Positions 1-64,000 of a stretch of DNA of 64,000 bases are shown piece after piece. Under the pieces are notes generated by a model. That model did no database searches. It saw nothing but the letters and a program-made list of their open reading frames with translations, and was not told where the DNA came from. The stretch lies in NCBI RefSeq assembly GCF_029867415.1, contig NW_026706269.1, positions 124,001 through 188,000 on the forward strand. Reading direction: 5' to 3'. Numbering within the stretch: the stretch's first letter is position 1; every line of letters begins with the position of its first letter. Made by a program: the position numbers and the translations under genes. This stretch comes from Vicia villosa. Lineage: Eukaryota > Streptophyta > Magnoliopsida > Fabales > Fabaceae.

Positions 1-1
1 T

Positions 2-3000
2 AAGTGCTTCAAGTGTGGAGAACCTGGACATCGCATTCACGAGTGCAAAAACGAGGAAAAGAAGTGCTATAGATGTGGAAAGGCAGGTCACATTGCTATT
101 GAGTGCAAAGGGAACACTGTAACTTGTTTCAACTGCGGGGAAGAAGGTCATATTAGTCCTAAGTGTCCTAAGCCGAAGAAGAATCAAGCTGGTGGTAAGG
201 TGTTCGCCTTATCTGGTTCAGAGACTACTCCAGAGGATCGGTTGATTAAAGGTACGTGTTTTATCCATGGCACTCCTTTAATTGCAATAATAGATACTAG
301 AGCAACTCACTCGTTTATTTCATTGGATTGTGCTAAACGACTGAATTTGGAAATATCTGAGATTAATGGAAGTATGATCATTGACACTCCTGCGTCGGGT
401 TCAGTGACTACTTCGTTTGCTTGTTTGAACTGTCCAATTGATATTTTTGGTAGAGAATTCGGAATGGACTTAGTGTGCCTTCCGTTGGAACAACTGGATG
501 TTGTCCTGGGCATGAATTGGTTGCAATTTAACCGGGTTCATATCAACTGTTTCACGAAAACGGTTATTTTTCCTGAAGATGTCAGTGTTGAGGACTTAGA
601 GTTGACGGCTAGACAAGTGGATAAAGCAATGAAGGACGGGGCTGCCGTGTTTATGTTGATTGCGTCCATGGAAGTGAAAAAGAAAGCGGTGAGTAGTGAC
701 TTACCGGTAGTATGTGAATTTCCGAAAGTTTTCCCCGAAGATGTAAGAGAATTACCGCCAGAGAGGGAGGTAGATTTTGCTATTGAATTAATTCCTGGAA
801 CTAGTCCTGTGTCAATGGCACCTTATCGTATGTCGGCATCGGAATTGACTGAGTTGAAGAGTCAATTGGAAGAATTACTTGAGAAGAAATTTATTCGTCC
901 TAGTGTCTCACCGTGGGGTGCACCGGTGTTACTAGTGAAGAAGAAAGAAGGTTCAATGAGGTTGTGTGTGGATTACAGACAACTGAACAAGGTTACTATC
1001 AAGAATCGGTATCCCTTGCCGAGGATTGATGATTTGATGGATCAACTGGTTGGAGCTTGTGTGTTCAGCAAAATTGACTTGAGGTCGGGATATCATCAGA
1101 TTCGGGTGAAGACGGACGATATTCGGAAAACGGCATTTAGAACGAGGTATGGTCATTACGAATATACAGTGATGCCATTTGGAGTAACCAATGCACCGGG
1201 GGTTTTCATGGAGTATATGAATAGGATCTTCCATCCTTATCTGGATCAGTTCGTAGTAGTATTTATTGATGATATTTTAATATATTCTAAGAATGAAGAA
1301 GAGCATGCGGATCATCTTAGATTGGTATTGGAACTATTGAAGGAAAAGAAACTCTATGCAAAACTGTCAAAGTGTGAGTTCTGGTTAAATGAAGTGAGCT
1401 TTCTTGGACATATAATTTCTAAGGATGGTATTGCCGTTGACCCAACGAAAGTAGAAGCAGTGTCTCAGTGGGAAGCTCCGAAGTCAGTTTCCGAAATCCG
1501 TAGTTTCCTTGGTCTTGCGGGTTACTATAGAAAGTTCATTGAAGGTTTTTCAAAGTTAGCATTGCCGTTAACTAAGTTGACTAGGAAGGGTCAAGCTTTT
1601 GTTTGGGATTCGAAATGTGAAGAAGGATTCCAAGAGTTGAAGAAGAGGTTGACTAGTGCGCCGATCTTGATTTTGCCGAATCCGGCGGAGTCTTTTGTTG
1701 TTTATTGTGATGCTTCGTTGTCGGGATTAGGAGGTGTACTAATGCAGAATCAACAGGTAGTCGCTTATGCGTCGAGACAACTCAAAGTGCATGAGAGAAA
1801 CTATCCGACTCATGACTTAGAGTTGGCAGCAGTGGTATTTGTGTTGAAATTGTGGAGGCATTATCTATATGGTTCAAGGTTTGAAGTATTTAGTGATCAC
1901 AAGAGTTTGAAGTATCTCTTTGACCAAAAAGAGCTGAATATGAGACAAAGAAGATGGTTAGAATTTCTCAAGGATTATGATTTTGAACTAAATTATCATC
2001 CGGGTAAAGCAAATGTTGTTGCCGATGCATTGAGTAGGAAGTCCCTGCATATGTCTATGCTTATGGTGAGAGAATTGGATTTAATCGAACAATTCCGAGA
2101 TTTGAGTTTAGTATGTGAAGACACTCCTACCAGTGTTAAATTGGGTATGCTGAAGCTGACTAGTGGTATTCTTGAGGAAATCCGAGAAGGTCAGAAGACT
2201 GATGTAGAGTTAGTTGATAAGTTGACTCTGATTAACCAAGATAAAGGATGTGAATTCAGAATCAACGAGAATGGTATAATGAGGTTTGGTGATCGTGTTT
2301 GTGTTCCTGACATTGCCGAATTGAGGAAGAGTATTCTTGAAGAAGGACATCGTAGCGGATTGAGTATTCATCCTGGTGCTACCAAGATGTATCATGACTT
2401 AAAGAAGCTGTTTTGGTGGCCTGGAATGAAAAAGGAAATAGCTGAATTTGTCTACGCTTGTTTGACTTGCCAGAAGTCGAAGGTTGAGCATCAGAAACCG
2501 TATGGAGCTATGCAACCGTTATTTATTCCGGAATGGAAGTGGGATAGTATATCTATGGATTTTGTTTCAGGTTTGCCGAGGACGGTGAAGAATTGTGAAG
2601 CTATTTGGGTTATTGTGGACAGCTTGACGAAGTCTGCTCACTTTATACCAATGAGAATGGATTACCCAATGGAGAAGCTGGCTCAATTGTATATTGAGAA
2701 GATAGTGAGTTTACATGGTATTCCTTCGAGTATCGTGTCAGATAGAGATCCAAGGTTTACATCCAGATTCTGGGAAGGTTTGCAGAGGGCTTTGGGTACT
2801 AAACTGAGATTGAGTTCTGCTTATCATCCACAGAGGGATGGACAAACAGAAAGAACTATTCAATCACTAGAAGATTTGTTGCGTGCTTGTGTGTTGGAAA
2901 AGGGCGGTGCTTGGGATAGTTATCTACCCTTGATCGAATTTACTTACAATAATAGTTTTCACTCGAGTATTGGTATGGCTCCGTTTGAAGCTTTGTATGG

Positions 3001-3595
3001 TCGGAGGTGTAGAACGCCTTTATGTTGGTACGAATCTGGCGAAGGTGCTGTGATTGGGCCGGAAATTGTTCAGGAGACAACAGAAAGGATTAAGATGATT
3101 CAGGAGAAGATGAAGACTTCTCAGAGTCGGCAGAAGAGTTATCATGATAAAAGAAGGAGGACACTTGAATTTCAAGAAGGAGATCATGTGTTCTTGAGGG
3201 TGACTCCTACAATTGGTGTTGGTAGAGAACTGAAGTCAAGGAAGTTGACTCCGCGTTTTATTGGTCCGTTTCAAATTACGGAGAGGGTTGGAGAAGTGGC
3301 GTATCGCATTGCGTTGCCACCGACACTTGCGAATTTGCATGATGTGTTCCATGTATCGTAGTTGAGGAAATACATTGCTGATCCATCTCATGTGATCCAA
3401 GTCGATGATGTACAGGTAAAAGATAATCTGACAGTTGAAACTATGCCTATGAGGATTGAAGATCGGAAGGTGAAACAATTGCGTGGCAAGGAGATAGCAT
3501 TAGTCAGAGTGGCTTGGGGAGGACCAGCCGGTGGAAATGTTACGTGGGAATTGGAGAGCCAGATGAAGGACTCCTACCCGGAACTCTTTGCCTAA
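2..3595 (+). pseudogene. Tekay-1 gag (partial)-pol polyprotein with one nonsense codon
   Basis: This encodes the Gag C-terminus and Pol of a chromovirus; the frame is already open at the window edge. Three CCHC zinc knuckles occupy about 8..165. Protease follows, with the active-site triad reading DTR instead of DTG (about 292..300). RT has the FIDD catalytic box near 1262..1275. RNase H has CDAS near 1708, DLELAA near 1816 and FSDH near 1889. The integrase HHCC region is near 2344..2475 and the SDRDPRF core near 2740. The C-terminus (about 3440..3592) resembles the Tekay chromodomain, which in this family is thought to guide insertion. A TAG at 3359..3361 replaces the glutamine that related Tekay-D (CAG) and Tekay-E (CAA) keep; the frame continues open to 3595. 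The DTR change and the stop make this copy unlikely to be autonomous. Confidence 0.92.
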
Positions 3596-3624
3596 GGTAT
3601 GTTTTCGAGGACGAAAACTTTTCT

Positions 3625-3637
3625 AGTGGGGGAGAGT
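3625..3637 (+). other. Polypurine tract of Tekay-1
   Basis: AGTGGGGGAGAG lies directly before the TGTAACACC start of the 3' LTR. This is the plus-strand primer position in LTR retrotransposons. The same tract is seen in inverse at Tekay-E (62021..62036). Confidence 0.85.
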
Positions 3638-5544
3638 TGTAACACCCCATAAAATTCTTTATTTAATTTAATTAATTTTTGGATTAAATATTAGAACTAT
3701 TTGGGTTAACTGAGAAAAATGGAAATAATGAGGCTAATGGGCCAGTGTCGCTTGTAGTAGAAGGGGGGTGTCAGTGGTGAAGCCCATTACTAATGATAAG
3801 CTTATTTTCATAAAATAGAAAAATAGAGGGATTGTGGAAAAGAGGAATAGAGCTAAGGAGAAGAGAAGAGTCTGAACGTGAAAAGAGAAGAGGAGCGGAG
3901 AAGTGCGACCCGAGGAAGACCGAAGAATCAACCTTCAGGTAAGGGGGGACTCTTCCGTTTATCTTCTATTATGGGATTATAGGTAGTATGATAGAATTTG
4001 ATCGTGTTATTCGGATCAATTGGGTTATGCTTAGGTTGTAGAAATGTTAGGTTTTGGGAGAATTGAGTTATAATAATTGTATTGATCATGTATGGTGATA
4101 ATTGGATGGTTGAATGGATTATAAATGCGTTATAATATGTGTTATTTCACTGTATGTGAAACCTGGTTGGAATGAGATTGGTTTGGTAGTGATTCGGTGA
4201 AAGAGGGACGAAATCGCAGGTTGTTTTCTGCTATTCGGAGTTCTGGAAATCGCCAGTTCGCGCCGCGTCCAGGAGTTGGCGCCGCGAACTGCTTGGCAGA
4301 AGGCCAGGAAGTTTTGTTGTGTTCAGTACGCGCCGCGAGCATATGGCCGCGCCGCGAAGGCGTAGTTCCTTCTCGTTCCGCGCCGCGAAACCTTGTTTGC
4401 GCCGCGAAGGCGTAGTTCAGATTCGTTCCGCGCCGCGAATGTGTGTGGCGCCGCGTGCTGTTAGTTGTTGCGACAGACCGTTTTGAAAAGTTAAAAATGT
4501 GTAACTTTTAAACCGTAAACCGGATTTTGGTGCCGTTTCGAGTACAATGAAGCTAATCTAATAATTTATATACTCAAATGGTGTTTTGAGTTGTGGCGTG
4601 AATTATTTTTTACACTCGATCTTATTTGGTCGTGGTGGGATATGTTTATAGGTACCCTAATGAATGTGTTACCTGTATGATGTTGTGGTTATAACTGGTG
4701 CTTATTATACATGTATTGTTGGCATGAAATGCGTGTTTTATTAATGATTATGACATTGATCGATTTATGTGGGTGATGAGCATGTTATGGTTGATGCATG
4801 CATTCATAATCATTATGTGGCTGGTCCTTGACGATGGTGGATCAGTGGTAGCTAATTCCCATTGTGTGGAATTAGTGAGTGGGTGTTACCGTATCCTTGA
4901 CGATGGTGGGTCGGTGAGTTGGGTTATCCCAGATTTTGGTACCACATGCTTGTAGTTGCATTGCATTAGGCTGTTTTGCTATTATAACATGAATGGAAGA
5001 TTGTCCAATGTTATAATATCTGTTAATTTGGTTGTTTGGTTACTGATTGTATGGTTTGAATCTGATCATGACTGTGATTGGGTGAATGGCATGTGAAATG
5101 ATATTTTATTATCTATATCTTATAACATTAGTTAAATGTGAATGAGACTCACCCTTACTGTTGTTATTTTTCAGATTGAGGAGTAGCTCTCTTACTTGGT
5201 GAGGATTAGCTCGTCAAGTAGTTCGTTAGAGTCAGTTGGGTCCGTGTCATGCTCTGGTCGTGTAACACTGGGGGCGTCGTTTAGAGATATTTGTTAAACT
5301 CTTTTTATTTTGGATGGATCTTTATGTTGATGTTTTAAGTCTGCGACTTGGCTGTTTGTTATTCAGATGTTAAAGATAATTCCGCTGTGTTAAACATGAC
5401 GATCTGAATAAATCTGGTTGACGTTCTCTTTTATGGCATGACATGAGTATTATTGTTTAATTATTTGGAAGTTGTAATGCCCTTTTTCATGTTTACTCTG
5501 ATTTATTGTTTATTATTTATGCGGGGTATTAGAAGGGTGTTACA
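3638..5544 (+). repeat. 3' LTR of Tekay-1 (1907 bp)
   Basis: It starts TGTAACACCC right after the polypurine tract and ends GGGTGTTACA, giving perfect 10-bp terminal inverted repeats. It contains a CpG-rich array (4259..4458) and a 69-bp-period duplication around the motif CCTTGACGATGGTGG (about 4825 and 4894). The 5' LTR is outside the window, so insertion age cannot be read from LTR divergence. Confidence 0.9.
4259..4458 (+). repeat. CpG-rich GCGCCGCG array inside the Tekay-1 LTR
   Basis: About eight copies of GCGCCGCG with variable 10 to 40-bp spacers stand out against AT-rich DNA. One copy reads TTGGCGCCGCG, which matches the plant E2F core TTSSCGC. The same kind of array occurs in the Tekay-E LTR at 61168..61340. 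Any regulatory role is inference. Confidence 0.8.
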
Positions 5545-5673
5545 ATGTATGCTGATACACAAGTGCAACAAGCAAAGAAAACTACAAGGACACAAAGACT
5601 ACAACCCTAGCCTAGTCCTAATCTAAGCCAGCATATCATGAATCCCAGCGATTTTCTTGCTCTTGCTTGGTCA

Positions 5674-6107
5674 TCAAATCTTGAAACTCTGCATGCTTGA
5701 GCAGCTCTCAGAGAAAGAAGTAAATGAATACAAAAGAGGAACTGAGAACAGTTCACCAGGAGAGAGCGTATTCTCAGATGGGCTTTCCCTTAACATAGAA
5801 GTTAAGTCCTTATGGAACCTAACTTCATCCAATATCTCAAGAAAGTCTTCTTCCTTTGGACAGATGTTGATAACAGCATCAAAGAAGAGATCTGACTTGA
5901 GAAGAACTTGGAATGCCATCCCGAGATATGTTTCTCATCCTGTAAGCGATTAACCCTTCCATCCGTTCTATTCAAATAGATCAGCCACTTTTGAGACTTA
6001 ATTTCTTCAACTGGTTTAAAGTTTTGATGAAAGGAACTAGGCGAAGGATTCATGATGAACGCTAGATCGATGAAGAATGAACTAGGGTTTACGCAAAAGA
6101 TACTCAT
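5674..6107 (-). pseudogene. Start of Sire-A third ORF, frameshifted and cut by Tekay-1
   Basis: On the minus strand a frame opens at 6107, with a second in-frame ATG at 6053, and runs to 5802. A second frame (5919..5674) continues with plausible protein sequence rich in hydrophobic and charged residues, for example FFDAVINICPKEEDFLEILD. The two overlap, which suggests one frameshift near 5910..5940. Upstream DNA (about 6110..6430) is homologous to the spacer before ORF3 of Sire-B, including GCGTGCAGTTGA and the GTAACTGT block, so the position matches a third ORF. The encoded protein shows no obvious similarity to Sire-B ORF3. Function unknown. Confidence 0.5.
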
Positions 6108-6167
6108 AGAAAAGTGAGAGAAGGAGAGAGAGAGCGCAAAGATTGATTGAAGAATGCAAAGAAATGG

Positions 6168-6180
6168 AGAAATAAATAGA
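6168..6180 (-). promoter_or_regulatory. Possible TATA box before the Sire-A third ORF
   Basis: On the minus strand CTCTATTTATTTC lies about 65 bp before the ATG at 6107 and is followed by a CT-rich leader. Sire-B and Sire-C have CTATATATT-type boxes at the equivalent place. This is positional inference only. Confidence 0.35.
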
Positions 6181-6568
6181 GGGAATGTGGGGAAGGAAAA
6201 CGTTCTAGGGAAGGGAAACGTTTGACGGATATAAAAACGAAAAAGAAAATAAAAGAAATGATGAATGGCATTTAATGTTACGTGACAAGAGGAGAGATAA
6301 TAATGACAAAAGACGAGATTTGCACAGTTACCTAAGTAGACGTCCCCTCAACTGCACGCACGCTTGTCCAGAAATAGTGAACACGTGTTTACCATCTGGA
6401 TAGCCAGTTACAGCTGTTTTGCTTTTAAAGAGATTCTGAATCAACTTAGACAATGAAACGTTAGTAAAAACTGAATCACAATTTCTAATTGATTTCAATC
6501 AGAACTTCTTATAAAAAAAATCCAATTTCATTTCAGAAGATACTCATACATAAGATCTTCTCATCTTC

Positions 6569-9500
6569 TCATTCTGGGCATAAATCCATACTGATATTCT
6601 TCAGAATGAACTTAAACCTATCTTCAGCAAGGGGTTTTGTAAAGATATCAGCCCATTGATGGTCTGTATCCACAAAGTTTAAAGATATAACACCCTTCTG
6701 AACATAGTCCCTTATGAAATGATGTTTAATCTCAATATGTTTAGCTTTTGAATGTAAAATAGGATTCTTAGATAAACATATAGCAGAAGTATTATCACAG
6801 AAAATAGGAATGTTACTCTCATATATCTGATAATCTTCCAGCTGACTTCTCATCCAGAGCATTTGTGTGCTACAACCAGCAGCAGCAACATATTCTGCTT
6901 CTGTTGTTGAGAGGGCAATAGTAGCTTGCTTCTTGCTGTACCATGAAATCAGATGACTTCCAAGAAATTGACAACTTCCAGAAGTGCTCTTTCTTTCTAT
7001 TCTATCTCCAGCATAGTCAGCATCACAGAATCCTACTAAGTTGTAATCTTTAGATCTTCTGTAAACTAAACCAACATTAGTAGTACCTTTCAGATACCTT
7101 AGAATTCTCTTAACCGCTGTTAAATGAGATTCTCTCGGATCTGATTGGAATCGAGCACACAAACAAACACTAAAGAGAATGTCAGGTCTAGAAGCAGTTA
7201 GATATAGAAGAGATCTAATCATACCTCTGTACAACTTCTGATCTACCTTCTTACTTACCTCATCCTTACCCAGTACACATGTTGGATGCATAGGAGTTTT
7301 GGCTTCTTTGCTTTCAGAAAGATTAAACTTCTTCAGAAGTTTTTTCACATACTTCGTTTGATGAACATAGGTTCCATCGGAAGTTTGGTTGATTTGAATC
7401 CCAAGGAAATACTTGAGTTCTCCCATCATGCTCATTTCAAATTCAGCCTGCATAGACTCAGCAAACTCCTTTCCAAGTGTAGCATTAGATGTTCCAAAGA
7501 TAATATCATCAACATATATTTGACAAATTAAAATATCCTTTTTAAATGTTTTACAAAAGAGAGTAGTGTCCACCTTTCCTCTAGTGAAATCATTTTCCAG
7601 AAGGAAAGAACTCAAACGTTCATACCAAGCTCTGGGAGCTTGTTTCAATCCGTAGAATGATTTCTTTAATTTGAAAACATGATTTGGAGACATGGAGTCT
7701 TCAAAACCAGGAGGTTGGTGAACATAAACTTCTTCATCTATATAACCATTTAAGAAGGCACTCTTGACATCCATCTGATAAAGAGTGATGTTGTGTTGAG
7801 TGGCAAAAGAAATTAATAGACGAATAGATTCTAACCTGGCCACTGGTGCAAAGGTTTCTGTATAATCAATCCCTTCTTGCTGACTATAACCCTGAGCAAC
7901 CAGTCTGGCTTTGTTTCTTACCATTTCACCTTTCTCACTTAGCTTGTTTCTAAAAACCCACTTAGTACCGATGATGTTAAATCCTTTTGGTCTAGGAACC
8001 AAGTCCCATACATCATTCCTTTTAAACTGATTTAGTTCTTCTTGCATGGCAATTATCCAGTCTGGATCTTCTAGAGCTTGATCAACAGAAGTTGGCTCTA
8101 TCAAAGAAACAAGACCTAATTGACATTCTGCATTGTTCTTAAGGAATGCCCTTGTTCTGATAGGATCATCTTTCTTCCCAAGAATCACATCTTCTGAATG
8201 AGCTGAAGCAAGTCTAGGTGATCTTCTGACTGTAGGTTCTTCAGAGATTCTCAGATTCTCTAAAGATGCAGCAGCTTGATCTTCCGATTCATTGCTTCTG
8301 AGACTGCCAGCTTCTGCAGCTTTGCTTCTTGGTTCTACTGCTTCTGATATATCAATATCAAAATCTGCAAAATTCTCAAACTGCTTTGGTTTTTCAAGAC
8401 CAAGCTTATCATCAAACCTGATATTGATTGATTCTTCTACAATCAATGTTTCAGTATTGTATACTCTGTAGCCTTTAGAGCGTTCAGAATATCCAAGAAG
8501 GAAACATTTTTGTGCTTTGGAATCAAACTTACCAAGATGATCCTTAGTATTCAGAATAAAACATACACATCCAAAAGGATGGAAATATGAAATGTTGGGC
8601 TTTCTGTTCTTCCACAATTCATAAGGAGTCTTATTTAGAATAGGTCTGATAGAGATTCTATTCTGAATATAGCATGCAGTGTTAATTGCTTCTGCCCATA
8701 AATGCTTAGCCATATTGGTTTCATTGATCATGGTTCTGGCCATTTCTTGTAGAGTCCTATTCTTTCGCTCTACAACTCCATTTTGCTGTGGAGTTCTAGG
8801 ACAAGAGAAATCATGGGCAATACCATTTTCTTTGAAGAACTCCTCAAAGAATTTGTTCTCAAATTCACCACCATGATCACTTCTGACCTTTATGATCTTG
8901 CACTCTTTCTCAGATTGAATCTGAGTGCAGAATTCAAAGAACACTGAATGAGACTCATCCTTGTGTTTCAAGAACTTTACCCAAGTCCAGCGGCTATAAT
9001 CATCAATGATGACTAATCCATATTTCTTCCCTCTGACAGATGCTGTTTTGACTGGGCCAAACAGATCAATGTGCAAGAGTTCTAACGGCCTTGAGGTAGA
9101 AACAACATTCTTAGACTTGAATGCAGGTCTGGAGAACTTGCCCTTCTGACATGCTTCACAAAGAGCATCTGATTTGTATTTCAGATTTGGGAGTCCTCTG
9201 ACCAGATTTAGTTTGTTAATCTGAGAAATCTTTCTCAAACTAGCATGTCCTAATCTTCTGTGCCAGACCCATTGCTCTTCAGAAACAGACATAAGACAAG
9301 TCACCTTCTGCTTCTTAAGATCAGAAAGATCAATCTTATAAATGTTGTTCTTCCTCTTGCCTGTAAATAGGATTGAGCCATCCTTCTGACTTACAGCCTT
9401 GCAAGACTTTTGATTGAAGATTATATCATAACCATTGTCACTTAATTGACTTATGGACAATAAGTTATGCGTTAATCCTTCTACAAGAAGTACATTAGTT

Positions 9501-9703
9501 ATGGAAGGAGAGTTACCAAGACTTATGGTTCCAGAGCCAATGATTTTGCCCTTCTGATCTCCTCCAAACTTGACTTCTCCACCTGGTTTAAGCACCAGGT
9601 CTTGGAATGTAGACCTTCTTCCCGTCATGTGTCGCAAGCACCCAGAGTCCAGGTACCATGACATTTTGCTTTCTGTCCTCTTTGCCGCCAAGGATATCTG
9701 CAA
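6569..9703 (-). CDS. Sire-A pol: protease, integrase, RT, RNase H
   Basis: This 1044-codon open frame has no stop or frameshift. Domains in order: protease with LDSGCLRHMTG (about residues 17..29; the residue after DSGC is usually serine in such elements, here leucine); GAG-pre-integrase HRRLGHAS; integrase with HIDLFGP, RSDHGGEF and PQQNGVVERKNR; a hinge rich in Ser and Glu; RT with [20 protein letters not shown] and YVDDIIFG; and RNase H with CDADYAG and STTEAEY. The start shown is simply where the frame opens (TTG). The frame overlaps the end of gag and is +1 relative to it, so expression probably needs frameshifting. The protein makes cDNA and integrates it into host chromatin. RGMIRSLLY differs from the RGMIGSLLY seen in Sire-C. 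Confidence 0.93.
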   Translation of the reverse strand: MQISLAAKRTESKMSWYLDSGCLRHMTGRRSTFQDLVLKPGGEVKFGGDQKGKIIGSGTISLGNSPSITNVLLVEGLTHNLLSISQLSDNGYDIIFNQKSCKAVSQKDGSILFTGKRKNNIYKIDLSDLKKQKVTCLMSVSEEQWVWHRRLGHASLRKISQINKLNLVRGLPNLKYKSDALCEACQKGKFSRPAFKSKNVVSTSRPLELLHIDLFGPVKTASVRGKKYGLVIIDDYSRWTWVKFLKHKDESHSVFFEFCTQIQSEKECKIIKVRSDHGGEFENKFFEEFFKENGIAHDFSCPRTPQQNGVVERKNRTLQEMARTMINETNMAKHLWAEAINTACYIQNRISIRPILNKTPYELWKNRKPNISYFHPFGCVCFILNTKDHLGKFDSKAQKCFLLGYSERSKGYRVYNTETLIVEESINIRFDDKLGLEKPKQFENFADFDIDISEAVEPRSKAAEAGSLRSNESEDQAAASLENLRISEEPTVRRSPRLASAHSEDVILGKKDDPIRTRAFLKNNAECQLGLVSLIEPTSVDQALEDPDWIIAMQEELNQFKRNDVWDLVPRPKGFNIIGTKWVFRNKLSEKGEMVRNKARLVAQGYSQQEGIDYTETFAPVARLESIRLLISFATQHNITLYQMDVKSAFLNGYIDEEVYVHQPPGFEDSMSPNHVFKLKKSFYGLKQAPRAWYERLSSFLLENDFTRGKVDTTLFCKTFKKDILICQIYVDDIIFGTSNATLGKEFAESMQAEFEMSMMGELKYFLGIQINQTSDGTYVHQTKYVKKLLKKFNLSESKEAKTPMHPTCVLGKDEVSKKVDQKLYRGMIRSLLYLTASRPDILFSVCLCARFQSDPRESHLTAVKRILRYLKGTTNVGLVYRRSKDYNLVGFCDADYAGDRIERKSTSGSCQFLGSHLISWYSKKQATIALSTTEAEYVAAAGCSTQMLWMRSQLEDYQIYESNIPIFCDNTSAICLSKNPILHSKAKHIEIKHHFIRDYVQKGVISLNFVDTDHQWADIFTKPLAEDRFKFILKNISMDLCPE

Positions 9704-11117
9704 CAGAAATTATCTTCTCCTTAGGTACCCACAATTTCTTGGGTCCTTTCTTGTTAGTTCTCCTCAAGTTCTGATTGAACTTGGGTTTAGCAAAATATTT
9801 AGCAGGAGGAACAGTATGATACTTCTTATTCTGAGTTCCATGATATTTCTTAGGTTGTGTCACATGCTTCTTGGTGTGTGTTATGTGAAAACTTTGTGCA
9901 TGTGATGTGTGCTTAATATCATGGGAGTGGCCAAATTTAAATTGGTTATACAGAGGCTTGTATGATATTTTCATATCATCCACAGATTCAAGCTTGTATG
10001 GGATTTCACCCTCATAACCAATGCCAACTCTCTTGTTCCCAGACACAGCATATATCATAGAAGCTAGCTGACTTCTGCCAATACTTCTAGATAAGAACTT
10101 CCTGAAACTTAAATCATATTCTTTCAGAATATGATTCAGACTGGGAGTGGATTTTTCTGAATCAGAAGGAGATCCAACATTATTGGATAATTTTAAAACT
10201 TTTTCTTTTAATTCAGAATTTTCCAACTAAAGCTTCTTAGTTTCAAATTCAAATTGCTTTTTCAGCTTTTTGTATTTGATACTAAGATGAGCTTTTAATT
10301 CAAGAAGCTCTGTTAGACTGGAAACTAACTCTTCTCTAGATAGTTCAGAAAATACCTCTTCAGAATCTGATTCTGATGTAGATTCTGATCCATCATCTTC
10401 TGTCGCCATCAGCGTAAAGTTTGCCTGCTCTCCTTCAGTGTCTGATCCTGATTCTGATTCAGAATCATCCCATGTTGCCATAAGACCTTTCTTCTTATGA
10501 AACTTCTTCTTGGGATTCTCCTTCTGAAGTTTTGGACACTCGTTCTTGTAATGTCCAGGCTCATTGCACTCATAGCAGACAACCTTCTTCTTGTCAGATC
10601 TTCTGTCACCAGAAGATTCTCCACGTTCAAATCTCTTTGAACTTCTGAAGCCTCTGAACTTCCTTTGCTTGCTCTTCCAGAGTTGGTTCACCCTTCTGGA
10701 GATCATGGACAGTTCATCTTCTTCTTCAGATTCTGATTCTTCAGGATCTTCTTCTCTAGCCTGAAAAGCGTTAGTGCATTTTTTAATATTAGATTTTAAT
10801 GCAATAGACTTACCTTTCTTCTGAGGCTCGTTTGCGTCCAGCTCAATTTCGTGGCTTCTCAAGGAACTGATCAGCTCTTCCAAAGAAACTTCATTCAGAT
10901 TCTTCGCAATCTTGAATGCAGTCACCATTGGGCCCCATCTTCTGGGCAAACTTCTGATGATCTTCTTTACATGATCAGCCTTGGTGTAGCCTTTGTCCAG
11001 AACTCTTAATCCAGCAGTCAGAGTTTGAAATCTTGAAAACATCTTCTCAATATCTTCATCATCCTCCATCTTGAAGGCTTCATATTTCTGGATTAGAGCA
11101 AGAGCTTTAGTCTCCTT
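9588..11117 (-). pseudogene. Sire-A gag, C-terminal part, with a nonsense codon
   Basis: This continues the gag reading that starts at 20801 on the other side of Sire-B. It encodes the capsid-like region (MEDDEDIEKMF onward), an acidic Ser/Glu stretch, a CCHC zinc knuckle CYECNEPGHYKNEC near 10535..10576, a second acidic stretch, and a basic tail with His-Thr repeats. A TAG at 10227..10229 replaces a glutamate that Sire-B retains (GAG in B). After it the frame is open to 9588. The protein is about 90 percent identical by eye to Sire-B Gag. The end overlaps pol by 116 bases. Gag would form the cytoplasmic virus-like particle. Confidence 0.9.
9687..9692 (-). other. Candidate +1 shift site CTT-GGC in Sire-A gag/pol overlap
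   Basis: CTT GGC are in-frame gag codons inside the 116-base window where gag and pol both are open. The same place in Sire-B reads CTT GGT (14239..14244). The yeast Ty1 shift site begins CUU, so slippage from CUU to UUG is conceivable. This is a hypothesis, not a demonstrated site. Confidence 0.25.
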
Positions 11118-11122
11118 GACTT
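11118..11122 (+). repeat. Left target-site duplication GACTT of Sire-B
   Basis: GACTT precedes the LTR start TGTTAGAAC and is repeated at 20406..20410 directly after the 3' LTR end. It lies within the gag codons of Sire-A. Confidence 0.95.
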
Positions 11123-11702
11123 TGTTAGAACAAGATTTGTTCTGATCAATTATCTTAGTTTTGATGATAACAATAATATGAATTTTGCTTAAGATAACAT
11201 GGTACTCTAATCCAATGCAATTTCCCTTTCAGGAAATATATATATAGAGTACGCATAATTCAGCGCTCAGAAGCTTTGTCTCAAGGGTTCAGCATGCAAC
11301 ATCAGAACATGATCTGGCAAGACATCAGAAGATGGTCGAAGCAGTATCAGAACATGGGTCTATGAAAGCATCAGAAGAACATGAGATCAGAAGCACTGAA
11401 GCTCAGAAGATGGTATCACGCTCAGAAGCACTTAAAGGTCAGAAGATCAGAAGATGCTATGCACCAAGCTGTTTGACTCTGATGATATTCAAACGTTGTA
11501 TTCACAAACATCAGATCAGAAGGAAGTACAGGTGGCAAGCTACGCTGACTGACAAAAGGAACGTTAAAAGCTATTAAAGGCTACGTCAGTAGACACAGCG
11601 TGAACAAGGCTCGAGGTAGTTGACAAAAGCGTATAACATTAAATGCGATGCTGTACGGAACACGCAAAGCATTAAATGCATTCAACGGTCATCTTCTCAA
11701 CG

Positions 11703-11713
11703 CCTATAAATAT
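11703..11713 (+). promoter_or_regulatory. TATA box of the Sire-B LTR
   Basis: CCTATAAATAT fits a plant TATA box and lies about 580 bp into the LTR. Transcription would start near 11735, so the hairpin array downstream would be in the RNA leader. The copy in the 3' LTR is at about 19777..19787. Confidence 0.65.
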
Positions 11714-11951
11714 GAAGTTCTGATGAGAAGCAAGGTTAACGATACTGAACAATACAATTCAAATTAACTTGCTGAAACTCTGTTCAAATCAAAAGCTCAG
11801 AATCTTCATCTTCATCAAAGCTCACTACATTGCTTTTGTAATATTTTAGTGAGATTAAGCTTAAACGTTAAGAGAAATATCACAGTTGTGATTATCGCTT
11901 TTAAGAAGCATTTGTAAACTCTTAGAATTGATTACATTAAGTTGTAAGGAA

Positions 11952-12135
11952 CTAGAGTGATCGTGTTGATCAGAATACTCTAGGAAGTCTTAGGAGTGAA
12001 CTAAGCAGATTGTAACTAGAGTGATCGTGTTGATCAGTAGACTCTAGAAAAGTCTTAGAGGGTATCTAAGCAGTTGTTCCTGGAGTGATCAGTGTGTGAT
12101 CAGAAGACTCTGGAAGACTTAGTTGCGGACTAAGT
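11952..12135 (+). repeat. Three 64-bp units, each with two potential hairpins, in R/U5 of Sire-B
   Basis: Units start at 11952, 12016 and 12080. In each unit a long arm pair (CTAGAGT with ACTCTAG, or CTGGAGT with ACTCTGG) is followed by a short stem (CTTAG with CTAAG). Positions: 11952..11983, 11989..12005, 12016..12047, 12054..12070, 12080..12113, 12117..12135. The array is also present in the 3' LTR (shift 8074). Sire-A has the same architecture at 21082..21269 with changed loops and a compensatory pair. Confidence 0.85.
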
Positions 12136-12333
12136 GGAAAACCATTGTAATCCGTGCGATTAGTGGATTAAATCCTCAGTTGAGGTAAATCATCTCTGCG
12201 GGGGTGGACTGGAGTAGTTTAGTTAACAACGAACCAGGATAAAAATAACTGTGCAATTTATTTTTATCTGTCAAGTTTTTAAAGATACACTTATTCAAAC
12301 CCCCCCTTTCTAAGTGTTTTTCTATCCTTCAAT

Positions 12334-12350
12334 TGGTATCTGAGCGCCGG
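12334..12350 (+). other. Primer-binding site of Sire-B
   Basis: TGGTATCTGAGCGCC starts two bases after the LTR end. It resembles the TGGTATCAGAGC complement of plant initiator methionine tRNA, with one mismatch. The same site in Sire-A reads TTGGCATCAGAGCGCC. Confidence 0.85.
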
Positions 12351-12417
12351 TTCTAAGGTGCAAGCACTTAACCGTGTTTAGAAAAGATTCAGGAAGAGAA
12401 AAACGCTTCAGTAAAAG

Positions 12418-14343
12418 ATGGTTGATGAAAGTGAAAAGTCTACACCTACACCTGCATCTACATCTGGCTCTGCTGAGCAATACAACGGTAACAATGGTTA
12501 TACTAGACCGCCGGTATTTGATGGTGAAAACTTTGAATACTGGAAAGATAAACTGGAAAGTTACTTTCTTGGTCTAGATGGTGATCTATGGGATCTTCTG
12601 ATGGATGGTTACAAATATCCAGTAAATGCCAGTGGCGTAAAGCTGTCTAGGCAAGAAATGAATGATGATCAGAAGAAGCTTTTCAGGAATCATCATAAAT
12701 GCAGAACTGTTTTGCTGAATGCTATCTCTCATGCTGAGTATGAGAAGATATCTAACAGGGAAACGGCCTATGACATATATGAGTCCTTGAAAATGACTCA
12801 TGAAGGAAACGCTCAAGTCAAGGAGACCAAAGCTCTAGCTTTAATCCAGAAGTATGAAGCCTTCAAGATGGAGGATGATGAAGACATTGAAAAGATGTTT
12901 TCAAGATTTCAAACTCTTACTGCTGGATTGAGAGTTCTTGACAAGGGATACACCAAGGCTGATCATGTAAAGAAGATCATCAGAAGCTTACCCAGAAGAT
13001 GGGGTCCTATGGTGACTGCATTCAAGATTGCAAAGAATCTGAATGAAGTTTCTCTGGAAGAGCTTATCAGTGCCTTGAGAAGTCATGAAATAGAGCTGGA
13101 CGCAAATGAGCCTCAAAAGAAAGGTAAGTCTATTGCATTAAAATCAAATATCAAGAAATGCACTAACGCTTTTCAGGCTAGAGAAGAAGATCCTGAAGAA
13201 TCAGAATCTGAAGAAGAAGATGAACTGTCCTTAATCTCCAGAAGGCTAAATCAACTCTGGAAGACCAAGCAAAGGAAGTTCAGAGGCTTCAGAAGTTCAA
13301 AGAAATTTGAACGTGGAGAATCTTCTGATGATAGAAGATTTGACAAGAAAAAGGTCATGTGCTATGAATGCAATGAGCCTGGACACTACAAGAATGAATG
13401 TCCAAATCTTCAGAAGGAAAATCCCAAGAAGAAGTTTCATAAGAAGAAAAGTCTTATGGCAACCTGGGATGAGTCAGAAGATGATTCAGACTCTGAAGAT
13501 GAGCAGGCCAACTGTGCGCTGATGGCGACAGAAGATGACGGATCAGAATCTACATCAGAATCAGATTCTGAAGAGGTATTTTCTGAACTTACTAGAGATG
13601 AGTTAGTTTCCGGTCTAACTGAACTTCTGGAACTCAAGTCTCAGATTAGTCTCAAATACAAAAAGCTGAAAAAGCAATTTGAATTTGAAACAAAGAAGCT
13701 TGAGTTGGAGAATTCTGAATTAAAAGAAAAACTTTTAAAATCATCCAATAATGTTGGATCTCCTTCTGATTCAGAAAAATCCACTCCTAGTCTAAACCAT
13801 ATTCTGAAAGAATATGATTTAAGTTTCAGGAAGTTCTTATCTAGAAGTATTGGCAGAAGTCAGCTAGCTTCTATGATATATGCTGTGTCTGGAAACAAAA
13901 GAGTAGGCATTGGTTTTGAGGGTGAAACCCCATACAAACTTGAACCTGTTGATGAAATGAAAACCACATACAAGCCATTGTATGATCAGTTCAAGTATGG
14001 CCACTCTCATGATATTAGGCACACTTCACATGCTCAAAGCTTTCACATAACACACACCAAAAAGCATGTGACACAACCTAGGAAATATCATGAAACTCAC
14101 ATTAAAAATTATCATGCTGTTCCTCCTATTGCTTACAATGTTAAACCTAAGTTCAATCAGAACTTGAGGAGAACTAACAAGAAAGGACCCAAGAAAATGT
14201 GGGTACCAAAGAAAAAGACTATTTCTTTTGCAGATTCTCTTGGTGACAAAGAAGATAAAAGTCAACATGACATGTCTCCTGGACTCAAGTTGGTCTCAAC
14301 ACTTGAAGGGAAGAAAGATTGTCTTTCAAGTTCTGATTCTTAA
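12418..14343 (+). CDS. Sire-B Gag (641 aa, intact)
   Basis: Gag is the capsid and RNA-packaging protein. The start ATG lies 86 bp after the LTR. The N-terminal part has FDGENFEYWKDKLESYF (about residues 34..50), the usual plant copia Gag opening, followed by a UBN2-like capsid region to about residue 215. Then come an acidic Ser/Glu stretch, the zinc knuckle CYECNEPGHYKNEC (about residues 315..328), a second acidic region, a likely coiled coil (KLELENSELKEKLLK), and a basic C-terminus with His-Thr repeats. No stop interrupts it, unlike Sire-A gag. The C-terminal codons overlap a remnant of protease in the +1 frame. An intact gag in a pol-less element suggests selection or very recent descent. 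Confidence 0.95.
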   Translation: MVDESEKSTPTPASTSGSAEQYNGNNGYTRPPVFDGENFEYWKDKLESYFLGLDGDLWDLLMDGYKYPVNASGVKLSRQEMNDDQKKLFRNHHKCRTVLLNAISHAEYEKISNRETAYDIYESLKMTHEGNAQVKETKALALIQKYEAFKMEDDEDIEKMFSRFQTLTAGLRVLDKGYTKADHVKKIIRSLPRRWGPMVTAFKIAKNLNEVSLEELISALRSHEIELDANEPQKKGKSIALKSNIKKCTNAFQAREEDPEESESEEEDELSLISRRLNQLWKTKQRKFRGFRSSKKFERGESSDDRRFDKKKVMCYECNEPGHYKNECPNLQKENPKKKFHKKKSLMATWDESEDDSDSEDEQANCALMATEDDGSESTSESDSEEVFSELTRDELVSGLTELLELKSQISLKYKKLKKQFEFETKKLELENSELKEKLLKSSNNVGSPSDSEKSTPSLNHILKEYDLSFRKFLSRSIGRSQLASMIYAVSGNKRVGIGFEGETPYKLEPVDEMKTTYKPLYDQFKYGHSHDIRHTSHAQSFHITHTKKHVTQPRKYHETHIKNYHAVPPIAYNVKPKFNQNLRRTNKKGPKKMWVPKKKTISFADSLGDKEDKSQHDMSPGLKLVSTLEGKKDCLSSSDS

Positions 14344-14752
14344 ATCTGTTGAAGAAACTATGTTTGTAGGAATTCAGAAAAGGAAGTTTATTAGTCTTGG
14401 AACCATCTGTTTTGTTTGTCTCTAAAGCATTGATGTTTCTTTCTTGATTATTCTGAATGCTCTAAATGCTACAGAATATACAACATTGAAACATTGATTG
14501 TGGACAAATCAATAAACATCTGTTTTGATGATAAACTTGTTTCTGATGAAACAAGAGCTTAAGAATTTCTGCAGATACAGTTTTGTCTTATCAGAAGCTG
14601 CAGAACAAAGAAGTGAACCTCCAGAAGCTGTGTATATCAGAAGTAATGGATCAGAAGATCATTCAAATTTATATCAACACACTTCAGAAGAAGTGTTTCC
14701 AGAAGAGAAAGTTGATCAGATCAGAAGCAGTGATCTAAATCTGAAGGCGTAA
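14228..14752 (+). pseudogene. Sire-B pol remnant: protease start fused to integrase tail and hinge
   Basis: In the +1 frame relative to gag, 14228..14410 aligns with the Sire-A protease start, but the active-site block reads LLDSSWSQHLKG instead of LDSGC..HMTG. Near 14410..14422 the sequence jumps to the part of Sire-A coding for YRVYNTETLIVEESINI, and continues into the hinge (SEAAEQRSE) to about 14752. Integrase core, RT and RNase H are absent. Several stops and frame changes follow, so no enzyme can be made. Confidence 0.88.
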
Positions 14753-14984
14753 AATCTCTCTGATATTTACAGCTGTCATCTATTATCTGATGGTGAACAC
14801 TTGTCTGTACGGTTTGTACAAAGCGTGCAGTTGAAAAGACGCCGACCTAGGTAACTGTTTCAAATCATTTCATTTACCACGTTCTCTCTCCTCACGTCAC
14901 TCATCATTTAATAAAATTGATTTCCTTTGATTCTGGAACTGATCAATTTATATTTCTTATTATTTTTTTCTTTTCAAATCCGTC

Positions 14985-14995
14985 TCTATATATTC
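14985..14995 (+). promoter_or_regulatory. Possible internal TATA box before Sire-B ORF3
   Basis: TCTATATATTC lies about 150 bp before the ORF3 ATG and is followed by a CT-rich leader (about 15020..15060). Sire-C has CTATATATTA about 100 bp before its ORF3. An internal promoter making a subgenomic ORF3 mRNA is inferred, not shown. Confidence 0.4.
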
Positions 14996-15144
14996 TTTTC
15001 AAATCATATCGTACATCTTTTTCGCTCCTTTGTCTCTCTCTCTCCTTGCATTCTCTCGTTTGAAAAGTTCTTAGCCGTTTTCTAAAAACCCTAATCGAAA
15101 ACCCAGTTCGCTTCTCTTGCTCGTTTTTTTGTCATTCTGCATCA

Positions 15145-17886
15145 ATGGCTGCATTCTCATCCCAAAATGCTGAGTCATCTGTTCCTCATCATCTCCAAGA
15201 AGAAACGTTGCAACTTACTCCTGTTGTTGCATGCTCTATTCCCAAGAACAAATTAGAAGTTCTATGTGAACTTATTGTTGTCTTTGACAACCTTGAAGAA
15301 CATGGATTTAATCTTAAAGAAGACATCATCATTCAAGGATGGACCTCGTTGTTTGCTGAGTTCGTTGGCCCAGTTTATCCAGATCTTGTCAAGGAGTTCT
15401 GGGCACATGCTGTGGTTGCTCCAAAATCAATACTTTCTTTCGTCCATGGAAAGTTTGTTGTTATTACTGAAAACATCCTTAGAGTGATGTTTGATTTGAA
15501 GAACGCGGAAGGAGTTTTTGAAATCGATAAAAGGGAAGATTGGGAAGAGGTTCTATCCACTCTCTATTCAAATGTCAAGAAAACAAAACACGTCAAGGAG
15601 TTGAGAGATATCTACAAAATCTGGACAAAGATCATTCTTGGGTGCTTCTACCATAGGAAAGCGACACATGCCGCTGACTTCATAAACAATGAGCAAAAAT
15701 ATATTCTTTATTGCATTGCCACTCAGAAGAAGGTTGATGTGGTTTACATTATCTTCAACCATATGTGGAAAGCAGTAAAAGATTCCAGAAACGCTTTCAG
15801 AAAAGAAAATGGTGGAACAATCATTCCTTTTGGTAGAATCATTACAAACCTTCTGGTGCATTCCAAGATTGTTGAGAGTCTGGAATCTGAAGGTATTGTG
15901 AAAGACCTTGCTGTCACATCTGGGGCTTGTCTGAACGCATTCACTTTAAAGAGGATGAACGTGATTAAGGCTATCATTAAGACTCCTCAACCTCTTGCTG
16001 GAACAACAATCAGAAGAGAGCCAGTTCTAGCTGAATTCAAAACCTTCTTCAATAGTGAGGTACCACAAGTCAGAACTAAGTATCTGAAATCACAAAAAGA
16101 GGATAAGAGTCTTAAAGATCAAGACAAAGGTGCTCCTATTAAAGTGAATCGTAAGAAGGAGGAAAGGACCAAAAGAAAGTTTGATCATCCTGCTGCTACC
16201 ACCAATAAAGAAGTGATCCCAGAAGAAGTGATTGCAAAGGCTGTTAAGGCTGTCTCTGCTGATTTTGAGAAGAAAAAGAAGGAAGCTGAGAAAAAGAAGA
16301 AGAAGTCAAATAACAATGCTGAAGTTGTTGAAGTTGTTGAGAAGAAGAAAATCAGAAAAAGGAAGATGATTATTCAAAGCTCAGATGAAGAAAATGCTGC
16401 TCAAGAGGCTGAGAATCAACCAGAAGTTCTGGCTTATGTCAGAAGGAAAGAAATCGCTAGCGGCAAAGCAAAGGTTATTGAAGAGCCGAAGAGTAAGAAG
16501 CAGAAAAAGACTGAGGATGTGGCCAAAGCTTTTCTGAGAGGTTCCAAAGGTATATGCATTTCTGAACCTAATTCTGTTCCTGCTGTTTGTTCAGAAGCTG
16601 CACCAATAGAGATTGTCCCTAAACCTGAACCAGAAAAAGCCACATCAGAATCACCTGTTTTTGTCCATGTTCTTACACCTCCATCTTCTCCTTTAACTAT
16701 TCCTTCCTCTCCACCTACCATAAATCCTGTTCTGGATATACCACCCCTTCAAACTCTCCTTCCATCTCAACCTTCTCTCAACGCTACTCTTGAACATACT
16801 CCCTCCACCTCTCAAAATAATCCTTGTGATTCTCCTTTTCCAACCTCTGCATCACATGAGCAGCTGCTCCGTGATTGCAACTACACTCCCAAGCCTCGTC
16901 CTGAAGCTGAAGTGGTAGTGTTAGATTCTGATACTGAAGCAGAATCTTCTTATAGGTTGGATAGAGAACCTCATCCGTACTTCACTTCCAAACCTGCCTT
17001 CTCAAAAACCCAAATAAACTCCCGCCCCGTATATCCTATTGGTGTAGTTTTTGAAAACATAAAGAGGAATCTCAGAAGTACCTTTGATACTCTCAGACTC
17101 GCTGAAAGTTCTGGATTGAATGATGTTGCTATGCGGAACTTCTGGAGGATCTTTCGCAGAGAATCAGATGCTCTGTTTTTAGAACTTCAGGAAGCCTGTG
17201 TAGCTGCTGCCCCACGGCCTCGTGGAATTCTGAGGAATTATGAAGACTTCTGGTTTGCTCGTCTCAAAGGAAGATATCTTTTGGAAGAGAAGCCCTTCTT
17301 GGATGAGATGGAACAATTAAGACTCGCTGCTGCATTGGAAGCAAATCCTTGCAGGGAGATTGTGGTTTGGATACCTCAATATCCTGTTCTGCTCGGAGAT
17401 TTCAAGACTCTCTTTGACTATCTGAGGGAAAACCCGTCTGAGAAAGATCCAAACTTGGTCATCCCAGAAGTTGTTGACCCACCAGTAGTTGAAGGTCCTT
17501 CTGCTCCAAGGAATCTAGCTGCTATTCTTCAGGCACTTGAGAATGGAGACTCGGAAATTCCTGCTGCAGAATATGGAGATGCTTCTATGCAAGAAGCAGA
17601 TGCTGAAGATCATGTTGCCAAAACTGTTCCTGTTGAGGAAATCCCTGCAAATGATCTATCCATGGAAGCTACAGATCAAGCTGCCATTCCTGTGGTTGAA
17701 AGCGGTGAAGCTTCTTCTGATGAATCTTCTCGTCTTGCAAGGACTCTAAAAGAAATTCAGAAGAGACAGGATGAGCAAAGCTCACTCAATGATCAGTACA
17801 GTGCTTTCATGGTGAGGCAAGAAGGACACAATAATATGGTTCAAGAGATGCTGACCAAGATCTTGTCAAGACTAGGGCCATCTTAG
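15145..17886 (+). CDS. Sire-B ORF3: large protein with plant-transposon-protein-like N-terminus
   Basis: This 913-codon intact ORF lies downstream of the pol position. Residues about 40..280 resemble the domain found in plant proteins labelled putative plant transposon protein. The block GPVYPDLVKEFWAHAVV (about 75..91) aligns with GPFYPDAEKEFYAHFHI of Sire-C ORF3, and a later VDVVYIIFNHMWKAV..PFGRIITNLL pattern also matches. A lysine-rich stretch (about 335..470) holds possible nuclear localisation signals. A proline-rich segment follows (about 515..600), and a heptad-like C-terminus (about 865..910) could be a coiled coil. No signal peptide or clear membrane segment is visible, so an envelope role, often suggested for sirevirus third ORFs, is not supported. 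Function unknown. Confidence 0.85.
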   Translation: MAAFSSQNAESSVPHHLQEETLQLTPVVACSIPKNKLEVLCELIVVFDNLEEHGFNLKEDIIIQGWTSLFAEFVGPVYPDLVKEFWAHAVVAPKSILSFVHGKFVVITENILRVMFDLKNAEGVFEIDKREDWEEVLSTLYSNVKKTKHVKELRDIYKIWTKIILGCFYHRKATHAADFINNEQKYILYCIATQKKVDVVYIIFNHMWKAVKDSRNAFRKENGGTIIPFGRIITNLLVHSKIVESLESEGIVKDLAVTSGACLNAFTLKRMNVIKAIIKTPQPLAGTTIRREPVLAEFKTFFNSEVPQVRTKYLKSQKEDKSLKDQDKGAPIKVNRKKEERTKRKFDHPAATTNKEVIPEEVIAKAVKAVSADFEKKKKEAEKKKKKSNNNAEVVEVVEKKKIRKRKMIIQSSDEENAAQEAENQPEVLAYVRRKEIASGKAKVIEEPKSKKQKKTEDVAKAFLRGSKGICISEPNSVPAVCSEAAPIEIVPKPEPEKATSESPVFVHVLTPPSSPLTIPSSPPTINPVLDIPPLQTLLPSQPSLNATLEHTPSTSQNNPCDSPFPTSASHEQLLRDCNYTPKPRPEAEVVVLDSDTEAESSYRLDREPHPYFTSKPAFSKTQINSRPVYPIGVVFENIKRNLRSTFDTLRLAESSGLNDVAMRNFWRIFRRESDALFLELQEACVAAAPRPRGILRNYEDFWFARLKGRYLLEEKPFLDEMEQLRLAAALEANPCREIVVWIPQYPVLLGDFKTLFDYLRENPSEKDPNLVIPEVVDPPVVEGPSAPRNLAAILQALENGDSEIPAAEYGDASMQEADAEDHVAKTVPVEEIPANDLSMEATDQAAIPVVESGEASSDESSRLARTLKEIQKRQDEQSSLNDQYSAFMVRQEGHNNMVQEMLTKILSRLGPS

Positions 17887-18073
17887 ATTGAGTCTGTGTT
17901 GTTTCTTTCCTTTCGTTGCATCTGTCTTTGTGCATCTGATCTTTCTTATCTTCATGTACTTCTGTACCTGTTGTTTGCACTTCAATGAAATCGTCTTCTT
18001 TCTCCGTGTGTTTCATTTTATTTGTCGTTTTATGCATCTAAATCTTTTGAAATATTCTTTTTGATGTTATGAC

Positions 18074-18089
18074 AAAAAGGGGGAGAAGA
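18074..18089 (+). other. Upstream polypurine-tract-like sequence of Sire-B
   Basis: AAAAAGGGGGAGAAGA repeats the tract found directly before the 3' LTR (19184..19196) but lies about 1.1 kb upstream. Repeated polypurine tracts are a reported trait of sireviruses. Confidence 0.6.
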
Positions 18090-18352
18090 TAAATGATAAA
18101 TGATTTGATTAATCTATCAGTTGCTGGGTAAAGCTCCCACACATTCACTAACAAGAACTGCAAGTTCTACATGGTTTAAGTGTTTTGCAGGTATAAAGAA
18201 GTGAAGAAAATCTTCAAAGCAAAAAGCAAACACAAGAAGCAAAACCATGGAAACTGAAGCAAGCCGAGTGCTGTCAAGCTTCAGAGATCAGAAGCAAGAA
18301 AGAAGAATGAATCGGAAGCACTGATGATAGAATTTGATCCATATTTGTCTAT

Positions 18353-18470
18353 TTGATCTGACAAAATTCTATTTGCTCTGATACATATAATGTTATGGCT
18401 CTGATACATTATTTGCTCTGATACATTATTTCAGCCTATATGGCTTTGATACATATAATGTGTTCAAACA
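18353..18470 (+). repeat. Short dispersed repeats GCTCTGATACAT in Sire-B 3' region
   Basis: The motif TCTGATACAT(A)TA occurs about four times between 18353 and 18470, in non-coding DNA after ORF3. Meaning unknown. Confidence 0.6.
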
Positions 18471-18626
18471 TATATTTTATGTTCTAACTCGTTCATGCTG
18501 ACTTTTGTCGTTTAGTGTTTGTTCTGTAACATTTCAGGATGTAGAGATGCTCAGATGATGCTCTGGTACATTCAACAATGTTCTGATACAAATCTAGCAT
18601 GAAGTGATGTTGGTAGAAATTCAAAG

Positions 18627-18960
18627 CTCTGAAGCTATCCGAGGGAAGCAGAAATCAGAAGCTGCGAATGTTCTAAAGATCCAGAAAACTCAAGTTCTGA
18701 AGCTGTCCTGAATGGAAGCAGAAATCAGAAGCTGTGAATGTTCAGAAGATCAAAGAAATTCAAGTTCTGAAGCTGTCCTGAATGGAAGCAGAAATCAGAA
18801 GCTGTGAATGTTCAGAAGATCAAAGAAATTCAAGTTCTGAAGCTGTCCTAGATGGAAGCAGGAATCAGAAGCTGTGAGTGTTCTAAGGATCTAAGGAAAT
18901 TCTAGTTCTGAAGCTGTCCTATGGAAGCAGAAGTCAGAAGCTATGAATTCTCTGAAGACA
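18627..18960 (+). repeat. Tandem repeat, about 70-bp unit, 4.8 copies
   Basis: Units begin at the motif TTCTGAAGCT at about 18627, 18695, 18765, 18835 and 18906, giving periods of 68, 70, 70 and 71. Each contains AATCAGAAGCTGTGAATGTT-like sequence. It lies between ORF3 and the 3' LTR. Confidence 0.9.
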
Positions 18961-19031
18961 AGAAGCTTATATGATCGTCTCTACCGAAATAATCAGGGAA
19001 GTCTTTTATTAAAGTTCTTCGAGTATTTATT

Positions 19032-19090
19032 TCAGGGGGAGATTATTTATCTCAGGGGGAGATTGTTAATCTCAGGGGGAGACATATTCA
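19032..19090 (+). repeat. Three 20-bp tandem copies of a polypurine/LTR-start mimic
   Basis: TCAGGGGGAGA occurs at 19032, 19052 and 19072 with an exact 20-bp period. The middle copy reads GGGGGAGATTGTT, matching the true tract-LTR junction before 19197. These could be alternative plus-strand priming sites. Confidence 0.85.
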
Positions 19091-19183
19091 TATGCTTATG
19101 CTATAGCTGTGTAATTTGTCTTTTGCCAACTGTTCTTTCTGATCGCAAATTCATATCATTTATATATGTTTTTGTCATCATCA

Positions 19184-19196
19184 AAAAGGGGGAGAT
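19184..19196 (+). other. Polypurine tract of Sire-B
   Basis: AAAAAGGGGGAGA ends one base before the TGTTAGAAC start of the 3' LTR, the expected plus-strand primer site. Confidence 0.9.
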
Positions 19197-20405
19197 TGTT
19201 AGAACAAGATTTGTTCTGATCAATTATCTTAGTTTTGATGATAACAATAATATGAATTTTGCTTAAGATAACATGGTACTCTAATCCAATGCAATTTCCC
19301 TTTCAGGAAATATATATATAGAGTACGCATAATTCAGCGCTCAGAAGCTTTGTCTCAAGGGTTCAGCATGCAACATCAGAACATGATCTGGCAAGACATC
19401 AGAAGATGGTCGAAGCAGTATCAGAACATGGGTCTATGAAAGCATCAGAAGAACATGAGATCAGAAGCACTGAAGCTCAGAAGATGGTATCACGCTCAGA
19501 AGCACTTAAAGGTCAGAAGATCAGAAGATGCTATGCACCAAGCTGTTTGACTCTGATGATATTCAAACGTTGTATTCACAAACATCAGATCAGAAGGAAG
19601 TACAGGTGGCAAGCTACGCTGACTGACAAAAGGAACGTTAAAAGCTATTAAAGGCTACGTCAGTAGACACAGCGTGAACAAGGCTCGAGGTAGTTGACAA
19701 AAGCGTATAACATTAAATGCGATGCTGTACGGAACACGCAAAGCATTAAATGCATTCAACGGCCATCTTCTCAACGCCTATAAATATGAAGTTCTGATGA
19801 GAAGCAAGGTTAACGATACTGAACAATACAATTCAAATTAACTTGCTGAAACTCTGTTCAAATCAAAAGCTCAGAATCTTCATCTTCATCAAAGCTCACT
19901 ACATTGCTTTTGTAATATTTTAGTGAGATTAAGCTTAAACGTTAAGAGAAATATCACAGTTGTGATTATCGCTTTTAAGAAGCATTTGTAAACTCTTAGA
20001 ATTGATTACATTAAGTTGTAAGGAACTAGAGTGATCGTGTTGATCAGAATACTCTAGGAAGTCTTAGGAGTGAACTAAGCAGATTGTAACTAGAGTGATC
20101 GTGTTGATCAGTAGACTCTAGAAAAGTCTTAGAGGGTATCTAAGCAGTTGTTCCTGGAGTGATCAGTGTGTGATCAGAAGACTCTGGAAGACTTAGTTGC
20201 GGACTAAGTGGAAAACCATTGTAATCCGTGCGATTAGTGGATTAAATCCTCAGTTGAGGTAAATCATCTCTGCGGGGGTGGACTGGAGTAGTTTAGTTAA
20301 CAACGAACCAGGATAAAAATAACTGTGCAATTTATTTTTATCTGTCAAGTTTTTAAAGATACACTTATTCAAACCCCCCCTTTCTAAGTGTTTTTCTATC
20401 CTTCA
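19197..20405 (+). repeat. 3' LTR of Sire-B
   Basis: It has the same length and ends as the 5' LTR. The single difference is C at 19763 versus T at 11689. It is followed by the target duplication GACTT. Confidence 0.97.
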
Positions 20406-20410
20406 GACTT
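20406..20410 (+). repeat. Right target-site duplication GACTT of Sire-B
   Basis: It matches 11118..11122 exactly and directly follows the 3' LTR end TATCCTTCA. Confidence 0.95.
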
Positions 20411-20801
20411 GAGCATTTCCCTCATGGGTCATTTTCAATGACTCATATATATCATGGGCAGTTTCCCTGTTAGATATCTTCTCATACTCAGCATGAGAGA
20501 TAGCATTCAGCAAAACAGTCCTACATTTATGATGATTCTTGAAATCTTTCTTTTGATCATCAGTCATTTCGCTTCTCGTGAGCCTTACACCAGTAGCTTT
20601 AACAGGATGTTTGTAACCATCCAACAGAAGATCCCATAGATCAGCCTCCAGACCAAGAAAGTAACTTTCCAGTTTATCTTTCCAGTATTCAAAGTTTTCA
20701 CCATCAAATACTGGTGGTCTAGTATAACCATTGTTACCATTGTATTGCTCAGTAGAGCCAGATGTAGATGCAGCTGGATTTGTTGGAACTTCACCAGCCA
20801 T
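20406..20801 (-). pseudogene. Sire-A gag, N-terminal 132 codons
   Basis: It starts ATG at 20801, 87 bp after the 5' LTR, and encodes the FDGENFEYWKDKLESYF opening and the first part of the capsid region. It ends at ...HEGNAQV where Sire-B is inserted. The next codons (KETKALALIQKYE) resume at 11117. The only damage to this half is the insertion itself. Confidence 0.93.
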
Positions 20802-20869
20802 CTTTTACTGAAGCGTTTTTCTCTTCCTGAATCTTTTCTAAACACAGTTAAGTGCTTGCACCTTAGAAC

Positions 20870-20886
20870 CGGCGCTCTGATGCCAA
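20870..20886 (-). other. Primer-binding site of Sire-A
   Basis: On the minus strand TTGGCATCAGAGCGCCGG follows the 5' LTR end. It resembles the complement of initiator methionine tRNA with one mismatch. Confidence 0.8.
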
Positions 20887-20887
20887 T

Positions 20888-22106
20888 TGAAGGATAGAAA
20901 AACACTTAGAAAGGGGGGGTTTGAATAAGTGTAGTCTAAAAACTTGAACGATAAAAACAATATGCACAGTTATTTTTATCCTGGTTCGTTGTTAACTAAA
21001 CTACTCCAGTCCACCCCCACGGAGTGATTTACCTCACCTGGGGATTTAATCCACTAATCGCAACAGATTACAATGGTTTTCCACTTAGTCCGCGACTAAG
21101 TCTTCTAGAGTATCCTGATCACAACCTGATCACTCCAGGAAAAAATGCTTAGACACAAGCTAAGACTTTCTTAGAGTATCCTGACCACCACGTGATCACT
21201 CTAATTACAACTGCTTAGACACAAGCTAAGACTTCCTAGAGTATCCTGATCAACACTTGATCACTCTAGTTACTTACAAATTAATGTAATCAATTCTAAG
21301 AGTATTACAAATGCTTCTGAAAAGCTATAATCACAACAATGATATTTCTCTTAACGTTTAAGCTTAATCTCACTAATATATTACAACAGCAATGTAGTGA
21401 GCTTTGATGAAGATGAAGTTTCTGAGCTTTGAATTTGAACAGCGTTTCAGCAAGTTAATATTCACAGAATTTGGTTCAGAGTTGTTAACCTTGCTTCTCA
21501 TCAGAACTTCATATTTATAGGCGCTTGAGAAGATGACCGTTGGGCGCATTTAATGCTTTGCGTATTCCGTACAACATTGCATTTAATGTTTCACGCTTTT
21601 GTCAACTACCTCGAGCCTTGTTCACGCTGTGTCTACTGACGTTGCCTTTAATAGCTTCCAACGTTCCTTTTGTCAGTCAGCGTAGCCTGCCACCTGTACT
21701 TTCTTCTGATCTGATGTTTGTGAATATAATATTTGAATATCATCAGAGTCAAACAGCTTGGTGCATAGCATCTTCTTGTCTTCTGACCTTGAAGTGCTTC
21801 TGAGCGTGATACCATGAGAACTTCAGTGCTTCTGCTTCTGATCTCAAGTTCTTCTGATGCTTTCATAGACCCATGTTCTGATTCTGCCTTGACCATCTTC
21901 TGATGTCTTGCCAGACCATGTTCTGATGTTGCATGCTGAACCTTTTGAGACAAAGCTTCTGAGCGCTGATTTGTGCATACTCTTTATATATATTTCCTGA
22001 AATGGAAATTGCAATGTATTAGAGTACCACATTATCTCACACAAAATTCATATCCTTGTTATCATCAAAACTAAGAATATTGATCAGAACAAATCTTGTT
22101 CTAACA
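20888..22106 (-). repeat. 5' LTR of Sire-A (1219 bp)
   Basis: On the minus strand it begins TGTTAGAACAAG (at 22106) and ends CTATCCTTCA (at 20888). It is the same family as the Sire-B LTR but differs by many substitutions and indels. It keeps the TATA region (CTATAAATATGAAG near 21507..21520) and the hairpin array. The flank is CATAC (22107..22111); the partner duplication is outside the window. Confidence 0.93.
21082..21269 (-). repeat. Hairpin array in Sire-A LTR, homologous to that of Sire-B
   Basis: Long stems are at 21236..21269, 21171..21204 and 21105..21138; short stems at 21214..21230, 21148..21164 and about 21082..21101. The middle long stem reads TTAGAGT with ACTCTAA where the others read CTAGAGT with ACTCTAG, a compensatory C-G to T-A change. 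The short stems CTTAG/CTAAG are kept while loops differ from Sire-B. Confidence 0.8.
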
Positions 22107-23718
22107 CATACACGTTCCTGAATTCAAGAATTTAAGGTAACAATCGTAAACACTTAGCTTAGGATCTTTGCGTTTGCGTGTTTGTATGTTGTTTTTTGGT
22201 CTGAATCATTGACTGCATGTAAGATTTGACGAATCTGGGTTGCGATTAGGGTAGAGTTCATAGATTTCTAGGTTAGGGTTCTTGGTTCTAAGGGTTTCTG
22301 GGTCTAAGATGATGAATGTTTGAAGGTTCCGGTTGAATATCAACCGGAAACCTGGGTTTGACGGTGGTTTTCTAGGGATACATGGTGGCCGACGGTGGTT
22401 TTTCTGGGGATCTATGGTGGCCGACGGTGGTTTTTTTGGTTTCTGGGTAAACGCCTGAAGAGAGATGAGAGAAACAAACGAAGAGAGAGAGAGAGATAGA
22501 AAAGGAAAGAAAAAATGAGCCCTTGGCTCAGAAGTGAGCTTATATAGACGAAGGGTGTGGCCTGGATGGGAGACGCGTGGCCAAGCTATGGCCGCTCGTT
22601 GGCATATCTGGACATGATCCAGTGTGCTTCCCTTCCCTGTGCACCCTCACCTTAGGCTGTACGTAGGCCACTGGATCTAGATCTACGGCGTAGACCTCCC
22701 TATCCCACTATAGACTGTGTACTCTCGTCACACCCAATCATACGGGTTGAAGGCCTTGGTGGGCCTGGCCCTTTTGAATATCCACACCCTCCAAATTACT
22801 ATCCCATGACAAAATACATCCCCCTATACAAAATATTTAAAATAATATTTGATTAATTAATTTTGTAAAATGTTAATTGTTTAATTGTTCGATTTTTTTG
22901 ATAATTCAATCTAATTTTCTCCCCGAACCGACTATACCTATTAGTCGCATTAGGCGAGAAATAATTTTGATCAATTTAATTTATTTGTTAATAATAATTT
23001 AATTAATTCTGATTTAATTCTTTTCTCGACCCGACTAAATCTATTAGTCGCATTAGACGAGAGATAAAAAATATATAAAACTTAAAATATATATTATTTA
23101 CTGCCCGCGACGATCGAATCTATCGATCAGAGTAACCAGCAATACCTCGTAATCCGTTAGCTATAATGATTAAATCTATTGATCATTGCATCTAACGGTG
23201 ACATATCAAACCAGGGTTGTACGCCCAAAATCTAAAACATTCAAGACACACTAAACCACGACACTACGGATTTTCATCCTTTTCAATCAGATAATTCAGA
23301 ATGCCTTTCAAATCACAATTTCAAAAACTACGATAGGCCACTCAAAAGGCCTTCAAACCATATCATATCAAATTCAAAGGCGTACAACCCTGTGCCCGAA
23401 CTACGTTGACTCTGATTCTCCATAAGGAGATACATAGGCACTTGGATAACTAAGGCGAGTCCCCCTCCCTAAAATCTCAATTCACTTAAAATCTCAATTT
23501 TGCCCTTTTCACTTCTTTAGCTATTATCCTAAATATTTTAGCCATAAGCCTTTACCTTAGATACAAACCTTAGGAAAGGGTTGAGGGTGCCTAACACCTT
23601 CCCTCGACCTGATTATAATAACTTACCCCGAATCTCTTAACTGTGTAGGGTTTCCTATTCGCCCTTCAGAATAGGTGGCGACTCTAAAAAGTCATTAATT
23701 TTAGGGCAGGTTGCTACA
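22107..23718 (+). repeat. 3' part of an Ogre/Tat-like LTR
   Basis: It contains elements I associate with Ogre/Tat LTRs: the GATACATAGGCACTTGG block, GGGTGCCTAACACCTTCCCTC and GGTGGCGACTC near the end, which is at ...GGTTGCTACA. Its left part is cut by Sire-A, so the missing portion should lie left of the window. A GA-rich run occurs near 22480, and GAGCTTATATAG near 22550 is TATA-like. No ORF of note. Confidence 0.6.
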
Positions 23719-23850
23719 GATGCTTTGGACAGAGCTATCATTGAGCAGAGCGGTCCATAGGCGGTTGCCATTGTGGAGAGGATGGTCAGTGACGCGGCCG
23801 GTGCGGTGACGTATAGGAGGTAGTTGAGGACTCATGGAGTTAGGGTTAGG
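23719..23850 (+). pseudogene. C-terminal remnant resembling a plant mobile domain protein
   Basis: The frame starting at 23719 reads DALDRAIIEQSGP, stop, AVAIVERMVSDAAGAVTYRR, stop, LRTHGVRVRHTQ, stop. The ending resembles C-termini of transposon-linked plant mobile domain proteins as I remember them; this is a weak assignment. Both internal stops are TAG where CAG is the plausible ancestor. The upstream part is replaced by the Ogre-like LTR. Confidence 0.4.
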
Positions 23851-24087
23851 CATACTCAGTAGCAGTTTCCTATTTATATTTTATTCTTGACTTTTTTGTA
23901 TTCGGGTTGTATTATATTGATACTTAGCACTTACTCGTACAACTATTTTCGTATTTATAATATTGTTATTTTATTCATATTTACGTGTTATATTTTATTC
24001 GTATTTATTCGATTCTATTTTGTCGATTAATATAAAATATGTGATTAATCATTGATTTGAAAAAAAAAGAAAAACTCAGAGCATATT

Positions 24088-24226
24088 TTGGAGATGCATC
24101 TCCGAAATAATGAAAAATGTGAAAATGGGTGTTTTCAGAGATGTATTTCTGAAAACACTTCGGAGATGCATCTCTGAATTCTGAGAAAATAGGAAAAAAA
24201 GTGACTTCGGAGATGCTTCTCCGAAG
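24088..24226. repeat. Four palindromic TTCGGAGATGCATCTCCGAA-type sites
   Basis: Sites lie at 24088..24106, 24132..24155, 24159..24178 and 24205..24226. The first and last are near-perfect inverted repeats around GGAGATGCATCTCC or a one-base variant. Nothing else is recognised here. Confidence 0.85.
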
Positions 24227-24302
24227 TCAGGGGTATTATGGAGTTTCCAGCTGGGGTTCTCACTGTAGGGGGTGGATAAAGAAATTACCAAAATTAACTA
24301 TG

Positions 24303-24958
24303 CACTCTTGAATGATTGGGGATTAACTACCCCTGTACCCCCGCTCCTAAAAACAAGATAATTTAACTTGCCACCCCCTCAAATAGGGCATTTTTACCAA
24401 ATTATCTCCGTAAAATACCAGATTTTTTGAAATTTCTGATATCGTATCGGAAATTTCATATAAATACCAAAATTTTTGTTGATTTTACCAATTTTACCGT
24501 GCCTGATGCTTCATACCGGAAAATTAAAATTTCCGGTACCGAATTTTTCAAATTTACGGTATGTGGAGATGTTAAAATTGATACCGAAAATTTGAAATTT
24601 TTGATACATGAAAAATTAAAAACATCATGGGAATAGTGTATAAGAGTGCACATCACCACCACATGTATGCAAATTTTTGGTTGATGTATAAAATTTTCCG
24701 GTATAAGAGTGCACATCACCAATATTACCGAAAATTTGAAATTTCCGGTATATGAAAAATACCGGAAATTTGAAATTTCCGGTAATATTGGGACTTAATT
24801 TTTTAAATTGCACAGGAAATTTTGAAAATTCCGGTAAATGGATACCGGAATTTTGTAAAAAAATAAATAATTTCCGGTATCGACCAAAAAGAGGTACCAG
24901 ACATTTGATATGTGGTACCGAAAATTTACTTTTTGATGATTTTAGCAACAGTAATTAG
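24303..24958. repeat. AT-rich stretch with repeated ACCGGAAATTT palindromes
   Basis: Near-perfect palindromes occur at 24514..24538, 24726..24750 and 24760..24784 (arms TACCGGAAATTT and AAATTTCCGGTA). Half-sites are scattered through 24420..24920. A direct repeat TATAAGAGTGCACATCACCA occurs at about 24638 and 24702. Short open frames here are not credible genes. Confidence 0.8.
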
Positions 24959-24959
24959 A

Positions 24960-25161
24960 GGGTGTTATATTAGTGGTATCAAAGCATGGTCAGTCAGTTG
25001 GCCAAGCTATTAATATGTTTATTTTCCATTTGTATTCAATTTGTGTTTATGACACAACCGGTACTATTTGTCTGACGTGGCTTATCGGTTGGTTGGATAT
25101 GTTAGGACGATAGTTGCAGGAAGGAATATTGATTCTATTGCCGAGGAGTCGACGATGTTGG
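24960..25161 (+). mobile_element. Start of a Tekay-type element cut by Sire-C
   Basis: GGGTGTTATA (24960..24969) looks like a Tekay LTR end. TGGTATCAAAGC (24974..24985) looks like an iMet primer-binding site with one mismatch. Codons VAGRNIDSIAEESTML near 25109..25156 resemble a Tekay gag opening. Sire-C then begins at 25162. Little LTR is recognisable to the left. Confidence 0.45.
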
Positions 25162-26462
25162 TGTAAGTATCATATATGCCTAAGAGGGGGGTGAATTAGG
25201 TACTTTATAATTTTTCAAAAATAATCGGTTTTATGAGAATGTCTTTACTAACTTTTTGGTTAAGTGTTTAAAGGCTTTTGATGGTTTTTATCTTTTTCTT
25301 GGTAATGGTGATGAAAGCGGTAAAAGCGGAAAGATAAAGAACACAACGATATATACTGGTTCCCCTCATAATCCGAGAGTACTTCAGTCCCCTTTCAAAC
25401 ACGAAAGAGATTTCACTATAGTTAGAATGATTGTACAAGCCTATGCCTACTATCTAACCTATAGGGTGATCAAAGGTTCTTAACACCTTTAAGATCAATC
25501 AACACTAATGTGGATGAAGAACAATCCTCTTCAAACACAACACTTACTTCCAACAATCCTGGATAGTAAGGAAAAAGAATTCTTTTGAATTTATACAAGA
25601 GTTTGTGAAGATGAATAATATATCAATCTTGGATTGATCTTCCCTTTCAAGCAATTATCATTGATAGTATAGTGCTCAATGTTTATGATCCATGATATGA
25701 ATTTTTTCTGGACATGTATGGAACACTAATGCAGAAAAAATATCAATGTGAAAGTTTGAATATCAAAGAGCACTTGGTGTGAAATTTGAGAGAATAAAAG
25801 TGTATAATTGCAAAGTGAAAGAGGTAAATATGAAATATGAAAGTGAGGGTATATATAATGTCTTAACACCCCTAGGAATGAGTATGATTCAATGAACAAG
25901 TGCAATGTTTGAGTGAAATAAATTCTGATCCGTATGCACTAAAACACAATGAACAAGTGCTACTATTTTAGTCGCAACGGGTTACGAAAATGTCCGTAAC
26001 TGGTTACGCTATACCGTTGTAGACCAAAATTTGAAAAATGCGTTTTCGTAACCGGTTACACCAAGAACCGTAACCGGTTACGCTGGAAAGAAAAAGGATT
26101 CCAGAAGCAAAAGGGAGTGTGGCTGCGTGACCGTAACCGGTTACGCCTATAACCGTAAGCGGTTACACTGAAGGAAGACACAAAAAATTTGTTTCTTAAG
26201 ACTTCTAAAAATGCCAAGATTTTTTAGAGAAAGGACATAGTGACTTTATGCAATAATGTATGTATTTTGAGCACTATTTTATCAAGATAATAATATGTTT
26301 ATACCTTAACTCCAAAAGTCTTCAAAAGCTTGTTTAAGAAACTTGATGCTATATTGAGACTTGGATTGAATGCTCTTTGAATCTTTTTCTCATCCTTTCT
26401 TGATAGTTAGATATCCATGTTGTCTTCATCAAAACCTTTTGATTGAGAAGCTTGTTTCTACA
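25162..26462 (-). repeat. 3' LTR of Sire-C (1301 bp)
   Basis: On the plus strand it runs TGTAAGTATC to GTTTCTACA, so on the minus strand TGTAGAAAC to GATACTTACA. It holds six copies of a GTAACCGGTTAC-type palindrome (25973..26166). It matches 33637..34429 with about ten visible differences over roughly 790 bp. Confidence 0.92.
25973..26166. promoter_or_regulatory. Three palindrome pairs in U3 of Sire-C LTR
   Basis: Palindrome centres lie at 25979/26001, 26053/26075 and 26138/26160, so each pair has a 22-bp spacing. The consensus CGTAACCGGTTACG is perfect at 26069..26082 and 26132..26145, and near-perfect in the others. The AACCG/CGGTT core resembles MYB-type sites. Binding by a dimeric host factor is inferred. 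Confidence 0.75.
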
Positions 26463-26478
26463 TTCTCCCCCTTTTTGA
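26463..26478 (-). other. Polypurine tract of Sire-C
   Basis: On the minus strand AAAAAGGGGGAGAA lies directly before the TGTAGAAAC start of the 3' LTR. Confidence 0.88.
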
Positions 26479-26935
26479 TGATGACAACCAAGCTTTGAAT
26501 GTTGTTTTTGTTTGAACTTTGTTAAGTAATATGCAAGGCTCCCCCTATGTTGATGACTCCCCCTAAGTCCATGATTCTCTTGAAAATTTGGAGTGAGTCC
26601 ATTTGTCTTTTAACAAAGGCCTGCAAATTTTGAGCAAACAGCATACAGCATACAAGTTTCTTCTCCCCATTTGTTATTATCAAAAAGGATGGGAAAAAGA
26701 AAAGTAAAATATATACCAAATAGTAAACCATACACATATAAAGGATTACCAATACATAGATGATTACCATTAAACCGACGAAGCAATAGGTCTTTTAACA
26801 TTATAAGTAAACCAACTATTTTTGTCTAAAGAAGCAAAATACAACCAACATAGAAACAACATTAAACATAAAAGCATAGAAAGCTAAAGACTTAAACTAA
26901 GAACTAAGAAATAGCATAGATAAAGCAAATATAGA

Positions 26936-28081
26936 TCAAATATTTTGGTCATCATCAAGCATCTCCTCATCTCCTTCATCATCACTTTCTTCTTCTTTAT
27001 TATGGTTGGCATTGGAGAGAGCGGCAAGAATTTCATCACGATGATTGTCAAGGCGTGTGTTATAGCGAGCTTCCATTGCCACCATATAGTTGTAGAGGAA
27101 CTCATTAGTGTAACCTTCGGTTGGAGGTGGAGTTGGGTTTGAAGGTGGAATTGGATTTGTAGATGGAATTGGGTTAGTAGGTGGAGGTGTGGCTTCATCA
27201 AGGTGTTTGTAAAGGCCATCACTATCTCGGAAGATTCCCATATTCTTGTCACAAATGTTGGATGTTATCATATGTTTCCTACCCATAGGTTTGACCGGTT
27301 CTCTCCCGATACGCATGTTGCAAGTTTCCAAAATCTTTGAAATGAGTCGAGCATATGGAAGGCCAGATGTGAGTTTCCTTTGATAATCCATATGATAAAG
27401 AAAGACATATGCCCAATTTACCTTGATACGGTTTTTGATTGCGAACATCAGTTGCATCTCAGTGTCACCAATTTGAGATTGATTGGAACTTTTTGGAACA
27501 AGAACGTATGCAAGAAAATAGTGAAGCATACAGTCACTGACAGAAAGTTGTTTGCTTGGTAGGATTAATCTTTGGGATGAACTGTACTGAGCACGTCGAG
27601 CATAAAACTCTTCCTGGGTGATACGGGCTATACTGAAAAGATAATCCATTTTGGCATAATTTTCAAAAACCGGAGAATTTAGAGTAAAACCCGGTAAAAT
27701 TCTTTCACCAGCAGAAGGAACATCTAGAATGGTTCCTAATTCTTCTAATGTCAGTCTAAGTGTAGTGTCATGAACCTTAGATGTTAGGCTACAACCAGGT
27801 TCAATATGAAAATGAGCATAAAATTCTTTTTCTGCGTCCGGGTAAAATGGACCGGAATCAGGTATAAGGTCAGCAAGCCCCTGATATTGAAGAAGTTCGG
27901 GAAAATTAAAACTTGGAGGTTTAAAGGTTGAGAGATTACCACATTTTAGTTCAATAAGAGGACGCTGTCGGAACTTTGCGAGCAACCTTCGTTCTTTCAG
28001 TGAGAGATCTTTAGGAGCTGGAGGTTCCTCAGAGATTTCAACAACTTTTTCCTTTCCTCTAGCTCTCTTGGATGATGCCAT
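26936..28081 (-). CDS. Sire-C ORF3 (381 aa, intact)
   Basis: The ORF lies between pol and the 3' LTR. It starts with a short basic segment (MASSKRARGKEK), then a domain at about residues 40..270 that shares GPFYPDAEKEFYAHFHI and a VNWAYVFLYHMDY..PYARLISKIL pattern with Sire-B ORF3. A proline/threonine-rich linker (about 295..320) and an acidic tail follow. It resembles the family labelled putative plant transposon protein. No signal peptide or membrane helix is evident. It is uninterrupted although gag and pol of the same element carry many stops. Function unknown; a capsid, nuclear or silencing-related role cannot be separated from sequence alone. Confidence 0.82.
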   Translation of the reverse strand: MASSKRARGKEKVVEISEEPPAPKDLSLKERRLLAKFRQRPLIELKCGNLSTFKPPSFNFPELLQYQGLADLIPDSGPFYPDAEKEFYAHFHIEPGCSLTSKVHDTTLRLTLEELGTILDVPSAGERILPGFTLNSPVFENYAKMDYLFSIARITQEEFYARRAQYSSSQRLILPSKQLSVSDCMLHYFLAYVLVPKSSNQSQIGDTEMQLMFAIKNRIKVNWAYVFLYHMDYQRKLTSGLPYARLISKILETCNMRIGREPVKPMGRKHMITSNICDKNMGIFRDSDGLYKHLDEATPPPTNPIPSTNPIPPSNPTPPPTEGYTNEFLYNYMVAMEARYNTRLDNHRDEILAALSNANHNKEEESDDEGDEEMLDDDQNI

Positions 28082-28182
28082 GGATGAAGCTTTGAAAAGT
28101 TAGGGTTTAGAGATGGTATTTTTGGATTTGGGTGTGTTGGTACCAAATAAGTGATTTTGGAGGAAGTGCTTATTTGGATTTT

Positions 28183-28194
28183 GTAATATATAGG
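28183..28194 (-). promoter_or_regulatory. TATA box before Sire-C ORF3
   Basis: On the minus strand CCTATATATTAC lies about 100 bp before the ORF3 ATG (28081). Sire-B has a near-identical CTATATATT box before its ORF3. The paired palindromes lie about 200 to 320 bp further upstream. Confidence 0.5.
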
Positions 28195-28394
28195 AGATAC
28201 ATGATAGTGATTATTTAATGAGATTTTGTTGGTAAATGGAAGGATTTAAGTGGATGGTCAAGGATAAGAATGAGTTAAAAGAGGAATGAATGGAGGTAGG
28301 TGGATGCAATGAATCATTTGACCAAAATAAAAACAAAAGATATAGTACAAATAAAGCATTAAAAAAAAATAAAAAGAGACAGAACCTGAACAGT

Positions 28395-28513
28395 GTAACC
28401 GGTTACGTATAGGGGCGTAACCGGTTACACTCACGAAACAGAGACAAACAGAAAAGCTGGAAGGCGAAAACGCGAAATCGTAACCGGTTACGCCTATAAC
28501 CGTAACCGGTTAC
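28395..28513. promoter_or_regulatory. Two palindrome pairs upstream of Sire-C ORF3
   Basis: GTAACCGGTTAC copies are centred at 28400/28422 and 28485/28507, again 22 bp apart within each pair. They lie between pol and ORF3, upstream of the ORF3 TATA box, and share the motif with the LTR U3. Confidence 0.75.
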
Positions 28514-28685
28514 ACTGAGTGAAAATACAAAAAATATTTAAAGGAAAGTAGCCTAATCACAAACAAAAATATTTTAGCACATAAATCAAACCTAAAAAAA
28601 ATGTGAACTATTTAAAGTAGAAGAAAATGGATAGCATGCACCTTAAATGATGAACTTGACTTAAGGATGAGTTGTTTTTAGTTTG

Positions 28686-31600
28686 TCATATATCATATTC
28701 ATCCAAAATACCGACTTCTCTTCGAATTTTGAAGAACGGTTCTTTGGCCAGCGGCTTTGTAAAAATATCTGCTAGTTGATTATGCGTGTCAACAAAAGTG
28801 ACTTCAACATCTCCTTTAAGCACATGATCACGAAGAAAATGATGTCGAATGTCTATGTGTTTGGTTCTTGAATGCATGATTGGATTTTTTGTAATATTGA
28901 TTGCACTTGTGTTGTCGCATCGAAGAGGAATGCATCCGAGATCAAGTCCGTAGTCACGAAGTTGTTGCTTAAGCCAAAGAATTTATGCACAACAACTACC
29001 CGCTGCTATGTATTTTGCTTCGGCCGTGCTAAGAGCAACACATGCTTGCTTTTTACAAGCCCATGATACTAATGCATTTCCAAGAATGTGACAAGTTCCA
29101 CTTGTGCTTTTACGATCAGTTTTACAACCTGCATAGTCCGCGTCAGAATAACCAATTAAATTGCAAACACTACCTTTAGGATACCATAAGCCAACGTTGG
29201 TCGTTCCTTTGAGATACTTCATGATCCTTTTAACTGCCATAAGATGTGATTCCTTTGGATTTGCTTGAAAGCGAGCACAAAGACAAACACTAAACATTAT
29301 GTCAGGACGGCTTGCCGTCAAATACAATAAAGAACCAATCATACCTCGATACTTAGTAATATCAATTGGAGTACCGGATTCATCTTGATCAACATATGTA
29401 CCGGAGCCCATTGGAGTATTCATTGCTTTACAATTGTCCATATCAAACTTCTTCAATAATTCTTTGCAATATTTGGATTGATTGATAAAGATTCCATCTT
29501 TGAGTTGCTTAATTTGTAGTCCAAGAAAGTAGTTCATCTTTCCCATCATAGACATCTCGAATTCTCCTTGCATCATCAATGAGAATTCCTCACACATTTC
29601 TTTGTTAGTCGATCCAAAAATGATATCATCAACATAGACTTGAACCAATAAAGTGTTACTCTTGATTTTCTTAATGAACAAAGTTTTATCAACCTTACCC
29701 TTTTCGAAACCCTTTTCACACAAAAAATTGCTAAGTCTATCATACCATGCTCTTGGTGCTTGCTTTAAGCCATAAAGAGCCTTTCTCAACTTAAAGACAT
29801 GTGTAGGATTCTTGAAGTCTTCAAATCCCGGGGGTTGTTTGACATAGACTTCTTCATTGATGTATCCATTCAAGAATGCGCTCTTGACGTCCATTTGATA
29901 AAGCTGAAAATTTAATGAACATGCATAAGCAAGTAAAAGACGAATAGCTTCTAACCTTGCAACCGGAGCAAATGTTTCTTCAAAGTCGATTCCTTCTTCT
30001 TGATTGTAACCTTGGGCCACCAATCTTGCTTTGTTTCGAACAATTATACCATTCTCATCAAGTTTGTTCTTAAACACCCATCGGGTACCTATGATGTGTT
30101 TATTACTTGGTCTAGGAACAAGTTCCTAAACTTGATTTCTCTCGAATTGATTTAATTCTTCTTGCATTGCATTTATCCATTGATCGTCTCCTAAGGCTTC
30201 ATCAAGTTTGGAAGGTTCAATTTGAGAAACAAAAGCCATGTGTAAGCAAGCATCTTTGAGATTTAATCTTGTTGCAACTCCTTGGCTAATATCACCAATA
30301 ACTTTATCAATAGGATGATCTCTATGAGTTCTCCATTCTTTTGGTAGACCATTGGTGTTTGATTCTTGTTGTACACTTTCTTGTTGAACACTTTCTTGTT
30401 GAACACTTTCTTGTTGAACACTTTCTTGTTGAACTTCCGGTGCCTTCACAATTGTTTCATTTAAAAGTTCTTCCGGGGGTAAATCTAAAGGATCATCATC
30501 ATCACAAACAACTATTTCCTCTTTGGAGGTGTTAGTCTCATCAAAAGATACATGCATGGATTCTTAAATAGTTAAAGTTCTTTTATTATAAATTCTATAT
30601 GCTTTACTAGAAAGAGAATAACCAAGAAATATACCTTCGTCGGATTTCTCATCAAACTTACCAAGATTGTCTTTGTCATTGTTGAGAATAAAGCACTTGC
30701 ATCCAAAAATGTGAAAGTGAGCAATGTTTGGCTTTCTTCCTTTGAAGAGTTCATATGGAGTCTTCTTTAAGATAGGTTTAATGATTACTCGATTTCCAAC
30801 ATAACATGCCGTACTAACCGCATTTGCCCAAAAGTATTTAGGAAGATTTGCATCACTAAGCATTGTTCTAGCAAGTTCTACTAGAAACCTATTTTTCCTT
30901 TCAACTACTCCATTTTGTTGTGGAGTTCTTGATGCTGAAAAATTATGAGAGATACCATGTTCTTCACAAAATTCTTCAAATGATGCATTTTGAAACTCTC
31001 CACCATGATCACTTCTTATGGATACAATCTTTAATGACTTTTCATTTTGGATTTGTTTTGCATACTTCTTAAAGGCTTTAAAAGCATCACTTTTCTGCAC
31101 AAGAAACAAAGTCCAAGAATATCTAGAATAACATCAACAATAACTAAAGCTTATACATTACCTCCGAAGCTTCTTGTCCTTGATGGACCAAATAGATCCA
31201 TATGCAATAATTGAAGTGGTCTTGTTGTAGTCACCACATTCTTTGGTTTGAAATATGATTTGGTTTGCTTTCCCTTTTGACATGCATCACATAATTTATC
31301 TTTGACAAACTTTATCTTAGGTAAGCCAATAACAAGATCGTGTTTGGTTAACTTATTTAAATGATCCATATGAATATGGGCTGCTCTTTTATGCCATAAC
31401 CATGATTCATTATTGTTTACCAAAAGACATTTTACTTTCAAAGATAAATCATTTAAAGAAATCATAAAAATGTTATTAATTCTTGTACCTTTGAGTTTTA
31501 CCTCATTGGTGACTTCATTGATGATCAAGCATTCCTCCTTAGTGAATTTGATCTTGAAGCCTTTGTCACAAAGTTGGCTAATGCTTAGAAGATTATGCTT

Positions 31601-31816
31601 TAGTCCTTCAACATAAAGAACATCTTCAATGGATGTGAAAGGTGGTGCACCAACTTTGCCTTTGCCAAGAATTCTTCCCTTATTGTTGTCTCCATAAGTG
31701 ACAAAACCCTTGGCTTTTAACCTTAGATCTGAAAATTGGTTTAGGTCTCCTGTCATATGCTTTGAACAACCACTATCTAGATACCATAGGTTTGAAGTGG
31801 TCTTCAAGCATGCCTA
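28686..31816 (-). pseudogene. Sire-C pol with several stops and a frameshift
   Basis: Pieces align in order with Sire-A pol: protease WYLDSGCSKHMTG (near 31780), GAG-pre-integrase, integrase HMDLFGP, then a frame change near 31110..31150, RSDHGGEF, PQQNGVVERKNR, hinge, [30 protein letters not shown], RNase H SDADYAG and the tail HIDIRHHF. In-frame stops occur near 30564, 30126 and 28983 and at 31814..31816. The hinge carries a 15-bp tandem repeat (VQQES, five units, 30361..30435). The protease and RT catalytic motifs are kept but the reading frame is not. Nonfunctional. Confidence 0.9.
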
Positions 31817-33589
31817 CAAAACAAATTAAGTTTTGTTAGGTACCCAAGTGGCTTTGGGTCCATCATAGTTAGTTCCTTTCTTCACCCATACATAATGTCC
31901 ACTAGGTACACTAAAGTTTCTTACATAACAAGCATTGGGTGTGTGACCAATAATACCACAATAAAAACAAGTAGGTTCAAAGTTACTTCTATATCTAGGA
32001 GGATAAGATTTCTTCTTAACAAAGTTCTTCCTTTTAGGATAATGTTGCATTACTTTAGGCTTTTTCACTTTCTCTTGAATTGGTTGGTTACTAGCTTTGA
32101 CAAAGATAGTCTTGCTGGAACTTGGTTTATCAAATTTAGAAAAGCCAAGTCCGCTTTTATCACTGGAGTATCTTTGTGTGCTAAGAACATTTTCCAATCC
32201 AATTTTCCCTTTTTCATATCTTTCAAAAACACGTTTTAATTGGACAATTTGGAAGGAAAGTGATTCACAATTCTTGCATGCAACATTATCTTCTTGAACA
32301 CTAATAATTTTTTCTTTGTCATCTTTATGTTCTACTTCAATTATCTTAACCTTCTCTTCTAAAGATGATATTATTTTCTTTTGAGATGAGATAGTTTTAT
32401 AGAGAATTTTTCATTCTTTTAATAATTCATCTATTTCACCTTGTGCACCATTATCAAAGAGAGAATCATCATAACTAACCTCACCTTCTTCATCGTCGGA
32501 GTGGTGTGATGCCATTAGTGCTAGGTTTGCACTTTCGTCACTATCGGTGTCTGATGAGGAACTTACTTCATTATCTTCCCATGCTATGTAGGCCTTTTTA
32601 TTTTTGAACTCCTTTTTGCCTTTGAATCCATTCTTCTTCGAAAGCTTTGGACATTCCGGCTTTATGTGTCCTTGTTTCCCACATTCATAGCATGTAACTT
32701 CTTGTGATGAAGTGGATGCTTCTTTATCCTTATGCTTTGAGAATTTCTTTCTTTTGACATAGTTAGCATTATCAATATTATTTTTATTACCAAAAAATTT
32801 GCCTAACCTTTTTACAAGAAGCAAGAAGTTTTCATCTTCATCCGATGCATCTTTCATTTTGCTTTCTTTTGAATCTACCTTTAATGCAATGCCTTTGGAT
32901 TTCTTCTCTAAGTTCTCATGCTTTTCCAATCTTCCATGCTCCGTCTCATATTCTTGAAGTTTTCAAATAGTGTTGCGGAAGTAAATTTTGATAAATTTTT
33001 CTTTTCGGATATTGCCGTCACTTTTGGTTGCCACTCCCTTGTCAAAGATCTGAGCACTTTAAGATTAAGTTCTTCGGTAGTAAGGGTCTTACCAAGTGCC
33101 TTCAAGTGATTTGTCAAATGTACGAATCGTTTTTGCAAATCGAGAATAGTTTCTCCGGGCTTCATTCTAAATAGTTTGTACTCTTAGCTTAAAGTATTCA
33201 ATCTTGATCTTTTAACTTCAGTGGTACCTTCATGAGTTTCTACAAGAGTATCCCATATTTTCTTTTGATGTTGTACATGCCGATACTCGGAAAAATTCAT
33301 CCATGCTTAGAGCACCTTGAAGAAGATTGACCGCCTTTTTGTCAGCAAGAACCCTTTTTCTATCATTATCATCCCATGACGCTTTAGGTTTCTCCGATCT
33401 AACACCATTCACGACCATTATAGGGACATGAGGACCTTGTATGACAACCTCCCAATCTTCTTCTCCTTGTGCTTCTAGATGAGCCTTCATTCGGATTTTC
33501 CAAAAGTCAAAATATTCACCACAAAACAATGGAGGCTTGTTGTTAGAACCACCATCTTTGAAAACAGGATTTTGATTTGCGGAAGCCAT
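31817..33589 (-). pseudogene. Sire-C gag, broken
   Basis: It starts ATG at 33589, about 30 bp inside the PBS. The order is: FCGEYFDFWKIRMKAHL opening; a frame change near 33230..33270; capsid region MKPGETILDLQKRFVHL; a second frame change near 32920; zinc knuckle CYECGKQGHIKPEC; a stop at about 32411; and a second zinc knuckle CFYCGIIGHTPNAC. Gag and protease share one frame here, separated by TAA and TAG codons, unlike Sire-A and Sire-B where pol is in +1. Two knuckles also distinguish it from Sire-A and Sire-B, which have one. Confidence 0.88.
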
Positions 33590-33619
33590 TCTGGATCTTT
33601 AGGAACAAGTTACCTATAA

Positions 33620-33634
33620 CTAGTTCTGATACCA
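33620..33634 (-). other. Primer-binding site of Sire-C
   Basis: On the minus strand TGGTATCAGAACTAG starts two bases after the LTR end. It matches the initiator methionine tRNA complement TGGTATCAGA. Confidence 0.85.
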
Positions 33635-33636
33635 AA

Positions 33637-34429
33637 TGTAAGTATCAAATATGCCTAAAGGGGGGTGAATTAGGTACTTTATAATTTTTCAAAAATAATC
33701 AGTTTTATGAGAATGTTTTTACTAACTTTTTGGTTAAGTGTTTAAAGGCTTTTGATGGTTCTTATCTTTTTCTTGGTAATGGTGATGAAAGCGGTAAAAG
33801 CGGAAAGATAAAGAACACAACGATATATACTGGTTCCCCTCACAATTCGAGAGTACTCCAGTCCCCTTTCAAACACGAAAGAGATTTCACTATAGTTAGA
33901 ATGATTGTACAAGCCTATGCCTACTACCTAACCTATAGGGTGATCAAAGGTTCTTAACACCTTTAAGATCAATCAACACTAATGTGGATGAAGAACAATC
34001 CTCTTCAAACACAACACTTACTTCCAACAATCCTGGATAGTAAGGAAAAAGAATTCTTTTGAATTTATACAAGAGTTTGTGAAGATGAATAATATATCAA
34101 TCTTGGATTGATCTTCCCTTTCAAGCAATTATCAATGATAGTATAGTGCTCAATGTTTATGATCAATGATATGAATTTTTTCTGGACATGTATGGAACAC
34201 TAATGCAGAAAAAATATCAATGTGAAAGTTTGAATATCAAAGAGCACTTGGTGTGAAATTTGAGAGAATAAAAGTGTATAATTGCAAAGTGAAAGAGGTA
34301 AATATGAAATATGAAAGTGAGGGTATATATAATGTCTTAACACCCCTAGGAATGAGTATGATTCAATGAACAAGTGCAATGTTTGAGTGAAATAAATTCT
34401 GATCCGTATGCACTAAAACACAATGAACA
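33637..34429 (-). repeat. 5' LTR of Sire-C, outer part lost
   Basis: It matches 25162..25954 of the 3' LTR closely, up to ...CAATGAACA, then stops at 34429/34430 where Tekay-D LTR sequence begins. About 510 bp of U3, with all palindrome pairs, are missing. Confidence 0.9.
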
Positions 34430-36362
34430 CGTTTGAATATCATGTTTCATATGCACATCACAGCGGAATAATAAAAATGATATCAGATAACAATATATCA
34501 ACATATAATAATCCATACCTACAAGCATTAGGCACTAAGGCCACATCACAAAATCCAATATGTTCAAAATCCTAAAGAGAGTAATACAATATCTCTCAAG
34601 ACATAACAATAAGCATGAAATCAAACGAAACCCCCAATGTGTTATATAACCAGAGCATGAGTTCCATTTATACCTAAGAAAACCATAAACAAAAAATAAA
34701 GCTCTTCTGCTATATCCTCAAAAGCAACGGGCACCTCTAATCCTCGATACCTGAGCGATGTCGTACAAAACATCATTTCAACAGAAGGGTCAGAATTCAT
34801 ATCATTATGGAAATATATTATAATAAGTAATGCATAAAAAATATTCACCAATTGAATTCATCACACTTCACATATTCATGTATTCAACACATTCCAATAC
34901 ATTTCATATATTCACATATACAACATTACTCTACAATTCGAGATACCAAAGATGATCATTCACAATTACCATAAATGTAACAATTAAATCAATTATCACA
35001 TATTTCACACCAAAACATAACATTCACATCGACACATGTGACTCCAATGCAACTCAATGCAAAGGATCAGAACCACCAGATATGAACATATAATTCACCG
35101 TTCCAGATCCCCACCATAGGACCGGAATGACCAATTGAGTATCAACCTCCCATGAATTCATGTGCAAAACAACCAATATATGCAATTAATACCATCACCA
35201 AATCCTAATCCAATAAGCATATATCTCACCAATTCATCACATATAAATTCACCACAAATTTGCACAAACATACACAATTCCATGTTGTCAAATACACATG
35301 AAAATATCTCCAAAACACATCACCAAATCAACACATCATCAACAACAAGTAGCAAAATATAGCTCAACAATGTTAATTTCAAGTAATCACATTTCACAAC
35401 ATACATATATGGAAATTCAAGTATCATGTTATCTCAAAGAATCGATTCAAAACTAAACCAAATGATTCTAGAAAATTATGGAAAATTCATTATAATTCAT
35501 GATAAGTCAAAAGCATCCAAGATACAATCCCATTTTACAAAAATATATAATTTTGAATTGCATACCTCGCTAAGCGAGCTCTAGTTTCGCTAGGAGAACT
35601 CTCGAAAAACCAAAAAATTCTGTTTTCGGACATCATTCTATCCAATATGAATTTCTCAATAAAAACCATCCAAAATAGCAATTTAATCATAGCATTGATG
35701 TATTCTAACATATACATAACATATAGAATCATTTAACATCTTAAAACAAGATTTCCTAACATTGATTTCTTCACCTCATTTCAAACCCTAACATTCAAAA
35801 CTATGAAAGTGATGAACAATTCACAATCTCATGAAATAGAAATTAACATCAAAACATGCTTCAATCACCAATTTCATGGAATCTCAACTAAAACCTAACA
35901 TGTTAAAACTAGAATCAACAAATTTCTCAATCCTAACATATTTCTAACCATCACATATCATTATACAAACCCATAAATAAAAAATATCCCACCCTTACCT
36001 TAGGTTTTCTCCTTCTAGGTTTCCTTCTTCTTTCTTTTTCTTCTCTTTCCCTCTTCTCCTCTTTTCACCTTTTCCTCTTTTCTTCTCCTTTCTTACTATC
36101 TTTCTCTTTTCTCTTAGTTTTAGTTAGCCCTTACTAACTTCTACCTCACTAATGGGTTTAGCAACTTCATATTTCTCATACTAACTCAACATAGGCCCAA
36201 TTAGTTATTTTCTCATTTTCACACTTCTAACCCAAAACCACCTATATTATAAATATATCACAAAACACAATTTTAATCAATTATCATACCACATAATAAT
36301 TAATAAATAAACAAGTAATAAAATAATTAATAAATAATAAACACTAAAAACATGATGTTACA
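34430..36362 (-). repeat. 3' LTR of Tekay-D, truncated at its 3' end
   Basis: On the minus strand it begins TGTAACATCATG at 36362, right after the tract complementary to CTTTCCTCCACTT. The left end lacks the LTR terminus and abuts Sire-C at 34430. It includes AT-rich DNA and a CT-rich run near 36000..36120. No gene. Confidence 0.8.
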
Positions 36363-36404
36363 ACTTTCCTCCACTTAAAAGATTTTTGTCCTAAAAAGTA
36401 TATC

Positions 36405-38100
36405 TCAAACGAACAACTCAAGATACAACTCCCTCATCTTACTCTCGAGTTCCCAAGTCACTTTCCCACTTGCTGGTCCTTCCCAAATGATCTTCATCAA
36501 ACCAATATCTTTACCACTAAGTTGCTCTAACTCTTGATCCTCTATCCTCATAGGTAATTTCTCCATAGTAAGATTATCCCTTACTTGCACATCATCTACT
36601 TGGACTACATGCGAAGGATCCACAATGTACCTCCTCAACTGAGGCACATGGAACACATCATGAAGATTAACAAGCGACAATGACATAGCAATATGATAAG
36701 ACACTTCACCTACTCTCTTCAAAATCTTATAAGGACCAATAAATCTCGACGTCAACTTAAGCGACTTCAACGCTCGACCAACAATTGTTACTGGAGTAAC
36801 TCTAAGAAACACATGATCTCCTACCTCAAACTCAAGCACTTTCCTCCTCTTGTCATGATAACTCTTCTGACGACTCTGATAAGCCTTCACCTTCTCCTAT
36901 ATCATCTTAATCTTATCTATAGTTTGTTGAATTATCTCAGGTCCAACCACAACACATTCTTCTGACTCGTACCAACACAAAGGCGTCCTGCACCTTCTAC
37001 CATACAAAGCTTCAAACAGTTCCATTCTAATACTCGAATGGAAACTGTTATTACAAGTAAAATCAATCAAAGGCAAATAACTTTCCCAAACATCTCCTTG
37101 TTCCAAAATAGAAGCTCTCAAAAGATCTTCAAGCGAATGAATCGTCCTCTCAGTCTGACCATCTGTTTGCGGATGATAAGATGAACTCAAACGCAAATTA
37201 GTACCCAAATCACTTTGCAAACCTTCCCAAAATCTTGAAGTAAAGCTCAGATATCTATCAGACACAATGCTAGAAGGAATACCATGCAAACAAACAATCC
37301 TCTCAACATACAGCTTTGCAAGCCTCTCCATCGAATAATCCATTCTCATCGGAATAAAGTGAGAAGATTTCGTCAATCCATTAACAATAACCCAAACAAC
37401 ATCACAGTTACTCGGTGTCCTAGGTAAACCAGACATAAAATCCATATAAATACTATCCCATTTCCACTAAAAAATGGATAACGGTTTCATCAAACCACAA
37501 CTTCTGATATTCAATCTTCGATTTCTGACAAATCAAACAAGACAATTTCCTCAAATCTTGGTACATCTTATTAGCTCCGGGATGAATACTCAATCTACTA
37601 CGATGTCCTTCCTCAAGAATTCTCTTTTTTAAATCTGATACATCAAGAACACAAACTCTATCACAACACCTCATGATACCATTCTCATAATCTAGAAATC
37701 ACCACCTCTACCTTGATTAATCAATGTGAATCGATCAACCAAACTCAAATCAGATTTATGACCTTCTCGAATCTCATCAAGAATTCCACTAGTAAGCTTC
37801 AACATACCAAGCTTAACTCCAGAAGAAGTATCTTCACTAACCAAACTCAAATCTCTGAATTTATCAAGTAAATCCAACTCTCGCACCATCAACATTGACA
37901 TATGCAAAGAATTTCTACTCAATGCATCAACCACAACATTTGCATTACCAGGATGATAATTCAATCCAAAATCATAGTCTTTCAAGAATTCCAACCATTT
38001 TCTCTGCCTCATATTCAACTTTTTCTGATCAAACAAATACTTTAAACTCTTGTGATCACTGAATACATCAATCTCGACCCAAACAAATAATTCCTCCAAA
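36405..38100 (-). pseudogene. Tekay-D pol C-terminal half (RNase H, integrase, chromodomain)
   Basis: It begins within RNase H ([14 protein letters not shown] near 38050), with a one-base deletion just upstream. The integrase zinc region has lost about 20 residues between QDLRKL and CLICQKS. The core retains DFMSGLP and VSDRYLSF, but the usual SDRDPRF is altered. A TAG at 36897..36899 replaces a glutamine that is CAG in Tekay-1. The tail keeps the chromodomain-like MRIEDQELEQLSGKDIGL...TWELESKM block. Another stop lies near 37447. Nonfunctional. Confidence 0.88.
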
Positions 38101-38135
38101 GTTTTAACACAAACACAACAACATTTAAGTAAATA

Positions 38136-38295
38136 CTCTAATAATTCCCAAACACACAAGAACATCACATAAATCATCGAAATCATCAAGTCATCGCATA
38201 AACCACCAAAACGATAAAATTAAACACTTCGTATATTCATGATAAATTAATTAAATAAATAATTAAATAATCAATTTAGATTTTTGGGGTGTTAC
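38136..38295 (-). repeat. Remnant of the 5' LTR start of Tekay-D
   Basis: On the minus strand TGTAACACCCCAAAAATC begins at 38295 and is AT-rich like the other Tekay LTR starts. It is joined to pol near 38135, so the rest of the LTR, gag and the first part of pol are deleted. Confidence 0.6.
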
Positions 38296-39405
38296 ACCTT
38301 GGTTGTATCCTATTGATATTCTGGAAGTCCTTGGAGTTTACTCCAAGGCATTGGTTTGATTTTTCATTGTGTGCAGGTTATTTTGAGTTCCATATTTTGT
38401 CTGAAGTCCTTGGGGTTTACTCCAAGGCATTGTGATTGAAAATTCTTGTGTATGCAGTTGTTACTCTGGCCAATTTTTGTCTTAAGTTCTTGTGGTTCGT
38501 TTCCAAGGCTTTGATTGCAAGCTACTCAAATAAAGATGTTATAACCATTGAAGGCTTTACTTGATCTATGATTCATTTAAGGCTTATTTCATTTGGTACT
38601 TGGTATTGTGCTTGTTTGGTTTATAAATCCAAATGATGGGAAATCTAAATTGACTTCTTTATGTCAAGTGTTAACTTCTTGAGTGGTTAGATTGTTCTTA
38701 TCCTTAGCTTTTAATTTATGCTTTAGGATAGTCCCTTCATCTCCTCCCATCTTCTTAAATTTTAAAAACTTCTCCCTTTTTCAAAACCTTCTTATGTTTG
38801 CAAACTTTTTTAAAACTCTTTTGGTAAAACTTTCTTTTAAGATCTTTAGCCCTTTTGTGGCTATCTTTTAAAACCTCTTTTAAAGTTTAGACATAAATTA
38901 TTGTTTTAGTAGAGATGTAATCCCCAAAAAGTTCTTGATATTGATTGATATGATTGATCCTTTTCCACTTGAAAGAGTTAGTGGCATACTTGTTGATTTA
39001 ATCCAAGTTAGAGTCCTTCTTTTATTTGTGATGCAAAGGGCCCATCTGTTCTCATGTTCAGGAATGATTGGTTGAGTTTTCTCTACTTTGATGATAATGT
39101 GTCTATCCTATTTTAAATAAAACCTTTTGTTTCCCTTTTTAGTGGAACTATTGTTGCTCTGAATTCTCCATTGTACTAATGAGGTATGTAGGCATAAGAT
39201 GTAACATCTTACCGAGCACAATTTTAAAACCAAACAAACTCTTTTTGCACACAATTCCATTTCTTTCTTTTACATAAATTTTCAAAAAGGTTCCTTTGGA
39301 GTACCACAGACGTAAGGGGTGCTAACACCTTCCCCTTACATAATCAACCCTCATACTTAAGATCTCAGCTTTTTATTATTTTTGATTTCAATCTCAACTT
39401 TCCCC
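38296..39405 (+). repeat. Ogre/Tat-like LTR fragment
   Basis: It contains GAGGTATGTAGGCATAAGATG and GGGGTGCTAACACCTTCCCC, blocks shared with the other Ogre-like LTRs here. Three degenerate copies of AAGTCCTTGGAGTTTACTCCAAGG-like sequence (each a short inverted repeat) lie at about 38328, 38405 and 38487. No gene. Confidence 0.55.
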
Positions 39406-40148
39406 CGCTACAAGTATTAACATATTCAGGGGGAGCTATTTAGCTTTTTTGATTTTGCATTCTATGGTGATTACCCTGTATGTATTATTCTACCAAAATA
39501 CATGGTTTTGTCATCATCAAAAAAGGGAGATTATAAGAACAAGATTGGTTATGCATCTGGCCTTGAGTTTTGATAATAACTTTACATGGTATCTTAGAGA
39601 TCAATTGTATACTCTAATGGTTTCTATCTAGTGTATAACTTTTGCTAAAGAGGTTGTGACTCTAGTAAGAAGGCGTCTGACATCATCAAGTTCTAAACTC
39701 AATATTCTGGAAAAATACCTTTGATGTGTTACAAAGTAAGTCAAGATTGTAGAGTTCTTCTTATGCAACAATTCTAAGGAACGTTAATATAAGAGCTTCT
39801 GATCATGACTTTGCAAGGAAGCTTTTAAGGCCTTCTAAAGCTTTGCTTCTATTGTCCCAAGTTCTGAAAATGCTGAAGACATGGTTATGCTGAACGAGTT
39901 CTGAATTTGAAGACATCACTTCTGAAGACCAAGTGCTAAAGACTTTGAAGACATGGTTCTGGTGAACAAGTCCTAAAGACTCCAAAGACCTAGGTTAAAA
40001 AGACTCTAGTTCTGATCCATCTACAACATGCTTCAATCAACATATAATCAGAAGCCTTTGAAGTTATAGTAGACAAAGATCACGAATGGCTTGCGTGAGA
40101 TGGTGAGTATAAAAGTACAAAGTATATTGTGACCTTTACTCTAATAGG

Positions 40149-40153
40149 GTGGC
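40149..40153 (+). repeat. Target-site duplication GTGGC of Tat-K (left)
   Basis: It is repeated at 44689..44693, directly after the Tat-K end. Confidence 0.85.
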
Positions 40154-40387
40154 TGTTGTACCCCAAAATTTGTCCATCATCTTCAAATATTCAACATTAT
40201 TTCAAAATTGTATTTTTATAAAAATCTTGGGGTCATTTACATTGACATCTTGAATTTTATAAATATTCGATTTAAAGTCTATTTTAAAATATAATAGTTT
40301 ATTCTTAAATTATTTATATTTTAATAAATAGAAAAATATTTGCCCATGCTTCATACATCTTCAATTGGCTTTTTATTTCAAATAAGT

Positions 40388-40462
40388 GACATAGTCCAGT
40401 TGGTAAGGATTTGAGAGTAAAACTTGCAAGTATAAGGTCATGGGTTTGAATCACACTTTTTC
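40388..40462 (+). other. tRNA-like sequence in Tat-K
   Basis: CATAGTCCAGTTGGTAAGG resembles an A box and GGGTTTGAATCACAC a B box, about 50 bp apart. It is not a full cloverleaf and no tRNA gene is claimed. Confidence 0.4.
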
Positions 40463-41359
40463 AACTTTTGACATTTTTCCCTTTTATTTTGTTTCTAACT
40501 TTATTTTTATTTTTTCATTTAAAAAATCGCAAAAAAAGTATTTATTATTATTTAATTAGCATTTTCGTTTTTATTTTAAGGCATTTTTAAAAAATAATTA
40601 TTTATTTGATTTTATGCATTTTTTACCAAAAAATAGTGCAAAAATTATAATAAACACAAAAAATATTTCCTTTATTGATTACTCGTCTCCTATTGGTCAT
40701 TCTATGTCATTTTGTGTCATACTCAGCTTCTCATTGGTCAGCTTGCTGACCAAGGAAGATTTGATTTATTTTGATTCCACTTTTGCCCTTTAACCTAATT
40801 TTTTCATGTATAAATAGGACTATATTTTCACAGTTTCTAAGGAACTAACAACTCTCTAACAACACCAACATTCACCTCCAAAACCTCTCCTAATTCTCCT
40901 TCCACAGGTATAGTGTTCTTGATATAATTCTTCTTGTTTTTTTTTTTGTATTTTGTTTGATTGATTTTTAGGGTTGCAATTCTGGTTGCAGTATAGTGAT
41001 AAATTTTCTAGCCTATCAGCAGAGTTCTGAAACTACTGTTTCGATTTGCTTCGAATTTTTTTCAGAAGTTTAGAAAAAACCGTGGGTTCGTGATCTTATT
41101 TTATTTGATTTATAATCAGATTTTTATATTTGTTTGATTTTATTTTAATCACTTTTTTATTTTTCCAATTGTTTTCTCAACCGGAACATTGCAGGTGAGG
41201 ATCAGAATGTTTTGATCATATCTTATTATTTGTATGAATGCATAGAATGTTTCCGGATCATTTGTTTTGAGAATTAGTGCAGGTATGGTGAATTGCCATG
41301 GCTAGGGTTTGTTCTTCGTGATGTTGGACAATTGTGGTTTATGAACAAGTTTTCTATGG

Positions 41360-41412
41360 ATTGGCCAAGTGGATGGAGCTTTATCCCTTGACCTCATGGG
41401 CGTGGGTTCAAG
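41360..41412 (+). other. Second tRNA-like sequence in Tat-K, split by hAT in its B box
   Basis: TTGGCCAAGTGGATGGAGC resembles an A box. The B box GGTTCAAG is at the hAT insertion point and continues after the element as TCCTGCCCC (43040 onward). ATGGGC and GCCCCAT around it can pair. Confidence 0.4.
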
Positions 41413-41612
41413 CAGGGCCGGTCCTTTGAATTTGGGTTCCTTGGGCGTATCAAAAGAGTGACGCCCCTATATTTTTTTAAAATAATAAATACATAAGGAT
41501 AAAAGAAATAATTGGACATTTTCATTTGACATTGTGCAAAAAGAATACAAGTATGGATCTTTGAATCAATGTTTATACTACATCAAAACATAAACCACTA
41601 TAAAGAGACTTA

Positions 41613-41668
41613 TTCTTCTTCTTCTTCTTCTTCTTCTTCTTCTTCTTCTTCTTCTTCTTCTTCTTCTT
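41613..41668 (+). repeat. (TTC)n microsatellite, about 18 units
   Basis: An uninterrupted TTC run inside the hAT element. The serine-run frame across it is not a gene. Confidence 0.95.
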
Positions 41669-41885
41669 TATATTTTTTCAAATACTTGATCAAACTTTTT
41701 ACTAGTTTTATAGCCATATCAATACGCATGTCTTTTTTTGCACACTTTTGCTAATTTCATTAACAAAAGTTAACAATTCAAACCACATAACCATAGCTAC
41801 TAAAAATTCAAATTTTCCAATTCCATGAGTTGAAGTAGTGCTTCTCTTACATCTGAAATTTGAGATTTAATTGCATATACAATAT

Positions 41886-42554
41886 TCACATGACTTTCCC
41901 AACGTGTTTGTGACAATGGATTAATAGTTTAACCTTTTGCATTGTCTCTAAGAATTTTCCAACGTTTTTTCGAATGAGAAAATATAGTATAAATATGTTG
42001 TAACACTCCAAAAAAAAGTCTTTAGCTTTAGTACAAGAATTTGCAATATCACAAAGTGTCAAGTTAAGGCTATGACAACTACATGCTGTGTATAATGCTA
42101 TAGGGTTAACATCTAATAATTTTCTTTGTACACCTTGATGTTTATCTTTCATATGTGATCCATTATCATATCCATGTCCTCTCACATTATTAATATCTAG
42201 ACCAAGAGTTCCAATATATTTTGTAATTCTTCAAACAATCTTTGACCTGATGTGTCATAGACTTTCAAAATTTCTACAGAAAACTCTTCAATTTTTATTA
42301 GACTTGTAGAAACATCCACACAATGTATAATGGAAAGTCATTTCTTCTTGATGACTTGCATCATGAGTACAATCAAGAATCACAGAAAAATATTTTGCTT
42401 CTTTGGTTTTTTCGACTATTGCATTTTTGACTTCATTACGAAACATGTTAATCAATTCATTTTGAATCTTATGACAAAGATATTGATAATTAATTTCATT
42501 ATTCTTAATACGTTCAAAATGTTTTTGCATGACAGGATCCCATTTAGCAATCAT
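41886..42554 (-). pseudogene. hAT transposase remnant (DUF4371 / TTF-type)
   Basis: Two minus-strand pieces. At 42554..42288 [28 protein letters not shown], and at 42185..41886 GHGYDNGSHMKDKHQGVQRKLLD followed by ALYTACSCHSLNLTLCDIA, are typical of the catalytic core of plant hAT proteins related to zinc finger MYM proteins. Frame changes lie between and after them. Upstream zinc finger and the C-terminal dimerisation region are missing or unrecognisable. No function. Confidence 0.85.
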
Positions 42555-45094
42555 TTTAATAAGAGAAATAAAGTTTCCATTTTTTCCACATTAATCCTCT
42601 AATTTTTTTCACGAAATGCTAAATTTTGCCCGGCATGATATCTAGTAACAAAAACTATCCTAAGTATGATTATCAATAATATAAAATATTCTCTATATCA
42701 TTATTTTAATTTTATAATTTTAGTGTCTCAATTAAACTCTTAAGTGGTTAAGATTATGGATATATTAATTGATTTTATTTTAGGAGAATTAATTGATTTT
42801 ATTCTATTCTATATTTTATTTATGAGAAATTATATTATTTTATTAATTTTGACTTTGCAGTGCCCCTGTAATTTTGTTAGCAAGTATTTAAAAAAAAATC
42901 GAGCAAGTACTTTTGTAATAGAAAATTATTTTTTAATATGTATATAAGGGTAAACAAATATTTTTTGGTGCCCCTAAAATTATGTGGCCCTAGGCTCCCG
43001 CCCCGCGAGCCCGTGCTCAAGGCCACCCTTGGGTTCAAGTCCTGCCCCATGCAATATTTTGGCCATTTGTTTTTTACTCCATTAACCCTTGTTTTTTCTA
43101 AAACTAACCACTAATGCTTTTTTTTAAGCCACTAACCCTTTTTTTCCCCTTTATTAATATAAATTATTGTTTTTTTATTTAGCCAAATTAGAATTAGGAT
43201 TTATATTTTGTAATTAATTTTTGGCTTATAACTAATTAAGCTTAAATTAGTTAATTTTGGTTTTTGGCCAAATAAACCTTAGGTTTTCCTTAAATTAAAA
43301 TTAATTTAGATCTTAATTTTTTTAATTTTATAATTAATTTAACTAATCATTTTTTTTGAAAAGAAAAATAAATTAATTCCTTCTCTTTAATCAAAATCAA
43401 ACTAGGTTTTCTTAGTCTTTTACTGATTACTCTTTTTAATTTTTTTAGGCTTTAGGCTTAACTGATCAACTCCTTTTAGTTAAAGTTTTTTTAGGGTTAA
43501 TCATCAAACTCTAAAAAATCACTAAAAAACTCTTTCGCTCTCCCATTGTACATCTTCATGTATTTTATTATCCTCGCACCTTTTACCAATTATTGTATCT
43601 GCTCCTGGGTTGTAATAGTTAATTAGGATTTTACTTTTCTCAATTTTATTATTTGTACCCCCACTCCCGAAGCCTTGTAATAGTCTAGGATCTTTATTTC
43701 GTTTTGCCTATTAATGTATATAATTGTTAGTAAATAGAGTGTGCATGGAAAGACTAAAAAATTGGACATAGCTAACCTAATTTCAAAAGATAAATAAACT
43801 GGAAAAAAAATTCACTTCTCACACATACACCTCTAGGATAATCTCTCTTGTTGCCTTACAATTACAATAGTCATGTTCCTCAAACGTAGGGATATCTTAG
43901 CAAATGACGCTCACAAATAAATCATCACCGTCCCTTCGACAAAAAAGATCATAATCCCTAAATGACCATTTGAGTTGTCTTCGGAAAAATGATCTTGTCC
44001 CTCGATGACCCTACAAAATGATGATAGTCCCTTCGTGAATGCTAAGATATCCTTACAAAGGTTGCCTTCGATGACTATTCGATGACCCTACGCCTGTCCC
44101 TTCACATCAAATAGATAGGATTTCCTACCAACTAATGGCATGGATAATACTATCTCCAAAGGAAATAGAATAGAATAGGAAGGACCAATAATTAGTGGGT
44201 AGATGCTCCTAGTTGCTTGCTCACACTCAAAAATTATTTTCACACCTCACACTTTCAAAACAATACTTTCAAACGTTTTATCAACACTCTTGAGGACTGA
44301 TACAAGAGTTATCATAAAGAAAACGGCCTTACTATTGGCATTCTAAACAAATATTTTTAGAAAAACATTTTGTATACATTCTTGAGGACTGATACAAGAG
44401 TTATTACAAAGTCTGCCTTACTATTGGAACTCCAAATATTTTTCAAAAGCACACACACACAAATCAAACAAAGTGAGCAAAGCAATTAAAAGCCCATGGA
44501 TAACCATGGATACAAAGGGTGCTAATACCTTCCCTTTGTATAACTTACCCCCCGAACTCAAAACCTATCAAGGTCTTTCCTGTTCTTTTCAGCCTTTCCT
44601 TATTGGATAAAAGAAAAGTCGGTGGCGACTCTAGCTATCCGCACATTTGGATAAAAACCAAAAAAGTCATTTCTCCTACCGTATTACAGTGGCGTAAAGA
44701 CAGTCATATTTGCACTTTGTCTACCATTCCCACCATGAGCGTTGGGGACAAAATAACTAGATTTGTGTTTCCTATTCTACCCTCCAGCAGATATATTCTT
44801 GAGCTATAAAAGGAAGACTTGGAAGAATTTGAAATCAACTAATCAGTTCTACAAAACTACACCAAAGCGCTGCACATACTCTGTTGAGACATTCTTCGTA
44901 TAGTTTTTTAATTTAGCAAGGATCTGGTGTTCATATCTGGTTATCAACACTTTTGTGTTGTTGTACTTAAACATTTTGAATTTTGCTTGTTAGAAGCATC
45001 TCTGTATACATATCCTTATAATCTACAATTGTTGATAGGTTCCTTGAGAGACTAGGTGTAGTCCGGATTCTCTAGAAGACTTTGGCTGCGGTCA

Positions 45095-45345
45095 TTGTGG
45101 TTTGGCAATAAGGATCGGCTGAACTTGTTGGGGGTTGTCAACAAGGTTTATCAGACTTATTTTGGTTGTTTGCAGCTTGACATTAAGGATCAGCTAAACT
45201 TGTTGGGGTTGTCAACAAGGTTGATCGGACTTAGCGTGGTTGTCTGTGGCTTGTCAATAAAGATCAACTGACTTGTTAGGCTTATCAACAAGGTTCATCA
45301 AACTTATTGTGGTTGTCTGTAATCAGTTGATTATAGTGGATTAAG
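45095..45345 (+). repeat. Three-unit repeat with CTTGTTG/CAACAAG stems in Sire-F LTR
   Basis: Units of about 71 bp begin near 45101, 45177 and 45251. Each holds an inverted repeat CTTGTT...AACAAG. The array sits just before GGTGGACTGGAGTA, the same place as the hairpin array of Sire-A and Sire-B, but the primary sequence differs. Confidence 0.7.
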
Positions 45346-45531
45346 TCCTTGTTGATAAGGCAAATCACCTTGCGGGTGGACTGGAGTAATTTCGTTAAAA
45401 GTGAACCAGGATAAAAATAATTGTTTTCATTTATTTTTATTCATTTGTTAGCTTTGTGGTTGAGTTGCAAAAATATTATATTTGGGGCAACCCAATTCAA
45501 ATCCCTCTTTCTTATGTTTCTCGCACCTTCA

Positions 45532-46170
45532 GATCTCTGATGTGCCTGTCCAGCCTTCTCGACCTCCATCAATCAAGGAGGTTTTTTGGATCCCTCATCT
45601 TGCTAATTGGGTGAAAGGGAATACTGATGGAGCAACCACCATTGCCACAATTGCTTGTGGTGGTCTGTTCAAAAGTAGTAGTGGTGACTTCCTTGGTGGT
45701 TTCTCTAAGCATATTGGTCCCAACAATGCATTTTATGCAGAGATGGGTGGGGCTTAGGGCCATTGAGATTGTTCAATCCAAGCAGTAGAAGAACTTGTAG
45801 TTGGAGTCTAATTCAGCTTTAGTGGTTAAAGTGTTCAACAAGAAAAACTCCATTCTTTGGAGCCTAAGAAGTAGATGGATCAACTATCAAGCATACATTA
45901 GACGATTTTTTTTATTTCTCACGTGTATATAGAGAGGCCAATACTTGTGTTGACTCTTTGGCTAATGAAGGTCTTGGTTTAATTGGTTATCCCTCCTTCA
46001 TTACTTTGCCGCAGAGGCTCTTACCTAATTTTGTTTTCAATAGGTTAAGAAGGTCTGACTTTAAAATCCCACATTTTTTAGCGAGGCTTTGGTTTGGTCC
46101 CCTGCCTTCTTTTGTATCCTATCTTTTCTTTTATCAAAGTTGCCTTCATCAAATTTTTAGTTAAAAATTA
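45532..46170 (+). pseudogene. LINE 3' end: RNase H domain fragment
   Basis: WIPHLANWVKGNTDGATTIATIACGGLFKSSSGDFLGGF is the start of the RNase H domain found at the end of plant LINE ORF2. After a stop near 45757 (and TAG near 45787) the pattern continues as YREANTCVDSLANEGLGL, the usual end of that domain. Upstream LINE sequence is replaced by Sire-F. Nonfunctional. Confidence 0.8.
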
Positions 46171-46657
46171 AAATGCAAATTTATTCTAGAACAAATAAAA
46201 TATTCAAATGTGACATTTATTTTAAAATATGCAAAAAAAAAAATGATATATCTTGTATTACGATATAATAAATAATTTATGAAAAAATATTAATTATTTC
46301 TTCCTCTCTTAAGAATTAAGCTTTTAAAATAATATCAAATTTTAATAAAATTTAATACTATACAATTAATTTTTTCTATTTTCTTCGAAGAGGCTTTAAC
46401 TTTTCACACTTTTTAACAAAATATTTTTATATTTAATTTTTTTTGACATATACATTTAACGTGTTTACATAATATTTTCATATTGAATTTTTTAACATAT
46501 TAAATTTTTTTAACATAATGAATTTTTAAAACATATACCTTCCACGCGTTGGTATTTTCTATTAATAATAAAAGTCTTTAAACATATACCCTTTATTAGT
46601 CTTTTCTATAAAAATAATGTACACTATTATATATTTAATCAATTTTAAAAAAGTGAA
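46171..46657. other. AT-rich intergenic DNA
   Basis: Very AT-rich, with ATTTTTAACATA-like repeats. The only features seen are TATA-like sequences near 46605..46613 and 46627..46636, next to the following ORF. Confidence 0.6.
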
Positions 46658-47242
46658 ATGCATCCCCTTCACTCTTGTATTTCTCTAGGTGTCTTCTCCT
46701 TTTTACCTTTCCATTCAACTCAAGCAACAATGTCTTGTTCATCCAATCCCACAAACCATTTATCATTTCCCTTTTTTCAATCAAACCTTCAAATACCAAG
46801 TAAAAACTATAGCCACACCATGACCATAGAAACTCTAGAAATATCACAAGAAAGTATTGAAGAAAAAGGAGCAACAATAGAACTTCATATTCAAGGATTA
46901 TATAAGCTCTATGTTCAACCCTTTAAAGCTCTTCCACCTTTCACAATGGAAAATGATTTCATTGTGTCACCAAAGCTTAGTTACAACTTCAAGATTCCTC
47001 TTCTCTTTCTCATTGAAAAGCCAACATTTTCTCCCCTTTATGTGGCTCAAAGATTGGCAAAATTACCTATAAGTTCTGATTTGGCTGCGTATATAGAACC
47101 ACATATTGTTCAAAATGCTGTTGAATTGGGGAGAAAGTGTGAAAGCACGGAGTTTAAGATTGTTTTTGATGTTAAGTTTGTTGAGATTGATTTGGCAGAT
47201 TATAGTGAGTGTGAAGAGTATGGAACATGTGGTCTTGTTTAG
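46658..47242 (+). CDS. Possible host gene: 194-aa protein of unknown function
   Basis: A single open frame, not matched by me to any transposon family. Codons give a leader-like hydrophobic start (MHPLHSCISLGVFSFLPF), then a polar segment, then ordered-looking sequence such as TIELHIQGLYKLYVQPF, YNFKIPLLFLIEKPTFSP and DLAAYIEPHIVQNAVELGR. The C-terminus DYSECEEYGTC has two cysteines. Alternative starts are ATG 46730 (context CAACAATG) and 46820. A TATA-like TCTATAAAAAT at 46605 would suit the first. No intron is needed. It may be a truncated copy of a longer gene. I do not recognise the family, though an E3-ligase-like relative is conceivable. Confidence 0.5.
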   Translation: MHPLHSCISLGVFSFLPFHSTQATMSCSSNPTNHLSFPFFQSNLQIPSKNYSHTMTIETLEISQESIEEKGATIELHIQGLYKLYVQPFKALPPFTMENDFIVSPKLSYNFKIPLLFLIEKPTFSPLYVAQRLAKLPISSDLAAYIEPHIVQNAVELGRKCESTEFKIVFDVKFVEIDLADYSECEEYGTCGLV

Positions 47243-47688
47243 AATGGTTTATTAAAATGTTGTTATGTTGTGAGTTACTTTAAAAAAATTTGTTCTTCAA
47301 GAAAAGCATGAAGAGTGTTACACTTTTATTTATAAGATACTAATATATCCTTGTATGCTTTCCTTGGTCTTATATTTCTTCTCTACTATCTTGTATATAA
47401 GTTATAACTAACTTATAAATGAAAATGACAAGAAAACTTAAACCTACTATTTATACAAAAAAAAAAAAAAGAGATTAGTTAGAATTAAAAGGTTTCATTA
47501 TCGTTGCTTGACAATTAGATGAAATTGGCTATGACCGACAATAAAATTAATCAACTTGAAAATAGTAGGTTGTATAAACGAAGCAACAAATTAACCATGG
47601 CATAGCAGGTCGATACAATAACATGATAGGTATTACTAGATATATTTTAATATTTATGTGTGTGAGTTGAATGTTACTTAGTTATCAC
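47243..47688. other. Intergenic DNA, nothing recognised
   Basis: AT-rich sequence downstream of the 194-aa ORF, with an A-run at about 47457..47470. No gene or repeat identified. Confidence 0.5.
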
Positions 47689-49975
47689 CTATGAACCACA
47701 AACACTTTTAGGAATAGGTGTGTCGCGGTGTTCGATATACGTCGGTGTCCGACATTTGTATGACACTTGTACGACACATGTTGAAAAAGTCAAAGAAGTG
47801 TTGGAAAAATCATACACTGTCTCCAAATAAATTATTTATTTACACAAATTTTTAAAAAATAATTTGTTTTTTCTTTGCATCAACACACCTTGTACATTTT
47901 TTAAGACAAATCTCACACACATAAAAAATAATTAAATATGTATTGAAGTAATGTTATCGATAAAATAATTTTTTTATAAACAACTCTTGTATAAAGATTA
48001 GGGGTACTAGGGGTACACCAACCCTTTTACAAGAAAAAATCAAATCAGTTCTACATTACAATAACATTATGCACATAATAGAGGGTTTTTAAACCACTCA
48101 TAGAAATTACACTTGATGATAGAAGGTAAGGCAATCCACCACCAAGAGTACCACAATATCATGTAATATAGTTCCTCAATATCCAGCTTTGCATTGTTGA
48201 AGATTATATCATTTCTCATATTCCAAATACACCAACAAATTGTTAGCCATATGGCTGCATCGTTGTTGTTCTTCATCTTATCCTGTAGTTGATCAACCAA
48301 AATCGACAAAGAGTTACAGCAATCTTAAACAGTAGGCTGTTGAATATCAATCCACAAGAATAATCTACTCTTCAAAGGAACTAACTTAGAACAATGCAAG
48401 AATACATGTTCAGAATCTTCAACCTGCATTTCACAAAAACACACATGGCTTGCTGTTGGTGAACAATAATATTTCTTCTTTTGAGTTGTCGCCTTGTTGG
48501 TAGCCTATCTCTTAGCAACCTCTACCCGAAAATCTCGATTTTTGAAGGCACAGCTGCTCCCCAAATGATGTTGAGACTCTCTTTCAAACCAGCCAAAGGC
48601 GCCATATCCGTATGTTGATTGATCATTCTGCAGCACGATTTTACACTGAAGTAATTTGTACTATCGTGAGGCCAAATGAGCAGGTCATTGGCACTAACAG
48701 TAGGGCTGATCCCAGCCAAGCATAATTTTAATTCCTCATATTCCTTTGAAGCCCCTCTTCCCAAAACTTCTTCACCTTTAATGAGACACCAGTCTCATGA
48801 TTCTCAATTCCATTTTCCAACATTAAAAACAGAGACTTCTTTGGACATCACTTCATTGTAAACAGAAGGGAATTGGGCTTCCAGAGCAGCTACCCCTAGC
48901 CATTGATTCTTCCAAAACAGAATGGATTTTCCATCTCCTAGTCTAAATGTAATTTTCTTCATTACTCATTCTTCCTTAACACACAACTCCATGACATCTC
49001 TCCACCATAATGACTCCTTTGAGTTTGAATTAGGTACATCATAGCCCCACAATCTATTACTATTATTCCATACCTTCCTTTCAACATACCACTCCATATA
49101 GCATTCTCCTCGTTTAAAATTCTCCATGGCCATTTTGACAATAATGCTTTGTTAAAACTTCCAACATGTTTAATGCCCAAGCCTCCTTCTTCCTTTGATT
49201 TGCATACCTCTTTCCATCCTACCCAAGGTATCGAGTTTTTGTCCCCGACTCTGGTCCACAAGAAATTTCTTTGTATGGCAATAATTTCTTTCATAACTTT
49301 TCTTGGAAGTTTATAAAATGAGAATTGATAACTTGGCATATTCGTGAGGATGCTGTTTATCATAGTCACTCTTCCTCCAATTGATACAAGCCTAACCTTC
49401 CAGGAAGAAAGTTTGTCTTTCAATGATTTCACAACCGGTTTCCAGAAATTTGTCTGCTTATGGTTTCCACCCACTGTGAAGCCCAAGTATTTGAAAGGAA
49501 TTCTGTCAATATTGCAGCCCAAAAACGAAGAACAAGCCTCCATATGATAATCCTTAATGCATACTCCATATATCTTGCTTTTGTTCAGATTTATTCTCAG
49601 TCCAGATACAATTTCAAATCCTCTTAAAACAGCTTTAAGGGTCCATAAATTATACCATGAGCCATCTCCAAATATTATCGTATCGTCTGCAAATTGCAAG
49701 AGACTATACTCTATTGATTCATTTATCTTAAATACCTTGTACAACCCTCTATCAATAGCTTGCCTCATCCAAATATTATCGTTATTGATAAAATATTAAA
49801 GACAATAATTTTGATTAGAATATTTTTTAGCCTTTTAATCATAGATGAATAATTGAAGTTCAAATATTATCGTATATGTTGCGGTGTTGGTGTCCTGTAT
49901 TTTTGACATTATCCGGGTCAAAGTGTCTGTGTCGTGTCGTGTTTCGGTATCCGTGTCGGAGTCCATGGTTCATAG
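47689..49975. mobile_element. TIR element with GACAC-rich ends, split by LINE-H
   Basis: The left end CTATGAACCAC and the right end (reverse) CTATGAACCATGG are inverted. Both are followed by sequence rich in GACAC or GTGTC steps, a pattern I associate with legume Mutator-like or MITE elements. No clear 9-bp target duplication was found. Its own sequence is 47689..47967 and 49781..49975; the rest is LINE-H. Confidence 0.45.
47968..49780 (-). pseudogene. LINE-H: 5'-truncated LINE ORF2 fragment
   Basis: On the minus strand, 49768..48962 encodes the RT C-terminal part (QFADDTIIFGD, GLRINLNKSKIYGV, IPFKYLGFTVGG). 48764..48522 is the zf-RVT-like part (YFSVKSCCRMI) and 48309..48067 the tail (LTICWCIWNMRNDIIF). 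A TTGGTGTACCCCTAGTACCCCTAAT 3' end follows. Imperfect 15-bp flanks GTTAT(C/T)GATAAAATA at 47953..47967 and 49781..49795 look like target duplications. Broken by stops and frame changes. Confidence 0.82.
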
Positions 49976-49984
49976 ATAATTACT

Positions 49985-50790
49985 CTTATTGTGTTGCCTT
50001 TATGCAGTATGAGGATTGTTATCAATTGTTGTTGCTGTTTTTTTTTTAAATACTTATATTTTTATTAATAATTCATTGTTTTTCTTGAGCTCTATCTCTT
50101 ATGGAATTGTGTTATGATGGTTTTTTTTGTGGAAGCAAGATTTCAATAAAAAATATAACTAAGGGTTCTCAAACCTTTTTACACAAGAACGAGATCAAGA
50201 ATCTCAACAAAACAAGGAAGGTTACAAACAAATTGAGATTACGATAGAAAGAACACCGGATCTTTACAAAAATCGTAAAAAATTGCAATTTTTAACATTT
50301 GTAAATCATTTATGGTTTAATTGATTTTTGTTAGCGTTCAATTTATTTTTAACATTTGTAAATCATTTATGGTTGTCCTCCTATTCTTTTTTATTTTGAC
50401 ATTTGCTGATTTGTGTCGCTGTAGAATTGAATTTGACCGTTCTTAGATGGATTTGATTATTTTCTTCACACAAAAGTAAACGTATTCTTTCATGCTTGAG
50501 TTATATTAGTAGCTAGAAGGGGTTCATTAAACTCTGCTTTCCATATGCATGCAATTTTGCAGATGATGCATGTTATGCTTTAGAGGACTCTGATTAAAGT
50601 TCACAAAACAGTAGCTTGGGTTCGATGTTACCATCCATACATGACTCATTTTCTTGGAAATTGATAGCTAAAATTGGCAGCACCATCCATAGTTTCATTG
50701 TTAAGGTACAATTTTTTTTGTCATTCACTAATTCTGAAGAAAATGCATACGAATGTTTGATATAGTATTTTCTTTATGTGTGTTTCATTT
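49985..50790. other. Intergenic DNA, nothing recognised
   Basis: AT-rich sequence with T-runs. TTTTAACATTTGTAAATCATTTATGGTT is duplicated at about 50290 and 50345. No gene seen. Confidence 0.5.
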
Positions 50791-50846
50791 GAAATCTAAT
50801 ATGTTAGTATTGTATGAGCTCATACAATACTAACATATTAGATTTC
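50791..50846. repeat. Perfect 56-bp palindrome
   Basis: Two 28-bp arms with no spacer, centred between 50818 and 50819 (core ATGAGCTCAT). The arms start GAAATCTAATATG and end CATATTAGATTTC. It lies at the visible 5' edge of LINE-I. Confidence 0.97.
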
Positions 50847-50920
50847 TCACAATATTAGGGGGAAAGGCCCATTACTTTTTTTTTCCAGAAGAAGCCCAAG
50901 TCAAACATTCTATCAGCAAG

Positions 50921-51298
50921 GTGGGACAAAAAGAATCTGATGTGGCAACGGAAGTGGGGCCAAGCACTAATTTATTGGGACAACATCAAAACGAGGGAAA
51001 TATGAACAGGGACGCCAACGGTAAAAACAACTATGGAAAATCGAACATAAACTCCTCACCCAACAATTCCAAATTTTCTTTCCCTATTCAGCCTAAGAGA
51101 GTGAACTCCAAAATTATGAAGAAAGGAATTTGTAGTAGGATAAATCAGAAGCTCAGCTTTGATGAACAGTGTCAAAAGGTGAAAAACTCTAAAAAAACCA
51201 GAAAAAAGATAAGGGAGGTGCTGGACCTAGGGGAGAAAGTTATGGAGTTCTATCATCCAGTCCATAGTAGGTTACAACAAGGGACGGAAGCACATTAG
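50921..51298 (+). pseudogene. LINE-I ORF1 C-terminal remnant
   Basis: 125 codons, rich in Asn, Lys and Ser (for example NNYGKSNINSSPNNSKFSF), placed just before ORF2 as LINE ORF1 usually is. The N-terminus and any zinc knuckle are absent. Assignment is mostly positional. Confidence 0.45.
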
Positions 51299-51573
51299 AT
51301 ACACCCTTCTAACCAGAAAAATCTCTTTGTCAAAAAGAATTATCTCTCTCAGGTCTTCCTTTAACTTGTGAGTCTATTTCTAGTAATGATATTAGGAATT
51401 TCAATAGAAGAGAAATCAATAATGCAGCGGAGGGGCTATGGAATTCAATGTCAAGGTTGGGGATCATCAATATCTCTGACAACTTCGACCCGATTAAAAG
51501 ACTGAACGAAATAGAGTTGAGGGATCACAAAAGGGAGAAGGCGCCAAAGGAGACTCAAAACAGTGTACTTCCA

Positions 51574-53294
51574 TGATAATTCTATCTTACAATTTACGGG
51601 GCGGTGGGAATAGGGAAAAGCGGAAGAGAGTAGAATATCTAATTCAAAAAGGCGATGTTGATATTTGTTTCATCCAAGAAACAAAACTCAGCTGAATAGG
51701 ATCGAAATTAGTCAAAGAAATGTGGGGAGATGTGGAAGTAGAATGGTTTTTCTTGGATGCTAACGGCGCTTCGGAAGGAATTCTCACAATGTGGAAAAAA
51801 GATTTTTTTTTCTTCTATAAACTATAGTTTTAGAGGAGAAGGATTTCCTGGGCTATGCGTGGAGAAGGAAGGTAAACTTATTTACTTTGTAAATGTTTAT
51901 GCTTCTTGTGACAAAGTTATAAGAAGGAGAACTTGGAATAAAATTTGTGAATTCAAGAATAATAATATTGAAGGGTCTTAGTGCATTGGTGGAGATTTTA
52001 ACTCTATTTCGTCTTTAGATGAAAGAATTGGAGTGTATAACAGTGGTTATAGTAAGGAGATTAGATTCTTTAATGAGTTTATTGAGGAAATGGATTTGGT
52101 GGATCTTCCAACTATTGGTGACAAGTTTACTTGGTTCAAAAGTAATGGGAAGGCTATGAGTAGGCTTTCGGATAGTTTTATAGAAGAGTGAAAGGTGGAC
52201 GGGCAACACATAGGCGAGAGGGATATATTCGATCATGCTCCTATTTGGTTGAAAGATAGTAGAAAGGATTGGGGGCCAAAGCCTTTTAAGTTTAATAACT
52301 TGTGGTTCAAGCATGATGAGTTCGATAGCTTTGTAAAAGAGGAGTGGAGCAAAATGGCTATTAAAGGGATAGGAGATTATTGCTTGGTTGAAAAGTTGAA
52401 AACTCTTAAAAATCGGATCTCTTGGTGGAACAAAACGGTCTATGGTTGGATAGACCTCAAAATTGACAAAGATGGGAAAGAGTTGCACTTTTTAGATAAC
52501 TTGTTTGTTCATTTTGCAGGTAATGCTCCGGAAGAGGTGGTTAAGAAAAGGTTGAAAGTGACAGAGGATTTTTGGGATAATTTAAACAAAAAAGAAGGGC
52601 TTCTGAGAATTAAATCGAGACAACTTTGGCTTACCGAAGGGGATGACAACACACGTTTTTTTCCATAATTCTCTAAAAGATAGAAGAAGAAGGAATTTCT
52701 TATGTTCCATCAATTCTATAAGGGGAATATTGGAAGAGGTTATAGAGATAAAAGATCACATTTTTAAGGACTTTGAAGGATTCTTTAAAGAAGAATCTTG
52801 CTTTAGACCGGTGCTACATGGGATTAATTTGAACTCTTTATCGATTGAAGAATCAATGGATCTTGAAAAACCTTTTTCCGAAGAAGAGGTCAAGGAGGCG
52901 ATTTGGTCTTGTGATGGGGACAAAAGTCCGGGCCCGGATGGATACACTTTGGAATTCTTTAAAAGGTTTTGAATTATTCTTAAAGACGATTTGATGAAGT
53001 TATGAAATGATTTCTACTCTAGAGGTACGCTTGTCAAAGCCATCACATCTTCATTCCTCGCGCTTATTCCTAAATCAAAGAATCCACAAGATTTGTTCGA
53101 GTATCGTCCTATTTGCCTAGTGGGGAGTATCTACTAGATCCTTGCGAAGATTTTGGCGTCTAGAATGAGAGGTGTAGTGGGAAAATTGGTTTCGCCTAAT
53201 CAAACCGCTTTTGTTCCGGGTAGGAGTATAATGGATGGTGTGTTAATGGTAAACGAGATTCTTGATTGGGCAAAAAGAAAGAAGAGGGGGTGTC
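51574..53294 (+). pseudogene. LINE-I ORF2, endonuclease and first part of RT
   Basis: From about 51574 the sequence reads MILSYNLRGGGNREKRKRV and ICFIQETKLS, the APE-type endonuclease opening. IGGDFNSISSLDERIG (about 51982) and FTWFKSNGKAMSRLS (about 52130) follow. The RT start SPGPDGYTLEFFKRF lies near 52928 and YRPICLVGS near 53105. Many stops and at least three frame changes (for example near 51800, 51981 and 52668) break it. It stops at the Tat-M target site after [11 protein letters not shown]. Confidence 0.85.
53290..53294 (+). repeat. Target-site duplication GTGTC of Tat-M (left)
   Basis: It is repeated exactly at 57355..57359, right after the Tat-M end. Confidence 0.92.
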
Positions 53295-56200
53295 TGTCAC
53301 ACGCTCGCGAAAAATGAACAGAGTCGCCACCGATATATTTATCCCATAAGGGAAAGGAATATCAGAAAACCTAACAAAGGAAGGAACAGGGTCTTGCGAC
53401 CAGAGAATCAAGGTACGGGAGTCGGTTACGCAAGGGGAAGGTATTAGCACCCCTCGCGCCCATCGTACTCGATGGTATCCACCTATGTTTGTTTCTATCT
53501 AAAGGGTGTGTACTATGTCTATGTCTATATGCGAATGAATGCAAAAGAAATACGGGGAAAAGAAGGAAATATTTACAATTGTGCTCGTTCAAGCCCCGCG
53601 ACTTGATGCCTACGTATCCTTTTCAGGAATCAGAGCGCCGTAGTTCGGCTCACATGTTTCTGTTTGTTTTTGTGTTTTTTAGTTGGGCGGAGTTAACGCT
53701 CGCGCTCTTGCATAAGGGGACAGCCTAGGATGCAATGGAGTGGAGATAACAATGCCCTTAAGAAAAGAGATGAGAGAGAGATTTTGAGTGTTTCGAGGAA
53801 ATCCCTAAAGCAAGGGAAACTCGAGTTACTCTTTGGTTTGTGTCTTTTAACGTTGGGAATTTACGCTCGAATGATTCCCTAAAGCAAGGGAGATCCAAGC
53901 ACTCGAATGATTCCCTAAAGCAAGGGAGATTCAAGCTTCCATCCCCTTTTTAATGATTTTCACTTTGTTATTAATGTTTTAAGTGTTTTCTTTGTATTTT
54001 TTATGGGGTTTTTATTCAAGTATTTTTAAGATGTTTTATGTTGTAAAAGAAAAAAGAATGAAAATGGGGAAGACTAGCCTAAGTTCTAAGCCTAGAGTTA
54101 TGGTTGTTTACAAGTCTAAATCTAAAGTTATGATGGGAAGGAAGATACTATAAAAGGAGCATGAAAGTAATACCAAAATAGGCCAAAATTAAGCAACAAA
54201 ATCACACAAAAATTATACAAAAATTAGCATGGAAATGTTACAAAACATAAAGAAAATGATTCAAGTATTAGTGCAAAATTAGACTAAAATACTACTATTT
54301 TTGTGTATCTTTTATGAAGCAATTCTAAGACTAAGATTAACCCTAAAAAAAAATGGCCTAAAAATCTAACAAGTTTTATTGATTTTTTTATATGTCCTTC
54401 TTATCACCTAAAAAAATAGAGAAAAATTAAGTAAAGAAAAACTAAAATCTACTACTTTTAATGTGTCAGGGGTTTTAAACTGAATTTGATGGTGTAAGAA
54501 GCAGTTCTGGGCGCAGGGCCCAAGCATGGCCTAAATAGAGATTTATTCAGCTCTTATGCACAAAAAAAAAGCATGGAGGACGGGCCTATGGGGGAGATGT
54601 ATTTTCGTTTGGCCCATGGAGGTTGTTTTTGATCCAAACAGATTTTATTCTCCAGAATTTTCAATTTGACAAAAAAGGAATTTAAATTAAAAATAAAGAG
54701 AAATGGGGAATTAGGGTAAAGATACGTGTGGCTGTTCAGATTCATCAAGTTCTTCTCCTCACTCAAAACGGCGTACGGTGGCTCTCCCTCTCATCTCGCA
54801 GTGGCGACGGCGCACCTCCGATGGAATTCAACGGCGCACCACCGTAAATCCACCTGAAACTCCATCTTCCTTATTCGTCTCTTCTCTCAGAACTCTCTTC
54901 TCCGAATCAGTTCAAACATTACCTTACGTTTCATCTAAATGAAATCAGGCTCGTCTCTTATGCCGAATCGAGCAATAGACTTAGGGTTTCCACTCTGTTT
55001 AACATGTTCTTAGCATACGACATCAAGAAAAGGTGCGAAGCTTTGAGGACTTACCTGATGCGCGAAGTGAGGTTGAAGATTGAGAAATCCACAGATGAGA
55101 TTCCCGAGCGATGATACCGCGAAATAACGCGCAAGATCGGAGAGATTCTTCAAGAAACTGGTAAAAATCGCGATGGAGATGAAGTTCTTCAGGTAATGTT
55201 GATTTCGTATTTCTCGTATCTTCTCCTTTTGTTCGCTTTGTGCTATTTTCCTCTGCTCTTCTTCTTCTTCTATCTTTTTGATTCTTCTGTGTGCTGTATG
55301 TGTTGGTGTGTGCGTGAGAGGTTTAGCACAAGCTTGTTGAGGTTCTAATGGTGAACCTCAAAAGCTTTCTGAAAGTGTGCGTATGGTGAGGTGAGGGAGA
55401 TGAAGACGCAGAGAGAGTTCTGAATTGAGAGTGAGAGAGGATGAAGATAGTGAAGATAGGAGGTGGTGCGAAGAATGGTGATGGAGGGAGTAGTTGCAGA
55501 GAGTGATTGCAGAGAGTGTGAAGGGGGAAGTTGAAGATGAAGAAGAGTGGAAGGTGAGAATGGTGGTTATGGCGTGAACTTTGAATTATGGAGGGAAGAG
55601 GAGTTTATATAGAGTGTAGGCTCGGGTGATTGTGAGGTTTGGAAGGAGGATTGGGATCAGTTATTCAGGTCTGGAGTTGCTGACTAGGACAGGATTCGGT
55701 TACACTCAGGTTTGGATTCTGTTAGATTGATCTCAATGAGTTTAGTTTGTTGACTCACTGAGTTAGGGTAGTTATATTAGTTGGATGGGTGAGTTAGATT
55801 CTGTTTTTTTCGTTACTAGTTGGTTATAGTCGGTTATTTTTCTGTTAGAAGTTGCTGGCTTTTAGAATTGGTTAGGAAATTAGTTGTGGTATGGAGCTGA
55901 CTGTATGTGTGCAGGTTTGGATTTATGTATAAGGTCTTCCTGATTTGTTTTTGATGGAAATCTGGTTTGGTCTATGAGATTTGTTAAGCTGAACTGTGAG
56001 TTTTGTTTTCTGCAGGGACTATATTCTGTTATGAGCTTTTGTAGAATGAAATTTAAAAGTCAGTTGCAGGATGGTAGTTGTATATGTGACTGGTTTCTGT
56101 TATGATTTTCTTTCTGAAAGTTTGGTTCTGCATGATTCAAAATGGACTCTGAATTGCTTTGATGAAATTTAATGCTGTTTGCAATGTGATGTTGAGTAAT

Positions 56201-57354
56201 CGATATTTTTGCTTTGTCTTTTTCAATGGTTGGCTGTATTTGGTTTAACATTATGAATGGATTTCACCACTTGAATTTGTTCTTCTGCAGGATGATGCGA
56301 ACATGTATGTGTATTGTGACTTTGATATTTTTTTGTTTTGATAATGATGTATATTCTGATTTGGTTGCAGGTTAACTGAAGTACTGTTGTGAAGTGAGGT
56401 TAGAAATTGATGTTGGCAACACACTTTTAAGAATGGTCAGAGATTATAAAGTGAAGTTTGGAGCAGTGATTTGAAGGTTTAGGAACAAAGGATCTCATGT
56501 ATAGAAGCAATGTAGAAGCATGATATTTAGATTTCTAGATTTGTATTTTTTTGGTTTTTAAATGTAATTCCGACTTTTGTAGAACACTCTTGAACTTGTA
56601 ATGGATTTTGACTTTTGAAATACAACTTGACTGTTTGTGCCTCAGTTTGAATCTTGAACTTTCCCTCCATTATGCTTCACTTGGAAATCCAATATTCAAA
56701 TTCTTCATTTGGCTAAACTTGAATCAAGTGATAAATTTGTAGTGCCAAATTTTCTTCATCTTGTAATTTTGGATGAGTGATGACGTTTGTAACTTGAAGA
56801 ACTCTTGACACTCAAACCAAAATGATAATGTATTAATGCCTTACACCTTTCCAAGAAACCACATGAATATTCCTCTCTCTTTGTTTTCCTTTTTATGATC
56901 TTAAGCCTTCTTCAAATCAATTTCAATGACTTATCTGAACTTTGGTTAAGTAACTTGCATTACAAGTCACAAGTAATGAAGGACATGTTTTGAACCATAG
57001 AGAAACTTTTGTCTCCTATGCCTTGTACCATGATCCGTTCTTTTACAATTCTCCTCATAAGCTCCAAGTGACATGGGACCTTGAACCAAGTAGCCTTATT
57101 AGATGGAAGTCAACAAGCTCAATCATGATGAATGAGAAACCTTAATCCATTTGCCTTAGATGCATGTTGATGAAGAAAGAGTAGCTCGAGATGAAAGCCT
57201 TAAAGCCACAGAGAACCCTAATTACCAAGACCCTTGACTCCATACCAAATTTATTGCATGTTATGTTAAATGACCTAATGGGAAGATGATGTACATGAAT
57301 GCGACACTCAAGCAAGATAAAATAAAAAGGGTAGGACAAACTTGGGGTATGACA
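53295..57354 (-). repeat. Tat-M: 4060-bp Ogre-like solo LTR
   Basis: On the minus strand it begins TGTCATACCCCAAGTTTG and ends GCGTGTGACA. Near its 3' end it has GGTGCTAATACCTTCCCC and GGTGGCGACTCTG. It is flanked by GTGTC on both sides with no internal coding region. Its length is in the range of Ogre LTRs. Three CCCTAAAGCAAGGGA repeats lie at about 53803, 53876 and 53910. Confidence 0.88.
54760..56390 (+). other. Gene-like stretch inside Tat-M
   Basis: It holds a GC-richer segment with GGCGACGGCGCACC near 54804, coding-like sequence near 55020..55195 (VRLKIEKSTDEIP-like, with a stop), a GT donor-like TTCAGGTAATG at about 55187 and an AG acceptor-like TTGGTTGCAGGTTAAC at about 56363. A captured host gene fragment is possible, but it may be ordinary LTR sequence. 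Confidence 0.3.
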
Positions 57355-59264
57355 GTGTCTTTTACTCAAAGTGGATTTCGAAAAGGCTTATGATTCCGTT
57401 TCTTGGAATTATCTTAGATGGATTATGGGAAGAGTAGGGTTTGGGATGAGATGGATGAAATGGATGGAATCTTGCATCTTCACTAGTCATATGTCCGTTT
57501 TGGTCAACGGTAGTGCTACTAAGGAGTTTAGTGTACAAAGAGGATTATGCCAAGGCAATATTATTTGTCCTTTTCTCTTTGTCATTTCCATGGAAGGTCT
57601 TAGTGCTCTCATGAAAAGGTCGGTGGAGGTGGGGGATTTAAAACTGTTCAATTACGGTGAAGAAGATTATGTGGATATTCTAGAATTCGCAGATGACAAG
57701 GTAATCATAGGAGAACCTACATGTGATAATCTTTGGAGCATGAAAGTATTGTTGAGAGGCTTTGAACTTGTATCCGGATTGAATATTAATTTCCATAAAA
57801 GTAACATATCCGGTGTACATATTGGTGAGTGGCTTTCCACCTTGGCTACTTTGTTCCTTGCATGTAAAAGAGGGGCTTTTCCGTTCAAATTTCTTGGCAT
57901 ATGGGTTGGAGAAGGTGCTAGCAAGAGGAGAGTATGGAAGGATGTGGTTTCTAATATCAAATCAAGATTATCAATGTGGAAGGGTAGAAATATCTCCATC
58001 GGCGGAAGGGTGACTCTTATTGGTTCGGTGCTCAATGCTATTCCAATCTACACTCTATCCTTCTTCAAAGCTCCGAGTAAAATCATCCAAGAAATTAGAG
58101 GCCTCCTTAGTCACTTCTTGTGGAATGGGAATGTGAAAAAAAGATGTATCCATTGGGTGAATCGGGAGAATGTTTGTAAACCTAAGAAGAAAGGTGGGCT
58201 AGGCATTAGAGATGTTGGTGAAATGAAGAAATATCTTCTTCTTAAATGGAAGTGGAGAATCTTGAAGGAGGACAAAGCCATTTGGAGTAAATTTATACTC
58301 TTGAGATATCAAAATCCTAAATTTAAAGTGTTAGCTTCTTGTGTGGAAGTTCTAAATCGGGATGATTCTAGTTGGTGGAGAGACATTATTCTTAATGACT
58401 TCAAAGAGAAGGACTCCGTTGAAGGCTTCATTGATTGGGTCAATTGTGACTTCAAAAAAAGGTAACACTATTCTTTTTTGGCATAGTTGTTGGTTGGGTG
58501 ATCAAACTCTTTGTGTTTCCTTCCCGTATTTGTTCGATCTTTCAACCAATAAACTTTGCAAAGTTAGCGATGTCATCTCTTGGAACACTTGTGCACATTC
58601 TTGGAATCTTGATGTTCTTTTTGGTAACCTTCCCATCACAAATGGATTAGCTTCGGCTTTTGACATCCAATTGAGAGATTTAAAAGCGTTGTTGGATGGC
58701 ATTGTTTTGAACATTCTCGATCATGATGATTTCCATTGGAAAATAAATCCTACCGGTGTGTTCTCGGTTGCTAGCGTGTCTCATTTGGTGTCCAATACTA
58801 AAGATTTATCTTGGCCAATCAACACCATCAATTTGTTGGAAGTCATTTGGAAAGCTATTCTCCCGAAAAAGGTTTAAATTTTTTCTTGGAGATTTTTCAT
58901 CAATAGACTTCCTCTAAAGGATCTTTTGGCAAATAGAGGAGCATCTAATCTCAACTCTCTTGATTGCTTATTTTGTTCTCAACAACCGGAAACATTGGAA
59001 CACCTCTTTTTTCAATGTCATGTTACAAAAGCGGTGTGGGAAAGAATCTATGCTTGGTTGGGAAACGAATTCAAGTTGAATTTGGAAGAGTTCAAAAGAT
59101 TTGGATGCATTCAAGAAAAGGTGAGGAAAGCCAATTCTAGAGTTATTCTAAATTCAATTTGGATTGCTCTAATTTGGTGCATTTGGCTAATGAGAAATGC
59201 TATTGTTTTTTACAACAGCCGTTATCTCCAACATCTTGTTCTTTTCTTGGAGATGGTTAAGTAG
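57355..59264 (+). pseudogene. LINE-I ORF2, RT second part, zf-RVT and tail
   Basis: It resumes at LLKVDFEKAYDSVSW (RT motif A). VQRGLCQGNIICPFLF follows, where GD is usual and here is GN. The catalytic box is EFADDK (usual FADDT). YLGI-like LGIWVG, NISIGGRVTLI and GGLGIRDVGEMKKYLLLKWKWR follow. A frame change at about 58462 leads to ILFWHSCWLGD, and DDFHWKINPTGVFSV marks the zf-RVT region, with a stop at about 58877. The tail continues as EHLFFQCHVTKAVWERI to 59264. Degenerate but most RT residues remain. Confidence 0.9.
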
Positions 59265-59401
59265 TATTACTTTTACTTCTAGAACTAGCTTCTATGATTG
59301 GTACAAGTTACCATTAAATTGCTTCAACTCTTTATAGAGTTTTTTTTGTAAGTGTTGCACCCCTAGTGCGATATCTTATATCATTGCTTATTGAAAAAAA
59401 A

Positions 59402-59990
59402 TATGTAGCAACGTTCCTTGTAGATGACTTCTTAGCTCACACTAGCAGGTCATGTAGTGATTTTATTTCTTGCTCTAACAGTGAACATGAAACTTATAAC
59501 ATGTTTGGATCTGAGTTTGGCACCCTTATTCCATCGTTCGAAACCCATATGGTCGTTATTTCGTAAATTTGTAAATTCATAAATTTGATAAATTTTTTAG
59601 GAATCTTTTGAATATTTTATAGATAATCAGTAAGCTATCGACGGGAATGTTGAACTTAGAAAGAATAATGAAGGTACTCAAATAAATTGCTTCTGTTAAT
59701 AATATTACTCTGCAGATTGAACAAGTTTAGAAAAATTATGATCTCTAATTAAATAGTGTTTTAAAAAAAACCACACTCTTCGAAGCTCCAACTGAAAAGG
59801 TAGTCACAAGTTAAAGTTCTGAGCAAATGAGTTACCACATTCTTCGTCTTTATTCACTGATTGAAAGCTCTCTCTTACCTGAAATTTATCTTGCGTATGT
59901 CATTTAATTTTACTTTGAAGAACTAGGGTTCTTCATGTTCTTGAGCAAATTCATAAACAATGATGTGAATAAAAGCTTAAACGTGTGTTG
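59402..59990. other. Intergenic DNA, nothing recognised
   Basis: AT-rich sequence between the LINE-I 3' end and Tekay-E. Short frames here are not credible genes. Confidence 0.5.
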
Positions 59991-62020
59991 TGTAACACCC
60001 CAAATCTACCCCGCAATTAAAGAGGAATGTCAGAGTACAAAACTCCAAACAATTAGAACATAACGATTCGGAGCGTCACATTTAAACAACAAACATCGCA
60101 TACATATATCATGCTCAATCACTTAGATACATAACACACATGTAGGAGAACAATATCGGAATCATTAATCATTGTCAGCCAATCAAGTACTTGCATCGCA
60201 GCGGAAAATCATAAGTCAACAACAATACAACTCATAATGTCAAGGCCAAACACGGCTCAATACATCTAACAAGTCTTAGCATAACATAAGGACAAAGTTC
60301 AACAAGGATAAACACAAGAAACAAGACATAAACAAGTAATCCAACGTTCCCCGAGTGCTACGTATCAGAGCATTGACACACACCGACTCGGGCTATAGGT
60401 ACACGACTACTCCGCGTCATTACCTGCACGTTACCAACGGAGGGCAACATTCAAACAGAAGGGGTGAGATATCATTCATTATAACGAAGCGTATGATAAT
60501 ATTCAAAGCGGAGAAATAATCATACATCGGTCACCACTTCTCAACATATATCACTTACTACTATTTACATCATTCAACATCTTACCAACAACAATAATAT
60601 CAATCTCAATTAAGGCATACATAGGCATTTATCACATATGCTCAACGAAACAACCATCAAATCGACACAAGATAACATTCATGTTATGCACACACAAATA
60701 TTCAAATACGACTCATCACACGACTTTACGTATGCAACTCGAACAATGCAAATGCATGTGGTACCATTGGAGTAAAACTCCCGTCTCAAACAATTGCCAT
60801 TGGGCCGTCTCAAACATTCGCCACATGGGTCGTCTCAAAAATTTGCCACTAGGGCCGTCTCAAACAATGCAATGAATGTGACTCAATGATGCACATTCAC
60901 AATCACACTTAACGACATAATCGACTCGAACAACACAATCCACGTAAACGACATGATCAACTTAAACGACATAATCAATTCCGGATATCCAATGTCAACA
61001 AACTCTAATGCAAGAAGATTCCAAGAGTATTCAAAGTTACACTAAGCATATTCAATGGAAAAACATCAATTAGAGCTTCACGTAGGTTCAAACGGCACTT
61101 AAAAAGGAGTTACGGTTCAAAAGATACATCATTTCAAAGTTTAGGAAAAATTCTGCAAAACAGGGTTCGCGGCGCCAACAGGGTTGGCGGCGCGAACTGA
61201 GCGAATCCAAAAATTCCCAACTTTCTGCCAAGCAGTTCGCGGCGCCAACAAGGGGTCGCGGCGCAAACTGAGCGAATCCAGAATTTCTAAAGTTTCTGCC
61301 AAGGGTTCGCGGCGCGCACAAGGGTTCGCGGCGCGAACTGGCGATTTTCAGAAAACCCTAAACACAGAAAACAGCATACGAAACCCATCCCAAAACCCCT
61401 AAACTCAACCCAATCATGTTGGAAAACATCAAACATCACGAACAATCACAGAGTACATGGTATAAACACAAATACAACACATATTATGGGTCTTATAACA
61501 TCATAACATCAATTTAAACACATTTCAAATCATCAAATCAAGCAATTGTTCATAAACCCTAACAATCTCTATTCAATTTCTACACAACTTCCATGGATGC
61601 AACATACAATTAAATCCCACCCAAAACATCATCATACATCCCTTTAGCATGAAAGAATCCCACCCTTACCTTAGGTTTGGATTGAAGACAACTCTAGCTT
61701 CAACCTTGAGATTCTCCTCTTTCTCTTCACTCTACTCTCTTCTTCTTTCACCAAAACCCCAAAATGAACTTCTAATTTCTATCTCCTCTAAAACCCTTGT
61801 TTTAGTTAAACCCTTACTATCTTAAATTACTAATGGGCTCTAACTAACACCCCTCACTTACTAATACCGACTTAGGCCCAATTATCAACAACACTTACTA
61901 TCTTATATTATTACTAATAATTCCCAAATAAAACAACATAAAATCAATTAAACATATAATTAACACATAATGCACAATTAATTCACATAAATAAATAATT
62001 AAAGAAAAACGGTCGTTACA
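59991..62020 (-). repeat. 3' LTR of Tekay-E (2030 bp)
   Basis: Plus-strand ends are TGTAACACCC and GGTCGTTACA. Inside lie a 24 to 25-bp minisatellite (60781..60870, motif CCGTCTCAAACAATTGCCA, about four copies) and a CpG-rich GCGGCGC array (61168..61340). Confidence 0.9.
61168..61340 (-). repeat. CpG-rich GCGGCGC array in Tekay-E LTR
   Basis: Six copies of TTCGCGGCGC-type motifs, two of which extend to GGCGCCAA, an E2F-like core. It lies at the LTR position matching the Tekay-1 array (4259..4458), in the same element orientation. Confidence 0.8.
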
Positions 62021-62036
62021 ACTCTCCCCCACTTAG
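62021..62036 (-). other. Polypurine tract of Tekay-E
   Basis: On the minus strand CTAAGTGGGGGAGAGT directly precedes the LTR start TGTAACGACC. Confidence 0.88.
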
Positions 62037-62061
62037 AATATTTTCGTCCTCGAAAATTACC

Positions 62062-64000
62062 TCAATCGAATAACTCAGGATACGACTCGCGCATCTTGCT
62101 CTCCAATTCCCACGTCATACTTTCACCGGTAGCACCCGACCAAAAGACTTTCACCAAAGCAATCTCTTTGCCTCTAAGCGTCTTCGTCTCGCGATCCTCA
62201 ATCCTTATAGGCATAGTCTCAATCGTGAGATTATCCCGCACTTGCACATCGTCCATATGAATCACATGCGAAGGATCCGAAACATACTTCCGAAGTTGCG
62301 ACACATGAAACACGTCATGCAAATTCGAAAGATTAGGCGGTAAAGCCACCCTATACGCCACATTACTAACTCTCTCAGAAATCTGATACGGTCCAATAAA
62401 ACGAGGAGTGAGCTTCTTCGACTTCAAGGCTCTTCCCACACCAGTCGTTGGCGTAACTCTTAGAAATACATGATCACCAGCTTGGAATTCCAAATCCTTC
62501 CTCCTCTTATCATGGTAACTCTTCTGCCTACTTTGCGAAGTCTTCATCTTCTCACGGATCAACTTAACCTTCTCGGTAGTTTCTCGAACAATCTCAGGTC
62601 CAAGTACTACACTCTCACCCGATTCATGCCAACACAACGGAGTCCTACACCTTCGACCATACAACGCTTCAAACGGTGCCATACCGATACTCGAATGGTT
62701 ACTATTGTTGTATGTGAACTCTATCAATGGAAGATAAGTATCCCACGTACCTCCTTGCTCAAGAACACAAGATCTCAACAAATCCTCCAAAGATTGAATC
62801 GTTCTCTCCGTTTGACCATCGGTCTGAGGATGATACTCCGAACTCAACCTCAACTTAGAACCCAACGCCTCTTGCAAACTCTTCCAAAAATCTGAAGTGA
62901 ACCTCGGATCTCTATCCGAAACAATACACAAAGGAACACCATGCAACTTCACAATCACACGGACATAAATTTCCGCCAACTTTGAAACCGGATAAGTGAT
63001 GTTAATAGGTATGAAATGAGCCGACTTCGTAAGCCTATCAACGATCACCCAAATCGAATAATGTCCTCTCATGGTATTCGGCAAACTTGTCACAAAATCC
63101 ATGGAAATACTATCCCATTTCCATTCCGGGACTTCCAACGGTTGCATTAAACCAGCAGGCTTCTGATGTTCAACCTTCGATTTCTGACAAGTCAAACATG
63201 CATACACAAACCGAGCTATGTCACGCTTCATTCCAGGCCACCAAAACAAATTCTTCAAATCTTGGTACATTTTCGTAGCTCCGGGATGAATACTCAGATT
63301 ACTCCTATGACCTTCCTCAAGAATAGATCTTTTCAAACCCACATCATCTGGTATACAAATCCGATCACGATACCTCAACACACCGTGCGCATCTAACTTG
63401 AAATCACCATTCTCAGCTTGATTGACTCCAATCATCGAATCAACCAATTTCATATCCAACTTATGGGCTTCTCTGACACTATCCAGAAAATCATTGTTAA
63501 TCTTCAACATACCCAATCGAACACTCTTAGGAGTCACTTCACATACCAAACTCATATCTCGAAATTGCTCAATTAATTCCAACTCCTTAACCATCATTGC
63601 CGACATATGCAAAGTCTTGCGACTTAAGGCATCAACAACAACATTAGCTTTTCCTGGATGATAATTCAAACTGAAATCATAATCCTTCAACAGTTGTAAC
63701 CACCTTCGTTGTATCATATTCAATTCCTTCTGATCAAACAGATACTTCAAACTCTTATGGTCGCTAAAGACTTCAAATCTAGAACCATAAAGATAATGTC
63801 TCCAAATCTTCAACACGAACACTATAGCAGCAAGTTACAAATCATGTGTAGGATAGTTCTTCTCATGAACTCTCAACTGTCTTGATGCATAAGCAACAAC
63901 TTTACCATTTTGCATGAGCACACCTCCTAAACCCATCTTAGAAGCATCACAATAAACCACAAACGATTCTTCCGGATTAGGCAATATCAAAATCGGTGCC
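62062..64000 (-). pseudogene. Tekay-E pol (RNase H, integrase, chromodomain) with one nonsense codon
   Basis: Reading in from the right edge, RNase H shows [15 protein letters not shown] and [13 protein letters not shown] at 63835..63837 replaces the glutamate of the THDLELAA motif (GAG in Tekay-1), which is one of the RNase H catalytic acids. The frame then continues open for 586 codons: [13 protein letters not shown], integrase HHCC (GHRSNLSIHPG to CLTCQKS), core [32 protein letters not shown], then the chromodomain-like tail MPIRIEDRETKTLRGKEIALVKV. The rest of pol and gag are outside the window. Only this single lesion is visible, so it is a fairly young copy. Confidence 0.92.

Follow-up and report, generated by a model that had tools for sequence, protein, structure and literature searches.

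A recently inserted non-autonomous sirevirus of Vicia villosa with open gag and ORF3 and only scraps of pol

Analyzing a 64-kb window of Vicia villosa DNA (the whole stretch under study), an LTR element with complete structure and TG...CA ends was found at positions 11123-20405 (9283 bp). Its gag (641 codons) and ORF3 (913 codons) are open, while about 500 bp are left of pol, in scraps that are collinear with the pol of a related element in the same window, Sire-A. The data support a non-autonomous sirevirus (Ty1/copia), which needs enzymes made elsewhere for its mobilisation. We consider it probable that the element belongs to an old non-autonomous lineage of legume sireviruses that lost its enzymes before the present insertion and jumps via the enzymes of a relative. 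As expected for mobilisation in trans, the pol enzymes are absent and the cis signals are intact.

Structure of the element and its surroundings

Alignment of the 5' and 3' LTR (1209 bp each) was gap-free and revealed 1 difference in 1209 positions; the BLAST figure of 1209/1210 for the same pair counts in an extra matching T beyond the LTR. Substitution rates are in the range of 0.65-1.3e-8 per site per year, and the single difference corresponds at these rates to an insertion age of some tens of thousands of years. The near-identical LTRs, the GACTT flanks, the two open frames and the remaining 500 bp of pol had all been part of the original prediction and were confirmed by alignment and ORF analysis. 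The element was noticed for its open ORFs, a choice biased toward intact examples. Above the Pfam cut-off, Gag matched Retrotran_gag_2 (PF14223) and, at residues 315-330, zf-CCHC, and ORF3 matched PF20167 (Transposase_32). The element lies within gag of Sire-A, in the opposite orientation. The features of both elements are as follows.

11118..11122, no strand: left target-site duplication GACTT (sequence)
11123..12331, plus strand: 5' LTR, 1209 bp, TG...CA, with a C7 run ending 25 bases before the LTR end (self-alignment)
12332..12417, plus strand: ATTGG, PBS region (TATCTGAGC) and leader (motif from PMC2829016)
12418..14343, plus strand: gag, 641 codons, Retrotran_gag_2 and CCHC knuckle (ORF, Pfam)
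14220..14414, plus strand: end of gag and remnant of the overlapping +1 protease frame, DSS for DSG (alignment to Sire-A)
near 14404-14414, plus strand: first deletion junction (alignment to Sire-A)
14404..14726, plus strand: pol remnant, end of SH3 plus the linker preceding RT, with a drift like that of non-coding DNA (alignment to Sire-A)
14727..14768, no strand: second deletion junction, RT and C-terminal pol lost (alignment to Sire-A)
14769..14932, plus strand: post-pol spacer remnant, common to Sire-A (alignment to Sire-A)
15145..17886, plus strand: ORF3, 913 codons, PF20167, lysine-rich middle and predicted long C-terminal helix (ORF, Pfam, model)
18078..19196, plus strand: stretch with five GGGGGAGA polypurine-tract copies, at 18079, 19035, 19055, 19075 and 19188 (motif search)
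18615..18964, plus strand: 70-bp tandem repeats in the linker (repeat/self-comparison)
19197..20405, plus strand: 3' LTR (self-alignment)
20406..20410, no strand: right target-site duplication GACTT (sequence)
6569..22106, minus strand: Sire-A host element, interrupted by the pol-less element (ORFs, alignments, Pfam)
20888-22106, minus strand: Sire-A 5' LTR (alignment)
20801-20406 and 11122-9588, minus strand: Sire-A gag pieces (alignment)
9709-6569, minus strand: Sire-A pol ORF with Pol_BBD, gag_pre-integrs, rve, SH3 and RVT_2 (Pfam)

Sireviruses are marked by an LTR/ATTGG/PBS junction with the PBS TATCAGAGC, by repeated polypurine tracts and by a poly-C integrase signal at a mean distance of 21 bp to the LTR end, as described in the available text of PMC2829016. 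In the element the junction reads CA/ATTGG/TATCTGAGC, with one mismatch to the 9 bp of TATCAGAGC; the PBS of Sire-A also has one mismatch, at another position. The polypurine tract is present in five copies, the last of them adjoining the 3' LTR, and seven C stand 25 bases before the LTR end. Further sirevirus features are the large Gag of 641 amino acids with its central CCHC knuckle and, in the relative Sire-A, a pol in the +1 frame that overlaps gag, a frame used for pol by many sireviruses. The element is devoid of RT, and Sire-A carries the copia-type RVT_2. Repeated CGG-CCG motifs or a CpG island were not evident in the LTR (4 CGG and 1 CCG on the plus strand, CpG o/e 0.62). Since the source uses the wording "RM-containing Sireviruses" (PMC2829016), we take such motifs as a trait of some sireviruses, whose lack does not exclude the element.

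Pol remnants, Gag C-termini and exchange with relatives

Three blocks of the element are collinear with Sire-A (14000-14414 with 9931-9517, 14404-14726 with 8539-8155, and 14769-14932 with 6417-6248). The second of them covers the end of SH3 and the linker before RT, the latter possibly weakly constrained anyway. Judged by pol position, the first missing part of about 0.98 kb ran from the end of the protease through gag_pre-integrase and the integrase core into the start of SH3, and the second of about 1.74 kb took in the whole RT together with the C-terminal region in which RNase H is placed. The RNase H label was given by position, as no Pfam match for RNase H was returned for Sire-A pol. 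With this reading of RNase H, the predicted loss of RT, RNase H and integrase core agreed with the comparison to Sire-A pol, and the two junctions, originally placed at about 14415 and 14755, were right within tens of bases. The last ~40 gag codons of Sire-A overlap, in the +1 frame, the coding sequence of the protease active site (WYLDSGC); the matching frame of the element reads CLLDSSW, i.e., DSS and not DSG. Read from the sequence, the catalytic motif of the protease is lost as well, by substitution besides deletion, a loss that the original prediction had overlooked. Between the pol scrap and Sire-A, 85 of 322 sites differ (26%, JC 0.325) with 5 gap runs, and the mismatches are spread evenly over the codon positions (31/108, 27/108, 27/106; p 0.80). 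The silent-site distance of gag to the same Sire-A copy is 0.334. Because the scrap drifted about as far as silent sites, a loss of pol after insertion is hard to square with these values, and the pol deletion looks older than the insertion in this comparison with a single Sire-A copy, the only DNA comparison for the element.

Enzyme-type Gags end with ...PGLW..., where the last two bases of the W codon together with the next base encode the glycine of the protease DSG. C-termini were examined in 37 rows, namely 35 of the 120 listed Gag hits (129 found), the element and Sire-A; 24 of the 37 were readable and 13 were unreadable. PG[LI]K was found in 8 of 8 rows with the element-type end (the element, P0026-P0030, P0032 and P0038), and PG[LQ]W in 12 of 12 enzyme-type rows and in 4 of 4 outgroup rows. 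Since neighbouring residues (GKKDC or KKVY) served to assign the types, one linked block and not several independent traits was scored. As a lysine codon excludes glycine in the +1 frame, with no indel in the alignment, a K-type Gag cannot encode the DSG glycine. The seven K-type database clusters stand for 32 member sequences, of which one representative per cluster was examined, and the mean pairwise identity among the 8 K-type rows is 90% (range 85-94%). A diverse group of Gags that are protease-dead by this motif exists. RT and integrase may also be lost in the other K-type copies; these clusters are known as proteins only and may not share that loss. A single copy is seen as DNA, and the seven clusters argue against a deletion at one locus. 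If confirmed, PGLK or PGIK versus PGLW at the Gag end would provide a simple marker for counting protease-dead copies of the family by their Gag sequence alone.

In the tree of the whole Gag, a single branch (SH-aLRT 99) separated the 8 PGLK/PGIK rows from the others. We set this grouping aside, since that tree includes the columns of the trait itself and the grouping is rejected without them. After removal of the C-terminus, a common placement of the 8 K-type rows was rejected (AU p 0.0016, log-likelihood difference 50.6, 20 rows). The tree of the Gag body (23 rows) needed four type changes, 3-5 over the bootstraps, and two when the well-supported branches alone were used. P0031, which has an enzyme-type end, clustered there with five of the eight K-type rows (100/98), and P0038 carries enzyme-type sequence directly upstream of its PGIK end. 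The LTR differs from that of Sire-A at 104 of 1204 sites; for the LTR end together with the leader, the count is 3 of 110. LTR divergence is far below that of silent gag sites (97/360) or of the pol scrap (85/322), with p < 1e-14. Overall, the sequences suggest that Gag bodies and LTRs were exchanged with enzyme-coding relatives, and template switching in shared particles, as we propose below, would explain both the conflicting groupings of Gag body and Gag C-terminus and the low LTR divergence. The latter could also result from constraint and not from exchange. The "src" database proteins come without species or contig, and chimeric gene models among them could mimic recombination and lie behind the apparent exchange in Gag. 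A further reading, which we regard as unlikely, is that of a long-lived protease-dead lineage whose Gag C-terminus was remodelled once freed of the overlapping protease active site, and which persists by exchange of gag and LTR segments with enzyme-coding partners; in a split genome, it might then be the chief carrier of ORF3.

Selection on gag and the nature of ORF3

Comparing gag of the element and Sire-A, a dN of 0.058, a dS of 0.334 and a ratio of 0.173 were obtained over 596 non-overlap codon pairs. Stop-containing pairs were skipped, and the value averages over the branches of both elements. The N-terminal Sire-A gag piece in the input had five surplus bases, whose extra codon, a stop, was likewise skipped, and a codon at the target-site duplication was possibly counted twice. 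Purifying selection on Gag, for which the original prediction had named dN/dS as a check, is supported by this ratio. The last 45 gag codons, of which about 40 overlap the protease frame in Sire-A, gave a dN of 0.33, a dS of 0.64 and a ratio of 0.52; in this small sample, the raised dN is as expected if the constraint from the overlap is gone. An acceleration of gag on the branch of the element was not found in four tests of private changes (19 v 13, 14 v 18, 19 v 14, 22 v 20).

ORF3 was compared with its nearest relative P0001 against three outgroups only. Private changes of the element versus P0001 amounted to 95 v 36, 85 v 41 (outgroup P0003) and 80 v 41, with p-values from 3e-7 to 4e-4. 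This excess was absent in residues 481-625 (8 v 9, 7 v 9, 4 v 8), and in positions 1-275 the element has 18 private residues versus 0-6 in seven other rows. ORF3 thus looks relaxed on the branch of the element. Under simulated neutral drift of 0.05 per site without indels, ORF3 stayed free of stops in 0.75% and gag in 2.25% of 400 runs, and at 0.1 per site in 0 of 400. Because drift of 0.05 left so few frames open, ORF3 is probably not wholly free of constraint. Of the predicted usefulness of Gag and ORF3, the part on Gag held with its constrained sequence; ORF3 is open, but its usefulness is doubtful, since it changes about twice as fast as in the nearest relative. It might be argued that Gag and ORF3 are needless passengers, open by chance or refreshed by recombination, in an element for which a helper makes all proteins. 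The faster change of ORF3 fits such a pure parasite, and exchange of Gag bodies with enzyme-type elements could renew gag without selection in the lineage. We find this rather unlikely, as the lineage-specific Gag C-terminus has kept its frame and is similar across 8 of 8 rows and neutral drift rarely left the ORFs open in the simulations, although the element was picked for its open ORFs.

No transmembrane-like segment was detected in ORF3 (no 19-residue window above a hydropathy of 1.6, best 1.49), and one N-glycosylation motif is present. An envelope protein was disfavoured for want of such a window, and a true transposase was rejected as an over-reading of the Pfam name "putative plant transposon protein". 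The AlphaFold model was poor, with a mean pLDDT of 33.9 at full length and 48.6 for the N-terminal 300 residues, and includes the predicted long C-terminal helix. A PDB search with the N-terminal 300-residue model yielded 0 of 11 matches at E <= 0.001 and, the model being poor, was left unused. Among the listed relatives of ORF3, the only name was "uncharacterized protein" of Vicia villosa. Pattern searches of viral contigs (5 matches with ORF3 and 33 with gag) and of prokaryote contigs (69 with gag) gave none that was confirmed, and plasmids gave no match; these collections cover no plant genomes, and the misses say little.

The additional 3' ORF of a sunflower Athila matches PF20167 and is predicted to be nuclear, according to the available text of PMC11728184. 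In the same window as the element, Sire-B carries an ORF3-like ORF after pol, whose 24.9 bits to PF20167 fall short of the cut-off of 45. Most likely, ORF3 was therefore inherited from the parent element and not acquired. After the pol of Sire-A, homology to ORF3 was not significant (best E 0.012), and with the ORF3 of the window as query none was found at E <= 10. No second LTR copy of Sire-A was found within the 64-kb window; the Sire-A copy seems truncated, and the absence of ORF3 there may be damage. These observations bear on a division of labour in which the pol-less lineage supplies Gag or ORF3 to complete relatives as one half of a split genome. The authors of the Athila work raised cooperation for the same layout (PMC2410132, available text), and an open ORF3 in the pol-less element beside a Sire-A copy without significant homology would fit. 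We nevertheless consider it improbable: the apparent truncation of Sire-A accounts possibly for its missing ORF3, the ORF in Sire-B makes ORF3 look like a normal part of such elements, and ORF3 is less constrained on the branch of the element.

Mobilisation in trans and comparison with known systems

In the mechanism that we infer, including the helper, the co-packaging, the template switching and any role of ORF3, the lineage would have lost protease, integrase, RT and RNase H before the insertion and would still jump. The RNA of the element would carry all signals needed in cis, namely LTRs, PBS, polypurine tracts and attachment ends, and its own Gag would enter particles together with the Gag and Pol of an enzyme-coding relative, whose enzymes would copy and integrate the element. 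In such shared particles template switching could swap parts of LTR, leader and gag between the two lineages, and ORF3 would probably have been carried over from the ancestor. A helper of the Sire-A type, as originally suggested, is plausible; the Sire-A copy of the window is itself no working helper, given an in-frame stop in its gag and an LTR without a second copy in the window. That a complete element inserted recently, then lost pol by two deletions at this single locus and was never mobilised in that state is very improbable, for although one copy only is visible as DNA, the LTRs differ at a single site, yet the pol scrap is 26% from Sire-A, gapped and evenly changed over codon positions, the protease motif was altered by substitution and not by deletion alone, and the C-terminus of seven other Gag clusters is incompatible with a functional protease in the overlapping frame.

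Autonomous and non-autonomous partners in soybean reportedly swap LTRs. Judged by the title of Du et al. (2010), that pair resembles our element in the exchange of LTRs between partners. In grasses, non-coding regulatory sequences of defective, non-autonomous endogenous pararetroviruses are homogenised with those of a partner by recombination, a similar pattern in a different virus family (PMC5491270, available text). Barley RLC_Giselle is likewise a copia family without RT and integrase genes and with a potentially intact gag, thought to depend on the close autonomous relative RLC_Inga; the similarity of the two peaks around the PBS, as for our element and Sire-A, and a third ORF, present here as ORF3, goes unmentioned in the available text (PMC5738225). 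The Gag-coding, pol-less TR-GAG elements of plants are comparable as well. They carry gag alone by the definition given in the available text (PMC11728184), and the open 913-codon ORF3 places our element outside it. Among the listed titles and abstract starts of the open-access literature on non-autonomous sireviruses and pol-less copia elements, no sirevirus with a pol-less gag plus ORF3 layout was found.

The closest layout is that of Athila in Arabidopsis, and the view that gag plus a large third ORF forms a distinct design is not supported. Already in 2008, pol-less Athila families of the type "gag + env" were described with intact ORFs, both under purifying selection, and with recombination even within gag (PMC2410132, available text). 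Common to Athila and our element are LTRs, Gag and a third ORF in the absence of pol, young copies and, as suggested for our element, recombination with other families (PMC2410132). In contrast to Athila, which belongs to Ty3/gypsy, the element is a sirevirus of Ty1/copia and still shows recognisable remains of pol. By this comparison, Athila had already set the precedent for a pol-less element with gag and a third ORF, and the sirevirus case would be a variant of it. If confirmed, the exchange with relatives would show how satellites escape decay, and the case bears on the role of the unexplained PF20167 third ORF, common to ORF3 and the 3' ORF of sunflower Athila (PMC11728184). The element itself, if confirmed, would extend the pol-less lifestyle with gag and a third ORF from Athila in Ty3/gypsy to a sirevirus in Ty1/copia.

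Ty3/gypsy-like and LINE-like pieces in the window

Judged by eye, several stretches look like parts of other retroelements:

1-3646, 36326-38116 and 61987-63996: related pieces resembling Ty3/gypsy gag-pol, with CCHC knuckles and RT and integrase motifs
48962-49795, - strand: ORF resembling a non-LTR (LINE) reverse transcriptase fragment
57353-58877, + strand: ORF of the same appearance

The mutual similarity of the three Ty3/gypsy-like pieces was 72-79%.

The copia elements Sire-B and Sire-A

25162-34429, - strand: Sire-B, a second copia element, with direct repeats and gag/pol
9588-11122 and 20406-20801, - strand: gag pieces of Sire-A, with an in-frame stop

The direct repeats of Sire-B (794 bp) were 98.6% similar. 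Its gag and pol are both split over several reading frames. Downstream of pol an open PF20167-like ORF was found (28099-26936, - strand), scoring 24.9 bits, below the cut-off of 45. Sire-A, the sirevirus whose gag is interrupted by the pol-less element, retains a pol ORF open over 1046 codons despite the stop in gag. The window yielded no further copy of its LTR, and no significant ORF3 homology was detected in the region after its pol.

Related gene models and primer-binding sites

Among the database relatives of Gag, the gene models P0058 and P0059 join mid-gag directly to the protease motif WYLDSGC, as if over a predicted intron or a deletion. The primer-binding site (PBS) of the pol-less element (12337-12345) carries 1 mismatch to the sirevirus consensus, and the mismatch of the Sire-A PBS is a different one. 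These differing deviations from the consensus are odd, since each cycle restores the PBS from the tRNA primer.
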